From contig JAGBEH010000007.1 in assembly GCA_017937125.1 (NCBI GenBank), positions 310,001 through 374,000 on the forward strand: 64,000 nucleotides of DNA, read 5' to 3'. The DNA is from Alistipes sp. Its GTDB lineage: Bacteria > Bacteroidota > Bacteroidia > Bacteroidales > Rikenellaceae. The position numbers and the translations under genes were made by a program. How positions within the stretch are numbered: the stretch's first letter is position 1; every line of letters starts with the position of its first letter. Below are positions 1 to 64,000 of the stretch, piece after piece. Under the pieces are notes generated by a model. That model saw only the letters and a list, made by a program, of their open reading frames with translations. It searched no databases and had not been told where the DNA came from.

Positions 1-149
1 ACGGCGTTGCCGAGGGCGACGAGGTGCTCGTATTTTCGCCGCAGGCGGGCAATACTCCCGAAGATATGGCGGCAGTGCTGGGTACGATACCGTATGAAAT
101 CCTGACCTCCGTATCGTCCCGTGTAAAACGTATCTATACCAAAGAGTAA
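1..149 (+). CDS. alr: C-terminal end of alanine racemase (probably MurF-Alr fusion), partial
   Basis: Last 48 residues of a gene entering from the left edge; the frame opens at base 3 and stops at 147-149. The tail reads GDEVLVF... followed by IPYEILTSVSSRVKRIY, which is the usual C-terminus of alanine racemase. The family makes D-alanine for peptidoglycan in the cytoplasm. In Bacteroidota this domain is usually fused behind a MurF ligase domain; that part lies outside the window, so the fusion is inferred. Its stop overlaps the next start by one base (TAATG), suggesting translational coupling. Confidence 0.8.
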   Translation, partial: GVAEGDEVLVFSPQAGNTPEDMAAVLGTIPYEILTSVSSRVKRIYTKE

Positions 150-862
150 TGTTCGGAACATTGTATCTTATCCCGTGCCCCATTTCGGACGCGACGGCCG
201 TAAGCGACGTTACGCCCGAAGCCAATGCGGCCGTTATAAATTCGCTCGACTATTTTATCGTCGAGAACATCCGTTCGGCGCGTCGGTTCTTGTCCAAAGC
301 GCATATAGCGCGTCCGATAGACAGCATCGAGTTCCGCGAGCTGAACGAACATACCACCTCGCCGCGCGAAATCGAAGATCTGGTGCGCCCGCTGCTCGAA
401 GGGCGCTCGGCGGGCGTTATCTCCGAAGCGGGCGTGCCTGCCGTCGCCGACCCCGGGGCTGCTGTCGTGGCGTTGTGCCATAAGAAGGGCGTGCGCGTCG
501 TGCCGCTCGTGGGGCCCTCGTCGATAATTATGGCGATGATGGCGTCGGGGCAGAACGGACAGTCGTTCGCGTTCAACGGCTATCTGCCCGTCAAGGAGCC
601 CGACCGTTCGCGTGCCGTTAAGCGTCTGGAGGCGCGTGCCGTGCAGGAACGCCAGTCGCAGATATTCATCGAGACGCCTTACCGCAATGTCAAACTTTTC
701 GCCCATCTTCTGCAAGTATGTTCGTCCGATACGATGCTTACCGTTGCGGCCGACATTACGGCTCCGAGCGAATACATCGTCACGCGCAGTATCGGCGAAT
801 GGCGCAAAACGGCATCTCCCGACATCGACAAGCGTCCCGCAATATTCGTATTGGGACGGTAG
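149..862 (+). CDS. SAM-dependent methyltransferase, tetrapyrrole methylase (RsmI-like) family
   Basis: A 237-residue cytoplasmic protein of the tetrapyrrole-methylase fold. It opens with GTLYLIPCPISD, has the SAM-site pattern SEAGVPAVADPGAAVV at about residues 92-107 and VVPLVGPSSIIMAMMASG shortly after, then IFIETPYRN as in RsmI. It is not the main RsmI: a second, canonical RsmI lies at 33131-33880, and this copy lacks the TRTTANLLKHLG substrate motif. It is a known Bacteroidota paralogue type of unassigned substrate; 16S rRNA methylation is possible but unproven. It is coupled to the racemase gene by a one-base overlap. Confidence 0.8.
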   Translation: MFGTLYLIPCPISDATAVSDVTPEANAAVINSLDYFIVENIRSARRFLSKAHIARPIDSIEFRELNEHTTSPREIEDLVRPLLEGRSAGVISEAGVPAVADPGAAVVALCHKKGVRVVPLVGPSSIIMAMMASGQNGQSFAFNGYLPVKEPDRSRAVKRLEARAVQERQSQIFIETPYRNVKLFAHLLQVCSSDTMLTVAADITAPSEYIVTRSIGEWRKTASPDIDKRPAIFVLGR

Positions 863-923
863 GGCGGAATGCTTTCTTGCGGCGGTCGCCGATTGCCGCG
901 ATTCCGTGTGCGATGCGATAAAT

Positions 924-964
924 GCAGTGTGCGCAGGTCTAAAAGCCTGCGCACACTGCCGTTT
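924..964 (+). terminator. Rho-independent terminator after the methyltransferase gene
   Basis: Perfect 14-bp stem: GCAGTGTGCGCAGG at 924-937 and its complement at 946-959, with an 8-base loop and a short T run (TTTT, 961-964). It lies 61 bases after the stop at 862. Confidence 0.6.
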
Positions 965-1071
965 TCGGCGGCTGAAATCGTCGTTTCGTTCGCGGCGTAG
1001 ACGATTCTTCGGAATACGTACCCCGATTACGGATTCGGCGGCGAGAGTTTCGAAGTCTCGAAAAATGATAT

Positions 1072-1079
1072 TATATTTG
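1072..1079 (+). promoter_or_regulatory. Bacteroidota -7 element for the first AraC gene
   Basis: TATATTTG matches TAnnTTTG and lies 24 bases before the chosen ATG at 1104. The -33 element is not clear (TTTCG-like sequence upstream). Confidence 0.55.
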
Positions 1080-1103
1080 CACAAACAACCGAATATCACC
1101 GTT

Positions 1104-2003
1104 ATGGAAGATTTGTTGCGAATAGACAGCATAGATGCCTACAACAGGCTTTACGGATTCGAAACGCGCCATCCGCTCGTTACAGTCGTAGACCTTTCGA
1201 AAGCGACCCGGTGGGTTTCGCGCGCTCGATTCCATTACGGAGTATATGCGCTTTACCTCAAGGACGTGAAGTGCGGCAATATAAAATACGGCCGTAAGAA
1301 TTATGATTATCAGGACGGAACGATCGTCTGTTTCGCACCGGGGCAGGCGGTGGATGTAGAGCGTACCGACAATGTGAAGCCTGCGGGATACGGCATCCTG
1401 TTCCATCCCGACCTGATTCACGGCACGGCTCTCGGGCAGGAGATAAAGAATTATTCCTTTTTCTCGTATGAAACCAGCGAGGCGCTGCACCTGTCCAAGG
1501 AGGAACGCAATACGATTCTCGACTGTCTTCGGAAAATAGACGTCGAACTGAACCGCTCGATAGATAAGCACAGCCGCAGGCTCATCAACTCCAATATAGG
1601 GTTGCTGCTCGATTACTGTATGCGTTTCTACGACCGTCAGTTCGTTACGCGCAGCGAGGCGAACAGCGATATAGTCACCCGTTTCGAACAGCTGCTGAAC
1701 GACTATTTCGACGGCGATGCCCCCGCCCGCGAGGGGTTGCCTACGGTCAAGTATTTTGCCGACAAGGTGTTCCTGTCGCCCAATTATTTCGGCGACCTGA
1801 TAAGCCGACATACGGGCATTACGGCCTCCGAACACATTCAGAACAAAGTCGTCGGGCAGGTGAAGGAGCAGCTGCTTTCGACCAACAAGACCACCAGCCA
1901 GATAGCCTACGAACTTGGATTTCAGTATCCGCAGCATCTCAGCCGAATGTTCAAGCGCGTGGCGGGTATGACGCCCAACGAATACAGGTCTTCGGGCGCC
2001 TGA
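1104..2003 (+). CDS. AraC-family transcriptional regulator
   Basis: A 299-residue regulator. The N-terminal 180 residues resemble an AraC cupin-like sensory domain (FAPGQAVDVE and a HPDLIHGT segment). The last 100 residues are the two-helix-turn-helix AraC DNA-binding domain: FADKVFLSPNYFGDLISRHTG, then TSQIAYELGFQYPQHLSRMF and GMTPNEYR. The frame is open far upstream, but the ATG at 1104 sits just after a -7 promoter element and starts the conserved part. The following gene at 2187 is a shorter, more divergent relative in the same orientation, so the pair probably arose by duplication. The effector and targets are unknown. Confidence 0.85.
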   Translation: MEDLLRIDSIDAYNRLYGFETRHPLVTVVDLSKATRWVSRARFHYGVYALYLKDVKCGNIKYGRKNYDYQDGTIVCFAPGQAVDVERTDNVKPAGYGILFHPDLIHGTALGQEIKNYSFFSYETSEALHLSKEERNTILDCLRKIDVELNRSIDKHSRRLINSNIGLLLDYCMRFYDRQFVTRSEANSDIVTRFEQLLNDYFDGDAPAREGLPTVKYFADKVFLSPNYFGDLISRHTGITASEHIQNKVVGQVKEQLLSTNKTTSQIAYELGFQYPQHLSRMFKRVAGMTPNEYRSSGA

Positions 2004-2015
2004 CGGTCGCTATGG

Positions 2016-2046
2016 AGCCGCGATGCACTGCATCGCGGCTTTTTTT
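2016..2046 (+). terminator. Terminator between the two AraC genes
   Basis: AGCCGCGATGCA at 2016-2027 and its exact complement at 2029-2040 form a near-continuous palindrome, followed by seven T (2040-2046). It separates the two regulator genes into distinct transcripts. Confidence 0.8.
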
Positions 2047-2186
2047 GTCCGGTGCCCGTATCATTCTTACGGATATGTGTACCTCGATTACGGGGAATGG
2101 CCGACGGTTGTTTGTTATCCCGATTTTATCCGTTTATTTTGCATTCGGGATTGCGACGGCGTTGCCTTACGCGGCGCATAACGATA

Positions 2187-3020
2187 ATGGAAACCGATAA
2201 CGATAAATTATATATCACCGACGATGCGGACGATGCGTCGTTCATTCCCGCACTGCGCGATCGCGGGTTTTATGTCATACGGTTCTGGGAGCGCATACCA
2301 TCGGGCGGATGTACATACGGAAGGGTGGGATGCGACTACAACGATGCTACGGTAGTGTGCGACGGCTGCGGTTCGGACATTCCGCTGCCCTCGGAACCTC
2401 CGTTCGTGTGGTTTGTGGCATTTATGCCCGATATTATCAGCGGCAGGCATTGCGAAAGCGGCGCTCGCGAGTATTCGTTCTTCGGCTATGCCGCCGACGA
2501 GGCGCTGCATCTGTCGTGCAGGGAGAAACGGGTACTGTGCGAATGCTTCGACGACATCCGCATCGAGTTGCGGCATTCCGACGACTGCCGTCACAATATC
2601 ATACTCGCCGCACATATCAGGCGTATGACGGACTATATCGCCCGCTTTTACGACCGTCAGTTCATTACCCGCGAATTGCGCAATGCCGAGATTCTCGACA
2701 GGTACGATGCCTTCGTCGAACAGTATCTCGCCGACGGGAAGGCCCGGCTTTACGGAGCGCTTTCGTCCGCACGCTGCGCCGAAAGGCTGCATCTGTCGGA
2801 GCCGTATTTCAACGATCTGCTGAGATTCGCTACGGGACACACGTGCGGCGGTTCATTCGTGCTGAAACAACTCGAAGTGGCGAAAAAACGCCTGTCCAGT
2901 ACCGATATGCCCGTCGCTCGGATAGCGGAGGAGCTCGGATTCCCCTCCCTGTGCCATTTTAATTGCCTGTTCAAAAGATTGACGGGTGTGTCGCCGACAT
3001 CCTACAGGTCGTGCTGCTGA
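2187..3020 (+). CDS. AraC-family transcriptional regulator, divergent paralogue
   Basis: A 277-residue protein starting METDNDKLYIT. Its C-terminus carries the AraC double helix-turn-helix (LHLSEPYFNDLLRFATGHT, then PVARIAEELGFPSLCHFNCL and TGVSPTSYR). The middle shares AADEALHLSCREKR and YIARFYDRQFITR with the neighbour at 1104, which has TSEALHLSKEERN and YCMRFYDRQFVTR, so the two are paralogues. The N-terminal sensory part has diverged and is shorter. The start at 2187 is chosen because residues encoded upstream do not resemble the paralogue. Confidence 0.8.
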   Translation: METDNDKLYITDDADDASFIPALRDRGFYVIRFWERIPSGGCTYGRVGCDYNDATVVCDGCGSDIPLPSEPPFVWFVAFMPDIISGRHCESGAREYSFFGYAADEALHLSCREKRVLCECFDDIRIELRHSDDCRHNIILAAHIRRMTDYIARFYDRQFITRELRNAEILDRYDAFVEQYLADGKARLYGALSSARCAERLHLSEPYFNDLLRFATGHTCGGSFVLKQLEVAKKRLSSTDMPVARIAEELGFPSLCHFNCLFKRLTGVSPTSYRSCC

Positions 3021-3244
3021 AGCGTCAAACGATTCTCTGTCGTTGGATAAAGGCTGCCGGACGGTTTCGGATGAGGAATCTTATCCGTCGAGTAGCGTGT
3101 CTTCGTCGGATCGGAAAAACTCTTCGGCATATTGAACGGTGCCGCAGACGGCGGCGGCATCGTCTCTCAGGCGGATGCACCTATAGTATTCCGACGGGAT
3201 GTCGAACGGCGACGATTATTTTTTCGATTATTTTTTGATTTTTG

Positions 3245-3275
3245 TTTGCACAAATAAAAATTATCACTACCTTTG
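3245..3275 (+). promoter_or_regulatory. Promoter of tRNA-Lys
   Basis: Textbook Bacteroidota sigma-AB promoter: -33 TTTG at 3245-3248, 19-base spacer, -7 TACCTTTG at 3268-3275. The tRNA begins 12 bases later. Confidence 0.85.
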
Positions 3276-3286
3276 CACACGCAAAT

Positions 3287-3359
3287 GCCTCTTTAGCTCA
3301 GTTGGTAGAGCACGACACTCTTAATGTTGGGGTCCAGGGTTCGAGCCCCTGAGGGGGTA
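3287..3359 (+). tRNA. tRNA-Lys(CUU)
   Basis: A 73-nt cloverleaf. The acceptor stem GCCTCTT pairs with AGGGGGT with G-U wobbles; D arm GCTC...GAGC; anticodon stem CGACA/TGTTG with loop CTCTTAA giving anticodon CUU; T arm CAGGG-TTCGAGC-CCCTG; discriminator A at 3359. The 3' CCA is not encoded. Confidence 0.93.
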
Positions 3360-3362
3360 CGG

Positions 3363-3391
3363 AAGCGGAAGATGAAAGTCTTCCGCTTTTT
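3363..3391 (+). terminator. Terminator after tRNA-Lys
   Basis: Stem AAGCGGAAGA at 3363-3372 with TCTTCCGCTT at 3379-3388, followed by further T bases. It ends the tRNA transcript and separates it from the AT-rich R-M island. Confidence 0.8.
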
Positions 3392-3564
3392 GTACTTGTA
3401 CACTTGGTAATATACTAAATATTGCCTAATTTTGAGCAGGGTTTCGGGTCGGATTTTTTATGAAGTTTGAATCTATACGAAACCAAAAGAGATTTAAGGA
3501 GAACCGATTTTGGCATATCGTAGTTTGTTGGGCTTTTTTGTTACTTTGTAGTGATACTTCTTTA

Positions 3565-5112
3565 ATGGCAAAAACTAAAAATAAATATGGACAATACTTT
3601 ACCATAAAATCGATTGCTGATTTTATGGTTGCTTTAATAACGCATGATAGAAGTTCGAATATCTTAGAGCCATCTTGCGGTGAGGGGGTGTTTCTAACAA
3701 GCTTGAAAGAACAAGGATATAATAATCTTAATGCTTATGAAATAGATTCATCTTTGAATAACTCTCATCATTTCGTACGATATGAAAGTTTCGTATCAGC
3801 GCCCATAAATGAAAAATATGATGTCATTATCGGTAATCCCCCTTATATCAGATGGAAAAACCTTGAAGAAGAATTGAAAGAAGAGTTAGAAGTGTCACCT
3901 CTGTGGAAACGATATTTCAATAGCCTTTGTGATTATTTTTTTATCTTTATACTCAAGAGTATAGAACAGCTTAATGATAACGGTGAATTAATTTTTATTT
4001 GTCCGGAATATTGGATGAATACCACTCATTCGCGAACATTAAGGGACTATATGCTTAATAATGGAGCTGTTACTGAAATATATTTATTCAAGGAAGCTCC
4101 TTTATTCGAAGGAGTTATATCTTCATTTGTGATATTTAAATACATTAAATCTCAGAGGACCGAACAAATATCATTTTATAAATATCTCAAAAAGAGTAAG
4201 CCGACAAAAGAGGATTTAATTGGTAAAACTTGTTTTGAAAGACAAGATATTCCTCAGTTTGTTATAGGAGAGAGATGGATTCTTGCCAATACTGAAAAAC
4301 GATGTTCTATAGTCTCTTTGGAAAAGGCATGTGAAAAACAGGCGCTGCTATTATTTGATTCCGATGCGAATATGTGCCGAATAGGAGATTTCTGCGATAT
4401 TGGTAACGGTATGGTTTCAGGTTTAGATAAAGCGTTTTGTGTAACCGATACAAGCGTTTTAAATGAAGATGAGAAAGCTGCTCTTATACATGTGTATAAA
4501 GCTAAAGATTTGCAACAATATTATAATATAACTGATAGTTATTATTTCTTTTTGCGGGATAATATAAGTGAATCTGCATTTAGAAGGCGGTACCCGCATA
4601 TCTATACAAAATTGTGCTCTTATAGGGAAGATTTATTAAAAAGATATAGTTACGGGCGAAACTTACAGATGTGGGAGTTCGCTTTCCCTCGCAATGAAAC
4701 TTTGTTCAAAAAAGAGCAAGAGAGAATTTTTGTACCTTGCAAGGAGCGTATCTCTCATAAACAATATTTTAGATTTGCTATAGCAGATTCTACAACTTAC
4801 CCATTGCAAGATGTAACTGCAATCTTAAAAAAACAGAATTGCAAAGAGAGTATATACTATATATTAGCATATTTGAACAGCGGTATGGTATTCGAATGGC
4901 TTAAATATAATGGTATAGTAAAGGGTGAAATTGTAGAGTTTTCCGAAACTCCTCTTGCTAGCATTCCATATCGTTGTATAAATTGGGATGATGAGCGCGA
5001 GGTTGGATGTCATAATAATATTGTTAAATATACACAACAATATGTTAAAACAAAAGATATTCAGAATCTTTCTTTTATTGAAGCAAACCTTAATACTTTA
5101 TTTTATGAGTAA
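3565..5112 (+). CDS. Type II DNA adenine-N6 methyltransferase (partner of a HincII-like nuclease)
   Basis: A 515-residue class I N6-adenine methyltransferase. It begins MAKTKNKYGQYFT (motif X), has the SAM loop ILEPSCGEGVF (motif I) near residue 31, and the catalytic motif IV in DVIIGNPPYIRW near residue 88. The C-terminal half is a likely target-recognition region, as in TaqI/Eco57I-type enzymes. An ATG at 3460 is in frame, but its extra residues look unrelated to the family, so 3565 is preferred. The gene is much more AT-rich than its surroundings and overlaps the nuclease gene by 8 bases. It is expected to protect the nuclease's site (GTYRAC by inference from HincII). Confidence 0.92.
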   Translation: MAKTKNKYGQYFTIKSIADFMVALITHDRSSNILEPSCGEGVFLTSLKEQGYNNLNAYEIDSSLNNSHHFVRYESFVSAPINEKYDVIIGNPPYIRWKNLEEELKEELEVSPLWKRYFNSLCDYFFIFILKSIEQLNDNGELIFICPEYWMNTTHSRTLRDYMLNNGAVTEIYLFKEAPLFEGVISSFVIFKYIKSQRTEQISFYKYLKKSKPTKEDLIGKTCFERQDIPQFVIGERWILANTEKRCSIVSLEKACEKQALLLFDSDANMCRIGDFCDIGNGMVSGLDKAFCVTDTSVLNEDEKAALIHVYKAKDLQQYYNITDSYYFFLRDNISESAFRRRYPHIYTKLCSYREDLLKRYSYGRNLQMWEFAFPRNETLFKKEQERIFVPCKERISHKQYFRFAIADSTTYPLQDVTAILKKQNCKESIYYILAYLNSGMVFEWLKYNGIVKGEIVEFSETPLASIPYRCINWDDEREVGCHNNIVKYTQQYVKTKDIQNLSFIEANLNTLFYE

Positions 5113-5887
5113 TATATCTTACGTTAAAATATTATCTTGGTTAGAAAACAAAGAAGTTGATCGTCCGAACGCTGCAGATAATGGTACTTTGTCTGGGCAT
5201 GCAGCAGGAGAACCTTTTGAGAAACTCGTATATCGTCACTTGAAGGAGTTATATCCAAATAATGTGTATAAGCAATATGAGTTCTTAAATGATTTATATA
5301 GAAGAAATCCTGAGAGTATTACAATCAAAGACCGACAAGCTCTTTTTAATTCGCCTGTTGCCTTATTCTTACTTAGTAGAGGTGATGCTGCAACACGGGA
5401 TTGGGATATTCAGAATGTATTTGAGGAGAAACAAAACGATACTGCTGATATCTTATTTCACAAAAATGAATATTTTGAATTGATAGATGTAAAGACGAGA
5501 AATATTTCAAAGGCAGCGCAGGCACCGAATATTATATCCGCTTATAAAGTTGCACAAATGTGTGCTATTATATTAGACAATCAAGATTTTGATACAGTAG
5601 GTATAAATTATGTTGAAGTTGATTGGTTGCCAAAAGAAGATAAATTAGTTTGCACACAAGCTCATTATGGGAACCTATTTAAAGCGACGCCTAATACTTT
5701 GTATATCAACTGGGCGGCGGCTATGCAAATACAGTTTCATGTATCTGAGTTAGATCAAACATATACGGGAACTTTGGAGGAATGGGCAAAAGCATATTTG
5801 AAAATGTTTGTTGCAAGTGCAGAACATCGTTGTGATATTATGTATAAAAAGTATGTAAAACCATTTAAAAAATATGTAGAAGAATAA
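5105..5887 (+). CDS. HincII-like type II restriction endonuclease
   Basis: A 260-residue protein that matches HincII (258 aa) closely as I remember that sequence: GTLSGHAAGEPFEKLVY, LFNSP..LFLLSRG, EEKQNDTADIL, DVKTRNISK, AQAPNIISAYK, YINWAAAMQIQFHV and a KPFKKY C-terminus. The catalytic PD-(D/E)xK residues D115, D128 and K130 correspond to HincII D114, D127 and K129. Q139 corresponds to the DNA-intercalating Q138. The predicted specificity is therefore GTY/RAC, blunt cutting; this is inferred, not seen. Start at the ATG overlapping the methyltransferase stop. AT-rich, probably acquired together with the methyltransferase. Confidence 0.93.
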   Translation: MSNISYVKILSWLENKEVDRPNAADNGTLSGHAAGEPFEKLVYRHLKELYPNNVYKQYEFLNDLYRRNPESITIKDRQALFNSPVALFLLSRGDAATRDWDIQNVFEEKQNDTADILFHKNEYFELIDVKTRNISKAAQAPNIISAYKVAQMCAIILDNQDFDTVGINYVEVDWLPKEDKLVCTQAHYGNLFKATPNTLYINWAAAMQIQFHVSELDQTYTGTLEEWAKAYLKMFVASAEHRCDIMYKKYVKPFKKYVEE

Positions 5888-6037
5888 TACATTCATACAT
5901 TGCAACAGATACCACTTTTAGTGTTTTGATAGTTGGACACGAATTAGAAAATTTTCAAACCGGAGCCAAACTGTCACTTAGCAATTCTTGCTGTGGTGTC
6001 TACAGGCGGGTTTAATGCCGCGACCCGAAGGGGACAG

Positions 6038-6065
6038 AAATCGAGAAACTTTAGTTTCTCGATTT
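6038..6065. terminator. Terminator shared by the R-M operon and the convergent GH2-like gene
   Basis: Perfect 13-bp inverted repeat AAATCGAGAAACT / AGTTTCTCGATTT with a 2-base spacer (6051-6052), between the convergent stops at 5887 (+) and 6082 (-). T-rich on the + side, so it best serves the R-M operon. Confidence 0.65.
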
Positions 6066-6081
6066 TATTATTTTCGAGCTA

Positions 6082-7419
6082 TTATCGTTCGGCTCCTGCA
6101 TACTTGTCCGCGTATCGCATATCGAACGCATCGTTGTTCCACTCCCTGCCCGCTCCTGTGTAAATTATCGGGCGACCGTGTTCCGATCTCTTGAGTGCGA
6201 GATACGTTTCGTACATATTGATGCCGTTCGTGCGTCCGCCGCCTAGCGAAAAAGCGATTACCGACGGATGCGTTTTCGAGGTGTGGTACATAGCGGCGGC
6301 GCGGTCGAGATACTCGGCCGTCATCGACGGATCGTTGCTCGGATTGCCGCCGCGTTTTATGGATTCGCCGCCCTCGGAGGTGTCTGCTGCAAGTTGCGGG
6401 ATTACGTACATCCCGACGGAGTCGCATACCGAGTATAGGGACAACGGGGCCTCTCCCGCTTTTACCGTTACGGTATTGATACCTTCGGATTTCAGCTCCG
6501 CAAGGTCGGATACGGTGACGTTGGGCTCTACGGTCGCTATCTTCAGCGATACGGGCTTACCGTTTACGACAAGTCTGCCCGATGCGTATTCGGTCGAATG
6601 CAAACCGGTCGGTATTGCGACGGTCTCCGCATACTTGCCGTCGATACGGTTGCGAACCGTCAGTGTCAGCAATACGGGGTTGTCCGTACTCCACAATTTG
6701 TCGCGCGGGATTATGGCTGCGAATTTCACCGTATCCTCGCCGCGCATTTCGAGTGTTATGTCCTTGTATCCGTATGCCAGACGTGTCGTGTCGGGCGCAA
6801 GCAGTTCGTAGTATATCCGTGAGGTTTTGGGGTTCAGCGCGTCGGTCTTTACCGCAAGGCTTATCTCGGCTATGCCGTCGCCCGCATCGTTGAGCCGTGT
6901 ATAGTGCGTCGCCTCGCGCAATCTTATCGTCGGCTGCGACAGCACCTCCGCCCTGCCTATCCACGCTACGCCCGTTTTCAACAGCGGTTCGCCCTCGGTC
7001 GGCGTGTCGAGTATCAGCGATATCTCGTTTATTCCCTGTTTCGACCGTTTCGTCAGGTTGAACTCTGTCGGAACGGCCCCGTTGCTCGCCCGTCCTATTT
7101 CCGAACCGTTGATCACGACACGGTAACCTGCCGATGCCGCTTCTATCCGCAGCAGTAATTGACGGTTCAGCCAGGCGATAGGGTAGACATAAGAGGCGGA
7201 GAAGATCGTTCGGCCCTCTTTTCCGTCCCGCTGCCATTCGCTCAGCGGCGAAATGTAGCGGCTCGCACCTTCGGGGCGTTTTACGGCCTCCGCAGGCGTG
7301 GCATACGGTCGTATCTCGCTTCTGGGCGGTTCGGTGCCGTACGACGCCTTGATTTGCGCATCGGCGACGTATGACGATAAAAGCAATATGGCTATCAGTG
7401 CGTTTCTCATAATTTTCAT
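6082..7419 (-). CDS. Secreted GH2 (beta-galactosidase-like) protein, truncated and apparently inactive
   Basis: A 445-residue protein with a signal peptide (MRNALIAILLLSSYVADAQ; the second ATG at 7410 is an alternative start). It has a jelly-roll sugar-binding-like domain (RYISPLSEWQRDG... INGSEIGRASNG), an Ig-like domain and the beginning of a GH2 TIM barrel. Where active GH2 enzymes have SLGNE with the acid/base glutamate, this protein has SLGGG (residues 391-395). It stops shortly after the GREWN segment, before the second half of the barrel and the nucleophile. It is therefore probably a non-hydrolytic carbohydrate-binding relative or a decaying gene. No polysaccharide-utilisation genes are adjacent. 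Confidence 0.75.
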   Translation of the reverse strand: MKIMRNALIAILLLSSYVADAQIKASYGTEPPRSEIRPYATPAEAVKRPEGASRYISPLSEWQRDGKEGRTIFSASYVYPIAWLNRQLLLRIEAASAGYRVVINGSEIGRASNGAVPTEFNLTKRSKQGINEISLILDTPTEGEPLLKTGVAWIGRAEVLSQPTIRLREATHYTRLNDAGDGIAEISLAVKTDALNPKTSRIYYELLAPDTTRLAYGYKDITLEMRGEDTVKFAAIIPRDKLWSTDNPVLLTLTVRNRIDGKYAETVAIPTGLHSTEYASGRLVVNGKPVSLKIATVEPNVTVSDLAELKSEGINTVTVKAGEAPLSLYSVCDSVGMYVIPQLAADTSEGGESIKRGGNPSNDPSMTAEYLDRAAAMYHTSKTHPSVIAFSLGGGRTNGINMYETYLALKRSEHGRPIIYTGAGREWNNDAFDMRYADKYAGAER

Positions 7420-7432
7420 ACCTTATGATTTT

Positions 7433-7650
7433 GTCGAAGATACTCCGTTTCGGCATAATCGGGCCGAAGCTTGTTTCTGCGTTCGACTTTTCGTATCTTT
7501 AACTTCGTTTCGGATACTCCCGTTCGGCGATGCCCGAATAAATTTGGCATTGCTCTCTCTTATTCGTATCTTTGACTCTGTCGAAGATACTCCGTCTCGG
7601 AAAAAATGCAAGCAAGCTTGCTTTTTTCTCTCGGCTTATTCGTATCTTTG
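7433..7650 (+). repeat. Three degenerate ~75-bp tandem units, each ending in a promoter-like element
   Basis: Within the intergenic region between divergent genes, TTCGTATCTTT recurs with the TATCTTTR elements at 7494-7501, 7567-7574 and 7643-7650 (spacing 73 and 76). GTCGAAGATACTCCG followed by TYTCGG occurs at 7433-7453 and 7580-7600, with a degraded version near 7508. The last two elements match TAnnTTTG exactly; the first ends in A. Confidence 0.65.
7643..7650 (+). promoter_or_regulatory. -7 element for the HsdR_N-like gene
   Basis: TATCTTTG, the promoter-proximal copy of the repeated element, lies 34 bases before the ATG at 7685. An inverted copy (AAAGATACGAA) follows at about 7660-7670, which could form a hairpin in the leader. 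Confidence 0.6.
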
Positions 7651-7684
7651 TCGGTGTAAAGATACGAATTTTTTACGACAGACT

Positions 7685-8143
7685 ATGCCCGCATACGACG
7701 ACAAAATCAATTTCCCTGCCGTGGATATGCGTACTAAGGTCGAGAACGGCGAAACATACGTTTTCGACATAGTGCGCGGCGGCTGGCTGGTGCTTACGCC
7801 CGAGGAGCGCGTGCGCCGTCACGCCATAGGGTTTCTGATGTCGCATTGCGGGGCTGAGTTGCGTTCTGTCGCCACCGAATATCCTGTCGGGCTGAACGGC
7901 ACGTCGCAGCGTGCCGACATAGTGGTCTTCGACGGGGAATGCCGACCCGCGGCGCTCGTCGAATGCAAGGCGACGGATGTCCGCATAGGTCCCGACGTGC
8001 TCGCCCAAGCCGTGCGGTACAACTCCGTACTCGGCGCCAGATATATAATACTGACTAACGGCATAAGACATTTCTGCTATGAACGCACCGCAAGCGGATA
8101 TCGCCCTATGTCCCGATTCCCCGACCTGCGTATCGTACGGTGA
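7685..8143 (+). CDS. Small HsdR_N-like (PD-(D/E)xK) protein
   Basis: A 152-residue protein resembling the stand-alone 'type I restriction enzyme R protein N-terminus' family common in Bacteroidota. The nuclease-like core is RADIVVFD (D near residue 79) followed by AALVECKA (E-x-K near residues 92-94), then ALGARYIILTNG-type strand residues. There is no helicase domain and no HsdM/HsdS nearby, so it is not a working type I system. A DNA-processing or defence role is possible; its function is unknown. The ATG at 7685 is chosen because it follows the promoter; the open frame extends upstream over the repeats. Confidence 0.75.
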   Translation: MPAYDDKINFPAVDMRTKVENGETYVFDIVRGGWLVLTPEERVRRHAIGFLMSHCGAELRSVATEYPVGLNGTSQRADIVVFDGECRPAALVECKATDVRIGPDVLAQAVRYNSVLGARYIILTNGIRHFCYERTASGYRPMSRFPDLRIVR

Positions 8144-8154
8144 CGGATGGCCTT

Positions 8155-8901
8155 TTACAGCGAGGAATAGTGCTTCGATATGTATTCCTGAAACGCCTCC
8201 TTGTAGTTTTCGCCTATCGGCACATACTCGTTGTTGTTCAGGAACACGCGCCCGCGCGCATATCCCGTCACGCATTTCAGATTTACGATGTACGAGCGGT
8301 GTACCCGCATAAATGAGTCCGAGGGCAGGGACGTTTCCATATTCTTTATCCGGAACAGCGTCATAATCGTCGATCCGTCCGTCAGATGCAGGCGCACGTA
8401 TTCGCCGTCGCTCTCGATATAGATGATGTCGCCGGTCTTTATCAGCGAGACCTTGTGGTCGGCGCGTATCGATATGTATTCGTTACCGCTTTCCGACGGT
8501 TCGATTTCGCTTTCGGCGGGCATATGGCGACGGCTGTTGGTCATCAGCTCGTAGAGCGAGTTGGCCTTGCCTACCGAACGGCTGAATTCCGCGAAGCTGA
8601 ACGGCTTGAGCAGATAGTCCGTCGCATCGAGCTTGAAACCGTCGATGGCATATTCGGAGTATGCGGTGGTGAATATTATCATCGGCCGCTGCTGGAGCGA
8701 GCGCACGAACTCGATGCCCGTTATGTCTGGCATATTTATATCCACGAATATCAGGTCCACGCTCTCCGAAGCGAGAAAGTGCTGGGCGTCTAAGGCGTTG
8801 CTGAATTGGCCTGCCAGTTCGAGAAACGGGATTTTTTCGATATATCCCCTAATTTGACGCAGGGCTAACGGCTCGTCGTCTATTGTTATGCATCTGATCA
8901 T
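8155..8901 (-). CDS. LytTR-family response regulator
   Basis: A 248-residue response regulator. The receiver domain has the acidic pair DDEP (residues 8-11), the phospho-acceptor D54 in LIFVDINMPD, and the TTAYSEYA and DYLLKPF motifs. A LytTR DNA-binding domain follows (residues about 140-245: DIIYIESDGEYVRLHL, MRVHRSYIVNL). It overlaps the upstream histidine kinase gene by 4 bases (ATGA at 8898-8901), so the two are one operon and one two-component system. LytTR regulators usually bind pairs of short direct repeats; the targets here are unknown. Confidence 0.92.
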   Translation of the reverse strand: MIRCITIDDEPLALRQIRGYIEKIPFLELAGQFSNALDAQHFLASESVDLIFVDINMPDITGIEFVRSLQQRPMIIFTTAYSEYAIDGFKLDATDYLLKPFSFAEFSRSVGKANSLYELMTNSRRHMPAESEIEPSESGNEYISIRADHKVSLIKTGDIIYIESDGEYVRLHLTDGSTIMTLFRIKNMETSLPSDSFMRVHRSYIVNLKCVTGYARGRVFLNNNEYVPIGENYKEAFQEYISKHYSSL

Positions 8902-9980
8902 TCGGATATGGGTATTATCAGTTTAATGCCGTATGTTTTGGGATCCGTGTCGTTTATTTCGAGCACGTAGTCCTTGTTGTAGAGCAGTTCGAGCCGTTTT
9001 GTCACGTTGTCCAGACCTATGCCGACCTTGTGCGACGCGCTTGCATCGGCGGTGCGGCTGTTGATTACCGAGCAGCAGACATATTTGTCGTCGCAGCTGA
9101 CGTCTATTCTGATGAACGAGGGGGTGTTGTAACTTACTCCGTGCTTGAAGGCGTTCTCCACGAAGACGATGAACAGCAGCGGCGGAATGAATATGCGCGA
9201 CGTGTCTTGCCGAGGCTTGTCGAAAGTTATGTCTATGTCTTTCGTGTAGCGTATCCTCATCAGGTTGATGTAGTTGGATACGAATTGCAATTCGTTTTGC
9301 AGGGATATGTTCCTCGCCCCGGATTCGTACAATACGTATCGCATCATTTTCGACAACTCTATCACGCTGTCTTTGGCGCATTCGGTATCGATGTCGATAA
9401 GCGCGTGGATGTTGTTGAGCGTGTTCATAAAGAAATGGGGGTTTATCTGATATTTCAGATATTCCATTTCGGCTTGCAGGTTGCGCCGCTTGAGAACCTC
9501 CATTTTACGTTCGTCGGCTATGGACTTGAATATCAGCTTGACTCCTGCATTCGTCCCCAGCATAAATATTCCTAACAACATATTCCAGTGCCATTGCAGG
9601 TCGGTGAGGGACGCGCGGTGACGCGGGATGTACTCTGGCAGATCCATAACGAAGAGTTTGCCTTCTATGTAGTGTTCGTACAGATCGACTACGGCGAATA
9701 CCGTCGCCAGCAGCACTATGTCGCTCAGTATATACCACAGGTACCGCCGCTTTATAAGCAGCTTCGGTGCTATGAATATGTTGTGTATCAGGAATATGAT
9801 GAAATAAGGGGCGATCTTGCACCACGCGATGATGATGTTGTTGAGATTGACGTGTTCTTCGGCCATCAGCTTCGAGTTGAGTATCGGCACGAGGAATACC
9901 ACCAGCCACACCATTCCGTAGAGCATATTCTCGCTCAATATCTGTTTGATGTCTATGTTGATATTGAATTTCAGTTTCAT
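8898..9980 (-). CDS. LytS-type sensor histidine kinase
   Basis: A 360-residue membrane sensor kinase. Four hydrophobic segments occupy about the first 150 residues (for example MLYGMVWLVVFLVPIL and YFIIFLIHNIFIA). The His_kinase family phospho-acceptor is in YQINPHFFMNTLNN, followed by an HATPase with FVENAFKHG and GIGLDNVTKRLELLY. There is no large extracellular domain, so the signal is probably sensed within or near the membrane. The start at 9980 (MKLKFNINID) is favoured over an upstream in-frame ATG at 10082 that adds an unrelated arginine-rich stretch. Partner of the LytTR regulator downstream. Confidence 0.9.
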   Translation of the reverse strand: MKLKFNINIDIKQILSENMLYGMVWLVVFLVPILNSKLMAEEHVNLNNIIIAWCKIAPYFIIFLIHNIFIAPKLLIKRRYLWYILSDIVLLATVFAVVDLYEHYIEGKLFVMDLPEYIPRHRASLTDLQWHWNMLLGIFMLGTNAGVKLIFKSIADERKMEVLKRRNLQAEMEYLKYQINPHFFMNTLNNIHALIDIDTECAKDSVIELSKMMRYVLYESGARNISLQNELQFVSNYINLMRIRYTKDIDITFDKPRQDTSRIFIPPLLFIVFVENAFKHGVSYNTPSFIRIDVSCDDKYVCCSVINSRTADASASHKVGIGLDNVTKRLELLYNKDYVLEINDTDPKTYGIKLIIPISE

Positions 9981-10097
9981 AGCCGAACATGCGCGTTGCG
10001 TAGTTGTCGTATTTGACGGGCGGCGTATCGCGATTCCGCAGCCCGCATAGTGATTCGGGTGCCGAACCGTCACGGCCGGCACCCGAACTTAACGAGG

Positions 10098-11792
10098 TCA
10101 GAGTTTCAGCGTAGCGACGTTGTACAGATAACGCTTGATACTCCGTTTCGGGGTCTTTTCGAACTCGGTAGGGTATATCGTTATGTTCGAAACCTTCTCG
10201 TAGTTGGCCAGCAGGTCGTTCAGCTGCTTGAGGTTCTCGTCCATAATCTCGGGCAGCTGCGAGCGGTTGATGCCCTCTTTTTCGGCCTGCTCGTAGTCGG
10301 GTACCACCAGCGCGTGGAGTTTGCCGTTGTTTTCGATAATGAGCGACTCGAAGACCATATACATATTGTTGAGCTTGTCCTCTATCTCCTCGGGATAGAT
10401 GTTCTGTCCGCTGCCCGAGAGAATCATAGTCTTCGAACGGCCGCGGATGTATATCGTGCCGTCGTCGTCCATCGTTCCCATATCGCCCGTATGGAGCCAC
10501 CCGTCTTCGTCGAGTACGGCATTGGTGTCCTTGTCGTTCTTGTAGTATCCCAGCATCACGTTCTCGCCGCGTACGAGAATCTCGCCTGCGATGTTGTGCG
10601 GGTCGGACGAATCGATGCGTGCCTCGATGTAGTCTCTGATATATTTGCCGCACGACCCCGCTTTGTATTCGTCTTCGCGGGCGAAGCTGATCAGCGGAGC
10701 GCACTCGGTCATACCGTAGCCTATCGTGATCGGGAAATTGATCTTCATAAGGAACGATTCGGTCTCCTGGTTCATCGGGGCGCCGCCGACGATGAACAGG
10801 CGCACGTTCCCGCCGAAAGCACCCATCAGCTTGGCGCGTATCGACGAATATATGGCGCTGTTCAGGAGCGGAATCTTCATAGCGATGCTTACGGGACCCT
10901 TTTCGAGTACGGGGAGCACCTGCTTGCGGTATATCTTTTCGAGGATGAGCGGCACGCAGCATACTATCGTCGGCTTTACGAACTGCATAGCTTCGACGAG
11001 AATTTTAGGCGACGGAATCTTGCCGAGCAGCGTGATGTGCCCGCCCGCGGCCAACGGCGAAAGGAAGTCGAACGCGCATCCGTATGCATGTGCCAATGGC
11101 AGGAACGACAGCGTCCTGACGCCCTGGTTGAAATACGGCATTCCGTTCTTGTCGGGTGTACGCAGGGCGAACTCGACATTGGCCGTAAGGTTGTTTACGG
11201 TCAGCATCACGCCTTTCGAGTGGCCGGTAGTGCCCGACGTATAGTTGAGCAGGATTACCTGATCGTTGGGCACTTCGGGGTATTTGATGTCGGTGACGCG
11301 GAATCCGTTCGAATATTTCGCGCGGTAGTGCTGCGTCATATTCGACATAAAGCGTCCCAGCACCTTGCCTTCGCGTTCGCATATCACGTGGAAATCGGTC
11401 AGCGAGAATACGGCTTCGATATGCGGTATCTGGTCCTCCTCTATCACGTCCCAGTAGTTGTCGCCGAGGAACAGCAGGCGGCTCTCCGAGTGGTTGATGA
11501 TGTGGATGATGTCGTTGGGGTTGAAATCCTGAAGTATGGGTACTATGCAGGCGCCGTAAGTTATTGTCGCGATGTATGTTATGCACCAGCGCGGGTTGTT
11601 GCGCCCGATGAGGGCTATTTTATCGCCGGCCTTGATTTGCGCCTTCTTGAAGAGCAAATGCAGCTTGGCGATCTCCTTGGCCATTTCGTAATACGAAAAC
11701 GTTTCGTCCTTGAAGTAATCCGAGAGAGCAGACATTTCGCGGTTCTCGCGAAAACTGGTCTCGTACATCTTGATGAGGTTTGTCTGTAACAT
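10098..11792 (-). CDS. Long-chain acyl-CoA synthetase (AMP-dependent)
   Basis: A 564-residue cytoplasmic or membrane-associated adenylate-forming enzyme that activates fatty acids with ATP and CoA. It has the AMP-binding signature LLNYTSGTTGHSKGVM, the GYGMTECAP motif, the GWLHTGDMG hinge motif and IYIRGRSKTMILSGSGQNIYPEEIE with the usual C-terminal lysine (TPKRSIKR). The start at 11792 (MLQTNLIKMYE) matches family N-termini; the longer frame to 11912 overlaps plsY and is rejected. Immediately upstream lies plsY, so the pair probably supplies acyl groups for phospholipid synthesis or salvage. Confidence 0.92.
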   Translation of the reverse strand: MLQTNLIKMYETSFRENREMSALSDYFKDETFSYYEMAKEIAKLHLLFKKAQIKAGDKIALIGRNNPRWCITYIATITYGACIVPILQDFNPNDIIHIINHSESRLLFLGDNYWDVIEEDQIPHIEAVFSLTDFHVICEREGKVLGRFMSNMTQHYRAKYSNGFRVTDIKYPEVPNDQVILLNYTSGTTGHSKGVMLTVNNLTANVEFALRTPDKNGMPYFNQGVRTLSFLPLAHAYGCAFDFLSPLAAGGHITLLGKIPSPKILVEAMQFVKPTIVCCVPLILEKIYRKQVLPVLEKGPVSIAMKIPLLNSAIYSSIRAKLMGAFGGNVRLFIVGGAPMNQETESFLMKINFPITIGYGMTECAPLISFAREDEYKAGSCGKYIRDYIEARIDSSDPHNIAGEILVRGENVMLGYYKNDKDTNAVLDEDGWLHTGDMGTMDDDGTIYIRGRSKTMILSGSGQNIYPEEIEDKLNNMYMVFESLIIENNGKLHALVVPDYEQAEKEGINRSQLPEIMDENLKQLNDLLANYEKVSNITIYPTEFEKTPKRSIKRYLYNVATLKL

Positions 11793-11850
11793 ATTGAGTC
11801 TATTATTCCCGTATCGCGCCTGCCGTTCAGGCGGAGCGCCTGTCGGGTAG

Positions 11851-12531
11851 TCAGTTAGTCTTTTTCGCGTTTCTCGGTTTCCAGAGGTATATTTTCGACT
11901 CCGTGCCTGCACGCAGACGGGCTATGTTCTTGCGGTGCGTCCACAGCAGCAGCAGCGCTACGACGACCGAAAATACGATGAATGTCACGGATATGTCGCC
12001 CGAACGTCTGTATGTGCTGCCCGAGAATATGCTTACGAATATCGGGAAGCAGCATCCCGCCGTCATAGATGCGAGCGACACGTAATGCGAAAGCATGAAT
12101 ATGAGGAACCATACGCCGAAACACAGCAGTATGATCGTCGGATGGATACCCGTTACGGCCCCGACCAGGGTGGCTACACCCTTGCCGCCCTTGAAGTTGG
12201 CGAACAGCGGGAATATGTGTCCGAGGACTACGGCGGCCGTCGCCGCTATCTTCAGGTTTATGAGCATCGCCGCTGTTATGTTGCTGTCGTATTTCAGAAG
12301 CGAGATGATCGTCACGGCTACGAACCCCTTGATGAAATCTATCGCGAAAACGGGTAGCGCCGCACGCCTTCCGAGTACGCGCAGCATATTCGTCGTACCC
12401 GCATTCTTGCTCCCGTGTTCGCGGATGTCTATGCCGTAATAGCGTTGTCCTATCCATACTGCGCTGGGTATCGACCCGAGCAGGTATGCTATGATAATCA
12501 GTGTTACGGCGCAATAATATGTTATGATCAT
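11851..12531 (-). CDS. plsY: Glycerol-3-phosphate acyltransferase PlsY
   Basis: A 226-residue polytopic membrane enzyme that transfers an acyl group from acyl-phosphate to glycerol-3-phosphate. All three conserved PlsY motifs are visible: LLGSIPSAVWIG, GSKNAGTTNMLRVLGR and FKGGKGVATLVG. About seven hydrophobic segments are present. The start MIITYYCAV at 12531 is preferred over 12561, since it gives the normal N-terminal membrane segment and leaves room for the promoter. It has a basic C-terminal tail. It sits upstream of the acyl-CoA synthetase in the same orientation with a 58-base gap. Confidence 0.95.
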   Translation of the reverse strand: MIITYYCAVTLIIIAYLLGSIPSAVWIGQRYYGIDIREHGSKNAGTTNMLRVLGRRAALPVFAIDFIKGFVAVTIISLLKYDSNITAAMLINLKIAATAAVVLGHIFPLFANFKGGKGVATLVGAVTGIHPTIILLCFGVWFLIFMLSHYVSLASMTAGCCFPIFVSIFSGSTYRRSGDISVTFIVFSVVVALLLLWTHRKNIARLRAGTESKIYLWKPRNAKKTN

Positions 12532-12558
12532 AACGGTCGCTTTTATCACAATTTGCAA

Positions 12559-12566
12559 CAAAGATA
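12559..12566 (-). promoter_or_regulatory. -7 element for plsY
   Basis: CAAAGATA on + reads TATCTTTG on the - strand, 27 bases before the plsY ATG at 12531. It faces away from the promoter at 12639-12646 in this divergent region. Confidence 0.6.
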
Positions 12567-12638
12567 GTAAAATTTTTCATACGGCTCCGTTTTCTCAAAA
12601 AATAGTGCGGCGGGTGACGCAGTTTCGCGGGATTGTAT

Positions 12639-12646
12639 TATCTTTG
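12639..12646 (+). promoter_or_regulatory. -7 element for the YitT-like gene
   Basis: TATCTTTG matches TAnnTTTG, 32 bases before the ATG at 12679. Confidence 0.6.
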
Positions 12647-12678
12647 CATTCCGATAGAATTTCATAAAAATAAGGTAT

Positions 12679-13674
12679 ATGACGATTACTGATACATTTG
12701 CGCGGATGAAATCGTTGCGTTGGTGGATGTCGTGGGTCTCGATATTTTTCGGGTGCGCCGTGATGGCCGCGGGCTTCGTGTTTTTCATCAATCCCTATAA
12801 TATCGTACCGGGCGGCGTTTACGGCGCGAGTATCGTTATGCACAACATATTCCCGTCCGTACAGGTCGGGACTTTCGGCTATATGTTCGACGTGCCGCTG
12901 ATGATTATCGCCGTCGTATGCTTCGGCGGAGGTTTCGGCGCACGCACCGTTATCGCGGCTATGACTACCCCCGGACTGATGAACATAATGTCGCGGCTGG
13001 CCTATCCCACGCGCGAGGCTCTCGAACGCCTCGACCCGTCGCAGCTGCTCGGCGGCCGTATCGATATGTCCAACGACCTGATGCTGACGGCCATTATCGG
13101 TGCGGTGCTTATAGGCATCGGCGTCGGTCTGGTCGTGCGCAACCAGGCGACTACGGGCGGCACGGACATCGTGGCGATGATACTCCAGAAATATTGCCAT
13201 ATCAACTTCTCGAACGGAGTGCTTATAGCCGACTCCGTGGTGGTGCTGTCGGGTCTCGTCGTCATCGGCTTCGGCGTAGGTTCGGCCGATAACGGCGAAG
13301 GTTCGGGCTGGCTGTTGTCCTTCTACTCGCTTATTTCGATATTCGTCGCATCGCGCGTCATAGCTTACGTCATCGACGGCGCTTCGTACGATAAGCTCAT
13401 ATTCATCGTCAGCGATACTCGTCAGGACGAGTTGCGCCGTTTCATCACCGTCGATCTCGACCGCAGCGCTACGTATATCAAGGCGCGTGGTATGTATACG
13501 GGCGACGACAAGGAGATGATATTCCTCGTCGTGAGCCGCAAGGAGGTGCAGATGGTGCAGCATAAGGTCAAGGAGATAGACCCGCGTGCGTTTATGGTCG
13601 TTACGGATGCGTACGATACTTTCGGCGAGGGTTTCAAGCCGCTGCCCGATGGCGATGAATTGCAGGCGGCCTGA
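12679..13674 (+). CDS. YitT-family membrane protein (DUF161/DUF2179)
   Basis: A 331-residue protein with about five membrane segments followed by a cytoplasmic DUF2179-type domain. Typical features are MAAGFVFFINPYNIVPGGVYGASIV near the N-terminus (shown here as a family pattern), a GTDIVAMIL segment and the C-terminal TYIKARGMYTGDDKEMIFLVVSRKEVQMV. The family is widespread and of unknown transport or sensing function. Its stop overlaps the miaB start by one base (TGATG), so it is co-transcribed with miaB. Confidence 0.88.
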   Translation: MTITDTFARMKSLRWWMSWVSIFFGCAVMAAGFVFFINPYNIVPGGVYGASIVMHNIFPSVQVGTFGYMFDVPLMIIAVVCFGGGFGARTVIAAMTTPGLMNIMSRLAYPTREALERLDPSQLLGGRIDMSNDLMLTAIIGAVLIGIGVGLVVRNQATTGGTDIVAMILQKYCHINFSNGVLIADSVVVLSGLVVIGFGVGSADNGEGSGWLLSFYSLISIFVASRVIAYVIDGASYDKLIFIVSDTRQDELRRFITVDLDRSATYIKARGMYTGDDKEMIFLVVSRKEVQMVQHKVKEIDPRAFMVVTDAYDTFGEGFKPLPDGDELQAA

Positions 13675-15056
13675 TGTGGAACGGAAAATCGGATTTTGTT
13701 TTGGAACTGAATATCAAAAATAATCTGCGCCCTCTTCAGGGCAGCGGGCGTAAACTCTTCGTCGAGACCTACGGCTGCCAGATGAACGTCGGCGACACGG
13801 AGATCGTCGTCTCGATAATGCAGGACGAAGGGTATTTCTATACCGAAAATATCGAAGAGGCGGATATAATACTGATCAATACCTGCTCGATACGCGACAA
13901 TGCCGAGCAGCGCGTCTGGGGGCGTCTGAACGAAATGCGCCGCTACCGCAAGCAAAAGCCGTCGCTCATAGTCGGCATTATCGGATGTATGGCCGAGCGG
14001 CTGAAGGAGAAGCTCATCGAATCGGAATACGGCGTCGATATCGTCGCGGGTCCCGATACCTACCGCGATCTGCCGCGTCTGGTGCGCGAGGTCGAGGGCG
14101 GCGGCAAAGGCATCAACGTGCTGCTGTCGCGCGAGGAGACCTACGCCGAGGTGGCACCCGTGCGCCTCGACAAAAACGGCGTCGGAGCGTTCATCTCGAT
14201 TATGCGCGGCTGCAACAACTACTGCTCTTATTGCGTGGTGCCCTATACGCGCGGCATCGAACGCAGCCGCGACCCGCAAACCGTCATCGCCGAAGCGCGC
14301 AACCTTTTCGAAAACGGCTATCGCGAAGTTACGCTGCTCGGGCAGAACGTCAATTCTTACAGGTTCGGCGATGTCGGTTTCCCCGAACTTATGCTGCGCG
14401 TGGCCGACATATCGCCGCTGCTGCGCGTGCGTTTCGCAACGTCGCATCCCAAGGATATGAGCGACCGCCTGCTGGAGGTTATGGCTTCGCGCCCCAATAT
14501 ATGCCGCTGCATACACCTTCCCGCCCAGTCGGGGTCGAGCGTCGTGCTCGAACGTATGAACCGCAAGTATACCCGCGAGTGGTATCTCGACCGTATCGCC
14601 GCCATTCGCCGCTATATGCCCGATTGCGCCATTACGACCGATTTGATAGCGGGCTTCTGCGGCGAGACCGAGGAGGACCACCTGCAAACTTTGTCGCTTA
14701 TGCGCGAGGTGGGCTACGAGTTCGCCTATATGTTCAAGTATTCCGAGCGTCCCGGCACTTTCGCACAGCGTCATTTGCCCGACGATATTCCGGATGAGGT
14801 GAAAACGGCCCGCCTGTCGCAGATAATAGAGTTGCAGAATGAGCTTTCGGCCGCAAGCAACCGCCGCGATGTCGGCAAGGAGTTCGAAATCCTCGTCGAG
14901 GGCGTTTCGAAGCGGAGTGCGGAGCAGCTGTTCGGCCGTACGTCGCAGAACAAGGTCGTCGTCTTCGACCGCGGCGGACACCGCGTGGGCGAGTACGTCC
15001 GCGTACGGGTCACCGACTGCTCGTCGGCGACGCTTCTCGGAACGGCTTTGGAATAG
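13674..15056 (+). CDS. miaB: tRNA-2-methylthio-N6-dimethylallyladenosine synthase MiaB
   Basis: A 460-residue radical-SAM methylthiotransferase that modifies A37 of tRNAs reading UNN codons. The N-terminal UPF0004 domain has FVETYGCQMNVGDTE and NTCSIRDNAEQRV and a third cysteine in GIIGCMAERL. The radical-SAM cluster motif is RGCNNYCSYCVVPYTRG (CxxxCxxC). A C-terminal TRAM-like domain ends the protein (EYVRVRVTDCSSATLLG). It needs two [4Fe-4S] clusters, which the Suf system at 57.9 kb would supply. The gene overlaps the YitT-like gene by one base and is followed after 24 bases by ychF. Confidence 0.95.
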   Translation: MWNGKSDFVLELNIKNNLRPLQGSGRKLFVETYGCQMNVGDTEIVVSIMQDEGYFYTENIEEADIILINTCSIRDNAEQRVWGRLNEMRRYRKQKPSLIVGIIGCMAERLKEKLIESEYGVDIVAGPDTYRDLPRLVREVEGGGKGINVLLSREETYAEVAPVRLDKNGVGAFISIMRGCNNYCSYCVVPYTRGIERSRDPQTVIAEARNLFENGYREVTLLGQNVNSYRFGDVGFPELMLRVADISPLLRVRFATSHPKDMSDRLLEVMASRPNICRCIHLPAQSGSSVVLERMNRKYTREWYLDRIAAIRRYMPDCAITTDLIAGFCGETEEDHLQTLSLMREVGYEFAYMFKYSERPGTFAQRHLPDDIPDEVKTARLSQIIELQNELSAASNRRDVGKEFEILVEGVSKRSAEQLFGRTSQNKVVVFDRGGHRVGEYVRVRVTDCSSATLLGTALE

Positions 15057-15080
15057 GAATTATTAAAAAAGTTGATATAA

Positions 15081-16181
15081 ATGGCTTTACAATGCGGAAT
15101 AGTGGGTTTGCCCAATGTCGGCAAATCGACGCTTTTCAACTGTCTGTCGAATGCGAAGGCGCAGTCGGCCAATTTCCCTTTCTGTACCATCGAACCCAAT
15201 GTCGGCGTCATCACGGTGCCCGACGAGCGATTGATACGTCTTGCGGAGATCGATAATCCTAAGCGCGTGATCCCCACGACGATAGAAATAGTCGATATCG
15301 CAGGTCTGGTAAAGGGCGCTTCGAAAGGCGAGGGTCTCGGCAACAAGTTCCTCGCCAACATCCGAAATACCAACGCCATAATACACGTCCTGAGGTGTTT
15401 CGAAGACGGCAATATAACCCACGTGGACGGTTCGGTCGATCCCGTGCGCGACAAGGGCGTCATCGACACGGAGTTGCAGCTCAAGGACCTCGAAACGGTT
15501 GAAAACCGTATAGGCAAGGTGCAGAAACAGGCGCAGACGGGCGGCGACAAGGCGGCCAAACGCCAGTATGAAATTCTCTTGCAGTACAAGACGGCCTTGG
15601 AGCAGGGCTTGAGCGCCCGCACCGTCATATTGGACAAGGAGGACCGCAAGGCGGTTTCGGACCTGAACCTGCTTACCGACAAGCCCGTGCTGTACGTCTG
15701 CAACGTCGATGAGAAGAGTGCCGTCAGCGGCAATGCCTATACCGAAGCCGTCGCTAAGGCTATCGAGGGCGAGGGTGCCGAGATGCTTATCATTGCGGCC
15801 GCCACCGAAGCCGACATCGCCGAGTTGGAGAGCTACGAGGAGCGGCAGATGTTTCTCGAAGATATGGGCCTTAAGGAGTCGGGCGTGAGCCGTCTGATAA
15901 AATCGGCCTATAAATTGCTCGATCTGGAGACGTTCTTTACCACGGGTCCCGACGAGACGCGCGCGTGGACATACAACAAGGGTATGAAGGCTCCGCAGAC
16001 TGCTGGTATAATCCATACCGATTTCGAAAAGGGCTTCATCCGTGCCGAGGTCATCAAGTACGACGACTACGTAAGGCTCGGCTCGGAAAAGGCGTGCCGC
16101 GACGTGGGCAAAATAGGTGTCGAGGGTAAGGAGTATGTAGTGCAGGACGGCGATATTATGCATTTCCTGTTCAATGTATGA
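15081..16181 (+). CDS. ychF: Ribosome-binding ATPase YchF (Obg family)
   Basis: A 366-residue P-loop protein. It has the G1 motif [40 protein letters not shown] (G3 region), and the altered G4 NVDE in VCNVDEKSA that shifts the family from GTP to ATP. The C-terminal TGS domain ends VQDGDIMHFLFNV, the standard YchF terminus. It binds ribosomes and is implicated in stress responses. Length and every motif are typical. It sits in a run of + strand genes from 12.7 to 19.8 kb. Confidence 0.96.
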   Translation: MALQCGIVGLPNVGKSTLFNCLSNAKAQSANFPFCTIEPNVGVITVPDERLIRLAEIDNPKRVIPTTIEIVDIAGLVKGASKGEGLGNKFLANIRNTNAIIHVLRCFEDGNITHVDGSVDPVRDKGVIDTELQLKDLETVENRIGKVQKQAQTGGDKAAKRQYEILLQYKTALEQGLSARTVILDKEDRKAVSDLNLLTDKPVLYVCNVDEKSAVSGNAYTEAVAKAIEGEGAEMLIIAAATEADIAELESYEERQMFLEDMGLKESGVSRLIKSAYKLLDLETFFTTGPDETRAWTYNKGMKAPQTAGIIHTDFEKGFIRAEVIKYDDYVRLGSEKACRDVGKIGVEGKEYVVQDGDIMHFLFNV

Positions 16182-16199
16182 CATTAAAATGACAATGCT

Positions 16200-16928
16200 A
16201 TGAAAAGTATTTGGAAGTATTTGGTCGTCGGCGTTGCGATAGTCGTCGCGGCCGTAGTTTTGGGTTATGCCTATACCTATAAGTACCGTTGCCAGAATAC
16301 GGTGGTGGTTACGGGTTTGGGCGAAACGGAGTTCACCTCCGATTTCATCGTCTGGAACGGTACGCTGCGCGTCGAGTCGCAGAATGTCATCGCGGGATAC
16401 GAGAAGATTGAGGCCGACCGCAGGAAGGTGCTCGACTATATCACCTCGAAAGGTATCGATGCCTCGGCCGTGGTATTCCGTTTCGTTAATGTTTATAAGG
16501 AGACCGAACCGATATACGTAAGCGGCAATTATGCGGGACAGCGCTTCGTGGGGTATAATCTCAGTCAGGAGTTCACCGTGGAATCGAAAGATGTGGACAA
16601 GGTGGAGAATATCTCCCGCGAAATCTCGTCGCTCATCGCCAAAGGCGTGTCGCTCGAAGCGCAAACGCCGTCGTATTACTATACCGAACTCGACAATGTC
16701 AAACAGTCGCTTATCGAAAAGGCTTCGGCCGATGCCCTGCTGCGTGCTACCAATATAGTCGATAATGCGGGAGCGAAGCTCGGCAACGTGGTTTCGGCGC
16801 GTCTGGGCGTTTTCCAGATTACGGGAGCCAATACCAACGAGGGTTTCTCGGCGGGCGGATCGTTCAATACGTCGAGCCGCAACAAGAAGGCTCGCGTGAC
16901 TATCCGTGTCGAGTATCGCGTCAAATAG
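16200..16928 (+). CDS. SIMPL (DUF541) domain protein, membrane-anchored
   Basis: A 242-residue protein with one N-terminal hydrophobic segment (YLVVGVAIVVAAVVLGYAYTY) that acts as a signal or anchor, followed by a SIMPL/DUF541 domain in the periplasm. Family marks include VVVTGLGETEFTSDFIVWNG at the start of the domain, the alternating VRPP-like beta strands and the end VTIRVEYRVK. The family name refers to interaction with a kinase in mammals, but its bacterial function is not known. It lies between ychF and gltX. Confidence 0.85.
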   Translation: MKSIWKYLVVGVAIVVAAVVLGYAYTYKYRCQNTVVVTGLGETEFTSDFIVWNGTLRVESQNVIAGYEKIEADRRKVLDYITSKGIDASAVVFRFVNVYKETEPIYVSGNYAGQRFVGYNLSQEFTVESKDVDKVENISREISSLIAKGVSLEAQTPSYYYTELDNVKQSLIEKASADALLRATNIVDNAGAKLGNVVSARLGVFQITGANTNEGFSAGGSFNTSSRNKKARVTIRVEYRVK

Positions 16929-16984
16929 GCGCCTGCGCATACCCCGTGAATGAATAAACCGTATTAAAGATATAAACTTGAATT

Positions 16985-18520
16985 ATGAACAGACCTGTCA
17001 GAGTGCGTTTCGCTCCGAGCCCTACGGGGCCTTTGCATATAGGCGGCGTACGCACGGCTCTTTATAACTACCTTTTCGCGCGTCATAATGGCGGAAAGAT
17101 GATTTTGCGTATCGAGGATACCGACTCGCAGCGCTTCGTGCCGGGTGCCGAAGATTACATCATCGAGTCGCTCAAGTGGTGCGGCATCGAGATCGACGAG
17201 GGTGTCGGTGTCGGCGGCCCGCACGCTCCGTACCGCCAGAGCGAGCGCCGTGAGATATATCTCAAGTATGCCTTGCAGCTCGTGGATGCGGGGTGGGCAT
17301 ACTATGCTTTCGACACACCCGAAGAGTTGGACGCCATCCGCAAGGAGTACGAGGCCGAAGGCAAGACTTTCGCCTATAATTTCGAGGTGCGCGGGAAGCT
17401 GGCCACGTCGTTGGCTCTGTCGGCCGACGAGGTGCGCACGCGCATCGACCGCGGCGACCAGTGGGTGATACGCTTCAAGATGCCCGAGAACGAGACCGTC
17501 GAGATGCACGACCTTATTCGCGGCGACGTCGCCGTCAATACCTCGACGCTCGACGACAAGGTGCTCTACAAGTCTGCGGACGCCCTGCCTACCTACCACC
17601 TCGCCAACATCGTCGATGACCGTCTTATGGAGGTCTCGCACGTTATCCGCGGCGAGGAGTGGCTGCCGTCGCTGCCGTTGCACTACCTTCTCTACCGTGC
17701 ATTCGGCTGGACGGATGTGCAGCCCGAATTCGCACACCTTCCGCTGCTGCTCAAACCTACGGGCGGCGGCAAACTCTCGAAGCGCGACGGCGACAAGATG
17801 GGCTTCCCCGTATTCCCTCTTTATTGGGTATCGCCGACTACGGGCGAGACGGCGCACGGCTATCGCGAGGACGGCTATTTCCCCGAAGCGTTCATCAATA
17901 TGCTCGCATTGCTCGGCTGGAACCCCGGTACCGAGCAGGAGATATTCTCTATGCAGGAACTTATAGACGCGTTCTCGCTCGACCGCGTTTCCAAATCGGG
18001 TGCACGCTTCCAGCCCGACAAGGCTAAGTGGTTCAATGCCCAATATATGCACCGTAAGAGCGATGCCGAACTGGCGGCGCTCTATCAGCCCGTTCTCAGG
18101 GAACACGGCATCGACGTTTCGGACGAGATTGCGGGCAGGGTCGCGGGCATAATGAAAGAGCGTGCGACGTTCATCGGCGATTTCTGGGACCTTACTTCGT
18201 TCTTCTTCGTGGCTCCTACCGAGTACGACGAGAAGCAGACGAAAAAGTACTGGAAAGGGCAAAATCCCGCTATTTTGGCCGAATTGCGCGAAGTCCTCGC
18301 GGGTATCGACGATTTCTCGCTCGAAAATACCGAACGTATAGTCCACGCGTGGATAGAGGAGAAAGGCTACGGAATGGGGCAGGTGATGAATACTCTGCGC
18401 CTCGCTTTGGTAGGTGCAGGCAAGGGGCCCGGTATGTACGACGTTACGTCGTTCATCGGCAGGGAGGAGTGCCTGCGCCGCATAGACGCCCTTATCGCCA
18501 ATGTCAAACCTTTGGAATAA
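16985..18520 (+). CDS. gltX: Glutamyl-tRNA synthetase
   Basis: A 511-residue class I aminoacyl-tRNA synthetase charging tRNA-Glu in the cytoplasm. The start has [19 protein letters not shown] with the HIGH-type motif, then [10 protein letters not shown]. The KMSKS-type motif is [18 protein letters not shown]. The C-terminal anticodon-binding helical domain follows ([39 protein letters not shown]). Length and order are normal. A separate glutaminyl-tRNA synthetase is encoded at 42548, so this enzyme need not misacylate tRNA-Gln. Confidence 0.97.
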
Positions 18521-18558
18521 ACCGATGGCAATTATATATAATTTTTGCACTGACTTTA

Positions 18559-18689
18559 TTCCAAAACTCTACTGCCTTGCGGGTTCTCCCGAAAGTCCCT
18601 GCCTGAGGCGGGGATTTAGGGGTGGGTCAAATCTGTAAACGCGGCTTTGCCGCGAGCGACACGACCGTCGGGAGCGAGAACGGATTATT
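18559..18689 (+). repeat. Dispersed ~131-bp repeat, copy A
   Basis: Homologous to 25061-25191 in the same orientation. Both begin TTCCAAAAC, contain CTGAGG..GGGG.TT.GGGGTGGGTC-like sequence, TGTAAACGCGGCTYTGCCGCGAG with an internal hairpin (CGCGGC/GCCGCG), ACCGTCGG and GAGAACGG. It sits between gltX and galM and holds no convincing gene. Confidence 0.8.
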
Positions 18690-18733
18690 GCATTAGTGTA
18701 AAGTTGTATAGAGTTACAAACCTTAATACTTCT

Positions 18734-19786
18734 ATGGAAATCGAACAACACGTTTGGGGTATGACCCCCGAAGGCGAAGCGGTAGTGCTCTACACGCTGC
18801 GCAATGATAACGGCTGCGAGGTGCAGGTATGCAATCTCGGAGCGACTATGGTGTCGGTGAAGTGCCCCGACCGCAACGGAAATATCGCCGATGTCATTCT
18901 CGGCTACAAGGATTTCGAGAGCTATTACAACGACCCCGCATGCAGCGGCAAGAGCATAGGCCGTGTCGCCAACCGCATCGCCGACGGCCGTATGACCGTC
19001 GATGGCGTCGATTACAACCTCGAAACCAATAACGGCCCCAACCACCTGCACGGCGGCTCGAATGGCTTCGGCACCAAACTGTGGGAGGGACGCGTCGAGA
19101 CCAACCGCGTGGTCTTCGCGCTCGTTTCGGAAGACGGCGATGCGGGCTACCCCGGGCAGCTGTGCGTCGAGGCGGCATACGATCTCGACGAGGATAACAA
19201 TATATCGATTACCTACGTCGCGAAGACGGACAAACTTACGCCCGTCAATCTTACGAACCATACCTATTGGAACCTCGCGGGCGAGAACAGCGGCGACATC
19301 CTGTCGCACGAATTGCGGCTCGACTGCTCGCGCGTATTGGAGATGAACGACGTGCAAATACCTACGGGCAAACTGCTCGACGTCGATGGTACGCCTATGG
19401 ATTTCACCTCGTTCCGCCGCATCGGCGACGGCATAGGGTCGGAGTTCAACCATATACGGGATTTTCGCGGTTACGACCACTTCTTCGTGGCCGATAACTG
19501 GCAGCAGAACATATTGAACGTTATCGGCGAACTTCGCGAGCCGAAATCGGGGCGCAAGGTTACTGTGCTCACCTCGCAGCGCGGAGCTATGGTCTATACG
19601 GGTAACTGGCTTGCGGGAGGCTGCCCCGTCACCAAGTCGGGCGGACGCTATGCCGACTATGCGGGCGTGGCTATCGAGTGCCAGAACTATCCCGATGCGG
19701 TCAATCACGCCGACTTCCCGAGCATATTGCTCTTTCCGACGGAGACGTATTGCCAGAAGATAGTTTTCCGTCTGGGAACGTATTGA
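18734..19786 (+). CDS. galM: Galactose mutarotase (aldose 1-epimerase)
   Basis: A 350-residue cytoplasmic beta-sandwich enzyme interconverting alpha and beta anomers of galactose or glucose. Family motifs: NLGATMVSVKCPDRNG, NRIADGRM, NNGPNHLHGG, the catalytic-histidine segment NLTNHTYWNLAG, RGYDHFFV-like (FRGYDHFFVAD) and the catalytic glutamate region GVAIECQNYPDAVNHADFPS. There is no signal peptide. The ATG at 18734 is chosen because upstream codons run through the dispersed repeat. The mutarotase follows gltX but is separated from it by 213 bases, and no other galactose genes are nearby. Confidence 0.95.
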   Translation: MEIEQHVWGMTPEGEAVVLYTLRNDNGCEVQVCNLGATMVSVKCPDRNGNIADVILGYKDFESYYNDPACSGKSIGRVANRIADGRMTVDGVDYNLETNNGPNHLHGGSNGFGTKLWEGRVETNRVVFALVSEDGDAGYPGQLCVEAAYDLDEDNNISITYVAKTDKLTPVNLTNHTYWNLAGENSGDILSHELRLDCSRVLEMNDVQIPTGKLLDVDGTPMDFTSFRRIGDGIGSEFNHIRDFRGYDHFFVADNWQQNILNVIGELREPKSGRKVTVLTSQRGAMVYTGNWLAGGCPVTKSGGRYADYAGVAIECQNYPDAVNHADFPSILLFPTETYCQKIVFRLGTY

Positions 19787-19878
19787 TGACATACTACGGC
19801 ATTGCCGTATGCGCAAACGGGCTGCTTTCGGGAAACATCCCGAAAGTGCGGAAAAGAGTTTGCCGCATTGCCTGACAA

Positions 19879-19910
19879 AAAACGGGCTGCTTTCCGAAGC
19901 AGCCCGTTTT
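19879..19910. terminator. Bidirectional terminator between galM and the LTxxQ gene
   Basis: Perfect 14-bp stem AAAACGGGCTGCTT / AAGCAGCCCGTTTT with TCCG loop (19893-19896). It is flanked by A on the left and T on the right, so it can terminate both convergent transcripts. Confidence 0.9.
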
Positions 19911-19939
19911 GTACGGTAGCGGTTGCAACCGCTCTGAAA

Positions 19940-20398
19940 TCATTTCCCGTTCCGTTTGGCCAGTTCTTCTCTGGCTTGACGCGCGAGACGGTTGTCTATC
20001 GAATAGAGCTTGACTACTTGCTGAGGTGTGAGTACTCGTTCGAATATCTGAATGTAAACCTTGCGTACCATACCGACGTTTATATTGTTGTCGATGCGGT
20101 TTTTCAGATATTCGTTGATTTCCTGTTTCGAGGCTTTCTCAATGTCGATCGTACTCGTATGACGGCGATTGAAATTAATATTGCGCGAATACTGGCGGTA
20201 TATCGGTGCGAACTTGTCGAACTGCTCGTCGGTGAGTGCGAGTTCGGCCTTGATTGCCTGAAGTTTGGCATCCATCAACTCTTTCTGCCCGAAGTTCTTG
20301 TTTTTGGCGGTCTGAGTGTCGGGTTGCGCGGTCTGTGCAAATGAGAATTGTGCTGCTGCGAAAATAATGAACAGCGTCGAAATGATTGTACGTTTCAT
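19940..20398 (-). CDS. Periplasmic LTxxQ (Spy/CpxP-like) protein
   Basis: A 152-residue secreted helical protein. The signal peptide MKRTIISTLFIIFAAAQFSFA is followed by two LTxxQ-type motifs, LALTDEQFDKFAP and RVLTPQQVVKLYSID, as in Spy/CpxP and related Bacteroidota proteins. It is the last gene of a three-gene set with an ECF sigma factor and a putative anti-sigma factor (30 bases downstream of the latter). A role in envelope stress sensing or chaperoning is inferred from that context, not shown. Confidence 0.7.
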   Translation of the reverse strand: MKRTIISTLFIIFAAAQFSFAQTAQPDTQTAKNKNFGQKELMDAKLQAIKAELALTDEQFDKFAPIYRQYSRNINFNRRHTSTIDIEKASKQEINEYLKNRIDNNINVGMVRKVYIQIFERVLTPQQVVKLYSIDNRLARQAREELAKRNGK

Positions 20399-20428
20399 AA
20401 TTTTTTAGTTTTAGTGGTTTGACTTGCG

Positions 20429-20755
20429 TTATAAATCATTATAATCTTCCATATAGTTTGCGCTTATCTCTTCGACAGTATTGTCCGAGACCTCTGTCAG
20501 CAACAAGCAATATTGTTGCTGCGGATCGGTCACTGTCTGACGGTCACGGAATGTGTGTATTCCAAGCACTGTTGCGCCGATGAAAACTGTTGCCGCCGAC
20601 GCTATTGCCATAGTGCTGCGCATAATTCGCGGCCTGTGTCGGGCGGTGCCGTCGGCAATCGCTGCATATGCGTTCTGTTCGGCCTTCTCGAAGAATCCTT
20701 CGGGAACGCTGTACGGCATACGCCTGCCCACTTCATTGAAATCGAACTCTTTCAT
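20429..20755 (-). CDS. Small single-span membrane protein, putative anti-sigma factor
   Basis: A 108-residue protein starting MKEFDFNEVGRRMPYSVPEGFFEKAEQN, a pattern frequent at the N-terminus of Bacteroidota proteins encoded behind ECF sigma genes. One membrane span follows (MAIASAATVFIGATVLGIH), then a short periplasmic tail. Its ATG overlaps the sigma factor stop (ATGA, 20752-20755), so the two are translationally coupled. No ZAS zinc motif (HxxxCxxC) is present. The anti-sigma role is inferred from position and topology only. Confidence 0.65.
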   Translation of the reverse strand: MKEFDFNEVGRRMPYSVPEGFFEKAEQNAYAAIADGTARHRPRIMRSTMAIASAATVFIGATVLGIHTFRDRQTVTDPQQQYCLLLTEVSDNTVEEISANYMEDYNDL

Positions 20756-21294
20756 CGTGTCATCAATTCTTTTATGCGCTGTTGCGCGTAGTGATAATTG
20801 GTCTTCAGCGTCGTTTCGCTCATACCCGTAATGCGGCTTATCTCCGCATACGGCAATTCGTCGTAGTACCGCAGGTTGAAAACCGTCCGTTGCTTTGTAG
20901 GCAGCGATAACAGGGCTTTCTGGAATCTGGCTTCCACGCTGTCGGGCGGTTCGGATATGCACTCCGAAAATCTGTCGAGAATATTCGTTTTCTCGTCGCC
21001 GAAAAATATGAATCTCCGTTCATATTTTCGTTTCAGGTGTCTGAGGCATAGGTTCGTCGCTATTTTGTATAACCACGAATGTATTTCTGCCCGACTGCCT
21101 TTGTAGCTGCCGATATGGCGGTATGCCCTTATCCACATTTCCTGCAAAATATCCTGCGCATCCTCGTGTACCACTACCATTCGGCGTATGTGCCAGTACA
21201 ACTGTTCGGTATAGGTGTCGATCAGAGCGGAGAATCCTGCTTGACCGACAACTCCGCCGGCCGCAGGAACTATGCTTTTATTGTCGATTTTCAT
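20752..21294 (-). CDS. ECF-type RNA polymerase sigma factor
   Basis: A 180-residue sigma-70 family protein. Region 2 is seen in LYWHIRRMVVVHEDAQDILQ and EMWIRAYRHIGSYKG, then SWLYKIATNLCL. Region 4 is LLSLPTKQRTVFNLRYYDEL with the helix-turn-helix PYAEISRITGMSETTLKTNYHYA. The DAQDILQ motif is typical of ECF factors. It is the first gene of the sigma/anti-sigma/LTxxQ operon. Regulon unknown. Confidence 0.93.
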   Translation of the reverse strand: MKIDNKSIVPAAGGVVGQAGFSALIDTYTEQLYWHIRRMVVVHEDAQDILQEMWIRAYRHIGSYKGSRAEIHSWLYKIATNLCLRHLKRKYERRFIFFGDEKTNILDRFSECISEPPDSVEARFQKALLSLPTKQRTVFNLRYYDELPYAEISRITGMSETTLKTNYHYAQQRIKELMTR

Positions 21295-21435
21295 CGGGGC
21301 GGTTCGTGGGCGTTTTCATTATATAAGACTCCGTTCGAAGGCAAAAGTTAAATGTAAAGATACGATTTTTGTCAAAAAAATAGCGGATACCCGAAAAAGG
21401 TATCCGCCACGAACGATAAATCGGTGCGTAAGCCG

Positions 21436-22005
21436 TCAGTCTATGTCTACTTCTTCGATTACCACCGTCCAGTTGAACAGATCGTTCGCGCATTCCTTCT
21501 GGAATCTGGCGAGTTGCGACATATTGGTCGTGTCGGCCATCACGGCATTTACGAATTGCGTCATCGACGGGTAATAGTTGTCTACCTTGCCTGCCAGACA
21601 GTTGTAGAATGCGTGTTGCTGTGCGCGGTCGAGTCCCGAAGGCAGGATGTTGCGTCCTACCAAATATGCGTACGGGAATATGTGACGCATATTGCGGGCA
21701 TCGGCGTTCAGTTCCTCGACTATCGTCGTTACGACATAGACCTGAACCGTGTCGTTTACGCCCGGCATCTGTATGAACGTCGTGTAAGCGGGGTAGTCCT
21801 CCTCCAAAGCGAGAGCCACGTCGTCCGAGAAGAGCATGAATTCGGCATCGGTCAGATCGTTGAGATATGCGGCCTGCCTGTATTCGCGCAAGGCTTCGCG
21901 CATCTCCTGACGCTGTGCGCGGTTCCAGCGTGCCTGCTGCGAGCAGCCGACTGTCGAGATAAGAGCGAGTGCCGCAACCGACACGTAGAGTAGAATTTTT
22001 TTCAT
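21436..22005 (-). CDS. Lipoprotein of unknown function
   Basis: A 189-residue protein with a lipoprotein signal (MKKILLYVSVAALALISTVGC; lipid attachment expected at C21). The mature part is rich in alanine, aspartate and aromatic residues, with LTDAEFMLFSDDVALALEEDYPAY near the middle, and ends acidic (VVIEEVDID). I do not recognise the family. It lies downstream of the thiamine uptake operon with a 113-base gap, and 141 bases before the sigma factor operon begins, on the same strand. Confidence 0.75.
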   Translation of the reverse strand: MKKILLYVSVAALALISTVGCSQQARWNRAQRQEMREALREYRQAAYLNDLTDAEFMLFSDDVALALEEDYPAYTTFIQMPGVNDTVQVYVVTTIVEELNADARNMRHIFPYAYLVGRNILPSGLDRAQQHAFYNCLAGKVDNYYPSMTQFVNAVMADTTNMSQLARFQKECANDLFNWTVVIEEVDID

Positions 22006-22118
22006 TGCAATGTTCGATTATTTGGTTTTACTTCGCTGCTCCGTGCAATCGCCGTGCCATATTCGTATCGGGACGCTGTTACGAAACGGGACCGTCCCTG
22101 AAGGACGGCCCCGTTCGT

Positions 22119-22700
22119 CTAAATTCGTTCCGCAAGCAGATATTCGCGCCGCCATTTCAGATACCCGACTACCGCCAGCACCGTGTAAAGCGCATACAGG
22201 CCTGCCGTCATCGGAATGCCTTTATATATGTACAGACCTACGGTTATGGCATCTACCGCGAACCATACGAGCCATTGCTCCATATATTTCCGCGAAAGCA
22301 TCCACATCGCCGTTATGCTCATTGCCGTGGTAAGGCTGTCCCAGAACGGCACCGTGCTGTTGGTGAAATTCACGAGCAGCAGGTATATGGCGGCCTGCAC
22401 GGCCGCACAGACGGCGACGAGTATCGGCACCGTTTTCAGCGGCGTGCGGGTTATGCCTGCGTGCGGTTTACCGCCGCTCGGCGACTTGCGCCATACTGCG
22501 AGACCGTATATTCCGGCCAGAACATAATACGCCTGCATCGAGCAGTCGGCATACAACCCCGCCTTGAAATAGAGCGTGCCGTGTACGACGGGCATGATGA
22601 TGCCCACGAGCCAAAGCCATATGTTCGCCTTGTATTCGAGCCACAGATAGAGCAGCCCGAGTACGATGCCTGTGATTTGGAGTATCTCCTTGCTTCCCAT
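22119..22700 (-). CDS. pnuT: PnuC-family transporter, probably a thiamine permease (PnuT)
   Basis: A 193-residue inner-membrane protein of the PnuC family (facilitators of vitamins carrying a charged ring, such as nicotinamide riboside or thiamine). Visible family features: IVLGLLYLWLEYKANIWLW, FWDSLTTAMSITAMWMLSRKYMEQW and VWFAVDAITVGLYIYKG. It follows the TonB receptor by 44 bases in an operon headed by a TPP riboswitch, so thiamine is the likely substrate and PnuT the better name. The tnr3-like pyrophosphokinase that accompanies this pair in Bacteroides, as I recall, is not present here. Confidence 0.88.
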   Translation of the reverse strand: MGSKEILQITGIVLGLLYLWLEYKANIWLWLVGIIMPVVHGTLYFKAGLYADCSMQAYYVLAGIYGLAVWRKSPSGGKPHAGITRTPLKTVPILVAVCAAVQAAIYLLLVNFTNSTVPFWDSLTTAMSITAMWMLSRKYMEQWLVWFAVDAITVGLYIYKGIPMTAGLYALYTVLAVVGYLKWRREYLLAERI

Positions 22701-22744
22701 AGCCTCGGAACATTACCGTTTGCGTCGGAATATCATCCGCCGTT

Positions 22745-25018
22745 TCAGAACATTACCGTTACGTTGCCGAGCACATTGAACCGCGCCTGCGGGAAGTAGA
22801 ACGTCTCGTCCAGACGTTCTCCCGTCTCGAATGCGGACGAATAGCCGTAGCCGTTGTTGCAGTATTCCGTATTGAAGAGGTTGTTGAGCTGTATGCCGAA
22901 ACGTATCTTGTTTATGCGTTTGGTTTGCAGCGTATATGCGAGGTTGAGGTTGGTGACGCAATAACGGTCGAGCGTCATATTCTCATTCTCGGCATTCGTG
23001 AGGTACTGCTTGCTGACATACTGCGTTTGCAGCAGGGCCTGAAAACCTTTTACGTGGAAGTCGAACATTACGCCCGCGATTATCGACGGCGAATAGGCTA
23101 TGGTCGTCTCGCCGAGTTTGTTCACCTGCTCGCCCTTCCATGTCCAGTCCGAGCTGTTGTCGTAGAGCGTTACGTGTTCCTCGTAGTTCTTTATGCGGTT
23201 CTGGCTGAATGTCGCGTTGCCGCTGAATGTGAACCATTTCGCCACTTTCCACGCTACGGTGAGCTCTATGCCTCGGCGGAAGCTCTTCGGGATGTTGCGT
23301 GCGAGCGCTTCGCCCGTGTCCGAGACTTCGCCCGTCAGGATAAGCTGGTCCTTGTAGTCCATATAGTAGAAATTGATGCCCGCCGATACCTTTTCATATT
23401 CGAAACGGTAACCGAACTCCCAGTCGAACAGCCGTTCGGCCGTGGGGTATTCGTTGCCTTTGGTGTCGGTGAAGTTGTTGCGCGTCGGTTCCTTGTGGGC
23501 TACGGCAAACGATACGTATGCGTTGTGGTGCTCGGCGAACGAGTAACTCAAACCCGCTTTGGGATTGAAGAAATCGTAGTTGCGGTCGATGTCGAGCGTT
23601 TGCAGCGCACTCGTCGTGTCGTCGTAATTGTCGTTTATGCCGTGTATCTTGTGGGTGATGTGGCGATATTGCATATCGGCGAAGAGGTTCAACCCTCCCG
23701 TGATATTCCAGTTGGCGCGGGCGAAGATGTTGGCGTCGTATTTGGTCGTGTAGTTGCGGTAATATTCGGTCTCGGGGAATGCGGGGGCTTTTTCGAGCGA
23801 GAATATGCGCCCGTTGTGGTTGCCGTCGTAGATGTTGCCCGCCAAACCTATCGACAGCGACACTTTGCGGCTCGTGTAGTTGGTCGATGCCACTATGCCG
23901 CCGAAATCGTTGCGGACGTTCTTCCTGCGTACGAGGTTCGTCCTCTTGACCGTCGTACCGTCGATTTCTATCGGGTCGATGCCGTACTTGGCCAGCTTCT
24001 GGTCGTTCTTGTAGTTTTCGTAAAAGCCGTCGCCGTAAGTGTAGTGCCCCGTGACGTTCAGCGACCAGCGGTCGTCGAAACGGTGGCTGACTATTATCTG
24101 ATTGTTGATTTGCAGATAGTTGTCCGTGTGATCTTTATAGAAACCTATGACACCCGTTTTCGGCGAGCCCCATTCGTCGAGAATATGGTTGCCTGCGGCA
24201 TCGTGAAGGTAGCCTATGATCTCGCCCTCGGGATTGTAGCGGCGGTTTTCGGCCATCTGCTCTTTGGTAAGTCCCGTATACGAAAGGTATACGCGTGCCT
24301 TGCCGCCGAACGACAGAGCCTTGACCATTGTGCGCCCGTTGTAGTAGGCCGCTTGGAACATATACGATTTCAGGTCCGACGACGCACGCTCGACATATCC
24401 GTCCGAACCGATGTGCGACAGTCGGGCATCCACTATCCAGTGGCCGCCCATAAGTCCCGAACTGACGTGCACCGCCTGCTTGTTGGTGTTGAACGAGCCG
24501 TAGGAGAGCGATGCCGAGCCGTTGAACTCGGTAGACAGCGACTCGGTGGTCATATTGAGCGATCCTCCGAATGCGCCCGTGCCGTTCGTGGACGTTCCCG
24601 CACCGCGCTGCAACTGCATCGAACCGACGGACGATGCGATGTCGGGAGTATCGTACCAGTACACCGAATGGCTCTCGGCATCGTTCATCGGCACGCCGTT
24701 CATCGTTACGTTTATGCGCGTCGCATCCGTACCTCTTATGCGCAGCGACGTGCCTCCGATGCCCGTACCCGCTTCGGAGGTGGCGACTACCGACGGTTGC
24801 GTCTGCAACAGGAACGGGATGTCGCGACCGTAATTGTTGTCCGAAATTTCCTGTTTGGAGATGTCCGTGTAGGCGATCGGGGTTTCGCGTGCGGCACGGG
24901 TGGCCGTGACCTCGATTTTCTGGATTTCGTACATCTCGATGGAGTCTGTCTGCTGTGCCGCAGACGTCAGAGTGGCGAAGAGAGTTGCCGCTCCTGCAAA
25001 AAAAATAGTCCTTTTCAT
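22745..25018 (-). CDS. TonB-dependent outer membrane receptor (thiamine uptake)
   Basis: A 757-residue outer-membrane beta-barrel with signal peptide (MKRTIFFAGAATLFATLTSA). The TonB box lies near IEMYEIQKIEVTATRA. The plug domain has LLQTQPSV, GGTSLRIRGTDATRINVTMNG and MQLQRGAGTSTNGTGAFGGS. The 22-strand barrel region ends with a terminal phenylalanine (NVLGNVTVMF). No carboxypeptidase-like or SusD partner is present. The upstream TPP riboswitch and the downstream PnuC-type gene point to thiamine or its phosphates as substrate. The start at 25018 is chosen for the signal peptide; the leader is unusually long (about 340 bases) and contains a dispersed repeat. Confidence 0.92.
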   Translation of the reverse strand: MKRTIFFAGAATLFATLTSAAQQTDSIEMYEIQKIEVTATRAARETPIAYTDISKQEISDNNYGRDIPFLLQTQPSVVATSEAGTGIGGTSLRIRGTDATRINVTMNGVPMNDAESHSVYWYDTPDIASSVGSMQLQRGAGTSTNGTGAFGGSLNMTTESLSTEFNGSASLSYGSFNTNKQAVHVSSGLMGGHWIVDARLSHIGSDGYVERASSDLKSYMFQAAYYNGRTMVKALSFGGKARVYLSYTGLTKEQMAENRRYNPEGEIIGYLHDAAGNHILDEWGSPKTGVIGFYKDHTDNYLQINNQIIVSHRFDDRWSLNVTGHYTYGDGFYENYKNDQKLAKYGIDPIEIDGTTVKRTNLVRRKNVRNDFGGIVASTNYTSRKVSLSIGLAGNIYDGNHNGRIFSLEKAPAFPETEYYRNYTTKYDANIFARANWNITGGLNLFADMQYRHITHKIHGINDNYDDTTSALQTLDIDRNYDFFNPKAGLSYSFAEHHNAYVSFAVAHKEPTRNNFTDTKGNEYPTAERLFDWEFGYRFEYEKVSAGINFYYMDYKDQLILTGEVSDTGEALARNIPKSFRRGIELTVAWKVAKWFTFSGNATFSQNRIKNYEEHVTLYDNSSDWTWKGEQVNKLGETTIAYSPSIIAGVMFDFHVKGFQALLQTQYVSKQYLTNAENENMTLDRYCVTNLNLAYTLQTKRINKIRFGIQLNNLFNTEYCNNGYGYSSAFETGERLDETFYFPQARFNVLGNVTVMF

Positions 25019-25060
25019 ACTTTTTAATGGCAATGATATGCAAATTTTACACGGCCTTTT

Positions 25061-25191
25061 TTCCAAAACCTCGTAACCTTGAGGGTTTCACCGAAAGCCA
25101 CTCCCTGAGGGAGGGGTTTGGGGTGGGGTCAGAATTGTAAACGCGGCTCTGCCGCGAGCAACCTGACCGTCGGTAGAGAGAACGGGTTGTT
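25061..25191 (+). repeat. Dispersed ~131-bp repeat, copy B, within the thiamine operon leader
   Basis: Same orientation and clearly homologous to copy A (18559-18689). It lies between the TPP riboswitch (25256-25352) and the receptor ATG (25018), in the opposite orientation to that operon. Confidence 0.8.
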
Positions 25192-25255
25192 AAAATAAAA
25201 GAAGATGCAAATTTGTATACGCTTACCCTTTTTATTAAATTAAAACAGTGTGAAA

Positions 25256-25352
25256 AGGGGTCTTATGTCGATTATGCGTGTCCCGGTGTCGGCATTACCC
25301 GTATCCGGTTCAATGGGTATAATCTCAGCCTGCCGTCGGCAAGCACCCCTTT
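25256..25352 (-). ncRNA. TPP riboswitch (THI box)
   Basis: Read on the - strand, the sequence has the conserved THI-box core: GGCTGAGA, then ATACCCATTGAACC, GGATACGGGTAATGCC. The closing P1 stem pairs AAGGGGT at the 5' end (about 25345-25352) with ACCCCTT at the 3' end (about 25256-25261). It binds thiamine pyrophosphate and represses the TonB receptor-PnuT operon when TPP is plentiful. The expression platform downstream is not obvious because a repeat follows. Confidence 0.96.
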
Positions 25353-25363
25353 TTATTTCGCCG

Positions 25364-25371
25364 CAAAGATA
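25364..25371 (-). promoter_or_regulatory. -7 element of the thiamine uptake operon
   Basis: CAAAGATA on + reads TATCTTTG on the - strand, directly upstream of the riboswitch, so that the RNA would begin a few bases before its P1 stem. Confidence 0.7.
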
Positions 25372-25414
25372 GCTATTCGAAATTAAAAAAGTATATGCCG
25401 CGGACTGAATTTAT

Positions 25415-26374
25415 CTATTCTCTCAAAAAATCTTTCGATACCACGACTTTTATGGCCCTGTGGAGTATGCCGAACTCGAGCGGGGTGGTACCCAACAGCT
25501 CCCCGTCTGCTTCGAGCATAATGTCGGGCGACGATGTTACGGTTATCTTGCTGCCCTGTACGTGCATAACGTGTCCTATCTGGTATATCTCGCCGTTGAA
25601 CAGCTTTTTCAGACGGAAGATTATGTGCCACCAGTGTACGGGGCGTATGAGCGTCATATCCAGCAACCCGTCGTCGGCTACGGCTGCGGGCAGCTGCTGG
25701 ATGCCGCCGCCGTTGTATTTGCAGATTCCCACGGCTATGCTGAACAGCAGGTCGTTGAACACCACCTGCCCGTCTACGCATACCTTCACGCCCGTCGATT
25801 TGTAGGTGAAGAACGAGCGTACGATACTCAGCGGATACAGCCAGCCGCCTTTGCGGCCTTTGGCTTTGAGGTGGTTGAAATGGCGGATTACGAAAGCGTC
25901 GAATCCCGAGCCGGCAACGTTGGCTATGTATCGTTTCTGGCGGAATTGCGACTCCTCGTATGTTATTTCGCCCACATCCTGAAGGAACGACTTCCCCTCC
26001 TTGATCGCGCGTATGGCATCCGCATAGCGTGTGGGGATGCCGAACATCCTTATCCAGTCGTTTCCCGTGCCGACGGATATTACCGACAGCAGCACTTCGT
26101 CGGGGCGCACCTGCTGCTGTATGAACAAGCCGTTTACCACCTCGTGCAGCGTGCCGTCGCCGCCTATGACTATTATCTTGCGATACCCTTTGTTTACCGC
26201 CGTTACTGTCAGCTCTACGGCGTGGTTACGATGCTCGGTGAATACGGGGTCGCACGGTATTTCATTATCCCGCAGCAGTTTGGAGATCTGCGGGAAATCT
26301 TCCAAACCCCGTCCCATTCCGGCGACGGGGTTTACGATTACGAACCAGCGTTCGTTTACGGGTAACTGCTCCAC
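25415..26374 (-). CDS. Diacylglycerol/lipid kinase family protein (YegS/DagK-like)
   Basis: A 319-residue cytoplasmic kinase of the DAGK catalytic family. NPVAGMGRG lies near the start, the nucleotide-binding signature IVIGGDGTLHEVVNG around residue 73, and VGTGNDWIRMFGIPT follows. The C-terminal beta-sandwich domain is also present. It probably phosphorylates a lipid such as diacylglycerol, undecaprenol or a sphingolipid precursor; Bacteroidota make sphingolipids, so the exact substrate is open. It lies 7 bases downstream of pepD, in the same direction. Confidence 0.88.
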   Translation of the reverse strand: MEQLPVNERWFVIVNPVAGMGRGLEDFPQISKLLRDNEIPCDPVFTEHRNHAVELTVTAVNKGYRKIIVIGGDGTLHEVVNGLFIQQQVRPDEVLLSVISVGTGNDWIRMFGIPTRYADAIRAIKEGKSFLQDVGEITYEESQFRQKRYIANVAGSGFDAFVIRHFNHLKAKGRKGGWLYPLSIVRSFFTYKSTGVKVCVDGQVVFNDLLFSIAVGICKYNGGGIQQLPAAVADDGLLDMTLIRPVHWWHIIFRLKKLFNGEIYQIGHVMHVQGSKITVTSSPDIMLEADGELLGTTPLEFGILHRAIKVVVSKDFLRE

Positions 26375-26381
26375 CGCGACT

Positions 26382-27833
26382 CTATTTTTCGGGAGCGTTT
26401 TTCAGCGTGTCGAGCAGGAACTCGTAGAAGCGTCCGACGGATGCGATGTCCACCTTCTCGTCGGGCGAGTGGGGGTAGCAAATGGTCGGGCCGAACGAAA
26501 TCATATCGAGATCGGGGTAGGTGCCGCCGATGATGCCGCACTCCAGACCTGCGTGTATGGCCGTCACGAGCGGCTCTTTCCCGAACAGCCTTTCGTACGA
26601 CTTTTTCATAGCGTGAAGTATCGGGGACGACATATCGGGATTCCAGCCGTCGTAACTGCCGCTGAACTCCACGTCCGCTCCCGCAAGTTCGAATACTGCT
26701 GCTATGGCTTCGCTCAACGCCTCTTTTTCGCTGTTCATCGAACTGCGGAGCAGGCATTGTACCTTTATCGTCTCGCCGTCCGAGACCACGCGCGCGAGGT
26801 TCGTCGAGGTCTGAACCAATCCTTCCATAGCTTTCGACATTCGTATAACGCCGTCGGGAGCGCCTGTTACCGCTTTCGCCAAACGCGAAGCGATTGCTGC
26901 GGGAATTACCTTTTCGGGAGCTTGCACAGGCGTTGCCGTAACGCTTATCCCCTCCTCGATACCCGCGAACTCGGCGGCGAGCGTTTTTTCATACTCCGCC
27001 GCTTCGGCGGCGAATGCCGCGGCATCTTCGACGAGCAGCACTGCCGATGCCTCGCGCGGGATGGCGTTGCGGAGACCTCCGCCGTCTACCGAACATAACA
27101 TATATTCCTGCTTCGTGCGGTTCAGCAGACGGAACAGCAGGCGGTTGGCGTTTCCGCGTCCGTATCCTATCTGTATTCCCGAGTGTCCGCCTTTCAACCC
27201 CTTGACCGAGAGCGTAACCGCCTCGTATCCTTCCGTCGGGGCGGCTTCGGCCTTGTAGCCGAATGTTATGTTCGCATCCAGACCGCCCGCGCAGCCTACA
27301 TACAATTCGCCTTCGGTTTCGGAGTCGAGGTTGAGCAGTATGTCTCCCTTCAGCAGCCCGCTTTTCAGCCCGAACGCACCGTCCATACCCGTCTCTTCGG
27401 TGGCGGTGAAGAGCGCCTCTATTTCGCCGTGAGGAATCGATTCGTCCTCGAGTACGGCCAGTATCGATGCCGCACCGATGCCGTTGTCGGCGCCGAGTGT
27501 CGTACCGTCTGCCGTAACCCATTCGCCGTCGATGTAGGCGTCTATCGGATCCTTCTCGAAGTCGAAAACCTTGTCCCCGTTCTTCTGGGGCACCATATCG
27601 AGGTGGGCTTGCAGGATAATGCCCTTGCGGTTCTCCATTCCGGCCGTTGCGGCCTTGCGTATATATACGTTGTTCGCCCCGTCCACCTCGTGTTCGAGAC
27701 CGTGCTTCTCGGCGAATGCGACGATGTAGTTGCGTATCAGCTCCTCGTGGTGCGAGGGGCGCGGGATCTTTACTATCTCGCTGAAGTGCTCCCACACGGG
27801 TGCGGGTTTCAGCGCTTTCAAATTTCTGTCCAT
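26382..27833 (-). CDS. pepD: Aminoacyl-histidine dipeptidase (PepD, M20 family)
   Basis: A 483-residue zinc peptidase. Metal ligands and catalytic residues appear in ILQAHLDMVPQKN, the active-site ADNGIGAA, ALFTATEETGMDGAFGL and NLDSETEGELYVGCAGG. The lid or dimerisation insert has LKGGHSGIQIGYGRGNANRL, and the last ligand lies in ICYPHSPDEKVDI. It cleaves Xaa-His and other dipeptides in the cytoplasm. Length matches E. coli PepD (485). It is followed by the lipid kinase gene with only a few bases between, probably one transcript. Confidence 0.95.
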   Translation of the reverse strand: MDRNLKALKPAPVWEHFSEIVKIPRPSHHEELIRNYIVAFAEKHGLEHEVDGANNVYIRKAATAGMENRKGIILQAHLDMVPQKNGDKVFDFEKDPIDAYIDGEWVTADGTTLGADNGIGAASILAVLEDESIPHGEIEALFTATEETGMDGAFGLKSGLLKGDILLNLDSETEGELYVGCAGGLDANITFGYKAEAAPTEGYEAVTLSVKGLKGGHSGIQIGYGRGNANRLLFRLLNRTKQEYMLCSVDGGGLRNAIPREASAVLLVEDAAAFAAEAAEYEKTLAAEFAGIEEGISVTATPVQAPEKVIPAAIASRLAKAVTGAPDGVIRMSKAMEGLVQTSTNLARVVSDGETIKVQCLLRSSMNSEKEALSEAIAAVFELAGADVEFSGSYDGWNPDMSSPILHAMKKSYERLFGKEPLVTAIHAGLECGIIGGTYPDLDMISFGPTICYPHSPDEKVDIASVGRFYEFLLDTLKNAPEK

Positions 27834-27911
27834 AGCAGTATGGTTTTAGTTATCATTGTTTTTTACACCTTGTTTTTCGATCGCAGCTTGCGAACGGCGA
27901 AGTTGTTTACA

Positions 27912-27960
27912 GCGAGCCTTCGCGGGGCGAAGCTGCGGCTCGCGCGTCTCTCCGAGACGC
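27912..27960. repeat. Paired GC-rich stem-loops between phoH and pepD
   Basis: GCGAGCC at 27912-27918 pairs with GGCTCGC at 27937-27943, with a nested CTTCGC/GCGAAG. Next to it GCGTCTC (27944-27950) pairs with GAGACGC (27954-27960) around TCC. The arrangement is REP-like. The rest of 27834-28021 shows no gene. Confidence 0.55.
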
Positions 27961-28021
27961 AATAATCCGTTCAACATCTTGCTTCTTTTCTCGTTTCGGC
28001 AAAACTCGAACAAGTTCGGCT

Positions 28022-29002
28022 CTATCGGAAAGGTTCGTCCTCCTTGTTGCGGCCGCCGTCTCTTTCGAACGCATCGACTATGTGTTTCACCAGTTCGTGC
28101 CGTATGATGTCGCGTTTGTCGAATTCTATGAAGCCGATGCCTTTTATGCCGTTCACGATATTCATCGCCCGTGTCAGTCCGCTGTCGTTGCGATGCGGCA
28201 GATCTATCTGCGTTATGTCGCCCGTTACGATGAATTTCGCATTGCGCCCCATTCTCGTCAGAAACATCTTTATCTGCGAGAGGGTGGTGTTCTGCGCCTC
28301 GTCGAGTATCACGAATGCGTTGTCGAGGGTGCGCCCGCGCATATATGCCAGCGGAGCTATCTGCACCGTGCCGTCCTCCATATATTTCTGGAGTCTGGCG
28401 GGCGGTATCATATCGTTCAGCGCATCGTATAGCGGTTGCAGATACGGGTCGAGCTTCTCTTTGAGGTCGCCCGGCAGAAACCCCAACTTTTCGCCTGCTT
28501 CTACGGCGGGACGGGTCAATATCACTCGCTTCACCTGCTTGTCGCGCAATGCCCTTACGGCCAGTGCTATGGCCGTGTATGTCTTGCCCGAACCCGCAGG
28601 CCCCGTCGCGAACAGCAAGTCGCATGTTCGGTCGAGTTCCACCATCTTCATCTGATTGACGGTGCGTGCCTTGATTACGGCGCCGTTGTTGCCGTAGACT
28701 ATGACGTCGCCAGTGTCCGTCGCGGGGCTTTCGGCGGATATTCCGCGGCTGAAAGCCTGCGCTATAACCTCTTTCGAGATGTGCCCGTAACGTTCGTAGT
28801 AAGCTATCAGCTCCCGCAGCTTGCGCTCGAAAATCTCTGTCTCCGCCTGCGACCCCAATACCTTGAGAACCGACCCTCGGGCTATTATTCGGAGTTTGGG
28901 GTGCAGGTTTTTTATCTGTTCGAGATAGACGTCGTTGGCGCCGTACAGTTCGCGCGTATCGATGCCCTCTATCGTTATCGTTTTGTTTGCAGCTTCAGTC
29001 AT
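28022..29002 (-). CDS. PhoH family ATPase
   Basis: A 326-residue cytoplasmic protein. After an N-terminal KH-like region (TIEGIDTRELYGAND), the PhoH ATPase domain has Walker A FATGPAGSGKTYTAIALAV, LTRPAVEAGEKLGFLPGDL, and Walker B NAFVILDEAQNTT, followed by MFLTRMGRNAKFIVTGDITQ. This matches the PhoL/YbeZ type, involved in RNA metabolism and ribosome quality control. In many bacteria ybeY follows; it does not here. The gene begins 5 bases after the stop of the outer-membrane protein gene at 29008. Confidence 0.94.
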   Translation of the reverse strand: MTEAANKTITIEGIDTRELYGANDVYLEQIKNLHPKLRIIARGSVLKVLGSQAETEIFERKLRELIAYYERYGHISKEVIAQAFSRGISAESPATDTGDVIVYGNNGAVIKARTVNQMKMVELDRTCDLLFATGPAGSGKTYTAIALAVRALRDKQVKRVILTRPAVEAGEKLGFLPGDLKEKLDPYLQPLYDALNDMIPPARLQKYMEDGTVQIAPLAYMRGRTLDNAFVILDEAQNTTLSQIKMFLTRMGRNAKFIVTGDITQIDLPHRNDSGLTRAMNIVNGIKGIGFIEFDKRDIIRHELVKHIVDAFERDGGRNKEDEPFR

Positions 29003-29007
29003 CGTTA

Positions 29008-29646
29008 TTAAAATAAGTAGCCTATTTTCAGCCCGACGATATATGACCCGAGATGGAACTCCTTGCCGTCGAAGTTGTGCAGCGTGTTTTTGAATATGCC
29101 CGTAAACCGTGCGTCTATCATCAGCTTCCGCAGCGGAAATACCGCTATGCCTGCCGTATATCCGAATGTGGGGCGCAGGTTGCCGAACATCTGTTTGTCG
29201 CCGTTGCGGTCGATGTAGCTGGTGTTATTCATTACGTTGAATACGGGGCCGACGTTGATATGCAGCGGCGACAGTATCCTTACCGATATTATCAGCGGAA
29301 TCTCTATGGCGTGCGACTTTATGCGCGTCGAGCCTTTTATCCCCTTGACCGACAGATCGGCGCTCGTGTACGAGTAGAGCAGCTCGGGCTGGAGCGCTAT
29401 CGCATCGCCGAAGCGCAGCGCCATATGGACGCCTGCATCGAAGCCGAGACGCGATTTGAGAGACAGGTTCTCTCCACCCGAGAGTTTGAGCCCTGCGTAA
29501 TGGATGCCTGCCGCTATTCCCCATTCGGTGCGCAGGTTCATACGGCGTTTGCGATGCGGAGCGTAATCGTCTTGACGGTCGCCGAAGCAGTATGCTTGCA
29601 GGCTTATTGCGAGCGCAAGTATGGTCAGTGCCGTTCTTTTCAACAT
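29008..29646 (-). CDS. PorT-like outer-membrane beta-barrel protein
   Basis: A 212-residue secreted protein. The signal peptide (MLKRTALTILALAISLQAYCF) is followed by a barrel of alternating strands: WGIAAGIHYAGLKLSGG, LGFDAGVHMALRFGDAIALQPELLYSY, LHINVGPVF, FGYTAGIAVFPLRKLMIDARFTGIF and a terminal ...GLKIGYLF. It matches the PF13568-type 'outer membrane protein beta-barrel' group. The ATG at 29646 is chosen for the signal peptide over 29691. A -7 element lies 25 bases upstream. Confidence 0.85.
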   Translation of the reverse strand: MLKRTALTILALAISLQAYCFGDRQDDYAPHRKRRMNLRTEWGIAAGIHYAGLKLSGGENLSLKSRLGFDAGVHMALRFGDAIALQPELLYSYTSADLSVKGIKGSTRIKSHAIEIPLIISVRILSPLHINVGPVFNVMNNTSYIDRNGDKQMFGNLRPTFGYTAGIAVFPLRKLMIDARFTGIFKNTLHNFDGKEFHLGSYIVGLKIGYLF

Positions 29647-29670
29647 AATGTCTTGTCGGTTTTGAATTTT

Positions 29671-29678
29671 CAAAGTTA
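29671..29678 (-). promoter_or_regulatory. -7 element for the PorT-like/phoH operon
   Basis: CAAAGTTA on + reads TAACTTTG on the - strand, 24 bases before the ATG at 29646. Confidence 0.55.
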
Positions 29679-29732
29679 GTGATTTTTTCAAAAATCGTAC
29701 GCGGCATCGTCCGTTTATTTGTCAAAATAGAG

Positions 29733-29740
29733 TATCTTTG
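29733..29740 (+). promoter_or_regulatory. -7 element for der
   Basis: TATCTTTG lies 78 bases before the der ATG at 29819, facing the + strand in this divergent region. Confidence 0.55.
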
Positions 29741-29818
29741 CGGCGATGTTTAACGAAACGGACTGAAGATCGAGCGTTTGCAATGCTTTTTCCGCTCCGT
29801 TCATTTTGTGTGAATTTT

Positions 29819-31123
29819 ATGAGTCTTGTAGCAATAGTCGGACGTCCCAATGTGGGCAAAAGTACGCTTTTCAACCGCCTCGTGGGGCAGCGCCAGGCGA
29901 TAGTCGATGCGACGGCGGGCACTACGCGCGACCGCCATTACGGTAAGACCGACTGGAACGGGCGCGAATTTTCGGTGATCGATACGGGCGGTTACGCTGT
30001 GAACAGCGACGATATTTTCGAGGATGAAATACGCCGCCAGGTATTGCTCGCCATAGACGAGGCGGATGTCATTCTCTTCCTCGTCGAGGTTACGACCGGT
30101 ATTACGGACTTGGATATGATGATGGCCGACATATTGCGCCGTTCGGGCAAGAAGGTTATCCTCGTTTGCAACAAAGTCGATAATTACGACCTTATTTATT
30201 CGTCGCACGAGTTCTATTCGCTCGGATTGGGTGACCCCTATTGTATCAGTTCGATGTCGGGCAGCGGAACGGGCGACCTGATGGACGAGATATTGCGTCT
30301 TCTGCCCGAGGACTGCGAAGCGGAACAGGATGACGACCTGCCGCGCATCACTATCGTCGGACGTCCCAACGTCGGCAAGTCGTCGCTCACGAACGCCCTG
30401 CTCGGCGAGGAGCGGAACATCGTCACTTCGATAGCGGGCACTACGCGCGACTCCATCCATACGCGCTATAATAAGTTCGGTATGGATTTCTACCTTGTCG
30501 ATACGGCGGGTATGCGCAAAAAAGGCAAGGTTACCGAGGATCTGGAATTTTATTCGGTGATGCGTTCGATCCGTGCCATAGAAAATTCGGACGTCTGCAT
30601 ACTGATGCTGGACGCGTCGCAGGGTATAGAGGCTCAAGACCTTAATATCCACAATCTTATAGTGCGCAACCGCAAGGGATGCGTGATTGTCGTGAATAAG
30701 TGGGATTTGATCGAGAAGGGCAACAATACGATGAAGGAGTGGCGCGAGTTTCTCGAAAAGAAACTGGCTCCGTTCAATGATATTCCGTTGATTTTCACGT
30801 CGGTGATAAACAAGCAGCGCATTCTGGAGGTGTTGCAGACGGCGATACGCGTTTACGAGTCCCGTCGTCGCCGCATTCCGACATCGGAGCTCAACGACTG
30901 GATATTGCCCGTCATAGAGAATACGCCTCCTCCATCGACGAAGGGCAAGTACATACGTATCAAGTATGCCACGCAGCTGCCGACGCCGACGCCGCAGTTC
31001 GCGTTTTTCGTCAATCTGCCGCAGTATATCAAGGAGCCGTACCGTCGTTTCCTCGAAAACAACCTGCGCGAACATTGGAATTTCTCAGGCGTCCCGATAC
31101 AGATTTATTTCAGACAGAAATAA
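29819..31123 (+). CDS. der: Ribosome assembly GTPase Der (EngA)
   Basis: A 434-residue GTPase for 50S assembly with two tandem G domains. Both carry GRPNVGKS (residues 8-15 and near 181), with DTGGY in the first and DTAGMRKKG in the second, NKVD and NKWD as G4 motifs, and a C-terminal KH-like domain ([33 protein letters not shown]). The start [16 protein letters not shown] at 29819 fits the family; a longer frame upstream adds an unrelated stretch. Confidence 0.97.
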
Positions 31124-31196
31124 AATATATCGAAGTATTTGAATATCAATATAATACTGTGATAGCGAAGACGTTTCCTCGCTGAATCGCAGTTTC

Positions 31197-31237
31197 TCGC
31201 ACAAGCACATTTTTCAAGGAAAAATGTGCTTGTGCGA
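31197..31237. repeat. Long perfect hairpin
   Basis: Arms of 19 bp (31197-31215 and 31219-31237) match without error around the loop AAG. No T tract follows on either strand within a few bases, so it is not a standard terminator, though it lies 74 bases after der. Confidence 0.75.
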
Positions 31238-31326
31238 TTGAAACATTTACAAAATAAAAAGGCTTGTCTTTGTCTTGTAATCAAAAGGATTACAAAGGTA
31301 AAGCCGAAAACCTGAAGTGTAGGCAC

Positions 31327-31454
31327 AACAATTCCAAACAGTTCTTATGAGACTCGCAATTTCATTTAGAATTTGGAAAGTCAGAATTAAATGGGAGATT
31401 TCCCTTTGACTTTCAAGGGTAGGGGCGAAAGCCCCCGCCCTCTTTGGAATTGTT
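31327..31454. repeat. 128-bp segment bounded by 12-bp inverted repeats
   Basis: AACAATTCCAAA at 31327-31338 is repeated inverted as TTTGGAATTGTT at 31443-31454. The interior has a GGGGC-GAAA-GCCCC hairpin (about 31424-31437) and no reading frame of note. MITE-like or structured RNA; origin unknown. Confidence 0.55.
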
Positions 31455-31702
31455 ATACAAACGTACGGATAATTTTCGAAAGTTCCAAATTTCACGCCAC
31501 TTGTCAGAACCTCCACAGCACGACACCGACCGATACCCCGAGCCCGACATCGACGCGTATCGGCTCGGGCTTGGCGTAAAATACCGTATCGATGCGTGTC
31601 TGACGCTCGATAACGGTGCGGGACGGACGAATAATAAAGTCGATTATGAATTTCAATTTGTCGCATATTTGGTATTGCAGGTCGTTGCGTGTTCGATTTT
31701 CA

Positions 31703-31732
31703 TTGCCGTTTCGCGAATTTTGCTTAACTTTG
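31703..31732 (+). promoter_or_regulatory. Promoter of the 31749 gene
   Basis: -33 TTG at 31703-31705, 19-base spacer, -7 TAACTTTG at 31725-31732. Confidence 0.7.
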
Positions 31733-31748
31733 AAAGTCGAATGTACTA

Positions 31749-33128
31749 ATGAGAACGTATATGAGTTTTGACGATATAAAAAGCGGACTGGAGCGTTTGC
31801 AGGCGCTGGTCGATGGCTGGAAGCGCGACGGCGTCTCGGAACTGGAGCGGGATATCGCACTTGAAGAGTTGAGGTCGATATATGCCGCCCTGCGTTTCGG
31901 CACGGAGGATCCTTGCGCATCCCGCGAGACGGCGCAGCCTGTTATTGCGAATGCGGAGGAACACGTATCGGCGGTGCCTGCAAATACGGAGGTAGCGCAA
32001 GACCGACCGTCGGAGCGAACGGAGCATGCGGAGCAGCCGAACCCGCAGATACATACGAAGCAGACTGATGCGTCCGTGCCATACGACGGTGCGGAAAACG
32101 GATGCGATACCATAGGAATGCCGTCGGAGGGCGACGCGACAGCCGAAAGCGCTTTGCCCGACGTGCAGGCCGATGTTGTCCCGCCTTTTGCGGACTCCGC
32201 CTCGGAAACGGATGAAACCGATACGGCAGCGTATGCCGACGGCGGGGCGGATGTGCGGGTATCTCCCGACGATATTATCGTGGAGCCCGTCGGCGCGGAC
32301 GGTGCAGGAATTACCGACGGGCAGCCTGCGGCGTCTGCGGGAAACAGCTCCGAGCGTAAATCCGAGTTGAAAAACGTAAGCCGCCTTCAGTCATTGTTCG
32401 GCGAAGACGAAATGGTCGTCAGCCATCGCCGCCGAATGATAATGATGTCGCTTTATGACGAGGAGCCTGCTGCGGTTGCGGTCGGTTCGGATCGTGCGGA
32501 GAAGACGCTGTTTGCGGCGAAAGAGAATCTCGCGGAAGAAGGGGCTGAAACGGTCGAATCGGATGCAGATACCGTCATAACCAACGATATGGCATTCGGT
32601 AATGAAAGTTCCGATATATCTGCCGAGGTTCAAGGTATTGATGTCGAGAATATAAGTCTCTCTTCTAAAGGCGATGCTCCGCAGTCGGATACGGCCGAAA
32701 GTATTTCGACCGAAGATTCCGATAACGACATTCAACCGTCTGTCGGAACGAACGATAATGCGGATAAAACTGGTCAGAAAATCGCCGTAGCTTTCGAATC
32801 CGAACCCGTTCTTGGCGAGGTGATGAATACGGATGTCCGCACACTCGCCGACACGATTGCACCTGCGCGGAATGTCGCGGCCGATGTGGCGGGCAAAAGC
32901 CCTGTCGATGATTTGGGTAAGGCGATAGGCGTGAACGACCGTTTCCTGCTTATTCGCGATTTGTTCGGCGGGAGTACTGAGGCTTACGAGCAGGCGCTGC
33001 GGATACTGAACGGTTTCGACAATCTGGACGACTGTATGGTGTATATCGTCGAGAACTACGATTGGAATCCCAATGCCGACGGTACGAAATTGCTGATGGA
33101 ACTTATCGAACGCAAGTATAACCGATAG
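31749..33128 (+). CDS. Conserved Bacteroidota protein with long acidic linker
   Basis: A 459-residue protein with three parts. Residues 1-55 form a charged helical head (MSFDDIKSGLERLQALVDGW... IALEELRSIYAALRF). About 300 residues of acidic, Ala/Glu/Asp-rich low-complexity sequence follow. The conserved C-terminal 70-residue domain reads NDRFLLIRDLFGGSTEAYEQ, LNGFDNLDDCMVYIVENYDWNP and LLMELIERKYNR. The terminal domain is recurrent in Bacteroidota next to rsmI, where its role is unknown. A second ATG at 31761 (MSFDD) is an alternative start. It precedes rsmI by 2 bases, probably co-transcribed. Confidence 0.75.
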   Translation: MRTYMSFDDIKSGLERLQALVDGWKRDGVSELERDIALEELRSIYAALRFGTEDPCASRETAQPVIANAEEHVSAVPANTEVAQDRPSERTEHAEQPNPQIHTKQTDASVPYDGAENGCDTIGMPSEGDATAESALPDVQADVVPPFADSASETDETDTAAYADGGADVRVSPDDIIVEPVGADGAGITDGQPAASAGNSSERKSELKNVSRLQSLFGEDEMVVSHRRRMIMMSLYDEEPAAVAVGSDRAEKTLFAAKENLAEEGAETVESDADTVITNDMAFGNESSDISAEVQGIDVENISLSSKGDAPQSDTAESISTEDSDNDIQPSVGTNDNADKTGQKIAVAFESEPVLGEVMNTDVRTLADTIAPARNVAADVAGKSPVDDLGKAIGVNDRFLLIRDLFGGSTEAYEQALRILNGFDNLDDCMVYIVENYDWNPNADGTKLLMELIERKYNR

Positions 33129-33130
33129 AT

Positions 33131-33880
33131 ATGCCTAAACTGTATATAGTGCCCACGCCGATAGGCAATCTCGACGACATAACGATACGTGCCGTGAACG
33201 TATTGCGCGAGGTGGATTTCATATTGGCGGAGGATACGCGCACGACTGCGAATCTGCTCAAACATCTGGGCATCGAAAAACGTCTTCGTTCGCACCATAA
33301 ATTCAATGAACATGCGACCGTCGGCATTGTGGCCGAGAGCATCGCTGCGGGGCATACCGTCGCACTGGTTTCGGATGCCGGTACGCCTGCCATTTCCGAT
33401 CCCGGGTTCCTGCTCGTGAGGACATGCGTGGAAGCTGGAATAGAGGTCGAGACTCTGCCGGGCCCTACGGCCTGCATCCCCGCATTGGTGCAAAGCGGGT
33501 TTCCGTGCGACAGATTCTGCTTCGAGGGTTTCCTGCCGCAGAAAAAGGGGCGCAACAAACGTCTTCAGGAGCTGAAAGATGAGGAGCGTACGATGATATT
33601 CTACGAATCGCCATACCGCGTGGTGAAATGTCTGGAGCAGTTCGAAGAGGTGTTCGGCGGCGATCGCGAGGTGTCGGTTACGCGCGAGATTTCGAAAAAG
33701 TTCGAACAGACCGTACGCGGTACGGTTGCCGAGACGCTTGCATATTTTCGCGAGAACGAACCTCGCGGAGAGTTCGTCATCGTATTGTCGGGCAGGCCCA
33801 AATCCGTCGGCAGGGATGATGACGGAAGCGGTTGCCGAAGGTCCGATGACGACAATGGCCGCAGCGGCGGAAACATATAG
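33131..33880 (+). CDS. rsmI: 16S rRNA (cytidine-1402-2'-O)-methyltransferase RsmI
   Basis: A 249-residue SAM-dependent enzyme methylating C1402 of 16S rRNA. Motifs: YIVPTPIGNLDDITIRAVN, ILAEDTRTTANLLKHLGI, ALVSDAGTPAISDPGFLLV and TLPGPTACIPALVQSG, then IFYESPYRV and VTREISKKFEQTVRGT. The C-terminal tail after the conserved EFVIVLSG is hydrophilic and unusual (GRDDDGSGCRRSDDDNGRSGG) and may be species-specific. It starts 2 bases after the preceding stop. Confidence 0.96.
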   Translation: MPKLYIVPTPIGNLDDITIRAVNVLREVDFILAEDTRTTANLLKHLGIEKRLRSHHKFNEHATVGIVAESIAAGHTVALVSDAGTPAISDPGFLLVRTCVEAGIEVETLPGPTACIPALVQSGFPCDRFCFEGFLPQKKGRNKRLQELKDEERTMIFYESPYRVVKCLEQFEEVFGGDREVSVTREISKKFEQTVRGTVAETLAYFRENEPRGEFVIVLSGRPKSVGRDDDGSGCRRSDDDNGRSGGNI

Positions 33881-33888
33881 ACCGTAAG

Positions 33889-34845
33889 ATGAAATATAAT
33901 GAAGATAACCCCGTTAAACTGTCTGTGTGGCAACGCATAAGGCTCGAACTTCTGTGGTTCAACTGCCGCTTCGTGGCGATGTTGCCGTACTGGGTGCAGT
34001 ATTATGCGATTCAGGAGCTGATATATTTCGTCCTCTACTATTGCCTGCGCTACCGTTACAAACGCATAACGGCCAATCTGCGCAACTCCTTTCCCGACAA
34101 GGACGAGCAGGAAATACGGATTATCCGCCGTCGTTTTTATATGAATCTGGCCGAGATGATCGTGGATACGCTCGTCTTGGCGAATATGAGCGATGAGGAG
34201 TGCCGCAAACGTCTCTATTTCGTCAATCACGACGAGGCGGCGCACATTGTGGGCGACAAAAACTGCGTGGCGCTGACGTCGCATCTGGGTTGTTGGGAGT
34301 ATTACGGTTTTTGGGGTATGTGGCTGCCGAACCACGTCTTGGTGGCGGTTTACCACAAGATACATAACGTGGTCGTGGACGAACTCTATAAACGGTTGCG
34401 CGACCATACCAGGGAGCTGCCCGTCGCGGCACACGATTCGCTGAGATTCTTCATCCGCCATCGCGACGGCTATGAAGGGCACCGTATGGTGCTCGGGCTT
34501 ATTTCCGACCAGAATCCGCCGCGTTTGCCCGACAGCCACTGGTTCCGTTTCCTCGGGCAGGATACGCTGTTTTTCGAAGGCGGCGAACAGATAGCGCGCA
34601 AATTCGGGCTTCCCGTATTCTACACCTCGCAGCGCAAGGTGAAGCGGGGGTATTACGAAGCGACGTTCGAATTGATATATGACGGTAAGGAGGATGTCGC
34701 CGAGCACGAGATTACGGAACGGTATGTGCGGCTTCTCGAACGCGATATAAGAAACCGCCCCGAGATGTGGATGTGGTCGCATCATCGCTGGAAGCACCGT
34801 CCCGACAAACAATACCGTCCCGTTATGCGCCCCGAAGGCAAATAA
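33889..34845 (+). CDS. Lipid A biosynthesis acyltransferase (LpxL/HtrB-like)
   Basis: A 318-residue membrane-associated acyltransferase of the LpxL/MsbB family that adds a secondary acyl chain to lipid A at the inner membrane. The N-terminal hydrophobic stretch (RFVAMLPYWVQYYAIQELIYF) is followed by the catalytic H-x4-E motif in TSHLGCWEYYGFWG. Later conserved segments include GLISDQNPPR and LPVFYTSQRKVKRGYYEATF, ending WMWSHHRWK. It starts 8 bases after rsmI and is followed by two glycosyltransferases, consistent with envelope glycolipid synthesis. Confidence 0.92.
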   Translation: MKYNEDNPVKLSVWQRIRLELLWFNCRFVAMLPYWVQYYAIQELIYFVLYYCLRYRYKRITANLRNSFPDKDEQEIRIIRRRFYMNLAEMIVDTLVLANMSDEECRKRLYFVNHDEAAHIVGDKNCVALTSHLGCWEYYGFWGMWLPNHVLVAVYHKIHNVVVDELYKRLRDHTRELPVAAHDSLRFFIRHRDGYEGHRMVLGLISDQNPPRLPDSHWFRFLGQDTLFFEGGEQIARKFGLPVFYTSQRKVKRGYYEATFELIYDGKEDVAEHEITERYVRLLERDIRNRPEMWMWSHHRWKHRPDKQYRPVMRPEGK

Positions 34846-34874
34846 GAAGACCGATAGAACAGATACACATAACT

Positions 34875-35888
34875 ATGTCCGAAACGGCTGTCGTCATACT
34901 CAACTGGAACGGAGCGGCGCATCTGCGGCGGTTCCTGCCGAGCGTGGTGGATAATACGCCCCGCGACGTGGCCATTATCGTTGCCGATAACGCTTCGACA
35001 GACGATTCGTGCGAAATTGTCGAACGTGATTTCGGGAGGGTGAGGCTTTTGCGGCTCGACAGGAATTACGGTTTTGCGGAAGGATACAACCGTGCGTTGA
35101 GTATGGTGGACGCCGATTACTGCGTCCTGCTCAACTCCGATGTCGAGACTCCCGAGGGATGGCTCGAACCGCTCGTCGCGCGGCTCGAAGCGGACCGAAA
35201 CATCGCTGCCGTGGCGCCGAAAATAATGTCCGTGCTTGTTCGCGACGAGTTCGAATATGCGGGTGCCGCCGGAGGCTTTATCGATTATTTGGGCTATCCG
35301 TTTTGCCGCGGACGCATAATGCGTACGTTGGAGCGCGACGAGGGGCAGTACGATGATGCCCGTCGCGTATTCTGGTCGAGCGGCGCCGCTATGTGCTGCC
35401 GTCGCGAGGTGTTCGTACGTCTCGGCGGGTTCGCGGGCGAATTTTTCGCACATATGGAGGAGATAGACCTATGTTGGCGAATGCAGCTGGCGGGGTATTC
35501 TGTCGAGGTCGAACCGCGGAGCAGGGTATATCATCTCGGTGGTGGAACTCTTGCTATGAATACTCCCCGTAAGATATTCTATAACCATCGCAATAACCTT
35601 GCGATGATTTACCGATGCGCTTCGGGCGGCCAGAGGCTGGTCGCGGCCGTCGTGCGTCCCGTGCTCGATATGCTGGCGGCGCTGAGCTATCTTGTCGGCG
35701 GCAATGCGCGCGGGGCATGGGCCGTATGTCGCGCATACGGCGATTTCATCCGCTGGCACGGACGGTTGTCGGCAGAGAGAAAAACCATACGTGCGGCCGC
35801 GGTTCGCGAGCCCGACGATACGATATACGGAGGCTCGATAGTTGCAAGATATATGCTCGGCAGGCGTAAATTCGGAAAAATGATGTGA
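34875..35888 (+). CDS. Family 2 glycosyltransferase
   Basis: A 337-residue GT-A fold enzyme like rhamnosyl- or N-acetylglucosaminyl-transferases for cell-surface glycans. It starts SETAVVILNWNGAAHLRRFL, has DNASTDDS and the DxD-like NSDVETPEGW, then FWSSGAAMCCRREVF and FFAHMEEIDLCWRMQLAGY, as in the WcaA/RfbF-type group. C-terminal hydrophobic helices may contact the membrane. The donor and acceptor cannot be read from sequence. Its stop overlaps the start region of the next gene. Confidence 0.9.
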   Translation: MSETAVVILNWNGAAHLRRFLPSVVDNTPRDVAIIVADNASTDDSCEIVERDFGRVRLLRLDRNYGFAEGYNRALSMVDADYCVLLNSDVETPEGWLEPLVARLEADRNIAAVAPKIMSVLVRDEFEYAGAAGGFIDYLGYPFCRGRIMRTLERDEGQYDDARRVFWSSGAAMCCRREVFVRLGGFAGEFFAHMEEIDLCWRMQLAGYSVEVEPRSRVYHLGGGTLAMNTPRKIFYNHRNNLAMIYRCASGGQRLVAAVVRPVLDMLAALSYLVGGNARGAWAVCRAYGDFIRWHGRLSAERKTIRAAAVREPDDTIYGGSIVARYMLGRRKFGKMM

Positions 35889-35890
35889 TT

Positions 35891-36607
35891 ATGAGAAAAT
35901 TAGTTGTCATCCCCACCTATAACGAACGCGAAAATGCGGCGGCAATGATTGCGAAGGTCATATCGCTCGACGGCGGTTTCGACCTGCTCGTAGTCGATGA
36001 CGCCTCTCCCGACGGCACGGCGGATGTCGTGCGGGAACTGCAAAAGCAATATACAGGGCGGCTGTTTCTTGTGGAACGTTGCGGCAAACTCGGTCTCGGA
36101 ACGGCGTATATCGCAGGTTTCAAATGGGCTTTGGAGCACGGGTACGACTATATATTCGAGATGGACTGCGATTTTTCGCATAACCCCGACGATTTGTTGC
36201 GCCTGTCCGCGACGCTCGACGAAGGTGCCGATGTGGCTGTCGGATCGCGGTATGTTTCGGGTGTGAATGTCGTTAATTGGCCGTTGTCGCGTCTGTTGAT
36301 GTCCTATTTCGCTTCAAAGTATGTCCGTGCGATTACGCGTATGCCCGTGAACGATGCTACGGCAGGTTTTGTCGGTTACAGGCGCAAGGTGCTGGAGACT
36401 ATCGACCTCGACAGCGTACGGATGGTCGGCTACGGTTTCCAGATAGAGATGAAATATACCGCGTGGCGGTTCGGGTTCACTATAAAAGAGGTGTCGATAA
36501 TCTTCGTCGATCGCGTGGCGGGCGTATCCAAAATGTCGGGCGGAATCTTCGGGGAGGCGTTTTTCGGAGTGCTCAAACTCCCGTTCAGACGGCTGAAACG
36601 CCGATGA
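35891..36607 (+). CDS. Polyprenol monophosphomannose synthase (DPM1-like GT2)
   Basis: A 238-residue glycosyltransferase. VVIPTYNERENAAAMI, LLVVDDASPDGTADVV, GLGTAYIAGFKWAL and FEMDCDFSHNPDDL are the typical dolichyl/polyprenyl-phosphate mannose synthase motifs. It makes a polyprenyl-phosphate sugar at the inner membrane, used for protein or glycan glycosylation in Bacteroidota. There is no C-terminal membrane domain, so it is the short soluble form. The ATG at 35891 is preferred over an in-frame GTG at 35885. It follows the other glycosyltransferase directly. Confidence 0.93.
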   Translation: MRKLVVIPTYNERENAAAMIAKVISLDGGFDLLVVDDASPDGTADVVRELQKQYTGRLFLVERCGKLGLGTAYIAGFKWALEHGYDYIFEMDCDFSHNPDDLLRLSATLDEGADVAVGSRYVSGVNVVNWPLSRLLMSYFASKYVRAITRMPVNDATAGFVGYRRKVLETIDLDSVRMVGYGFQIEMKYTAWRFGFTIKEVSIIFVDRVAGVSKMSGGIFGEAFFGVLKLPFRRLKRR

Positions 36608-36674
36608 AGATTATGCGTACGCTGCTCCGCTTCGGGTTTTGTGCGATTTATTTTGCTTAATCGGATTAAAGCTA

Positions 36675-36682
36675 TAAATTTG
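36675..36682 (+). promoter_or_regulatory. -7 element for panB
   Basis: TAAATTTG lies 25 bases before the panB ATG at 36708. Confidence 0.6.
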
Positions 36683-36707
36683 CCCCGTTATTCAAAATAA
36701 GAAACCT

Positions 36708-37523
36708 ATGTCAGTTGAAAGTACCGTAAGGCCCGTGACCACTCTCCGACTCGCGGAGATGAAGCAGCGCGGCGAAAAAATAGCTATGCTGACATCCTAC
36801 GACTACTCGATGGCTCGGATCGTCGATGCTGCGGGTGTGGATGTCATTCTGGTGGGCGATTCCGCCGCGAATGTTATGGCGGGGTATGAGACCACGCTGC
36901 CCATAACGCTCGATATGATGATATATCACGCCGCATCTGTCGTGCGTGCCGTTCAGCGTGCATTGGTCGTTGTCGATCTGCCGTTCGGAACCTATCAGGG
37001 CAACTCGAAAACCGCACTCGAATCGGCCATACGCATTATGAAGGAGACGGGTGCCGATGCCATAAAGCTCGAAGGCGGCGAGGAGGTCCTCGAATCGGTG
37101 GAACGCATTCTGTCGGCGGGTATCCCCATTATGGGACATTTGGGACTTACCCCGCAATCCATACACAAGTTCGGAACTTATAACGTACGCGCCAAGGAGG
37201 AGGCCGAGGCCGAGAAACTCGTGCGCGATGCCCATCTGCTCGAAGATGCCGGCTGCTTCTCGTGCGTGCTGGAGAAGATTCCCGCGGCATTGGCGACGCG
37301 CGTGTCGGGCGAACTGCATATGCCGACGATAGGAATCGGTGCGGGCGCGGGTTGCGACGGCCAGGTGCTGGTCATTCACGATATGTTGGGTATCAACAAA
37401 GGTTTCTCTCCCCGTTTCCTGCGCCGTTATGCCGACTTGCATACGGTTATGACGGATGCGGTGGGGCAGTATATTTCCGATGTGAAATCGCTCGATTTCC
37501 CCAACGAAAAGGAGCAGTATTGA
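36708..37523 (+). CDS. panB: 3-methyl-2-oxobutanoate hydroxymethyltransferase (ketopantoate synthesis)
   Basis: A 271-residue enzyme of pantothenate/CoA synthesis that adds a hydroxymethyl group from methylene-THF to alpha-ketoisovalerate. Conserved parts: [72 protein letters not shown] and [20 protein letters not shown]. There is no panC or panE nearby. A strong terminator follows at 37541 facing the convergent gua operon. Confidence 0.96.
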
Positions 37524-37540
37524 TTTGCATTGATAAATAC

Positions 37541-37570
37541 AACGACGCCGCGATGATTCGCGGCGTCGTT
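37541..37570. terminator. Terminator between panB and guaA (convergent)
   Basis: Stem AACGACGCCGCG / CGCGGCGTCGTT (12 bp) with loop ATGATT, 18 bases after panB. T-containing sequence follows on the + side. The region 37571-37621 holds nothing else visible. Confidence 0.8.
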
Positions 37571-37621
37571 GTATTATGTGTTCGCTGATACGATCGGGTG
37601 CAAAGCGGCATTCTGCCTTCT

Positions 37622-39157
37622 TTACTCCCATTCGATCGTTGCGGGCGGTTTCGAAGATATGTCGTAGACTACTCTGTTCACGCCTTTGACCTTATTGATT
37701 ATCTCGTTCGAAACATCGGCGAGAAATTCATACGGAAGATGTACCCAGTCGGCTGTCATTCCGTCCGTAGAGGCTACGGCGCGCAATGCCACGCAACTTT
37801 CGTACGTGCGCTCGTCGCCCATAACGCCGACGCTCTTGACGGGGAGCAGTATCGCACCCGCCTGCCATACGTTTCCGTACAGTCCCGCGTTTTGCAGCGA
37901 GTCGATGAATATTTTGTCCACCTCCTGAAGTATCGACACACGTTCGGGTGTCACCTCTCCGAGCACGCGTATGGCAAGCCCCGGGCCGGGGAAGGGATGA
38001 CGGTTCAGTATTTTCGCGTCGATGCCTAACGCACGCCCTACGCGGCGCACCTCGTCCTTGAAGAGCAGGCGTAACGGTTCCACTACTTTCAGGTTCATCT
38101 TTTCGGGCAGACCGCCCACGTTGTGGTGCGACTTGATGGTGGCCGACGGCCCGTTTACCGATACGGATTCTATCACGTCGGGGTAAATCGTTCCCTGCGC
38201 CAGCCATCCGACATTTTGTATCTGTTGCGCTTCGATGTTGAAGACTTCCACGAAGTCGCGTCCGATGATTTTACGCTTTTTTTCGGGGTCGGTTACGCCT
38301 TTCAGATCGTCGAAAAAACGTTTGTGCGCTTTTACTCCCTTGACGTTCAGTCCCATACCTTTATACGACTCGAGTACTTCGTCGAACTCGTTCTTGCGCA
38401 GCAGACCCGAATCGACGAATATGCAGTACAGATTGGAGCCGATTGCGCGGTGGAGCAGCACGGCAGCAACCGACGAGTCCACGCCTCCCGATAATCCGAG
38501 CACGACCTTGTCGTCGCCGAGTTTTTCGCGCAATTCGGCTACCGTCGTCTCCACGAAACTCTCCGATGTCCACGTCTGCGAACATCCGCATATGCCGACT
38601 ACGAAATTGCGCAGCAGAGCCGCCCCGTCGGTCGAGTGGTAGACTTCGGGGTGGAACTGAATGCCCCAGGTGCGCTCGCCGCCGATGCGGTATGCCGCAA
38701 CGCGCACGTCTTCCGTGCTCGCGACGATCCGATAGTTCTCGGGAACCGAGGTTATCGTGTCGCCGTGCGACATCCATACTTGGGTGGGCGAAGGCAAACC
38801 ATGCATAAGTTCGTCGGTGCCGTCCGCTACCGATAGCATCGCGCGCCCGTACTCGCGGCTCGGGGCAGGCTGCACCTCACCTCCGAATGCCGATGCGAGA
38901 TATTGTGCTCCGTAGCATACTCCGAGCAGCGGCAATACGCCTTTTATGCCCGTCAGATCGGGCGACGGTGCGGCTTCGTCGCGCACGGAGTAGGGGCTGC
39001 CCGAGAGTATTACGCCGCGCACCGAATTGTCTATCGGCGGTATTTTGTTGAATGGGTGTATTTCGCAATATACGTTCATCTCTCGCACGCGGCGTGCTAT
39101 GAGCTGGGTGTACTGCGACCCGAAATCGAGGATTATGATCTTTTCCTGCATATTCAA
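37622..39157 (-). CDS. guaA: GMP synthase (glutamine-hydrolysing)
   Basis: A 511-residue enzyme converting XMP to GMP. The class I glutaminase domain begins [20 protein letters not shown], with the nucleophile in [12 protein letters not shown] and [12 protein letters not shown]. The ATP pyrophosphatase P-loop is [17 protein letters not shown]. The dimerisation domain ends KPPATIEWE, the universal GuaA terminus. It lies 2 bases downstream of guaB, so XMP-forming and XMP-consuming enzymes are made from one transcript. Confidence 0.97.
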
Positions 39158-39159
39158 TT

Positions 39160-40632
39160 CTATCTTTCGCGTGAATAGTTCGGCGTTTCGTGCGTTATCG
39201 CCACGTCGTGCGGATGGCTTTCGAGCATACCCGATGCAGTTATGCGTATGAACTTCGCGCTCTTCAACGTCTCGATGTCCTTCGCACCGCAGTATCCCAT
39301 TCCCGAGCGCAGACCGCCGACGAGCTGGTAGACCGTTTCGCTCAGGCTGCCCTTGAACGGCACGCGCGCCACGACGCCTTCGGGTACGAGTTTGTTCACG
39401 TTATGTTCTTCGCCTTGGAAGTAGCGGTCTTTCGATCCCGCCTTCATAGCGTCTACGGAGCCCATTCCGCGATATGTCTTGAATTTGCGGCCGTTGTATA
39501 TTATGGTTTCGCCGGGGGCCTCCTCGACACCCGCGAACATCGAACCTATCATCACGCAGTCGCCGCCTGCGGCCAGCGCTTTTACGATATCTCCCGAGTA
39601 GCGCAATCCGCCGTCGGCGATGACGGGTATGCCATATTCGTGCGCCACTTTGGCCGCGTCGTATATGGCCGACAGTTGCGGAACGCCTACGCCCGCAATT
39701 ATGCGTGTCGTACATATCGAACCGGGACCGATGCCGACCTTTATTCCGTCCACGCCTTCGTTTATCAGATACTCGGCTGCTTCGGCGGTGGCTATGTTGC
39801 CGACGACCACGTCGAGCGTCGGATATTCGGCCTTGACCTTGCGGAGCAGGGCGACCACGCCGCGCGAGTGTCCGTGCGCCGTGTCGATGACTATGGCGTC
39901 CACATCCTCGCCCGCGAGTGCCGCTATGCGCTCCATCGCATCGGGTGTGACGCCTACGCCTGCCGCTACGCGCAAACGTCCCTTATCGTCTTTGCAGGCA
40001 TTGGGATGGTCCTGCACCTTCGTTATGTCTTTGTAAGTTATAAGCCCTACGAGTTTGCCTTCGTCGTCCACGACGGGCAGTTTCTCGATTTTGTTGTTGC
40101 GCAGAATATCCGAAGCGTGCGACAGCTCCGTGCAATGGGTCGTTACCAACCCGTCGCGGGTCATAACCTCGCTTATCGTGCGCGACATATCGCGCTGGAA
40201 GCGCAGGTCGCGATTGGTTACGATGCCTATCAGCGTACGTTCGGAGTCGGTGACGGGAATGCCGCCGATTTTGTTTTCGCGCATAAGGGCGAGTGCGTCG
40301 CCTACGGTCTTGTCCTCCGTAATGGTGACGGGGTCGTAGATCATACCGTTCTCGGCACGCTTCACGCGGCGCACCTGGGCGGCTTGTTCGGCTATGGACA
40401 TATTTTTATGGATTACGCCGATGCCGCCTTCGCGTGCGAGGGCTATGGCCAAATCGGCTTCGGTCACAGTATCCATAGCGGCCGATACGACAGGGATGTT
40501 GAGTCGGATATTTCGCGAAAAACGGCTTCGCAGATCTACTTCTCGCGGCAACACTTCCGAGTAGGCGGGTACCAGCAGGACGTCATCGAATGTCAGTCCT
40601 TCGGATTGTACCCTTTCATTGATAAATGACAT
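39160..40632 (-). CDS. guaB: IMP dehydrogenase
   Basis: A 490-residue NAD-dependent enzyme converting IMP to XMP, the first committed step to GMP. It starts with [19 protein letters not shown]. It carries two CBS domains ([17 protein letters not shown] and the preceding segment), and the active-site loop [18 protein letters not shown] holds the catalytic cysteine. The flap and end are typical ([18 protein letters not shown]). The start at 40632 (MSFINERVQ) is chosen over 40668 because the promoter lies between them. Directly precedes guaA. Confidence 0.97.
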
Positions 40633-40655
40633 AGGACTTAGAATTTTGTTGCTCG

Positions 40656-40663
40656 CAAAAGTA
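40656..40663 (-). promoter_or_regulatory. -7 element of guaBA
   Basis: CAAAAGTA on + reads TACTTTTG on the - strand, 23 bases before the guaB ATG at 40632. Confidence 0.6.
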
Positions 40664-40774
40664 CGCATATTTTTCGATATACGCTCCGCGTGCGGAAAAT
40701 GTTGTCAAATAGTTTTCAACAATTTCCCGATTGTACGGGCTGCGGGGGTGTTGCGGCGCCGTATTTAGTCGTAT

Positions 40775-41305
40775 TTAAGGGCGCAAACGGCGGAACATCT
40801 CCCAAAGGACTATGCCTGCCGCTACCGATACGTTGAGGGAGTGCTTGGTGCCGAGCTGCGGTATCTCTATCGCGCCGTCGCACATGTCCACCGCCTGCTG
40901 GCCGACGCCTTCCACCTCGTTCCCGAAAATCAGCGCATAGCGTTCCCCCTCTTGCGGACGGAACTCTCCCAGCATCTCCGCACCCTCGACCTGCTCCACG
41001 GCCAGAATGCGGTAGCCGTCGCGGCGCAGTTCCGAGATGCAGTCGGCCGTACTTTCGTAACGGCTCCACGCAACGCTCATCTCGGCACCGAGCGCCGTTT
41101 TCCGTATCTCGCGGTCGGGCGGCGTGGCGGTTATGCCGCACAAGGCTATGCGTTCGACGGCGAAAGCGTCGCACGTACGGAAAAACGAACCGGTGTTCTG
41201 CGCGGAGCGTACGTTGTCGAGCACCACCGTAACGGGCATTTTCGCCATCGCTGCGAACTCTTCCGCCGTAGGCCGATGCAACTCTTCGTTGGTAATTTTT
41301 CTCAT
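40775..41305 (-). CDS. TrmH/SpoU-family RNA 2'-O-methyltransferase
   Basis: A 176-residue SPOUT (knotted) methyltransferase. The three SpoU motifs are clear: VVLDNVRSAQNTGSFFRTCD, LIFGNEVEGVG and IPQLGTKHSLNVSVAAGIVLWE. It methylates a ribose in tRNA or rRNA; the site cannot be assigned from sequence. The start at 41305 (MRKITNEELHRPT) fits the family and follows a -7 element; the frame extends to 41338 but across the promoter. Confidence 0.9.
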   Translation of the reverse strand: MRKITNEELHRPTAEEFAAMAKMPVTVVLDNVRSAQNTGSFFRTCDAFAVERIALCGITATPPDREIRKTALGAEMSVAWSRYESTADCISELRRDGYRILAVEQVEGAEMLGEFRPQEGERYALIFGNEVEGVGQQAVDMCDGAIEIPQLGTKHSLNVSVAAGIVLWEMFRRLRP

Positions 41306-41325
41306 CGCGTTAATTATCTTTGCGG

Positions 41326-41333
41326 CAAAATTA
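41326..41333 (-). promoter_or_regulatory. -7 element for the TrmH-like gene
   Basis: CAAAATTA on + reads TAATTTTG on -, 20 bases before the ATG at 41305. It lies next to + strand elements in a compact divergent promoter region. Confidence 0.5.
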
Positions 41334-41353
41334 CACAATTAAAATATTTTATC

Positions 41354-41361
41354 TACTTTTG
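41354..41361 (+). promoter_or_regulatory. -7 element for the 41406 gene
   Basis: TACTTTTG, 44 bases before the ATG at 41406; a second candidate TATCTTTG lies at 41315-41322. Confidence 0.5.
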
Positions 41362-41405
41362 GCATTGATTTTAAGTCGCCGAACAGAACTTTTCCGACAT
41401 TTGCG

Positions 41406-42542
41406 ATGATTAAGAAAAGATATATAACGCTTTTACTGACGGTTGCCGCCGTTTTTTCCGCTGCCGCGCAGCATACGAACGCCGAGGGTACGGATTCGGG
41501 ACGGCAATCCGTACCGAACGCCGAGCCGTCGTCGCAGGTCGTGTTTTTCGACGGCGAGGTATCCACCCATTTCGACAATACGGAATATACGGGCAGCGAC
41601 TGCGGTACGTCGCGCACGATTTTCGCCGTGCGGCTTTCGCCTTCGCTCGGGTTCCGCTGGAACAGACATCATTCGGTTGTGGCGGGCGTCGAGATGCTCA
41701 AGGACTTCGGCTCCGACAAGTTCATCGACGATGCGAAGCTGGTGGCATACTATAGGTTCGATAACGGCAGGTACGGTGCCGCCGCCGGCATTTTCGGCCG
41801 TCACAATCTCATAGGACGTTATTCGCGGGCATTTTACAGCGATTCTACGTTGATATACAACAGCCTTGTGCAGGGCATCGCCATGCACTACAAGGGGCGC
41901 CGCTCGTTCGCCGAGTTCGCAATCGACTGGACGGGGCTGTATTCGGAGACGACGCGCGAACAGTTCCGCATACTCGTATCGGGGGGGGGAGTGTTCGGCA
42001 AGTTTTTCGATGCCGGCGTCTCGTTCTCGCTCCAGCATTACGCCAACAAGAAGACGTTCGAGGGGAATGTCGTGGACAACCTCCTGCTCAATCCCTACAT
42101 AGGGGCCCGGTTTACGGCCTTTTTCGATTTCGACATACGTCTGTCCTATCTTCAGAGTCTGCAACGCGACCGCCGCACCGAAGAGGGGTGGAAGGCGCCG
42201 ATGGGCGGCGAATTGTATTTCAGAATCAGCCGATGGGGCGTATTCATAGATAACAACCTGTATGTGGGCAAGAGCCTTACGCCGTTCTGGAATGCGCTCG
42301 GCAAGGACGGCCTGCCGTATGCCGACGACCTTTATACGGGCGACCCGTTTTACGGCACCGAGCACCGCGTGTATAATCGTACGGGTATAGGATACGAACG
42401 CAAATTCCTGAAAGACAATCTGTCGGTGCGTGCCGAGATGGTACTGCAATGCAACGGCTCGAAATTATATTACCAACAGCTGGTCGGGGTATCAGCACGG
42501 ATTTGCCCGACGATTTACGACAAGTCAAAACATAAACGATAA
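41406..42542 (+). CDS. Outer-membrane beta-barrel-like protein with a poly-G tract
   Basis: A 378-residue secreted protein. The signal peptide ([21 protein letters not shown]) and amphipathic strands throughout suggest an outer-membrane barrel: [62 protein letters not shown] recognise the general type from Bacteroidota but no defined function. At 41981-41989 the coding sequence has nine consecutive G (codons for Ser-Gly-Gly-Gly), which could slip during replication and switch the frame. It ends 5 bases before glnS. Confidence 0.72.
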
Positions 42543-42547
42543 AACAT

Positions 42548-44227
42548 ATGGCAACAGAGGTAAACGAAACCAGAGAGAAATCGCTTAATTTCATAGAGGA
42601 GATTATCGAAGAGTCTATCGCCAAAGGCGAAACGCGTGTGCAAACGCGTTTTCCGCCCGAGCCGAACGGTTATCTGCATATAGGCCATGCCAAAAGCATC
42701 TGCATAAATTTCGGCCTTGCCAAAAAGTACGGCGGCAAGTGCAACCTGCGTTTCGACGATACCAATCCCGTCAAGGAGGATGTCGAGTATGTGGATTCGA
42801 TAAAGCGCGATATCAAGTGGCTCGGTTTCGATTGGGCTGTCGAGCGCTACGCTTCCGACTATTTCGACCAGCTCTACGAGTGGGCATTGGTGCTTATCGG
42901 GAAAGGGCTGGCATACGTAGACGACCAGACGCAGGAGCAGATACGCGAAGGCCGCGGTACCGTCTCGGAGGCAGGCAAGGAGTCGCCGTATCGCAACCGC
43001 TCGATCGAGGAGAATCTCGATCTGTTCCGAAGAATGAAAGCGGGAGAGTTCCCCGACGGTTCGAAAGTGCTGCGCGCCAAAATAGATATGGCACACCCCA
43101 ATATGTTGTTCCGCGACCCGATTATGTACCGTATTCTCCATACCGAACATCACCGTACGGGCAACAAATGGTGCATATATCCTATGTACGACTACGCCCA
43201 CGGGCAGAGCGACTCCATAGAGCGGATAACCCACTCGATATGTACTTTGGAGTTCGACGTGCACCGTCCGTTGTACGACTGGTTCATAGAGGCTCTCGAC
43301 ATTTACCCGTCTCATCAGTACGAGTTCGCACGCCTGAATCTCACATATACGATGATGTCGAAGCGCAACCTGTTGAAGCTGGTGAACGAGGGCGCGGTAA
43401 TGGGCTGGGACGACCCGCGAATGCCGACCGTATGCGCTTTGCGCCGTAAGGGATATACGCCCGCTTCGGTGCGTGCTTTCGCCGAGATGGTCGGCGTGGC
43501 GAAACGCGATAACGTCATCGATCTCGGGAAGCTCGAATACTGCGTACGCGAGGATCTGAACAAGGTCGCCGAGCGCCGTATGGCGGTTCTCGATCCGATA
43601 AAGGTCGTCATAACGAACTATCCCGAGGGCAAGACCGAGATGTTCGAGTGCGTAAACAATCCCGAGGATGCGGCGGCCGGAACGCGTCAGGTTCCGTTCT
43701 CGCGCGAACTTTACATCGAACGCGACGACTTTATGGAGAATCCTCCTAAAAAGTATTTCCGTCTTCAGCCGAACGGAGAGGTGCGCCTGCGTTACTCATA
43801 TCTCATCAAGTGCGAAGAGGTGATAAAGGATGCCGAAGGAAACGTAGTCGAATTGCGCTGCACCTACGACCCGATGTCGGGCGGAGGTTCGTCGAGCGAC
43901 GGGCGCCGCGTGAAGGGCGTAATCCACTGGGTGTCGGCTCCGCACGCCGTCGAAGCCGAAATACGGCTGTTCAATCCGCTGTTCCGTACCGAGGACCCGA
44001 ACGATACTTCCGAGGGGCAGACGTCGTGGGAAGACAATCTCAATCCCGAGTCGATGGTGATAACGAAGGGATATTTGGAACCGTCTTTGCGCGAGCAGCC
44101 GATAGGCAAAACCGTTCAGTTCGAACGTATCGGTTATTTCTGTCCCGATACGGATTCCGCTCCCGAACACCTCGTGTTCAATAGAACGGTCACGCTTAAG
44201 GATTCGTGGGCGAAGATTAATAAATAA
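42548..44227 (+). CDS. glnS: Glutaminyl-tRNA synthetase
   Basis: A 559-residue class I synthetase charging tRNA-Gln directly. The HIGH-type motif lies in [18 protein letters not shown], followed by [20 protein letters not shown], which is the GlnRS-specific form. The KMSKS-type loop is [11 protein letters not shown]. The beta-barrel anticodon-binding region follows to the C-terminus ([14 protein letters not shown]). Having both GltX and GlnS means tRNA-Gln charging need not depend on GatCAB. Confidence 0.97.
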
Positions 44228-44297
44228 GGTTTAACACCGATCGGTCGCGATGCGCTCCGCATTAGAGCGCATCGCAGCTTGAACGGTTTCGATTCAT

Positions 44298-45191
44298 ATG
44301 GGTTCATCAGGTCATTCGCATATCGTCCCTGCGGCCGTAACCGTCAGCAGGGCTTTGATAATCGGCATAATAATGAATGTCGGCTATGCACTCGTCGAAT
44401 TGCTTGTAGGGTTATGGCTCGGCTCTATGGGTCTTGTTGCCGATGCAGGGCATAATTTCAGCGATGTTGCGGGGCTGTTGCTTGCATTGTTGGCCGTAAA
44501 GTTGGTGCAGCGTCCCGCCAACTCCCGCTATACGTTCGGATACAGGAAAGCCTCGGTGCTTATCTCGCTTCTCAACGCCCTTATTCTGCTGGGGGCTGTC
44601 GCGGGTATCGTAGTGGAGAGCATCCGTAAATTCAACGACCCCGAACCTGTTGCAGGTACATTGGTCGCATTGACGGCCGCCGTCGGTGTCGCGGTCAATT
44701 TCATTTCTGCACGCCTGCTTATGCGGGATAAGGAGCACGACCTGAATGTACGCGGTGCATATCTTCATATGATGCTCGATGCTCTCGTATCGGTGGGGGT
44801 AATCGTGTCGGGCGTCGTTATCTCCGTTACCGGATGGGCGGTCGTCGATCCGATTGTCGGGCTTTGCGTTGCGGCGGTGATCGTGTTCTCGTCGTGGAGC
44901 CTGTTGAGGTCGTCGCTCAAATTGTCTATCGACGGGGTTCCCGACGGGGTGAATGTGGACAGCCTTGCTGCCGAAATGGCGAAAATAGAGGGGGTGACGG
45001 ATGTGCATCATATTCATATATGGGCATTGAGTACGACCGAAACCGCGATTATGGCACATATCGTGGTGGATGATCTGTCGCGCTCGGACGAGGTGCGCCG
45101 CGCGGAACGGGCATTGCTCGCGGAGCACGGCATATCTCACGCGACGTTGGAGATAGAGACTTGCCGGTCGAATATGTGCGACTGCTGTTGA
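44298..45191 (+). CDS. Cation diffusion facilitator (CDF) metal efflux protein
   Basis: A 297-residue inner-membrane antiporter for Zn2+ or similar divalent metals. Six hydrophobic segments are present. Metal-site residues appear in GLVADAGHNFSDVAGLLLAL (HxxxD of TM2) and LHMMLDALVSVGVIVSG (HxxxD-type of TM5). The cytoplasmic domain has the usual VTDVHHIHIWALSTTETAI. A cysteine-rich end (CRSNMCDCC) may bind metal. There is no adjacent metal regulator. Confidence 0.92.
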   Translation: MGSSGHSHIVPAAVTVSRALIIGIIMNVGYALVELLVGLWLGSMGLVADAGHNFSDVAGLLLALLAVKLVQRPANSRYTFGYRKASVLISLLNALILLGAVAGIVVESIRKFNDPEPVAGTLVALTAAVGVAVNFISARLLMRDKEHDLNVRGAYLHMMLDALVSVGVIVSGVVISVTGWAVVDPIVGLCVAAVIVFSSWSLLRSSLKLSIDGVPDGVNVDSLAAEMAKIEGVTDVHHIHIWALSTTETAIMAHIVVDDLSRSDEVRRAERALLAEHGISHATLEIETCRSNMCDCC

Positions 45192-45216
45192 GGACTGCGG
45201 ATGGCTGTTTGAAATA

Positions 45217-45256
45217 ACTTCCCGCCACGACGATTCTGTTCGTCGTGGCGGGAAGT
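45217..45256. terminator. Terminator between the CDF gene and the invertase (convergent)
   Basis: Perfect 16-bp stem ACTTCCCGCCACGACG / CGTCGTGGCGGGAAGT with an 8-base loop (45233-45240), followed by CTTT. It separates the CDF gene (+) from the recombinase gene (-). Confidence 0.85.
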
Positions 45257-45258
45257 CT

Positions 45259-45915
45259 TTATGCCGTTGCGACGTCTGCGACCGTTTTTGCCGCAGGAGA
45301 CGCGGTTCGTAACGGGGGCTTGTGCATATATTCGGCTCTGAATCGGTTGAACGTGTCGCGCGACACCCCGTAGTCTTTGCATATTCGGGCGATGGTTTGC
45401 CCTCGGTCCAAGTCCTCCGATATCCGTGTCCTGTTGTCTATAAGCAGTCGGAGTTTGGGCGTGCTGCCTTTGCGGCGCCCCAATACGACGCCTTGTTTTT
45501 TCCGCAATTCGAGTGCTTCGCGCGTGCGCATAGATATAAGGTTGCGCTCTAATTCCGCAACGAGACCGAATGCGAAACAAAGCACTTTGCTGTTTATCGT
45601 GTCGTCGAACGAATAACGGTCCTTTGTACTGTACAGCGTGACATCTTTCTTTAGCAGATCGCCTACGATTGTCATAATGTCTGTGAGCGTACGGCTCAGT
45701 CGCGACAGTTCCGTGACGATCAGCGTGTCGCCCTTTTTCATACGCCGCAACAATGCGCCGAGTTTGCGGTCGTTACCGCGTTTTTTGCCGCTGACGATTT
45801 CGGTAACCCATTTGTCTACGACGATGTTTCTGCTTTCCGAAAATTTCTCGATTTCGTTTTGTTGATTCGCCAGTGTCTGTTTTCCGGTACTGACTCTTAA
45901 GTAAGCTATTGTCAT
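45259..45915 (-). CDS. Serine recombinase, Mpi-type DNA invertase
   Basis: A 218-residue site-specific recombinase of the small serine (resolvase/invertase) family. The catalytic serine is S9 in IAYLRVSTGKQT. Other active-site residues lie in TELSRLSRTLTDIM (arginines near 70), and the dimer helix region is AFGLVAELERNLISMRTREAL. A C-terminal helix-turn-helix (GQTIARICKDYGVSRDTFNR) binds the site. It resembles Bacteroides fragilis Mpi, the master invertase of phase-variable promoters. Its ATG lies 80 bases from a matching invertible segment (45996-46154), whose promoter points at it in the present orientation. Confidence 0.93.
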   Translation of the reverse strand: MTIAYLRVSTGKQTLANQQNEIEKFSESRNIVVDKWVTEIVSGKKRGNDRKLGALLRRMKKGDTLIVTELSRLSRTLTDIMTIVGDLLKKDVTLYSTKDRYSFDDTINSKVLCFAFGLVAELERNLISMRTREALELRKKQGVVLGRRKGSTPKLRLLIDNRTRISEDLDRGQTIARICKDYGVSRDTFNRFRAEYMHKPPLRTASPAAKTVADVATA

Positions 45916-45995
45916 CTATTTGAGTGTTGATCATTCATAAAAACGTATGAATCGACACACAAAAATCAGACTTTTATTGCTTAAAAATAGATGAT

Positions 45996-46009
45996 AAAAC
46001 GTTCGTTTT
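45996..46009 (+). repeat. Left invertible-element site (IRL)
   Basis: AAAACGTTCGTTTT, containing the 10-mer AAACGTTCGT that fits the recalled Mpi consensus ARACGTWCGT. The half-sites AAAACG and CGTTTT are themselves complementary, so only the central TT (46002-46003) gives direction. Confidence 0.9.
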
Positions 46010-46140
46010 CAGCGGCAAATATAATAATAAAAAAATCAATCGACCAAATTTTTCGGTTAGAATTTTGGCATTCATTGATTTACCCCCCCCCGCAATTTCG
46101 TAAAACACTAAAAATCAACGTAGTAACCGAATGCAAGAAA
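46010..46140. promoter_or_regulatory. Invertible promoter segment (phase switch of the pilus operon)
   Basis: 131 bp between the two sites. On the - strand it carries -33 TTTG (46045-46048), a 21-base spacer and -7 TATATTTG (46016-46023), reading toward the invertase gene. After inversion the -7 would lie at about 46127-46134 on +, some 90 bases before the first pilus gene. No perfect TAnnTTTG faces the pilus operon as assembled. A run of nine C lies at 46083-46091. Confidence 0.85.
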
Positions 46141-46154
46141 AAACGAACGTTTTT
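46141..46154 (-). repeat. Right invertible-element site (IRR)
   Basis: AAAACGAACGTTTT, the exact reverse complement of the left site at 45996-46009; central dinucleotide AA (46147-46148). Identity ends after 14 bp on both sides. Confidence 0.9.
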
Positions 46155-46223
46155 TCGAATATCGTATGCCGTAATGGATTGTTTCTTACGATTGTACGAG
46201 GAGTTACGATAATTTGTTGAAAA

Positions 46224-47837
46224 ATGAAAGGATATTGGGGTTTATTGGTATGCGTAGGCATATCGCTGTGTCAGCAGGTTTCGGCCCAGCAGTCGCGACA
46301 GGATTCATTGACCGTGATGTATCGTGTCGGACGGGGGGACGTCGAACCGCAATATGACGATAATGAGGCTGCAATTTCGTCTTTCATCGATCGCCTGCAA
46401 AAGATTTCGTCGGATTCGCTGTGCCGTATCAAACGCATTTCGTTTCGCGGATTGACGTCGCCCGACGGTGTATCTACGTATAATCTGGCACTGGCTGATA
46501 CGCGAGGCCGCAGTTTGTCCGATTTTATTTTGAGCAAGTTCGACGCGTCGAATATCGATGTCACGGTCGAAAAGTCCGGTATCGCTTGGGCGGAATTGGC
46601 GCAATTGGTCGAAGCGTCCGATATGGATCACCGCGATGAAGTGCTCGACATCATCAACAATGTGCCCGTATGGGTGAAAAGCAACGGTAAGATAGTCTCG
46701 TCCCGCAAACAGCAGTTGATGCGGATGCACTACGGCAATACCTATCGATATATGGCCAAGCGGTTTTTCCCGCTTTTGCGTCGTGCCGAAGCACGCGTGT
46801 CGTACATAGAGGATGCCGCACCCGACGAGAAGAAAGACCTGACCATTTCGGGCGAGGTCGTCGGCGACATAGTCGCTCACGAACTCGGTTCGGGACGTGA
46901 GATCGCTCGCGGTTCCGTGGAGGGTATGGTAGACGGCGAGATTACCGATATCGACCGCGATAAGGGAATCGTCACCGTACGAGGCAAGGTCCGCGGCCGC
47001 TCGAAAGGCGACATCACAGGTACGGTTACGGGAACGGTGATCGGAACCACGTCGCTGTCGGGACATGATCCCATTGTCGTCAAGGGCCCGATTCGTATAG
47101 ACGATGCCGATTCGATAAGAATCAACGGTACGTGGGACGAATCGCGCGGCGTGTCGGTCACGGGAGAGGTATCCGGTACTATGAGCGTCGTGGATACGGT
47201 CTATATCGATCCTCCGAAGCCTGTGGCGGTCGTCGAGCCCGAGCCTGAACCGGAGCCCGTTGTCGAGGAGAAGCCGGTCGTGGTGAAGGAGCGCAAGCCT
47301 TTCCATATGGCATTGAAAACCAATCTGCTTTACGATGCTGCACTGGTTCCGAATATCGGTATCGAATTCCATTTGGGACGCAGGTGGTCGCTCGGCGGAA
47401 ACTGGATGTATGCGTGGTGGAAGCAGGATAAGAATAATTACAGCTGGCGCGGTTACGGCGGCGAACTGGACCTCCGTAAATATTTCGGCCGCAAATCTGC
47501 CGAGCGTGCTTTGTCGGGGCATCATTTCGGAATTTATTTTCAGGGTGCGACCTACGATATAGGTGTCGGAAAGAAAGCCAATTTGAGTAAGTTGAGTTAC
47601 GGGGCAGGTATCGAGTATGGCTATTCGCTACCCGTTACGCGCAGTCTGAATATCGATTTCGGTATAGGTGCGGGGTATTTCGGCGGAAAATACGAAGTGT
47701 ATGAGCATAGGAATTCCCGCGACGAATGGATAGCGACCAACCGACGCCACTGGTTCGGTCCCACGAAACTCGAAATATCGCTCGTGTGGATTATCGGTCG
47801 CGGTAATTATAATGTAAAGAAAGAAGGAGACAAGTAA
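46224..47837 (+). CDS. DUF3575-like envelope protein, first gene of the pilus operon
   Basis: A 537-residue secreted protein (signal MKGYWGLLVCVGISLCQQVSA). The N-terminal 170 residues look OmpA-like (ISFRGLTSPDGVSTYNLALA, DTRGRSLSDFIL). A repetitive Gly/Val/Thr stretch follows (residues about 195-330: ISGEVVGDIVAHELGSGREI, VTGTVTGTVIG). A Pro/Glu linker (PEPEPEPVVEEKPVVV) leads to a C-terminal DUF3575-type barrel domain starting FHMALKTNLLYDAALVPNIG. DUF3575 proteins often head fimbrial clusters in Bacteroidales and may help anchor or assemble the pilus; this role is inferred. The middle repeat region is unusual. Confidence 0.75.
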   Translation: MKGYWGLLVCVGISLCQQVSAQQSRQDSLTVMYRVGRGDVEPQYDDNEAAISSFIDRLQKISSDSLCRIKRISFRGLTSPDGVSTYNLALADTRGRSLSDFILSKFDASNIDVTVEKSGIAWAELAQLVEASDMDHRDEVLDIINNVPVWVKSNGKIVSSRKQQLMRMHYGNTYRYMAKRFFPLLRRAEARVSYIEDAAPDEKKDLTISGEVVGDIVAHELGSGREIARGSVEGMVDGEITDIDRDKGIVTVRGKVRGRSKGDITGTVTGTVIGTTSLSGHDPIVVKGPIRIDDADSIRINGTWDESRGVSVTGEVSGTMSVVDTVYIDPPKPVAVVEPEPEPEPVVEEKPVVVKERKPFHMALKTNLLYDAALVPNIGIEFHLGRRWSLGGNWMYAWWKQDKNNYSWRGYGGELDLRKYFGRKSAERALSGHHFGIYFQGATYDIGVGKKANLSKLSYGAGIEYGYSLPVTRSLNIDFGIGAGYFGGKYEVYEHRNSRDEWIATNRRHWFGPTKLEISLVWIIGRGNYNVKKEGDK

Positions 47838-48790
47838 TGAAACGATATTTTGTATTCGGTTTACTGTGTGCCGGAATTCTGACAGCTTGCAAACACAGAG
47901 AGTTATACTATGAATTCGAGCATACGAAATCCGTACGCGTAGAATTCGACTGGTCGGCTGCTCCGACTGCCGATCCCGACGGTATGCGTGTGATATTTTA
48001 TCCCGTGGACGGCAATGCACGGGCGGTGGTGGAGAATCTCGAAGGCAAAAACGGCGGGGCGGTGGATGTCCCCGAGGGTACTTATAATGTCGTATGTTTC
48101 AATAACGATACGGAAAATATACGTTGGCGCGGTACGGGTTCCATTGAAACCATAGAGGCGTTTACCCGCAATACGGCGATTCTCGAGACTATGCAGGGCC
48201 CCGTCGATGTGCCGCGCGGAGATTCCGATACGGAGCCTATAGTGCTCGCTCCCGACCGTATGTGGCGCGACCGTCTCGACGGGGTCGTGATTTCGAAGGA
48301 GGATGAGACGGAGACCGTCATATCGTTTACGCCCGTTTCGGTTACACGGCACGCTACCTACGAAATATCGGGAGTCACAAACTCCGAAGCTATAACGAAT
48401 ATTCGCGGTTCTTTATCGGGTGTCTCAGGGTCTTTGTTTATGGGTTCGAATCTGCTGGCATCCGAGACATCTACCATCCCGTTCGACGGGATGGTAGATA
48501 AGACCGACGACACCAAGATTATCGGCGATTTCTATTTCTTCGGTTGCTGCGATACGCGACTGCGTCAGGCGAGCAGACACAAGTTCACGATATATTGTTG
48601 GTCGAAAGCGGGTAACGTTATGGCATCGTTCAACGTTACGGAGCAGCTGCACGGCGACGGGACCGATCCCGAGGAGGTGCATCTTGTAATGGAAGGAAAT
48701 ATAGACATTCCCGTTGCGGGTGTCGGCGACGGCGGTTTCGAACCGGGTGTCGGAGAGTGGAACGACGAGAATGAAGATTTGGATCTTTAA
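47837..48790 (+). CDS. DUF5119-like lipoprotein of the pilus operon
   Basis: A 317-residue lipoprotein (MKRYFVFGLLCAGILTAC; lipid at C18). It begins HRELYYEFEHTKSVRVEFDW followed by GMRVIFYPVDG, the pattern I associate with DUF5119 proteins of fimbrial clusters. It ends in an acidic tail (NDENEDLDL). It probably belongs to the anchor or minor-subunit group (FimB/Mfa2-like function), inferred from context. It overlaps the preceding stop by one base (TAATG). Confidence 0.7.
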   Translation: MKRYFVFGLLCAGILTACKHRELYYEFEHTKSVRVEFDWSAAPTADPDGMRVIFYPVDGNARAVVENLEGKNGGAVDVPEGTYNVVCFNNDTENIRWRGTGSIETIEAFTRNTAILETMQGPVDVPRGDSDTEPIVLAPDRMWRDRLDGVVISKEDETETVISFTPVSVTRHATYEISGVTNSEAITNIRGSLSGVSGSLFMGSNLLASETSTIPFDGMVDKTDDTKIIGDFYFFGCCDTRLRQASRHKFTIYCWSKAGNVMASFNVTEQLHGDGTDPEEVHLVMEGNIDIPVAGVGDGGFEPGVGEWNDENEDLDL

Positions 48791-48856
48791 TAACGCTTTA
48801 GTTTAATCTCATACAAATTTCAAAAAACAACATTGTTTAACTCAAATTTCACAACT

Positions 48857-49948
48857 ATGAAAAAGTCATTTATTTTTGCGACTCTTGCAGTTGCAATGGT
48901 AACGGTAAGCTGTTCGCAGGACGAATCGCTTGCAACCTACGCCACTTCGGATGCCAATGCTATCGACTTCAAGTCGTATGTACCTAAGTCTACCCGCGGT
49001 ACGGCTATCAACAATGCTACCGAACTTCAGGCTACCGATTTCGATGTATTCGCTTTCGAGGTCAGCACCAATAAGCAAATTATGGGTACTGCGACCGACG
49101 GTGTCAAGATCGCGTTTACTTCGGGTGCTTGGGACTACGATCAGGCTTCGGAGAAGGCATATTGGTCCGATGAGGCTATCGATTTCTATGCGGTATCTCC
49201 CGAGACTTTGACTAATCTCACTAAGAATTTCACCTCTGCGACTCAGACTTTGCACTATGAAGCTTCGGCTACCTGCGCAGACCAGAAGGACGTTATGTAT
49301 GCTTCCGTTAAGAATGCGACTAAGGGTGACCGTGCCGGCGACAACTCGAACGTAGCTACCGGTGCCGTTAAGTTCAATTTCAATCACGCTCTTGCTCAGA
49401 TCGTTTTCAAAGTCAAGACGTACGGCAAATTCGAAGTAGATGTCAATGATATAGCCGTTTTCGCTCAGAAAGAGGGTACTTTCACCTATTCGACCGAGGC
49501 TTGGACGAGCGTTAATGGACCTCAGCTCTATTCGATCGGTCTTGCTGCTCCCGTAACCGGAATCGGTACTACCGCTCAGGAAATCGGCAACGCGTCGAAT
49601 GCTCTGCTTCTTATCCCGCAGACTTTCGCTAAGTGGTCTACCGATAAGACTAATGCCGTTGCGCTTCCTACCGACCGTGCATATCTGAAAGTTTCCTGCA
49701 AAATCCGCAACGACGGCGGTTATATCTATGCCGATGCGGATAATTTCAAAGATATCTATATGCCGATCGCGATCAATTGGGTAAAGGGTAACAAATATAT
49801 CTATACCATCGGCTTCGGTAACACCGAAGGTGCTGCCGGCGGTGCAGGTTTCGACGAAAACGGTAATCCTATCCTCAATGATGTCCTCATCACGTTCGAT
49901 GCCGATGTAGCGGGTTGGACGGATGCATCCGAGGATGTAGAACTGTAA
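48857..49948 (+). CDS. Fimbrillin-family pilin, probably the major subunit
   Basis: A 363-residue lipoprotein pilin precursor (MKKSFIFATLAVAMVTVSC). The Mfa-like fimbrillin fold is indicated by TDFDVFAFEVST, AYWSDEAIDFYAVSPE, VKFNFNHALAQIVFKVKTYG and the C-terminal VLITFDADVAGWTDASEDVEL, where the last strand is donated during type V pilus assembly. The lipid precursor is normally matured by an Arg-gingipain-like protease; a cleavage region near STRGTA is plausible. Codon choice differs from the neighbours (more GCT, GGT, CGT, ACT), as in highly expressed genes, hence the major-subunit assignment. Confidence 0.85.
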   Translation: MKKSFIFATLAVAMVTVSCSQDESLATYATSDANAIDFKSYVPKSTRGTAINNATELQATDFDVFAFEVSTNKQIMGTATDGVKIAFTSGAWDYDQASEKAYWSDEAIDFYAVSPETLTNLTKNFTSATQTLHYEASATCADQKDVMYASVKNATKGDRAGDNSNVATGAVKFNFNHALAQIVFKVKTYGKFEVDVNDIAVFAQKEGTFTYSTEAWTSVNGPQLYSIGLAAPVTGIGTTAQEIGNASNALLLIPQTFAKWSTDKTNAVALPTDRAYLKVSCKIRNDGGYIYADADNFKDIYMPIAINWVKGNKYIYTIGFGNTEGAAGGAGFDENGNPILNDVLITFDADVAGWTDASEDVEL

Positions 49949-50101
49949 CCCACAGGTTATTTCTCATAAAGTCAGCAGACTCGGCGGGGTTGAATGTCCC
50001 CGTCGGGTCACTAACGGGGGGGCGACGATACGGCATCTGAAGACGATGCGCTGTCGGCAGCGGACCCTCGAACGATACAGAGTATAGCGGAACAAAATAT
50101 T

Positions 50102-51205
50102 ATGAAACAGATTTTATTTTCAGGAGCGATGCTTTGCGGTGCCGCATTTATGTGTGCGGCGGTCGTATCGTGTTCGCGCAAGGCGACGGACGACTATACC
50201 GTTACCGTGAAAAACAACATCGGTTTTAATATAGAGTTGAACTCGTCGTGGAGCGATGCGAGCGCCAATGCTACTATTGCCAAATCCGACGCCGTTAATG
50301 GAAATTACGGATCCGATTGTTTCGGCGAGACGCGTGCGACACCCGTCACGACTCTTTATTCGACTTTCAACGTGTGGGCATACTCCTACGCGGGCAGTTG
50401 GACGGAGACCCTCACGCCGAACCTTATCGACTGCGAGGCCGTATCCAAGGTCGATGGCGTGTGGCGTACCGCCGATCCCCACGCGTGGCCGGGTGCGGGC
50501 GTGAACGTGCGATTTTTCGCATACGCTCCCGTAACGCTCGACGGCCTTACGGTCACGGCTGCTGCGGGCACGCCGAAATTAGACTATACGGTTCCCGCCG
50601 ATGTCGCCGACCAGCTCGACCTGCTTACGGCCTCTGCCGATGCGGCAGGCGACAGCAAGGGGTCCGTAAAATTGACTTTCAAGCACGCTCTTACGGCGGT
50701 GAAGTTCGTAACGGGCAATCAGATTCTTTCCGACGGCATAATTAAAAAAGTAACACTCAAAGGCGTTTATGGCAAAGGCACGTATTCTGTCGGCGCGACA
50801 TCATGGACCGGTTGGGGTAGCGTAATGGATTTTACGCAGGTCCTGAATGTCGCGACCGACGGTACGTCCGATGCTGTTATTACCGCTGCGGACCAAACGT
50901 TCATTATGATTCCGCAGACTTTGCCTGCGGGCGCGGCCGTCGAGATAGAAATCGAGGACGCCAAGGGCAAGACTCGCACTCGTTCGGCCTCTATTGCGGG
51001 CAAGACGTGGCCTATGGGCTCCGCCGTCAAATACCGCATTTCGACCAAGAACGACACCTTGACATTCGATGTCGAGATTACGGACTGGGATGCTGAGGAG
51101 AGCAATCGCGAACTTCCGATGGATAAGGGTATGTCGGGCGTCGGCGTCGAGGTCGAGGACTGGGGCACCGAAACGGGTAATCGCGAGCTCGATATGGAAC
51201 AATAA
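50102..51205 (+). CDS. Fimbrillin-family minor pilin, paralogue of the DGR target N-terminus
   Basis: A 367-residue lipoprotein (MKQILFSGAMLCGAAFMCAAVVSC; lipid at C24). It shares extended similarity with the first 370 residues of the next gene: WPGAGVNVRFFAYAPV here against WPGEGYVRFYAYAP there, YTVPADVADQLDLL against YTVPSDVADQKDLL, and LTFKHALTAVKFVT against LTFRHPLTAVKFVT. It lacks the long C-terminal region and the lectin domain. Its end repeats a short motif (ITDWDAEESNRELPMDKG, then EDWGTETGNRELDMEQ). It is probably the polymerising adaptor next to the hypervariable subunit, inferred from order and homology. A hairpin and a run of seven G lie upstream at 49977-50022. Confidence 0.8.
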   Translation: MKQILFSGAMLCGAAFMCAAVVSCSRKATDDYTVTVKNNIGFNIELNSSWSDASANATIAKSDAVNGNYGSDCFGETRATPVTTLYSTFNVWAYSYAGSWTETLTPNLIDCEAVSKVDGVWRTADPHAWPGAGVNVRFFAYAPVTLDGLTVTAAAGTPKLDYTVPADVADQLDLLTASADAAGDSKGSVKLTFKHALTAVKFVTGNQILSDGIIKKVTLKGVYGKGTYSVGATSWTGWGSVMDFTQVLNVATDGTSDAVITAADQTFIMIPQTLPAGAAVEIEIEDAKGKTRTRSASIAGKTWPMGSAVKYRISTKNDTLTFDVEITDWDAEESNRELPMDKGMSGVGVEVEDWGTETGNRELDMEQ

Positions 51206-51248
51206 TAATGAGTTATCCGAGTAAAAAAATTGAATGATCATAGAGATT

Positions 51249-53930
51249 ATGAAAAAGACGATTTATCAACTCCGAACTGTCGGGGTGTTTGCGGCGATAA
51301 CCTTATTCGCCGCCTGCTCCAAAGAGCATACGACTGATGTGAAAATCAATCCGAGCAAATACCTCGTTTTCGAGGTCGGAAATACCGACGATTGGGACGC
51401 CGAACATAAAAGCAATGTCGATAAGAAGGCTGCCGACGGCCTTTCGGTCGGCAATATCGACGGCGCGGCCGATTGCGCATATGCGGACGACGGGGTCGTG
51501 GCTATGGAGGGAATGAAGGGCGAAAACAAGCTCTATCTCCATACTTCCGTTTCGGATCGTATCGACATAGCGCGCATCGGCGCACAGACTCCCGCTACTC
51601 GCAACGTCCCCGTTACGATGGACAATTTTTACAGCTCTTTCAATGTTTACGGCTACGCATTCGAGGGTGTCTGGAGCGAGGATAACACACCCTCACTCAT
51701 CGACAACGAGTCCGTATCGAAGATCGACGGCATATGGCAGACCGTCAATCCGCACATTTGGCCCGGGGAGGGTTACGTGCGCTTCTACGCTTACGCTCCC
51801 GCCGATTTGAGCGGCCTTTCGGTAAGCGCTGCCAAGGGTACGCCCAAATTCAGCTATACCGTACCGAGCGACGTCGCCGATCAGAAGGACCTGCTTATCG
51901 CCGCCACCGAGCTGGAGGGCAACGGCGATACTCCCGTTAAATTGACGTTCCGTCATCCTCTTACGGCCGTCAAGTTCGTTACGAGCGCCAATATCATCGG
52001 CGGTACTATCAACAGTCTGTCCGTCAAGAACGTGTACGGTACGGGTACGTTCACTCCCGACGTTTCGGGCGCAGGCGCGTGGTCGGGACAGAGCACGGCC
52101 GTTTCGTATTCGCAGAATCTCGCACTCTCCGTATCCGACGGCGTTGCCGATCAGGAGGTGGCTGCGGGCGCTAAAACGTTTATGTTGATGCCTCAAACCT
52201 TGCCCGACGGCGCGAATATCACCGTCAATTTCACCGATAGCAAAGGCGATACTTTCGACCTCACCGCATCTGTCGCAGGCACCGTTTGGCCTATGGGCAA
52301 GACCGTTACCTACAGCATTTCCACTGCCAATATCGGCGGTACGTTCGTATTGGACGTTACGCCGACCATTTCGTGCGAATACGGCGGTGCAACGAATTTG
52401 TCTTATACGGTCAAGAGCTACAAGGAGTTCAAGTCGGGCAAGATCGAGGCTGCCGCTTGGACCTCCGAGTATTCTGTCGATAACGGTACGACGTGGAGCA
52501 CGACCAAACCTTCGTGGCTCACGACATTTACGGGCAGCGGCAACGGCAGTACGACAACAGCAGGCAACACATATACCGCAGCCATATCCGCACAGACGGG
52601 TTCGAGCGGTGCATCGGGATTCCCTGCCAATCCTACGGCCAATTACAATCTGTCGAACAGTACGGGCGGGGATGCCGTTCAGAATACCGCGAACTGTTAT
52701 ATAATCAAATCTTCGGGCACCTACCGTCTGCCTTTGGTCTATGGTAATGCTATTAAGGGCGGTACTACCAACTCGGCGGCCTATACCGCTACTTCGGGCA
52801 CGAACGTACTCGCGACGTTCAAGGACCACGCCGATGCCAATATCACGGGACCGTATATCTATGACAAATATACGCCTGCGAATGCCTGCATCGTATGGCA
52901 GGATGCCAATAATCTTTTGACTGAGGTGGCATTGTCGTCCGACAAACATTTCCTGACGTTCACCGTCTCCGCAGCCAATATCAAGGAGGGCAACTCCGTT
53001 GTAGCGGTTCGCGACGCTTCGAATAACGTACTTTGGAGCTGGCATATCTGGGTTACGAATACGGATCTTACGTCGAAAGCCGTTACCAACCATCAAAACA
53101 AGACATACAATATGATGCCTGTCAATCTGGGATGGGTTTCCGCGAGCGCGGGCGGTACGACTACTTATGCGGCTCGCAGTTGCAAGGTCCGTATCAAGCA
53201 GACGGGTACTACCAATGTCAAAGTTATGGACGTTCTTCAGAAAGGAGAGTCCGTTACAGTGGCTTCTACGGGCGGATGCTGCCCCTATTACCAGTGGGGA
53301 CGCAAAGACCCGATGCCGCCTTCGAACGGAGAGGGTAATACCGATCATACGCTTTATAATAATTCTTATACGTATACGAAGACCAATAGTCGGGTATCTT
53401 TAGGTACTTCGATAAAGAATCCTATGACGTTCTACTATTACAATAGCAGCGGTTATGTATGGTGTTCTACGACCTATAATAACTTGTGGAGTGCCAAGAA
53501 TACGGGTACGACGGCCAATGACGATGCGGTAACGAAGACTGTTTACGACCCGTGCCCCGTAGGTTACCATATGCCTGCTTCGAACGCTTTTACGGGCTTT
53601 ACTTCTACCGGAGATAATACAGGTACGAATACTCAGTGGAATGTTGTAGATACTGCTATTGCGACGAAGAAGGGGTATGAGTTCTACTGCAAGGCGATGG
53701 TCGGTACCACTAAAGACCCTTCGGGCGGTACTATCTTCTTCCCCGCTGCGGGTTATCGCAACGGCTCGTCCGGCGCACTGGGCAGCGTTACGACGTACGG
53801 CTGCTACTGGGCTGCTGTTCCGAACTCGGCTACCAGCGGGCGTTACTTGGGCTTCTACTCGTCGAGCGTGTACCCGCTCAACGGCAGCAACCGTGCGAAC
53901 GGCTACTGCGTTCGCCCTGTCCAAGAATAA
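51249..53930 (+). CDS. Hypervariable fimbrillin with C-terminal lectin-like domain (DGR target, likely pilus tip adhesin)
   Basis: An 893-residue lipoprotein (MKKTIYQLRTVGVFAAITLF, then AAC). Three parts are visible. A fimbrillin domain (about 30-375) is paralogous to the previous gene. A middle region (about 380-690) contains BACON-like and NCYIIKSSGTYRLPLVYG-type repeats common in Bacteroidota surface proteins. A C-terminal C-type-lectin/FGE-like domain begins around YDPCPVGYHMPASNAF and ends FPAAGYRNGSSGALG... NRANGYCVRPVQE. The last 65 residues are encoded by the DGR variable repeat; 14 codons there differ from the template (residues 839 to 886), giving Gly, Ser, Tyr or Cys. The ATG at 51234 is an alternative start. 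The likely role is tip adhesin with an evolving binding face. Confidence 0.9.
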   Translation: MKKTIYQLRTVGVFAAITLFAACSKEHTTDVKINPSKYLVFEVGNTDDWDAEHKSNVDKKAADGLSVGNIDGAADCAYADDGVVAMEGMKGENKLYLHTSVSDRIDIARIGAQTPATRNVPVTMDNFYSSFNVYGYAFEGVWSEDNTPSLIDNESVSKIDGIWQTVNPHIWPGEGYVRFYAYAPADLSGLSVSAAKGTPKFSYTVPSDVADQKDLLIAATELEGNGDTPVKLTFRHPLTAVKFVTSANIIGGTINSLSVKNVYGTGTFTPDVSGAGAWSGQSTAVSYSQNLALSVSDGVADQEVAAGAKTFMLMPQTLPDGANITVNFTDSKGDTFDLTASVAGTVWPMGKTVTYSISTANIGGTFVLDVTPTISCEYGGATNLSYTVKSYKEFKSGKIEAAAWTSEYSVDNGTTWSTTKPSWLTTFTGSGNGSTTTAGNTYTAAISAQTGSSGASGFPANPTANYNLSNSTGGDAVQNTANCYIIKSSGTYRLPLVYGNAIKGGTTNSAAYTATSGTNVLATFKDHADANITGPYIYDKYTPANACIVWQDANNLLTEVALSSDKHFLTFTVSAANIKEGNSVVAVRDASNNVLWSWHIWVTNTDLTSKAVTNHQNKTYNMMPVNLGWVSASAGGTTTYAARSCKVRIKQTGTTNVKVMDVLQKGESVTVASTGGCCPYYQWGRKDPMPPSNGEGNTDHTLYNNSYTYTKTNSRVSLGTSIKNPMTFYYYNSSGYVWCSTTYNNLWSAKNTGTTANDDAVTKTVYDPCPVGYHMPASNAFTGFTSTGDNTGTNTQWNVVDTAIATKKGYEFYCKAMVGTTKDPSGGTIFFPAAGYRNGSSGALGSVTTYGCYWAAVPNSATSGRYLGFYSSSVYPLNGSNRANGYCVRPVQE
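53735..53928 (+). repeat. DGR variable repeat (VR)
   Basis: 194 bp matching the template repeat at 55395-55588 with 18 differences, every one at a template adenine (13 A to G, 5 A to T). It lies at the 3' end of the target gene; its last 24 bases are unchanged and would form the initiation-of-mutagenic-homing segment. The stop codon overlaps its end. Confidence 0.98.
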
Positions 53931-53962
53931 TGGTTTGTTTCATTTGTTTGATTTGATTGATT

Positions 53963-53988
53963 TCCCGTCGGATTTCGATCCGACGGGA
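53963..53988 (+). other. Stem-loop 1 downstream of VR
   Basis: Perfect 11-bp stem TCCCGTCGGAT / ATCCGACGGGA with TTCG loop, 34 bases after VR. No copy exists beside the template repeat. Similar short hairpins close to VR assist target recognition in the Bordetella phage DGR. Confidence 0.75.
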
Positions 53989-53993
53989 TTAAA

Positions 53994-54021
53994 GATCGGC
54001 GCAGCCGATCGAAAATTTTTT
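53994..54021 (+). terminator. Stem-loop 2, possible terminator of the pilus operon
   Basis: GATCGGC / GCCGATC around GCA (53994-54010), then GAAAA and six T (54016-54021). A modest terminator, which would allow partial read-through into the DGR genes. Confidence 0.5.
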
Positions 54022-54037
54022 GAAAGATGAGTTTTGA

Positions 54038-54081
54038 GGACGCCGACCGAAATTTACGTCAGCAAATTTCGGCTGGCGTCC
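54038..54081. repeat. Stem-loop 3, long imperfect inverted repeat
   Basis: 18-base arms (54038-54055 and 54064-54081) match at 16 of 18 positions around an 8-base loop. Key parts: GGACGCC...CCGAAATTT and AAATTTCGG..GGCGTCC. Confidence 0.65.
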
Positions 54082-54144
54082 GAAAACGGATAAAGAAAGT
54101 GTCGGAGTATTCGATGTAAAACGATCGAGATCGTCCGAAAGAGT

Positions 54145-54780
54145 ATGACGAGTCGTGATTTCATACGGAGCGAGGCTGAAAATACCGATCGCATTATACT
54201 GTACCGCGAGGGGCTGTTCTGGAAAGCCTACGAGCGGTCGGCATTCGCGGTCTGTACCCAGATAAGGCCGTTCAAGCCCACGAAAAAGCGGCTGAAAGTA
54301 CTCGACGGCGGCGAGATCGTTTCCATCGGGTTTCCGTCGGCATCCGAGAACAGGGTGCTCGACGGTTTCGAACGTCTCGAAACCGAGCCCTGCAAATTGG
54401 TCGTCGCAACCGAGCGGCCGATCGATGCGAAGGAGTTCGAGGCGTGGAAATCCTCGATAGCGACGTCCCGACCACGACCCGAGCGCGACAAGGCCGAAGC
54501 CTGCGGTCGCGATGAAGGTAAGACTGCTCCCGTGCCGACGTTCCCGACCGCTGACAAGGTCGTTGCGGACGAGAACGAAGCACCTGCCGCCGAGCCGAGT
54601 GCCGACGGCGACCCTCTGGACGGACTCCCTGCCGCAGTGCGCTACGGAGAGGCCGATTTCACGCTGACGCAGGCGTGCGAGCTTGCGGCGCGTGTGAAAG
54701 GCTTCAATCTGGCGGACTCGACGCCGATGGAGTGTATATTTTTCATTTCCGAACTCAAAAAACTGCTGCGGAACCGCTGA
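54145..54780 (+). CDS. DGR accessory protein, MutS-domain-I-like (MSL) candidate
   Basis: A 211-residue protein. The N-terminal 110 residues (TDRIILYREGLFWKAYERSAFAV, FKPTKKRLKVLDGGEIVSIGFP) resemble the mismatch-recognition domain I of MutS, where the family has a similar phenylalanine-containing FxxxxFYE-like segment. A disordered Ala/Glu/Pro-rich linker follows (about 110-165), then a helical end (LTQACELAARVKGFNLADST... ISELKKLLRNR). MutS-like accessory genes have been reported in DGRs, as I recall. It lies between the target gene and avd, 8 bases before avd, so it is probably part of the retroelement. The exact activity is unknown. Confidence 0.6.
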   Translation: MTSRDFIRSEAENTDRIILYREGLFWKAYERSAFAVCTQIRPFKPTKKRLKVLDGGEIVSIGFPSASENRVLDGFERLETEPCKLVVATERPIDAKEFEAWKSSIATSRPRPERDKAEACGRDEGKTAPVPTFPTADKVVADENEAPAAEPSADGDPLDGLPAAVRYGEADFTLTQACELAARVKGFNLADSTPMECIFFISELKKLLRNR

Positions 54781-54788
54781 ACGATATT

Positions 54789-55169
54789 ATGGCCTATTAT
54801 GACAATCTGCCCGTTTATAAAGCGGCTTACGACCTTCTGCAAAGCATTTACCGCGATTCGGGAAACGTTCCGCGTGACGTACGATTCACGCTGGTAGAAA
54901 CACTTAAAAACGAACTGACGGATATTCTCGTACTGATCTACAAGGCCAATTCCACTTCGGCCAAACTCCCGCTCATAACCGAGGCGAGGGAGAGGCTCGT
55001 GAGTGTGAAGGTTAGGTTGCGTCTTCTGTACGATTTGCGGTATATCAACGTGAAGTTGTTCGCCCGCTTTTCGGATCAAGTCGAGGCTGTTTCGAAACAG
55101 CTCGCATCTTGGCAGAAATATGCGAAGGAGCGCGTCGGCAATACGCCCGACGACAATCCCCGCGAATAA
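54789..55169 (+). CDS. avd: Accessory variability determinant (Avd), four-helix bundle
   Basis: A 126-residue basic helical protein. The pattern YDNLPVYKAAYDLLQSIYRD, NVPRDVRFTLVETLKNELTDIL, LPLITEARERLVSVKVRLRL and LRYINVKLFARFSDQ is that of Avd and the related S23/four-helix-bundle family. Avd forms a pentameric barrel that binds the reverse transcriptase and template RNA and is required for cDNA synthesis in the Bordetella phage DGR. It sits 226 bases before the template repeat, between it and the MSL-like gene. The ATG at 54789 is chosen; upstream codons overlap the MSL gene. Confidence 0.93.
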   Translation: MAYYDNLPVYKAAYDLLQSIYRDSGNVPRDVRFTLVETLKNELTDILVLIYKANSTSAKLPLITEARERLVSVKVRLRLLYDLRYINVKLFARFSDQVEAVSKQLASWQKYAKERVGNTPDDNPRE

Positions 55170-55394
55170 AAGGCGCATCCGACTGACGGTTCCTATTTTA
55201 AGCAGAATTTTAGACCGGAGTTCCAAAAGTCAAGGCTTTCGGAAGTGTGTCTTGTAAATTCAGTAACCCACCGGCGATGGAAAAGCACTCGTGACGGATC
55301 GTATGGTATCGCGTCGCGTTTTCGTCGGTTATGAAAAACCAATCTGCGGCGGGGCTTCGCTCGGCGACTCTCCGTCACATTTAGCAAGCGGTTA
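55170..55394 (+). other. Leader of the DGR template RNA
   Basis: 225 bases between avd and the template repeat with no gene. In other DGRs the sequence around the template is transcribed and needed for priming and RT binding. It contains GC-rich self-complementary stretches (for example GGCGGGGCTTCG near 55347-55358) but I see no clear promoter. Confidence 0.5.
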
Positions 55395-55588
55395 CTTCTT
55401 CCCCGCTGCGGGTTATCGCAACAACTCGTCCGGCGCACTGAACAACGTTACGACGAACGGCTACTACTGGGCTGCTGTTCCGAACTCGGCTACCAACGGG
55501 CGTAACTTGAACTTCAACTCGTCGAACGTGAACCCGCTCAACAACAACAACCGTGCGAACGGCAACTGCGTTCGCCCTGTCCAAGAAT
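55395..55588 (+). repeat. DGR template repeat (TR)
   Basis: 194 bp holding 47 adenines, arranged mainly as 18 AAC codons in the frame of the target gene; 13 of these and one TAC are altered in VR. No non-adenine position of the 147 differs. Boundaries are set by loss of identity at 55394 and 55589. It lies 104 bases before the reverse transcriptase gene. Confidence 0.98.
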
Positions 55589-55692
55589 TTGCCGCTCTGC
55601 TTATTGAGGAACGTTTTTCGAATGAACGGAGGTTCCGATCGTCTCGCGACCGCTCCGCTCGCAAACGTCCGTAGGAAACCTAACTTGTAGAT

Positions 55693-57039
55693 ATGGAAAG
55701 CAGGTCTGATTTATTGACCGATATTTTCCGAGCCTATTTCGATGCGAGAAAACATAAGCGAAACACCCGAAGCCAACTTATCTTCGAGATGGATTTGGAA
55801 CATAATCTCGTTGAACTTTGCGAGCAAATCGCCAATCGGACTTATCGGCCGTCGCCGGGTATATGTTTCATCACGAACTATCCCGTAAAACGCGAAATAT
55901 TCGCATCTCCTTTCAGGGACAGAGTGGTGCATCATCTTCTGTTCGGCTACCTGTCTCCGATGTTCGAACGCAAAATGATTTACGACAGCTATTCCTGCCG
56001 AAAAGAGAAGGGAACGCTGCTCGGAATCAAACGTCTGGAACATCACGTGCGGAGCTGCACCGATAATTACCGATATTCGGCCTATATCCTGAAACTCGAT
56101 CTGCGAGGATATTTTATGAGCATCGACAAACGTCGGCTCTATGAGATAATAACCCGTACGATTGACAGGCATTGCCGCGAAGATCCAGTGAGAACCCGCA
56201 AAAACGGAGCGGGATTCGACAGGGAGCTTGCGGATTATCTGATACGGGCCGTATTGTTCCGCGATCCTGTCGCGGGATGCAAAGTGATCGGACGCCCTTC
56301 GGACTGGGACGGTTTGCCGCCGTCGAAAAGCCTGCTCAAATCGCCGCCAGGGGTGGGGCTGCCAATAGGCGACCTGACGTCGCAGCTGTTCAGCAATATT
56401 TATCTCGATGTGTTGGACGAGTTCGTCAAACGCAAACTCGGATGCCGTCATTACGGGCGCTATGTGGATGATTTCTACATCGTGCACCGAAGCCGCGAGT
56501 TTTTGTGCGGACTGATACCCGTAATACGCGAGTTTCTGCGCGACGAGTTGCAACTGACGCTCCATCCCGATAAGATAGTGCTCCAGCACTACACTCACGG
56601 GGCATTGTTCCTCGGTGCATACGTCTGCCCGCACAGGCGGTATTCGGCGGGAAGAACGATAGGACTGTTCAGAAAGGCCGTATGCAAGCTCGAAACGGAA
56701 TGCCGCAGTGGCAGGCCGACGTTCGAGCGGCTGACCGAGATGCTGTCGGTGATAAATTCGTATTGCGGCCATTTGATACATTTCAAGGCCTACAGGGTGC
56801 TCGACAAGCAGTTCGCTAATTCGCCTTTGAAGAGATATTTTCGCTTTACGCGCAATTACGGCAAAGCGAAAATCAAATATAAATACAAGGAACGCGAAAA
56901 AGACGTTCCCGCGGATACGGCCCGAGCGTATGTCGCCAGGAGAAACGATGCGGTGGCTGCGGCGACGGCCGACATAAAACGATGCGGACGGGTGTTGATT
57001 TATCCGCAGCCGATGAGAGCGGATGACAGGCCCCCGTAA
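55693..57039 (+). CDS. DGR reverse transcriptase
   Basis: A 448-residue reverse transcriptase that copies the template RNA with adenine-specific errors. Motifs: KREIFASPFRDRVVHHLLF (domain 1-2), YILKLDLRGYFMSID (domain 3), GLPIGDLTSQLFSNIYLD (domain 4; LPIGDLTSQ at residues 223-231) and GRYVDDFYIVHR (domain 5; catalytic YVDD at 257-260). The GxxxSQ form of domain 4 in place of GxxxSP marks DGR enzymes. The basic C-terminal tail (GKAKIKYKYKEREKD) may bind RNA or Avd. There is no maturase or endonuclease domain, which excludes group II introns. Confidence 0.97.
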   Translation: MESRSDLLTDIFRAYFDARKHKRNTRSQLIFEMDLEHNLVELCEQIANRTYRPSPGICFITNYPVKREIFASPFRDRVVHHLLFGYLSPMFERKMIYDSYSCRKEKGTLLGIKRLEHHVRSCTDNYRYSAYILKLDLRGYFMSIDKRRLYEIITRTIDRHCREDPVRTRKNGAGFDRELADYLIRAVLFRDPVAGCKVIGRPSDWDGLPPSKSLLKSPPGVGLPIGDLTSQLFSNIYLDVLDEFVKRKLGCRHYGRYVDDFYIVHRSREFLCGLIPVIREFLRDELQLTLHPDKIVLQHYTHGALFLGAYVCPHRRYSAGRTIGLFRKAVCKLETECRSGRPTFERLTEMLSVINSYCGHLIHFKAYRVLDKQFANSPLKRYFRFTRNYGKAKIKYKYKEREKDVPADTARAYVARRNDAVAAATADIKRCGRVLIYPQPMRADDRPP

Positions 57040-57089
57040 TGCAGACAGGCAGCGGCTTGCCGCTGCGGGCAATGAAAACTATTTGTGCC

Positions 57090-57116
57090 GTTCGGATAAT
57101 ACGGCCGAACTTTTTT
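57090..57116 (+). terminator. Terminator after the DGR reverse transcriptase
   Basis: GTTCGG (57090-57095) pairs with CCGAAC (57105-57110), followed by six T (57111-57116). Short stem, so moderate confidence. Confidence 0.6.
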
Positions 57117-57126
57117 AGATGAAGAG

Positions 57127-57264
57127 ATGATAAACGTGAACAATTCCTCCGTGTGCGACACCGATTCGGAAACGCGGCTGCGTATCGTATGTTATCTGCT
57201 GGCGATGAGTATAGTGCTCAACTGCCTGATGTCAGTGCTGATATTCGCTTTAATAATGTTGTGA
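57127..57264 (+). CDS. Small single-span membrane protein (45 aa)
   Basis: Open frame of 45 residues: a polar head (MINVNNSSVCDTDSETRLR) and one hydrophobic helix (IVCYLLAMSIVLNCLMSVLI plus a few residues) to the end. Its stop overlaps the ATG of the next gene (ATGA region 57262-57266), typical of real coupled genes. It starts 11 bases after the RT terminator. The function is unknown; it could be an appendage of the DGR locus or an independent gene. Confidence 0.5.
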   Translation: MINVNNSSVCDTDSETRLRIVCYLLAMSIVLNCLMSVLIFALIML

Positions 57265-57575
57265 TGATGAATTGGCAGATATATCTCTCGATAGTGCAAT
57301 ACTGGCCGTATGCGGTGGCGGTGGTCGTATTGTATTTCTTTTATGTCAATATCCGCATCTCGATGCGTAAGAAACGCGCGGTGGATGAAGAACGGTTTAT
57401 CGAAGATTCGTATCCCGAGGACCGTATTCCCGATATTCTGCTCCGCTATTACGGCAAGGACGTGGAGTATTACAACCGTTCGATCCGAAGATGGCCCTAC
57501 AAATGGCTGTGGAAACGGCTCGAAAATAAGTTCGTGCATATCGAAAACCCGATGGAATCGGAAGCGGCGGAGTAA
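57264..57575 (+). CDS. Small membrane protein of unknown function (103 aa)
   Basis: A 103-residue protein: a short N-terminus (MMNWQIYLSIVQYWP), one membrane helix (YAVAVVVLYFFYVNI) and a charged cytoplasmic tail (RKKRAVDEERFIEDSYPEDRI by pattern; RYYGKDVEYYNRSIRRWPYKW). I do not recognise the family. It is coupled to the 45-residue gene before it. A second ATG directly follows the first. Confidence 0.6.
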   Translation: MMNWQIYLSIVQYWPYAVAVVVLYFFYVNIRISMRKKRAVDEERFIEDSYPEDRIPDILLRYYGKDVEYYNRSIRRWPYKWLWKRLENKFVHIENPMESEAAE

Positions 57576-57603
57576 TCTCGTTCCGTCGTGCGTATATACG
57601 GAA

Positions 57604-57627
57604 AAAGCCGAACGTATGTTCGGCTTT
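57604..57627. terminator. Terminator of tRNA-Ser (bidirectional)
   Basis: AAAGCCGAAC / GTTCGGCTTT with GTAT loop. AAAAA on the left gives a T run on the - strand, ending the tRNA-Ser transcript; it also lies after the + gene ending at 57575. Confidence 0.8.
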
Positions 57628-57638
57628 GTGCTTCTCCT

Positions 57639-57727
<89 letters not shown>

Positions 57728-57747
57728 CTACTTCCGTAAAAGCGATG

Positions 57748-57755
57748 CAAATATA
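57748..57755 (-). promoter_or_regulatory. -7 element of tRNA-Ser
   Basis: CAAATATA on + reads TATATTTG on -, 20 bases upstream of the tRNA 5' end at 57727. Confidence 0.65.
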
Positions 57756-57903
57756 TAATCTTTTTTGTAAATAAAAAAATATTCGTCCCAAAATCGCCGT
57801 AAATAGCGGACCTCCGTCGGGCGGCGGGTGTGTCAGCGGCGGATATTATCGGTCCGGTGTTCAACATTGCGGGGCGGAAAGAGACCGTTTTGCATTTTTT
57901 TTG

Positions 57904-57911
57904 TATTTTTG
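57904..57911 (+). promoter_or_regulatory. -7 element of the suf operon
   Basis: TATTTTTG matches TAnnTTTG, 17 bases before the sufB ATG at 57929. Confidence 0.6.
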
Positions 57912-57928
57912 TGAGATAATTTACGATT

Positions 57929-59377
57929 ATGAAACAAAAGGATACGGATATAATCGGCGATATCGAAAATCGGGAGTACAAATACGGTTTCACCTCGGAT
58001 ATCGAGACCGAGACGATTCCGCGAGGCCTCGACGAGAATGTCATACGCCTCATATCGCGGAAGAAGGGCGAACCCGATTGGATGCTCGAGATGCGCTTGA
58101 AGGCTTACCGTCACTGGCTTACGATGGAGATGCCGACGTGGGCGCATCTGGATATTCCGCCGATAGATTTTCAGGATATAATATATTTCGCATCGCCGAA
58201 AAAGCCGTCGGGCATAACCTCTGCGGATGATATAGACCCCGAACTCAAGCGCACGTTCGACAAGTTAGGCATCCCGCTCGAAGAGCAGCTGGCGCTGTCG
58301 GGCGGCGTCGCCGTGGATGCGGTGATGGACTCGGTGTCGGTGAAGACCACTTTCAAGGAGGTGCTGGCCGAAAAGGGCATCATATTCTGTTCGATGTCGG
58401 AGGCCCTGCGCGATTATCCCGAGCTTGTGCGCAAGTATTTGGGCTCTGTGGTTTCATATGCCGACAATTTCTATTCGGCACTGAATGCGGCCGTCTTTTC
58501 GGACGGATCGTTCTGCTATATTCCCAAGGGCGTGCGGTGCCCGATGGAGCTTTCGACCTATTTCCGCATAAATGCGGCGGGCACGGGGCAGTTCGAGCGT
58601 ACGCTGATAGTCGCCGACGAAGGCTCGTATGTGAGTTATCTCGAAGGTTGCACGGCTCCGCGTCGGGACGAGAACCAGCTGCACGCGGCTGTGGTCGAAA
58701 TCGTCGTACTGCGCGATGCCGAGGTGAAATATTCGACGGTGCAGAACTGGTACCCCGGCGACAAGGACGGCAGGGGCGGAATCTATAATTTCGTCACCAA
58801 GCGCGGAATATGCTATGAGAATGCCCGACTGTCGTGGACGCAGGTCGAGACGGGCTCGGCCATAACGTGGAAATACCCGAGTTGCGTGCTGCTGGGCGAC
58901 AACTCCGCGGGCGAGTTCTACTCGGTGGCTATGACCAACAATTTCCAGCAGGCGGATACGGGTACGAAGATGATACATATCGGTCGCAATACGCGCAGCC
59001 GCATCGTGTCGAAAGGCATATCGGCAGGCCGCAGCCAGAATTCGTATCGCGGTTTGGTGAAGGTTGCCAAAGGTGCGGATAACGCCCGCAATTATTCGCA
59101 GTGCGATTCGCTGCTTATCGGCGACAAGTGCGGTGCGCATACGTTCCCGACTATCGACAGCCGCAACTCCTCGGCAGTGCTCGAGCACGAAGCCACGACA
59201 TCTAAAATTTCCGAGGAACAGCTGTTCTATTGCAATCAGCGCGGATTGTCTACCGAGGATGCCGTAGGGCTGATAGTGAACGGTTATGCGAAAGAGGTGC
59301 TGAACAAACTGCCTATGGAGTTTGCCGTCGAAGCGCAGAAGCTGTTGTCTATAAGTTTGGAAGGAAGTGTGGGGTAA
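57929..59377 (+). CDS. sufB: Fe-S cluster assembly protein SufB
   Basis: A 482-residue scaffold subunit of the SufBCD complex. Typical SufB sequence: [16 protein letters not shown], the [20 protein letters not shown]-type segment (here [18 protein letters not shown]), [40 protein letters not shown] with the cluster-related cysteine, and [17 protein letters not shown]. Length agrees with E. coli SufB (495). It is the first gene of sufBCDS and makes [Fe-S] clusters in the cytoplasm. Confidence 0.97.
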
Positions 59378-59429
59378 ATCGCCGAAAGCGGGGTACACCG
59401 ATGACAGGGTAAAAAAGAGAAGATAATAT

Positions 59430-60182
59430 ATGTTGATTATTAAGAATTTGCACGCACGTGTTGCGGATAAGGAGATTTTGAAGGGCATCGACCTCGAAGT
59501 CAGGGCGGGGGAGATTCATGCCATAATGGGACCTAACGGATCGGGAAAGAGTACGCTGGCGGGGGTGCTGGCCGGAAATGAGAAATATACCGTTACCGAA
59601 GGCGAAGTGACTTTCGAAGGCCGCGACCTGCTCGCGGTGCCTGTCGAGGAGCGCGCCCGTATGGGGCTGTTTCTGGGATTCCAGTATCCTGTCGAGATTG
59701 CAGGCGTATCGATGGCCAATTTTATGAAACTCGCCGTCGCCGAGCGCCGCAGGTATCTCGGCGAGGAGCCGCTGACGGCTTCCGAGTTTTTGCGCCTTAT
59801 GCGTGAGAAGGGCGCGATCGTGGAGCTCGATTCGAAATTGACGTCGCGTGCCGTCAATGAGGGGTTCTCGGGCGGTGAGAAGAAGAAAAACGAGATATTC
59901 CAGATGGCGATGCTCGACCCCAAGCTGGCAATACTGGACGAGACCGACAGCGGTCTGGACATAGACGCCCTGCGGATTGTCGCTACGGGTGTCACCAAAC
60001 TGCATACGGCTGAGAATGCCACTGTCGTAATCACCCATTACCAGCGGCTGCTCGATTACATAGTTCCCGACTACGTGCACGTGCTCTACAACGGACGTAT
60101 CATCCATTCGGGAGACAAGAGCCTTGCCCTCAAGCTCGAAAAGGAGGGTTACGACTGGCTGATTAACGATTATAAGGAGTAG
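59430..60182 (+). CDS. sufC: Fe-S cluster assembly ATPase SufC
   Basis: A 250-residue ABC-type ATPase. Walker A is IMGPNGSGKSTLAGVLAG, the signature motif is NEGFSGGEKKKNEIFQMA, and Walker B is LAILDETDSGLDIDALRIV, all in the SufC-specific form. It powers SufBCD conformational change. It lies 52 bases after sufB and 4 before sufD. Confidence 0.97.
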   Translation: MLIIKNLHARVADKEILKGIDLEVRAGEIHAIMGPNGSGKSTLAGVLAGNEKYTVTEGEVTFEGRDLLAVPVEERARMGLFLGFQYPVEIAGVSMANFMKLAVAERRRYLGEEPLTASEFLRLMREKGAIVELDSKLTSRAVNEGFSGGEKKKNEIFQMAMLDPKLAILDETDSGLDIDALRIVATGVTKLHTAENATVVITHYQRLLDYIVPDYVHVLYNGRIIHSGDKSLALKLEKEGYDWLINDYKE

Positions 60183-60186
60183 TGCG

Positions 60187-61011
60187 ATGAGTATATCCGA
60201 ATTGGTATGCGGCGACGGATTCCGTCGGTTCGAGGGAGGACGCATTACGGTGTCGGACGACACGTCGCGCCCGTTTGCGGTCGTTGATCCGTCGAAGTTG
60301 GAATTGACGGTAGAATCCGGAGTAAAATGCCGACTGGTGATTCTCCATACGCAGCCGAATGAAATGACGGCTCGGATCGGGTTGGAACCCGACGCCGAAC
60401 TGTCTGTCGCTGACATATATCTGGCGAGCACCTTTGCCGAAGTCGATGTCCGACAGAAGGAGAGAAGCGTCTGTCGGTTTACGACCGTGGAGATGCAGAG
60501 CGCCAATGTGGTTTACGGGATGTCGCTCGACGGGGTCGGGGCGTCCTGTACGTCCGACGGTGTTTTTATCGGTTCGGGCGACGACCATTGCGTATTCGAA
60601 CTGACGGTGAGGCACAATGTCTCCGACTGCACGAGTTCGTCGCTCGTCAAGGGTGTGGTCGGGGGACGCGCCACGGGCGAATTCCGCGGTCTGGTGTACG
60701 TAGCACCCGATGCACAGCGTACGGATGCGCAACAACAGAGCCGCAACATAGAGTCGGGCAACGATGCGCATATAATAACCAAACCGCAACTCGAGATTTA
60801 TGCCGATGATGTCAGGTGCAGCCACGGCGCTACGGTAGGGCAGATCGACGACGATGCCGTTTTTTATATGCGTCAGCGCGGTCTGAGCGAAGCCGAGGCG
60901 CGGCGCCTGCAAATCGAAGGGTTTGTGGGCGATATAACGATGCACTGTCCAGTCGAATCGCTGAAGGAGCCGCTGACGGATATTCTGAAAACCAAACTTG
61001 AAAAACTGTGA
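60187..61011 (+). CDS. sufD: Fe-S cluster assembly protein SufD
   Basis: A 274-residue SufB-related partner subunit, shorter than E. coli SufD (423) as is common in some Bacteroidota. The C-terminal SufBD core is clear: SSLVKGVVGGRATGEFRGLV, DAQRTDAQQQSRNIESG, AHIITKPQLEIYADDVRCSH and MRQRGLSEAEARRLQIEGFV. It overlaps sufS at TGATG. Confidence 0.94.
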   Translation: MSISELVCGDGFRRFEGGRITVSDDTSRPFAVVDPSKLELTVESGVKCRLVILHTQPNEMTARIGLEPDAELSVADIYLASTFAEVDVRQKERSVCRFTTVEMQSANVVYGMSLDGVGASCTSDGVFIGSGDDHCVFELTVRHNVSDCTSSSLVKGVVGGRATGEFRGLVYVAPDAQRTDAQQQSRNIESGNDAHIITKPQLEIYADDVRCSHGATVGQIDDDAVFYMRQRGLSEAEARRLQIEGFVGDITMHCPVESLKEPLTDILKTKLEKL

Positions 61012-62228
61012 TGCTTAACGTCGAAGAAATACGCAGGGATTTCCCCATTCTCGGGCAGAAGGTCTACGGTCTGCCGCTTGTCTATCTCGACAGCGGAGCG
61101 ACCGCGCAGAAGCCGCGATGCGTTACGGACATCATATGCCGTCTTCATAATGAACTGAATGCGAATGTTCATCGCGGCGTACATTATCTTTCCGAGCAGA
61201 CTACCGACTTGTACGAGCAGGCGCGCGAGACAGTGAGGCGTTTCATCGGTGCCGAACATCCCGAGGAGATAATATTCACGAGCGGTGCTACGGCAGCGAT
61301 AAATACGGTGGCCTATGCGTGGGGCGAGAAATACATAGGGGAAGGCGACAATGTGATAATCAGCGAAATGGAGCACCACTCCAACCTCGTTCCGTGGCAG
61401 CAGATCGCTTTGCGGCGCGGTGCCGAAGTCCGTGTGCTGCCTTTCGACGACGACGGCCGTCCGGAGATGGAGAAGCTGCCGTCGCTGCTCGACGGACGTA
61501 CGCGCATCGTGGCCGTGACGCAGGCTTCGAATACGCTCGGGACGCGTCCCGACCTGCGTACGGTAATCGATGCGGCGCATGCGGCCGGTGCGAAGGTTAT
61601 GGTGGACGGATGCCAGGGAGTGGTTCACGGCGGCGTGAACGTAGCGGAGCTGGGATGCGATTTTTACGCATTTTCGGGACATAAGATTTTCGCTCCGACG
61701 GGCATAGGCGTTCTTTACGGGCGTCGGGAACTGTTGGAGGCGATGCCGCCGTTCCTCTTCGGCGGGGATATGGTCGATACCGTCTCGTTCGGGCGTACTA
61801 CATTCGCTCCTCTGCCTCTGAAGTTCGAAGCGGGCACCGCCAACTTTATCGGCGCCATCGCATTGGGGGAGGCGTTGCGTTATGTGGAGAGGTTCCCCGC
61901 TGCCGAAACGGCGGCTTACGAAGCCGAACTTACCCGATATGCGACCGAAGAACTGCAACGTGTGGACGGATTGCGTATCTACGGGACGCAGGCGGACAAA
62001 AGTCCGATAATATCGTTCAATGTCGAGGGCGTACACCATTACGACCTCGGTATGATACTCGACAAAACGGGCATAGCCGTACGGACGGGGCAACATTGTG
62101 CCGAGCCCGTTATGACGCATTACGGCGTAAGCGGTATGTGCCGTGCTTCGTTTGCGATATACAATACCGAACGCGAAATCGACGCTCTGGTCAAGGGGGT
62201 CGTACGGGCGGTTCGGATGCTTAAATAA
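61011..62228 (+). CDS. sufS: Cysteine desulfurase SufS
   Basis: A 405-residue PLP enzyme that releases sulfur from cysteine for cluster assembly. It has YLDSGATAQKPRCV, NVHRGVHYLSEQTTDLYE, the PLP lysine in FSGHKIFAPTGIGVLYG and the persulfide cysteine in VRTGQHCAEPVM (group II loop). No sufE or sufU is visible nearby. The ATG at 61011 is used; a GTG three bases earlier is in frame. Confidence 0.96.
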   Translation: MLNVEEIRRDFPILGQKVYGLPLVYLDSGATAQKPRCVTDIICRLHNELNANVHRGVHYLSEQTTDLYEQARETVRRFIGAEHPEEIIFTSGATAAINTVAYAWGEKYIGEGDNVIISEMEHHSNLVPWQQIALRRGAEVRVLPFDDDGRPEMEKLPSLLDGRTRIVAVTQASNTLGTRPDLRTVIDAAHAAGAKVMVDGCQGVVHGGVNVAELGCDFYAFSGHKIFAPTGIGVLYGRRELLEAMPPFLFGGDMVDTVSFGRTTFAPLPLKFEAGTANFIGAIALGEALRYVERFPAAETAAYEAELTRYATEELQRVDGLRIYGTQADKSPIISFNVEGVHHYDLGMILDKTGIAVRTGQHCAEPVMTHYGVSGMCRASFAIYNTEREIDALVKGVVRAVRMLK

Positions 62229-62244
62229 AGAAGAACAGAGAATC

Positions 62245-62925
62245 ATGTTTATTGTGCTCGAAGGGCTTGACGGAGCCGGAAAATCGACCCAGATCCGTAA
62301 ATTGAGAGATATGTTCCTCGCGAGGGGCGTCGAGAGCGAGTATGTCCATTTCCCGCGATTCGATGCACCCGTGTACGGCGAACTCATAGCGCGTTTCTTG
62401 CGCGGAGAATTCGGCGGTGTAGAGCAGGTGGATCCCTATATAGTGGCTCTCCTGTTTGCTGGCGACCGTTGCGATGCGGCGAATATGATTCGCGGTTGGC
62501 TCGATGAGGGCAAGGTGGTGATTGCCGACAGATATGTCTATTCGAATATAGGTTATCAGTGCGCCAAACTTGCCGATGCTGCCGAAAGGGCGAAGCTGCG
62601 CGGTTGGATTCTCGACCTCGAATTCGTCCGCAACCGTATTCCCGTGCCAGACATATCGCTGTTTCTGGATGTCCCGTTCGAATTCACCGAACGCAAACTG
62701 ACCGAGACCCGTGAGGGCGAGGACCGTTCCTATCTCAACGGCAGCAGGGATATTCACGAGGCATCGTTGTCTCTCCAGCAGGCCGTCCGCCGCGTATATC
62801 TCGAAACGGCTGCGGAGACCGATAACCTTGTCGTCGTGGATTGCGGCGACGAGAACGGCAGGATGGATACGCCTGAGGGCATATTCGCGAAAATAGAACA
62901 AGCCATAACCCGAACTTACAAATGA
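62245..62925 (+). CDS. tmk: Thymidylate kinase
   Basis: A 226-residue dTMP kinase for DNA precursor synthesis. The P-loop is VLEGLDGAGKSTQIRKL, followed by the DRY-type motif VIADRYVYSNIGYQ and the substrate or LID region. The ATG at 62245 is chosen for the conserved MFIVLEGLDG start. It lies 16 bases after sufS. Its stop overlaps the next start (ATGA at 62922-62925). Confidence 0.95.
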   Translation: MFIVLEGLDGAGKSTQIRKLRDMFLARGVESEYVHFPRFDAPVYGELIARFLRGEFGGVEQVDPYIVALLFAGDRCDAANMIRGWLDEGKVVIADRYVYSNIGYQCAKLADAAERAKLRGWILDLEFVRNRIPVPDISLFLDVPFEFTERKLTETREGEDRSYLNGSRDIHEASLSLQQAVRRVYLETAAETDNLVVVDCGDENGRMDTPEGIFAKIEQAITRTYK

Positions 62926-64000
62926 CTAAAAGTTTAAGACAGCGCAGAGCTTTCAAGTTATTTTCCCACGTATGCCGTATGACATTGGGCGCGGTTTTCA
63001 TCTTTTCGGGATTCGTCAAATCGGTAGATCCCTGGGGTACGGCGCTCAAGGTCAATGAATATCTGTCCATATACGGTCTGGAATGCCTGCTGCCCGCCAG
63101 TATGGTTTTTTCCATATGGCTGTGCGGTGCCGAGCTGATGATGGGGCTTATGCTCACATTCAAGGTGCGCATACGGCTCATATCGATTTTCGCCGTAGTG
63201 TCGATGATATTTTTCACGCTGCTCACGTTCTTGAGCGCGACGTGGCTGCCTGTCGAGGACTGCGGGTGTTTCGGCGACGCGCTCAAATTGTCGCCTTGGG
63301 CTACGTTCTTCAAGAATCTGGCACTGCTGCCGCTCTCCGTCGTCATCTGGTGGCGTTACAGACCCGACAGAATATTCGCATTTTCTAAACTCGAAATATT
63401 TCTTACCTGTTTGTTCTTTTCCGTCGGTATGGGGGTGGGGACATATTGCTACCTGCATTTGCCGTTGATAGACTTTCTGCCTTACCGTATCGGCGTGAAT
63501 ATTCATAATGAGATAGAGCGCTCGGCGCGGGAGAAGAACGTGGAGGAGGTCGTTGTCGTGTGCCGCAACAGACGGTCGGGCAGGATCAAGGAGTTCGACC
63601 TCAAGGACCGCGAATGGCAGAATACGAAGAAATGGGAGTGGATGGACACGAAGATCGCGACGGAGGACGAGACCGATGCCGTTGTCGTTAGGCCGATGAT
63701 AAGTGAGTTCTCTTTGCGCGATGTCGAAGGCGATGCCACGCAGCTCGTTACCTCGATGAAGGGGCGTGTGTATATGTTGTGCGTGACGAATTTCTCGGCC
63801 ATCGGAGAACGATGCGAAAGACGTATGCGCGGCATTGTGGAACGTGCCGAACGCGAAGGGGCGGCCGTAGTGTGCCTTACTCCCGAATTCCTGCCCGAGG
63901 TTACTTGGCGCTCGTTCGACGGCAGTGCGGCCGTAAGATGCTATAATATAGACGCTACGGTGCTTAAGACTATGTTGCGCGCATCGAACGGTATGATCGT
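62922..64000 (+). CDS. DoxX-like membrane protein, BT_3928 family (partial)
   Basis: The first 359 residues of a gene that continues past the right edge. Four membrane helices of a DoxX-like domain occupy residues 1-150 (GAVFIFSGFVKSVDPWGTAL, LMMGLMLTFKVRIRLISIF, with CGCFGDALKLSPWATFFKN as in MauE/vitamin-K-reductase-like proteins). A soluble, probably periplasmic domain of unknown structure follows. The BT_3928 family is common in Bacteroidota; its function is not established, though the CxC and DoxX features hint at redox work. Coupled to tmk by ATGA. Confidence 0.85.
   Translation, partial: MTKSLRQRRAFKLFSHVCRMTLGAVFIFSGFVKSVDPWGTALKVNEYLSIYGLECLLPASMVFSIWLCGAELMMGLMLTFKVRIRLISIFAVVSMIFFTLLTFLSATWLPVEDCGCFGDALKLSPWATFFKNLALLPLSVVIWWRYRPDRIFAFSKLEIFLTCLFFSVGMGVGTYCYLHLPLIDFLPYRIGVNIHNEIERSAREKNVEEVVVVCRNRRSGRIKEFDLKDREWQNTKKWEWMDTKIATEDETDAVVVRPMISEFSLRDVEGDATQLVTSMKGRVYMLCVTNFSAIGERCERRMRGIVERAEREGAAVVCLTPEFLPEVTWRSFDGSAAVRCYNIDATVLKTMLRASNGMI

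What the first reader, a model, noticed from the sequence alone, without database searches (positions are those of the whole stretch)
51249..57039. Complete diversity-generating retroelement targeting a fimbrillin
The 194-bp template (55395-55588) and variable repeat (53735-53928) differ at 18 positions, all of them template adenines; 0 of 147 non-adenine bases differ. With Avd, an RT carrying LPIGDLTSQ and YVDD, and a lectin-like target C-terminus, every part of a functional DGR is present. DGRs are a known class, and pilin-type targets have been reported in Bacteroidales, but this arrangement with these accessory genes is worth characterising.
Basis: partly seen in the sequence, partly recalled or inferred. 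Interest (0 to 1): 0.96.

Follow-up and report, generated by a model that had tools for sequence, protein, structure and literature searches.

The report
Mutating pilus-tip gene with RNA template
A gut bacterium related to Alistipes carries a complete, apparently recently active genetic device that rewrites the tip of one of its pili with targeted random mutations; the device is of a known kind, but in sister species its template comes in arrays of many copies, for which I found no earlier report.

Summary
The element is a genuine diversity-generating retroelement (DGR): intact RT (best PDB match 8ub7, E 1.8e-27), Avd, and a VR at the end of the last gene of a fimbrillin operon. Tip pilins as DGR targets in Bacteroides are already reported, so the window copy is a plain member.

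ORF 54145-54780 is a MutS-domain-I-like protein, a known DGR accessory ('MSL'). The 189 nt before the TR are Rfam RT-7 RNA; its covarying closing helix ends where TR/VR homology begins in 10 of 13 loci. The operon starts behind an invertible-promoter-like segment beside a serine recombinase.

Following RT-7 through the genus: in 10 of 17 RT-7-bearing genomes the [RT-7 + TR] module is tandemly repeated, up to 14 different templates between avd and rt. Two VRs clearly derive from an internal unit. I found no earlier report of such arrays in the searches I could run. That arrays work as template menus is inferred and unproven in several loci.

The parts
45259..45915 (-). serine recombinase (resolvase family), probable invertase of the neighbouring segment (role inferred)
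   Evidence: Pfam Resolvase 1.5e-33
45993..46156 (.). putative invertible segment: 17-nt inverted repeats 45993-46009 and 46140-46156 (94%), 130 nt between
   Evidence: the 14-nt core occurs at these two places only, allowing 1 mismatch
46016..46048 (-). match to the Bacteroidales promoter consensus (consensus recalled) inside the segment, pointing away from the operon (OFF)
   Evidence: 7 exact matches in 64 kb, 0.68 expected
46224..47837 (+). first gene of the pilus operon, DUF3575 protein
   Evidence: Pfam DUF3575 4e-39
47837..48790 (+). DUF5119 protein, probable pilus anchor or accessory pilin (role inferred)
   Evidence: Pfam DUF5119 1.6e-59
48839..49948 (+). fimbrillin-like pilin
   Evidence: Pfam Mfa_like_1 7e-25
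50102..51205 (+). fimbrillin-like pilin, paralogue of the target's N-terminal half
   Evidence: Pfam Mfa_like_1 4e-24; 49% identical over 257 aa to the target
51249..53930 (+). DGR target: probable tip pilin, fimbrillin-like N-terminal half plus FISUMP/C-type-lectin-like C-terminus with the VR (an ATG at 51234 is also possible)
   Evidence: profile of 8 homologues matches PDB 3ufi (BACOVA_04980), E 4.5e-4
53735..53928 (+). variable repeat (VR)
   Evidence: 18 mismatches to TR, all at TR adenines
54145..54780 (+). MSL accessory protein: MutS-domain-I-like N-terminus, variable linker, conserved C-terminal helix
54789..55169 (+). Avd, accessory variability determinant
   Evidence: PHROG 3206 1.7e-25, Pfam bAvd 8e-11
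55214..55402 (+). RT-7 RNA (RF03028): structured leader in front of the TR
   Evidence: 151.8 bits, gathering 116.8, E 2.9e-36 (alignment)
55262..55268 (+). 5' strand of the RT-7 closing helix (AGTAACC)
   Evidence: pairs with 55390-55396; 186 of 196 cells paired over 28 sequences
55390..55396 (+). 3' strand of the RT-7 closing helix (GGTTACT), abutting the TR
55395..55588 (+). template repeat (TR), 47 adenines, 18 AAC codons in the target frame, no stop reachable by A substitution
55589..55692 (+). spacer between TR and rt (position of the BPP-1 Sp element)
   Evidence: 104 nt; 55560-55692 folds less well than shuffles, z 1.1
55693..57039 (+). DGR reverse transcriptase
   Evidence: RVT_1 6e-14; PHROG 1423 3.5e-87; PDB 8ub7 1.8e-27

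Best explanation
This is a chromosomal DGR that diversifies the adhesive tip of a Bacteroidales (type V) pilus. Proposed course: a template RNA is transcribed from the avd-rt interval and carries, 5' to 3', the RT-7 leader, the TR and a short spacer. RT plus Avd (with MSL) bind it and make cDNA, misreading adenines. Synthesis ends at the closing helix of RT-7, which therefore sets the 5' limit of the mutated cDNA and of TR/VR homology. The cDNA replaces the VR, giving up to about 10^26 possible protein variants of the lectin-like tip without stop codons. The pilus operon probably also has an ON/OFF switch, an invertible promoter, which reads OFF in this assembly. Shown here: anatomy, A-only mismatches, open reading frames, RT-7 position and covariation, MutS-I-like fold of MSL. 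Inferred: RT-7 being in the same RNA as the TR, its role as boundary and docking element, the role of MSL, present activity, the switch, and tip position in the pilus. In sister species the RT-7+TR module is repeated; the window has one copy.
For: A-only mismatches 18/18, P 4e-13. Single TR and VR in the genome. RT nearest in PDB to 8ub7, Avd family hits. Target N-terminus 49% identical to the neighbouring Mfa_like_1 pilin. RT-7 at E <= 1e-3 in 16 of 393 order-level genomes and 0 of 14 control genomes; 15 of the 16 are among the 27 of 393 with an RT match at E <= 1e-40. In 13 loci with both a TR/VR pair and an RT-7 hit, the closing helix ends -1 to +9 nt from the start of TR/VR homology in 10 (coordinates, subtracted by me). 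The helix covaries: 186/196 cells paired, with AGTAACC/GGTTACT, AGCGGCC/GGCCGCT, AGCAGCC/GGCTGCT, AATAATC/GATTATT. MSL is adjacent to Avd (8 nt) and in one open frame with it in L106.
Against: No strain or read data on VR variation could be obtained. The window target has no direct lectin-family hit and its AlphaFold model failed (pLDDT 38). The leader-TR-spacer RNA does not fold better than shuffles by MFE (z 0.06). Most RT-7 hits are below the Rfam gathering score: only 1 of 393 order-level genomes (the window's) and 5 of 180 genus genomes reach it. Of the 13 loci, L004 starts 25 nt after the helix, the clear donor unit of L005 (5622-5808) has no RT-7 directly upstream (104-nt gap), and L006 has a VR partly N and cannot be tested. 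12 of the 27 genomes with a related RT had no RT-7 hit (strict filters); L107 had none at E <= 0.01 and L007-L014 none at the gathering score, although several of these have TR/VR pairs.
Confidence: 0.87

Rival explanations
1. A fossil: the DGR was active and is now silent, and the VR is frozen.
For: Sequence cannot show present activity; no variant data were available. The putative promoter of the operon points away from it.
Against: 0 of 147 non-adenine positions have drifted between TR and VR and the genes' reading frames are open; a long-silent pair should collect non-A differences.
Confidence: 0.1
2. RT-7 is a separate regulatory RNA (promoter leader, attenuator of rt) and not part of the template RNA.
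For: It lies in the avd-TR gap where a promoter could be, and Rfam names it after RTs. Not every related DGR has it, the L005 donor unit lacks its own, and some RT-7-like leaders have no TR behind them (L146, L158).
Against: It ends at the TR, not at rt, and in arrays of up to 14 templates there is one RT-7 hit per template and one RT at the locus.
Confidence: 0.15
3. The target is a free surface lipoprotein adhesin and not a pilus tip.
For: A cysteine at position 23, as in a lipobox, is invariant in 8 of 8 homologues; no direct Pfam pilin hit.
Against: Pilins too start as lipoproteins (PMC12632263, passages). Operon with two Mfa_like_1 pilins, DUF5119 and DUF3575 proteins; the N-terminal half is a paralogue of the adjacent pilin; homologues L101, L106 hit Mfa_like_1 and L005 hits P_gingi_FimA above the cut-offs.
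Confidence: 0.12
4. The arrays in relatives are silent cassettes exchanged by ordinary homologous recombination, or dead tandem duplications, and not templates for reverse transcription.
For: Array units are poorer in A (0.09-0.24 in L103, L104, L105, L004, L005) than single TRs (0.25-0.30). In L103, L104, L105 and G419 no single unit explains the VR (17, 36, 43 and 32 non-A differences with the best one), and mosaic fits of the VR are not clearly better than those of the units except in L103 and L005.
Against: RT-7 hits at E 7e-12 or better stand before the units of L103-L105; none of 60 segments has an in-frame stop (a weak test, since the segments were found by protein matches). VR of L005 differs from unit 2 of 3 at 19 positions, all A (P 1e-13), and VR of L004 from unit 3 of 5 at 9 positions, all A, within 188 nt.
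Confidence: 0.32

Closest known systems
BPP-1 diversity-generating retroelement (Bordetella phage)
   Same: TR/VR with A-only changes, Avd, RT of the same family (PDB 8ub7 best hit; that 8ub7 is the BPP-1 RT is recalled), VR at the C-terminus of a lectin-like domain.
   Different: Bacterial pilin target and operon, extra MSL gene, 225 nt between avd and TR mostly filled by RT-7. In BPP-1 the TR is flanked 5' by avd coding sequence and the structured element is the 3' spacer (PMC12875486, passages); here the 3' spacer is 104 nt without a predicted fold better than shuffles.
Bacteroides DGRs that diversify type V tip pilins (Macadangdang et al. 2024)
   Same: Same kind of target and host order.
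   Different: Known to me only through the review PMC12632263 (passages); the primary paper was not held, so I cannot say whether it describes MSL, RT-7 or arrays.
MSL accessory protein of DGRs (Pfam PF01624, MutS_I)
   Same: MutS-I-like gene beside avd and rt; PMC10053308 (passages) names HRDC and MSL as known DGR accessories.
   Different: Two residues after the conserved aromatic stands a base (K/R 21 of 23, H 2) where MutS, as I recall, has its mismatch-contacting Glu; no clamp or ATPase domains in 211 aa.
RT-7 RNA, RF03028 (Rfam)
   Same: Full-length match, 151.8 bits.
   Different: As I recall it is known only as an RNA near RT genes; no paper in the library holds the phrase 'RT-7 RNA', and the describing paper (recalled as Weinberg 2017) is not held. 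Here it is tied to the DGR template.
DGRs with more than one TR
   Same: Two TRs with six VRs in Stenotrophomonas sp. SKA14 (PMC6642488, passage); 'several template repeats' in two crAss-like phages (PMC12386605, passage); multiple TRs per person in Treponema denticola metagenomes (PMC4891356, passage).
   Different: Those passages do not describe long tandem arrays in which the templates carry the same structured leader.
Phase-variable fimbriae of Bacteroides
   Same: A phase-variable fimbria-like locus is mentioned in PMC12632263 (passage); the window has a recombinase, inverted repeats and an enclosed promoter-like site.
   Different: Inversion was not tested here.

Membership tests
Diversity-generating retroelement | TR and VR differ only (or nearly) at TR adenines | tested here: met
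   18 of 18 mismatches at A
Diversity-generating retroelement | RT of the DGR family beside the TR | tested here: met
   PHROG 1423 3.5e-87; PDB 8ub7 1.8e-27; motifs LPIGDLTSQ, YVDD
Diversity-generating retroelement | Avd or other accessory gene | tested here: met
   PHROG 3206 1.7e-25; bAvd above cut-off; below the NCBIfam cut-off
Diversity-generating retroelement | VR in a protein-coding target, in frame | tested here: met
   C-terminal end of ORF 51249-53930
Diversity-generating retroelement | IMH initiation site at the VR 3' end | tested here: inconclusive
   last 24 nt shared without mismatch, homology ends at the stop codon; no IMH/IMH* difference seen
Diversity-generating retroelement | mutagenic retrohoming observed | not testable with these tools
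   needs population sequencing
Type V pilus tip pilin | pilin-fold N-terminal region in a fimbrillin operon | tested here: met
   through paralogue and homologues; no direct Pfam hit in the window protein
Type V pilus tip pilin | C-terminal ligand-binding (lectin-like) domain | tested here: inconclusive
   homologues hit FISUMP/Lcl_C, all but one below cut-offs; structure prediction failed
Type V pilus tip pilin | position at the pilus tip | not testable with these tools
   needs microscopy or pilus purification
MSL (MutS domain I) accessory protein | MutS_I sequence similarity | tested here: met
   7 of 23 family members at E <= 1, best 7.6e-4; the window protein alone has none
MSL (MutS domain I) accessory protein | MutS domain I fold | tested here: met
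RT-7 RNA (RF03028) | score above gathering cut-off over the full model | tested here: met
   151.8 against 116.8 bits, positions 1-191

The most novel reading that the evidence does not exclude
In the genus of the window, DGR templates form a library: tandem arrays of up to 14 different [RT-7 leader + TR] units between avd and rt, plus scattered units, served by the one RT at the locus. Any unit can rewrite the pilin tip, with A-mutation added, so the cell draws both on a menu of lectin scaffolds and on random changes; units can also be overwritten by mutated copies of each other (L105 unit 6016 to unit 5595, 15 of 20 differences at A, P 4e-8 before correction for about 200 comparisons). RT-7 is the portable handle that makes a sequence a template. 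The window is the single-template state of this system.
Probability: 0.6. Interest if true: 0.85.

Novelty: new variant of a known kind. Interest (0 to 1): 0.6.

Why it matters
For the window alone: one more DGR on a pilus tip, probably under an ON/OFF switch, in a genus for which the six papers listed by my search are, by title, not DGR studies. Beyond it: giving the RT-7 RNA a place in the template RNA would turn an RNA family without a function known to me into a testable DGR part, and the arrays would show that a retroelement can hold a changeable set of templates, joining two antigen-variation strategies (cassette choice and targeted random mutation) that I know only apart. The single-template window locus and the array loci share the same gene order and differ mainly in template number, which makes the role of the leader and of template choice directly testable.

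Tried and rejected
Considered and rejected: phage or prophage element (the flanks that I scanned are ordinary: glutamyl-type tRNA synthetase, cation efflux, a serine recombinase, then SufB/SufC/SufD/SufS-type genes downstream; the rest of the window was not annotated); several VRs in the window genome (only one VR); a retron or group II intron RT (NCBIfam hits all below their cut-offs).

Tried without success: structure of the target (AlphaFold pLDDT 38, not used); secondary structure of the whole leader-TR-spacer by MFE (z 0.06); mosaic origin of VRs from several array units (suggestive for G419 and for L103, not supported for L104 and L105); codon-position bias of A as a template signature (rejected, the unchanged parts of the targets show the same bias; for the same reason I do not use the AAC:AAT ratio); a PDB sequence match for the MSL profile (none) and for Avd (none at E 0.1); a held paper on RT-7 or on arrays (only the few-TR cases named under Closest known systems); Roux 2021 (PMC8144416), searched for wordings of several TRs, accessory, tandem and pilin, without a relevant passage. 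Rows dropped: one of 29 RT-7 sequences (my pattern missed its 5' strand; by eye it pairs); 8 duplicates of 43 RT-7 hits.
Full report
Observation. The 194-nt repeat pair is real and at the stated coordinates. All 18 mismatches fall on the 47 TR adenines and none on the other 147 bases (P 4e-13); 13 are A>G, 5 A>T, none A>C. Schillinger et al. 2012 (PMC3521204, abstract and passages) also report G as the commonest and C as the rarest replacement. Homology stops abruptly at both ends, at the 3' end at the stop codon. TR codons hold 18 AAC, no stop is reachable by changing A, and the theoretical protein diversity is about 10^26. The genome holds no further copy.

Genes. Upstream lies an operon with a DUF3575 protein, a DUF5119 protein and two Mfa_like_1 pilins. 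The target is last; its N-terminal half is 49% identical over 257 aa to the neighbouring pilin. A profile of 8 target homologues matches PDB 3ufi, BACOVA_04980 (E 4.5e-4). Homologues hit pilin families at the N-terminus and FISUMP/Lcl_C at the C-terminus, the latter mostly below cut-offs. The target's own structure prediction failed. Avd and RT are clear. TR end to rt start is 104 nt. Farther out are a tRNA synthetase, a cation efflux protein and a serine recombinase on the left and suf-type genes on the right.

Switch. Between the recombinase gene (45259-45915, minus) and the first pilus gene (46224) lie 17-nt inverted repeats 130 nt apart. Between them is an exact match to TTTG-N(17-24)-TAnnTTTG, the Bacteroidales promoter consensus as I recall it, on the minus strand, that is, pointing away from the operon (7 matches in 64 kb, 0.68 expected). 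This is the layout of an invertible promoter in the OFF state. Inversion itself was not tested.

RT-7. Positions 55214-55402 match Rfam RT-7 RNA over its full length and above its cut-off. Its outer helix (55262-55268 with 55390-55396) closes at the TR. In 393 order-level genomes RT-7 occurs at E <= 1e-3 in 16 (only the window's above the gathering score; 0 of 14 control genomes), and 15 of these are among the 27 with a related RT. I took the 13 loci that have both a TR/VR pair and an RT-7 hit and subtracted coordinates: the helix end lies -1 to +9 nt from the start of TR/VR homology in 10 (window, L003, L093, L097, L098, L100, L101, L102, L106, L108). Exceptions: L004 (+25), L006 (VR partly N, not testable), L005 (donor unit without its own RT-7). 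Some related DGR loci gave no RT-7 hit at all (L107; L007-L014 at the gathering score). The helix shows changes on both sides that keep pairing; 186 of 196 cells pair in 28 of 29 sequences, and 221 of 245 in 35 array leaders. In BPP-1, by contrast, the structured element is the 3' spacer and the TR is flanked 5' by avd coding sequence (PMC12875486, passages). I read RT-7 as the 5' domain of the template RNA that docks RT-Avd(-MSL) and stops cDNA synthesis at the TR border.

Arrays. In same-genus relatives TR-like segments occur in series. RT-7 hits, nearly all below the gathering score but at E 7e-12 or better, number 14 in L105, 8 in L104, 21 in L103 (13 between avd and rt plus a duplicated block of 8 between target and MSL), 5 in L004, 2 in L005 (which has three TR-like units) and 2 in L006. 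Order is target, MSL, Avd, units, RT. L004 and L005 lie on one named contig, CANQGQ010000021.1, as two DGRs. None of 60 segments has an in-frame stop (the 60 include duplicates and one partial VR, and the segments were found by protein matches, so this is a weak test). A genus-wide search found RT-7 in 17 of 180 genomes, with at most 13 candidates scored per genome. By my count 10 of the 17 have at least two consecutive units (G460, G463, G468, G008, G006, G011, G059, G544, G566, G462; G011 and G059), 4 have one (window, G455, G032, G465) and 3 are unclear (G467, G562, G559). G455, G462 and G566 share contig lengths with L003, L006 and L004/L005, which are recorded as Alistipes; this is the basis for placing the window in or near Alistipes.

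Use of the arrays. VR of L005 derives from unit 2 of 3 (19 of 19 differences at A, P 1e-13). VR of L004 derives from unit 3 of 5 (9 of 9 within the 188-nt match; 9 of 13 over the longer span). The readable part of the L006 VR fits unit 2 of 2 (7 of 7 at A over 84 nt; 88% of 8 over 88 nt). In L105, unit 5595 looks like an A-mutated copy of unit 6016 (15 of 20 at A, P 4e-8 uncorrected), so templates themselves may be recipients. Against this: in L103, L104, L105 and G419 no single unit explains the VR, mosaic fits are clearly better for the VR than for the units only in L103 and L005, and array units are poorer in A than single templates. So the array is shown as anatomy; its use as a template menu is supported in two or three loci and open in the rest. 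G419 and G349 also have units far from their RT.

Known or new. DGR, MSL and tip-pilin targets are known. Two TRs (PMC6642488, passage) and several TRs in phages (PMC12386605, passage) are in print. I found no report of long leader-bearing arrays or of RT-7 as a DGR part in the listings of searches, which cover only the held open-access library; the Macadangdang paper and the paper that described RT-7 were not held. The label 'new variant' rests on the RT-7-led template and on the arrays in relatives; the window copy on its own would be a new member of a known kind.

Noticed in passing
45259-45915 (-), 45993-46156, 46016-46048 (-): Serine recombinase gene next to 17-nt inverted repeats that enclose a Bacteroidales-type promoter pointing away from the pilus operon: probable phase switch of the DGR-bearing operon, OFF in this assembly.
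   Followed up: partly
L106:2699-3376: MSL and Avd encoded in one open frame in a same-genus genome.
   Followed up: partly
L089 (G419:C36:115758-117505), L090, L091, L092, L127: Four tandem RT-7+TR units on another contig than the only RT found at E <= 1e-40, plus scattered units; the 196-nt stretch at C33:90594 is identical to those at C14:4735 and C30:11219, so the module may spread or be copied between sites.
   Followed up: partly
L093/L094 (G349:C5): Three RT-7-led TRs (two on this contig, one on C15); those on C5 lie about 15 kb from the target VR (25717-25909) and the RT (26096), with no TR seen between VR and RT.
   Followed up: partly
L103:2401-5554 and 10061-13211: Block of eight template units duplicated (nearly) exactly on both sides of MSL-Avd; true duplication or assembly error not settled.
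   Followed up: no
L146, L158 (G059:C3): RT-7-like leaders without a TR directly behind them, scattered in a genome that also has a 14-unit array.
   Followed up: no
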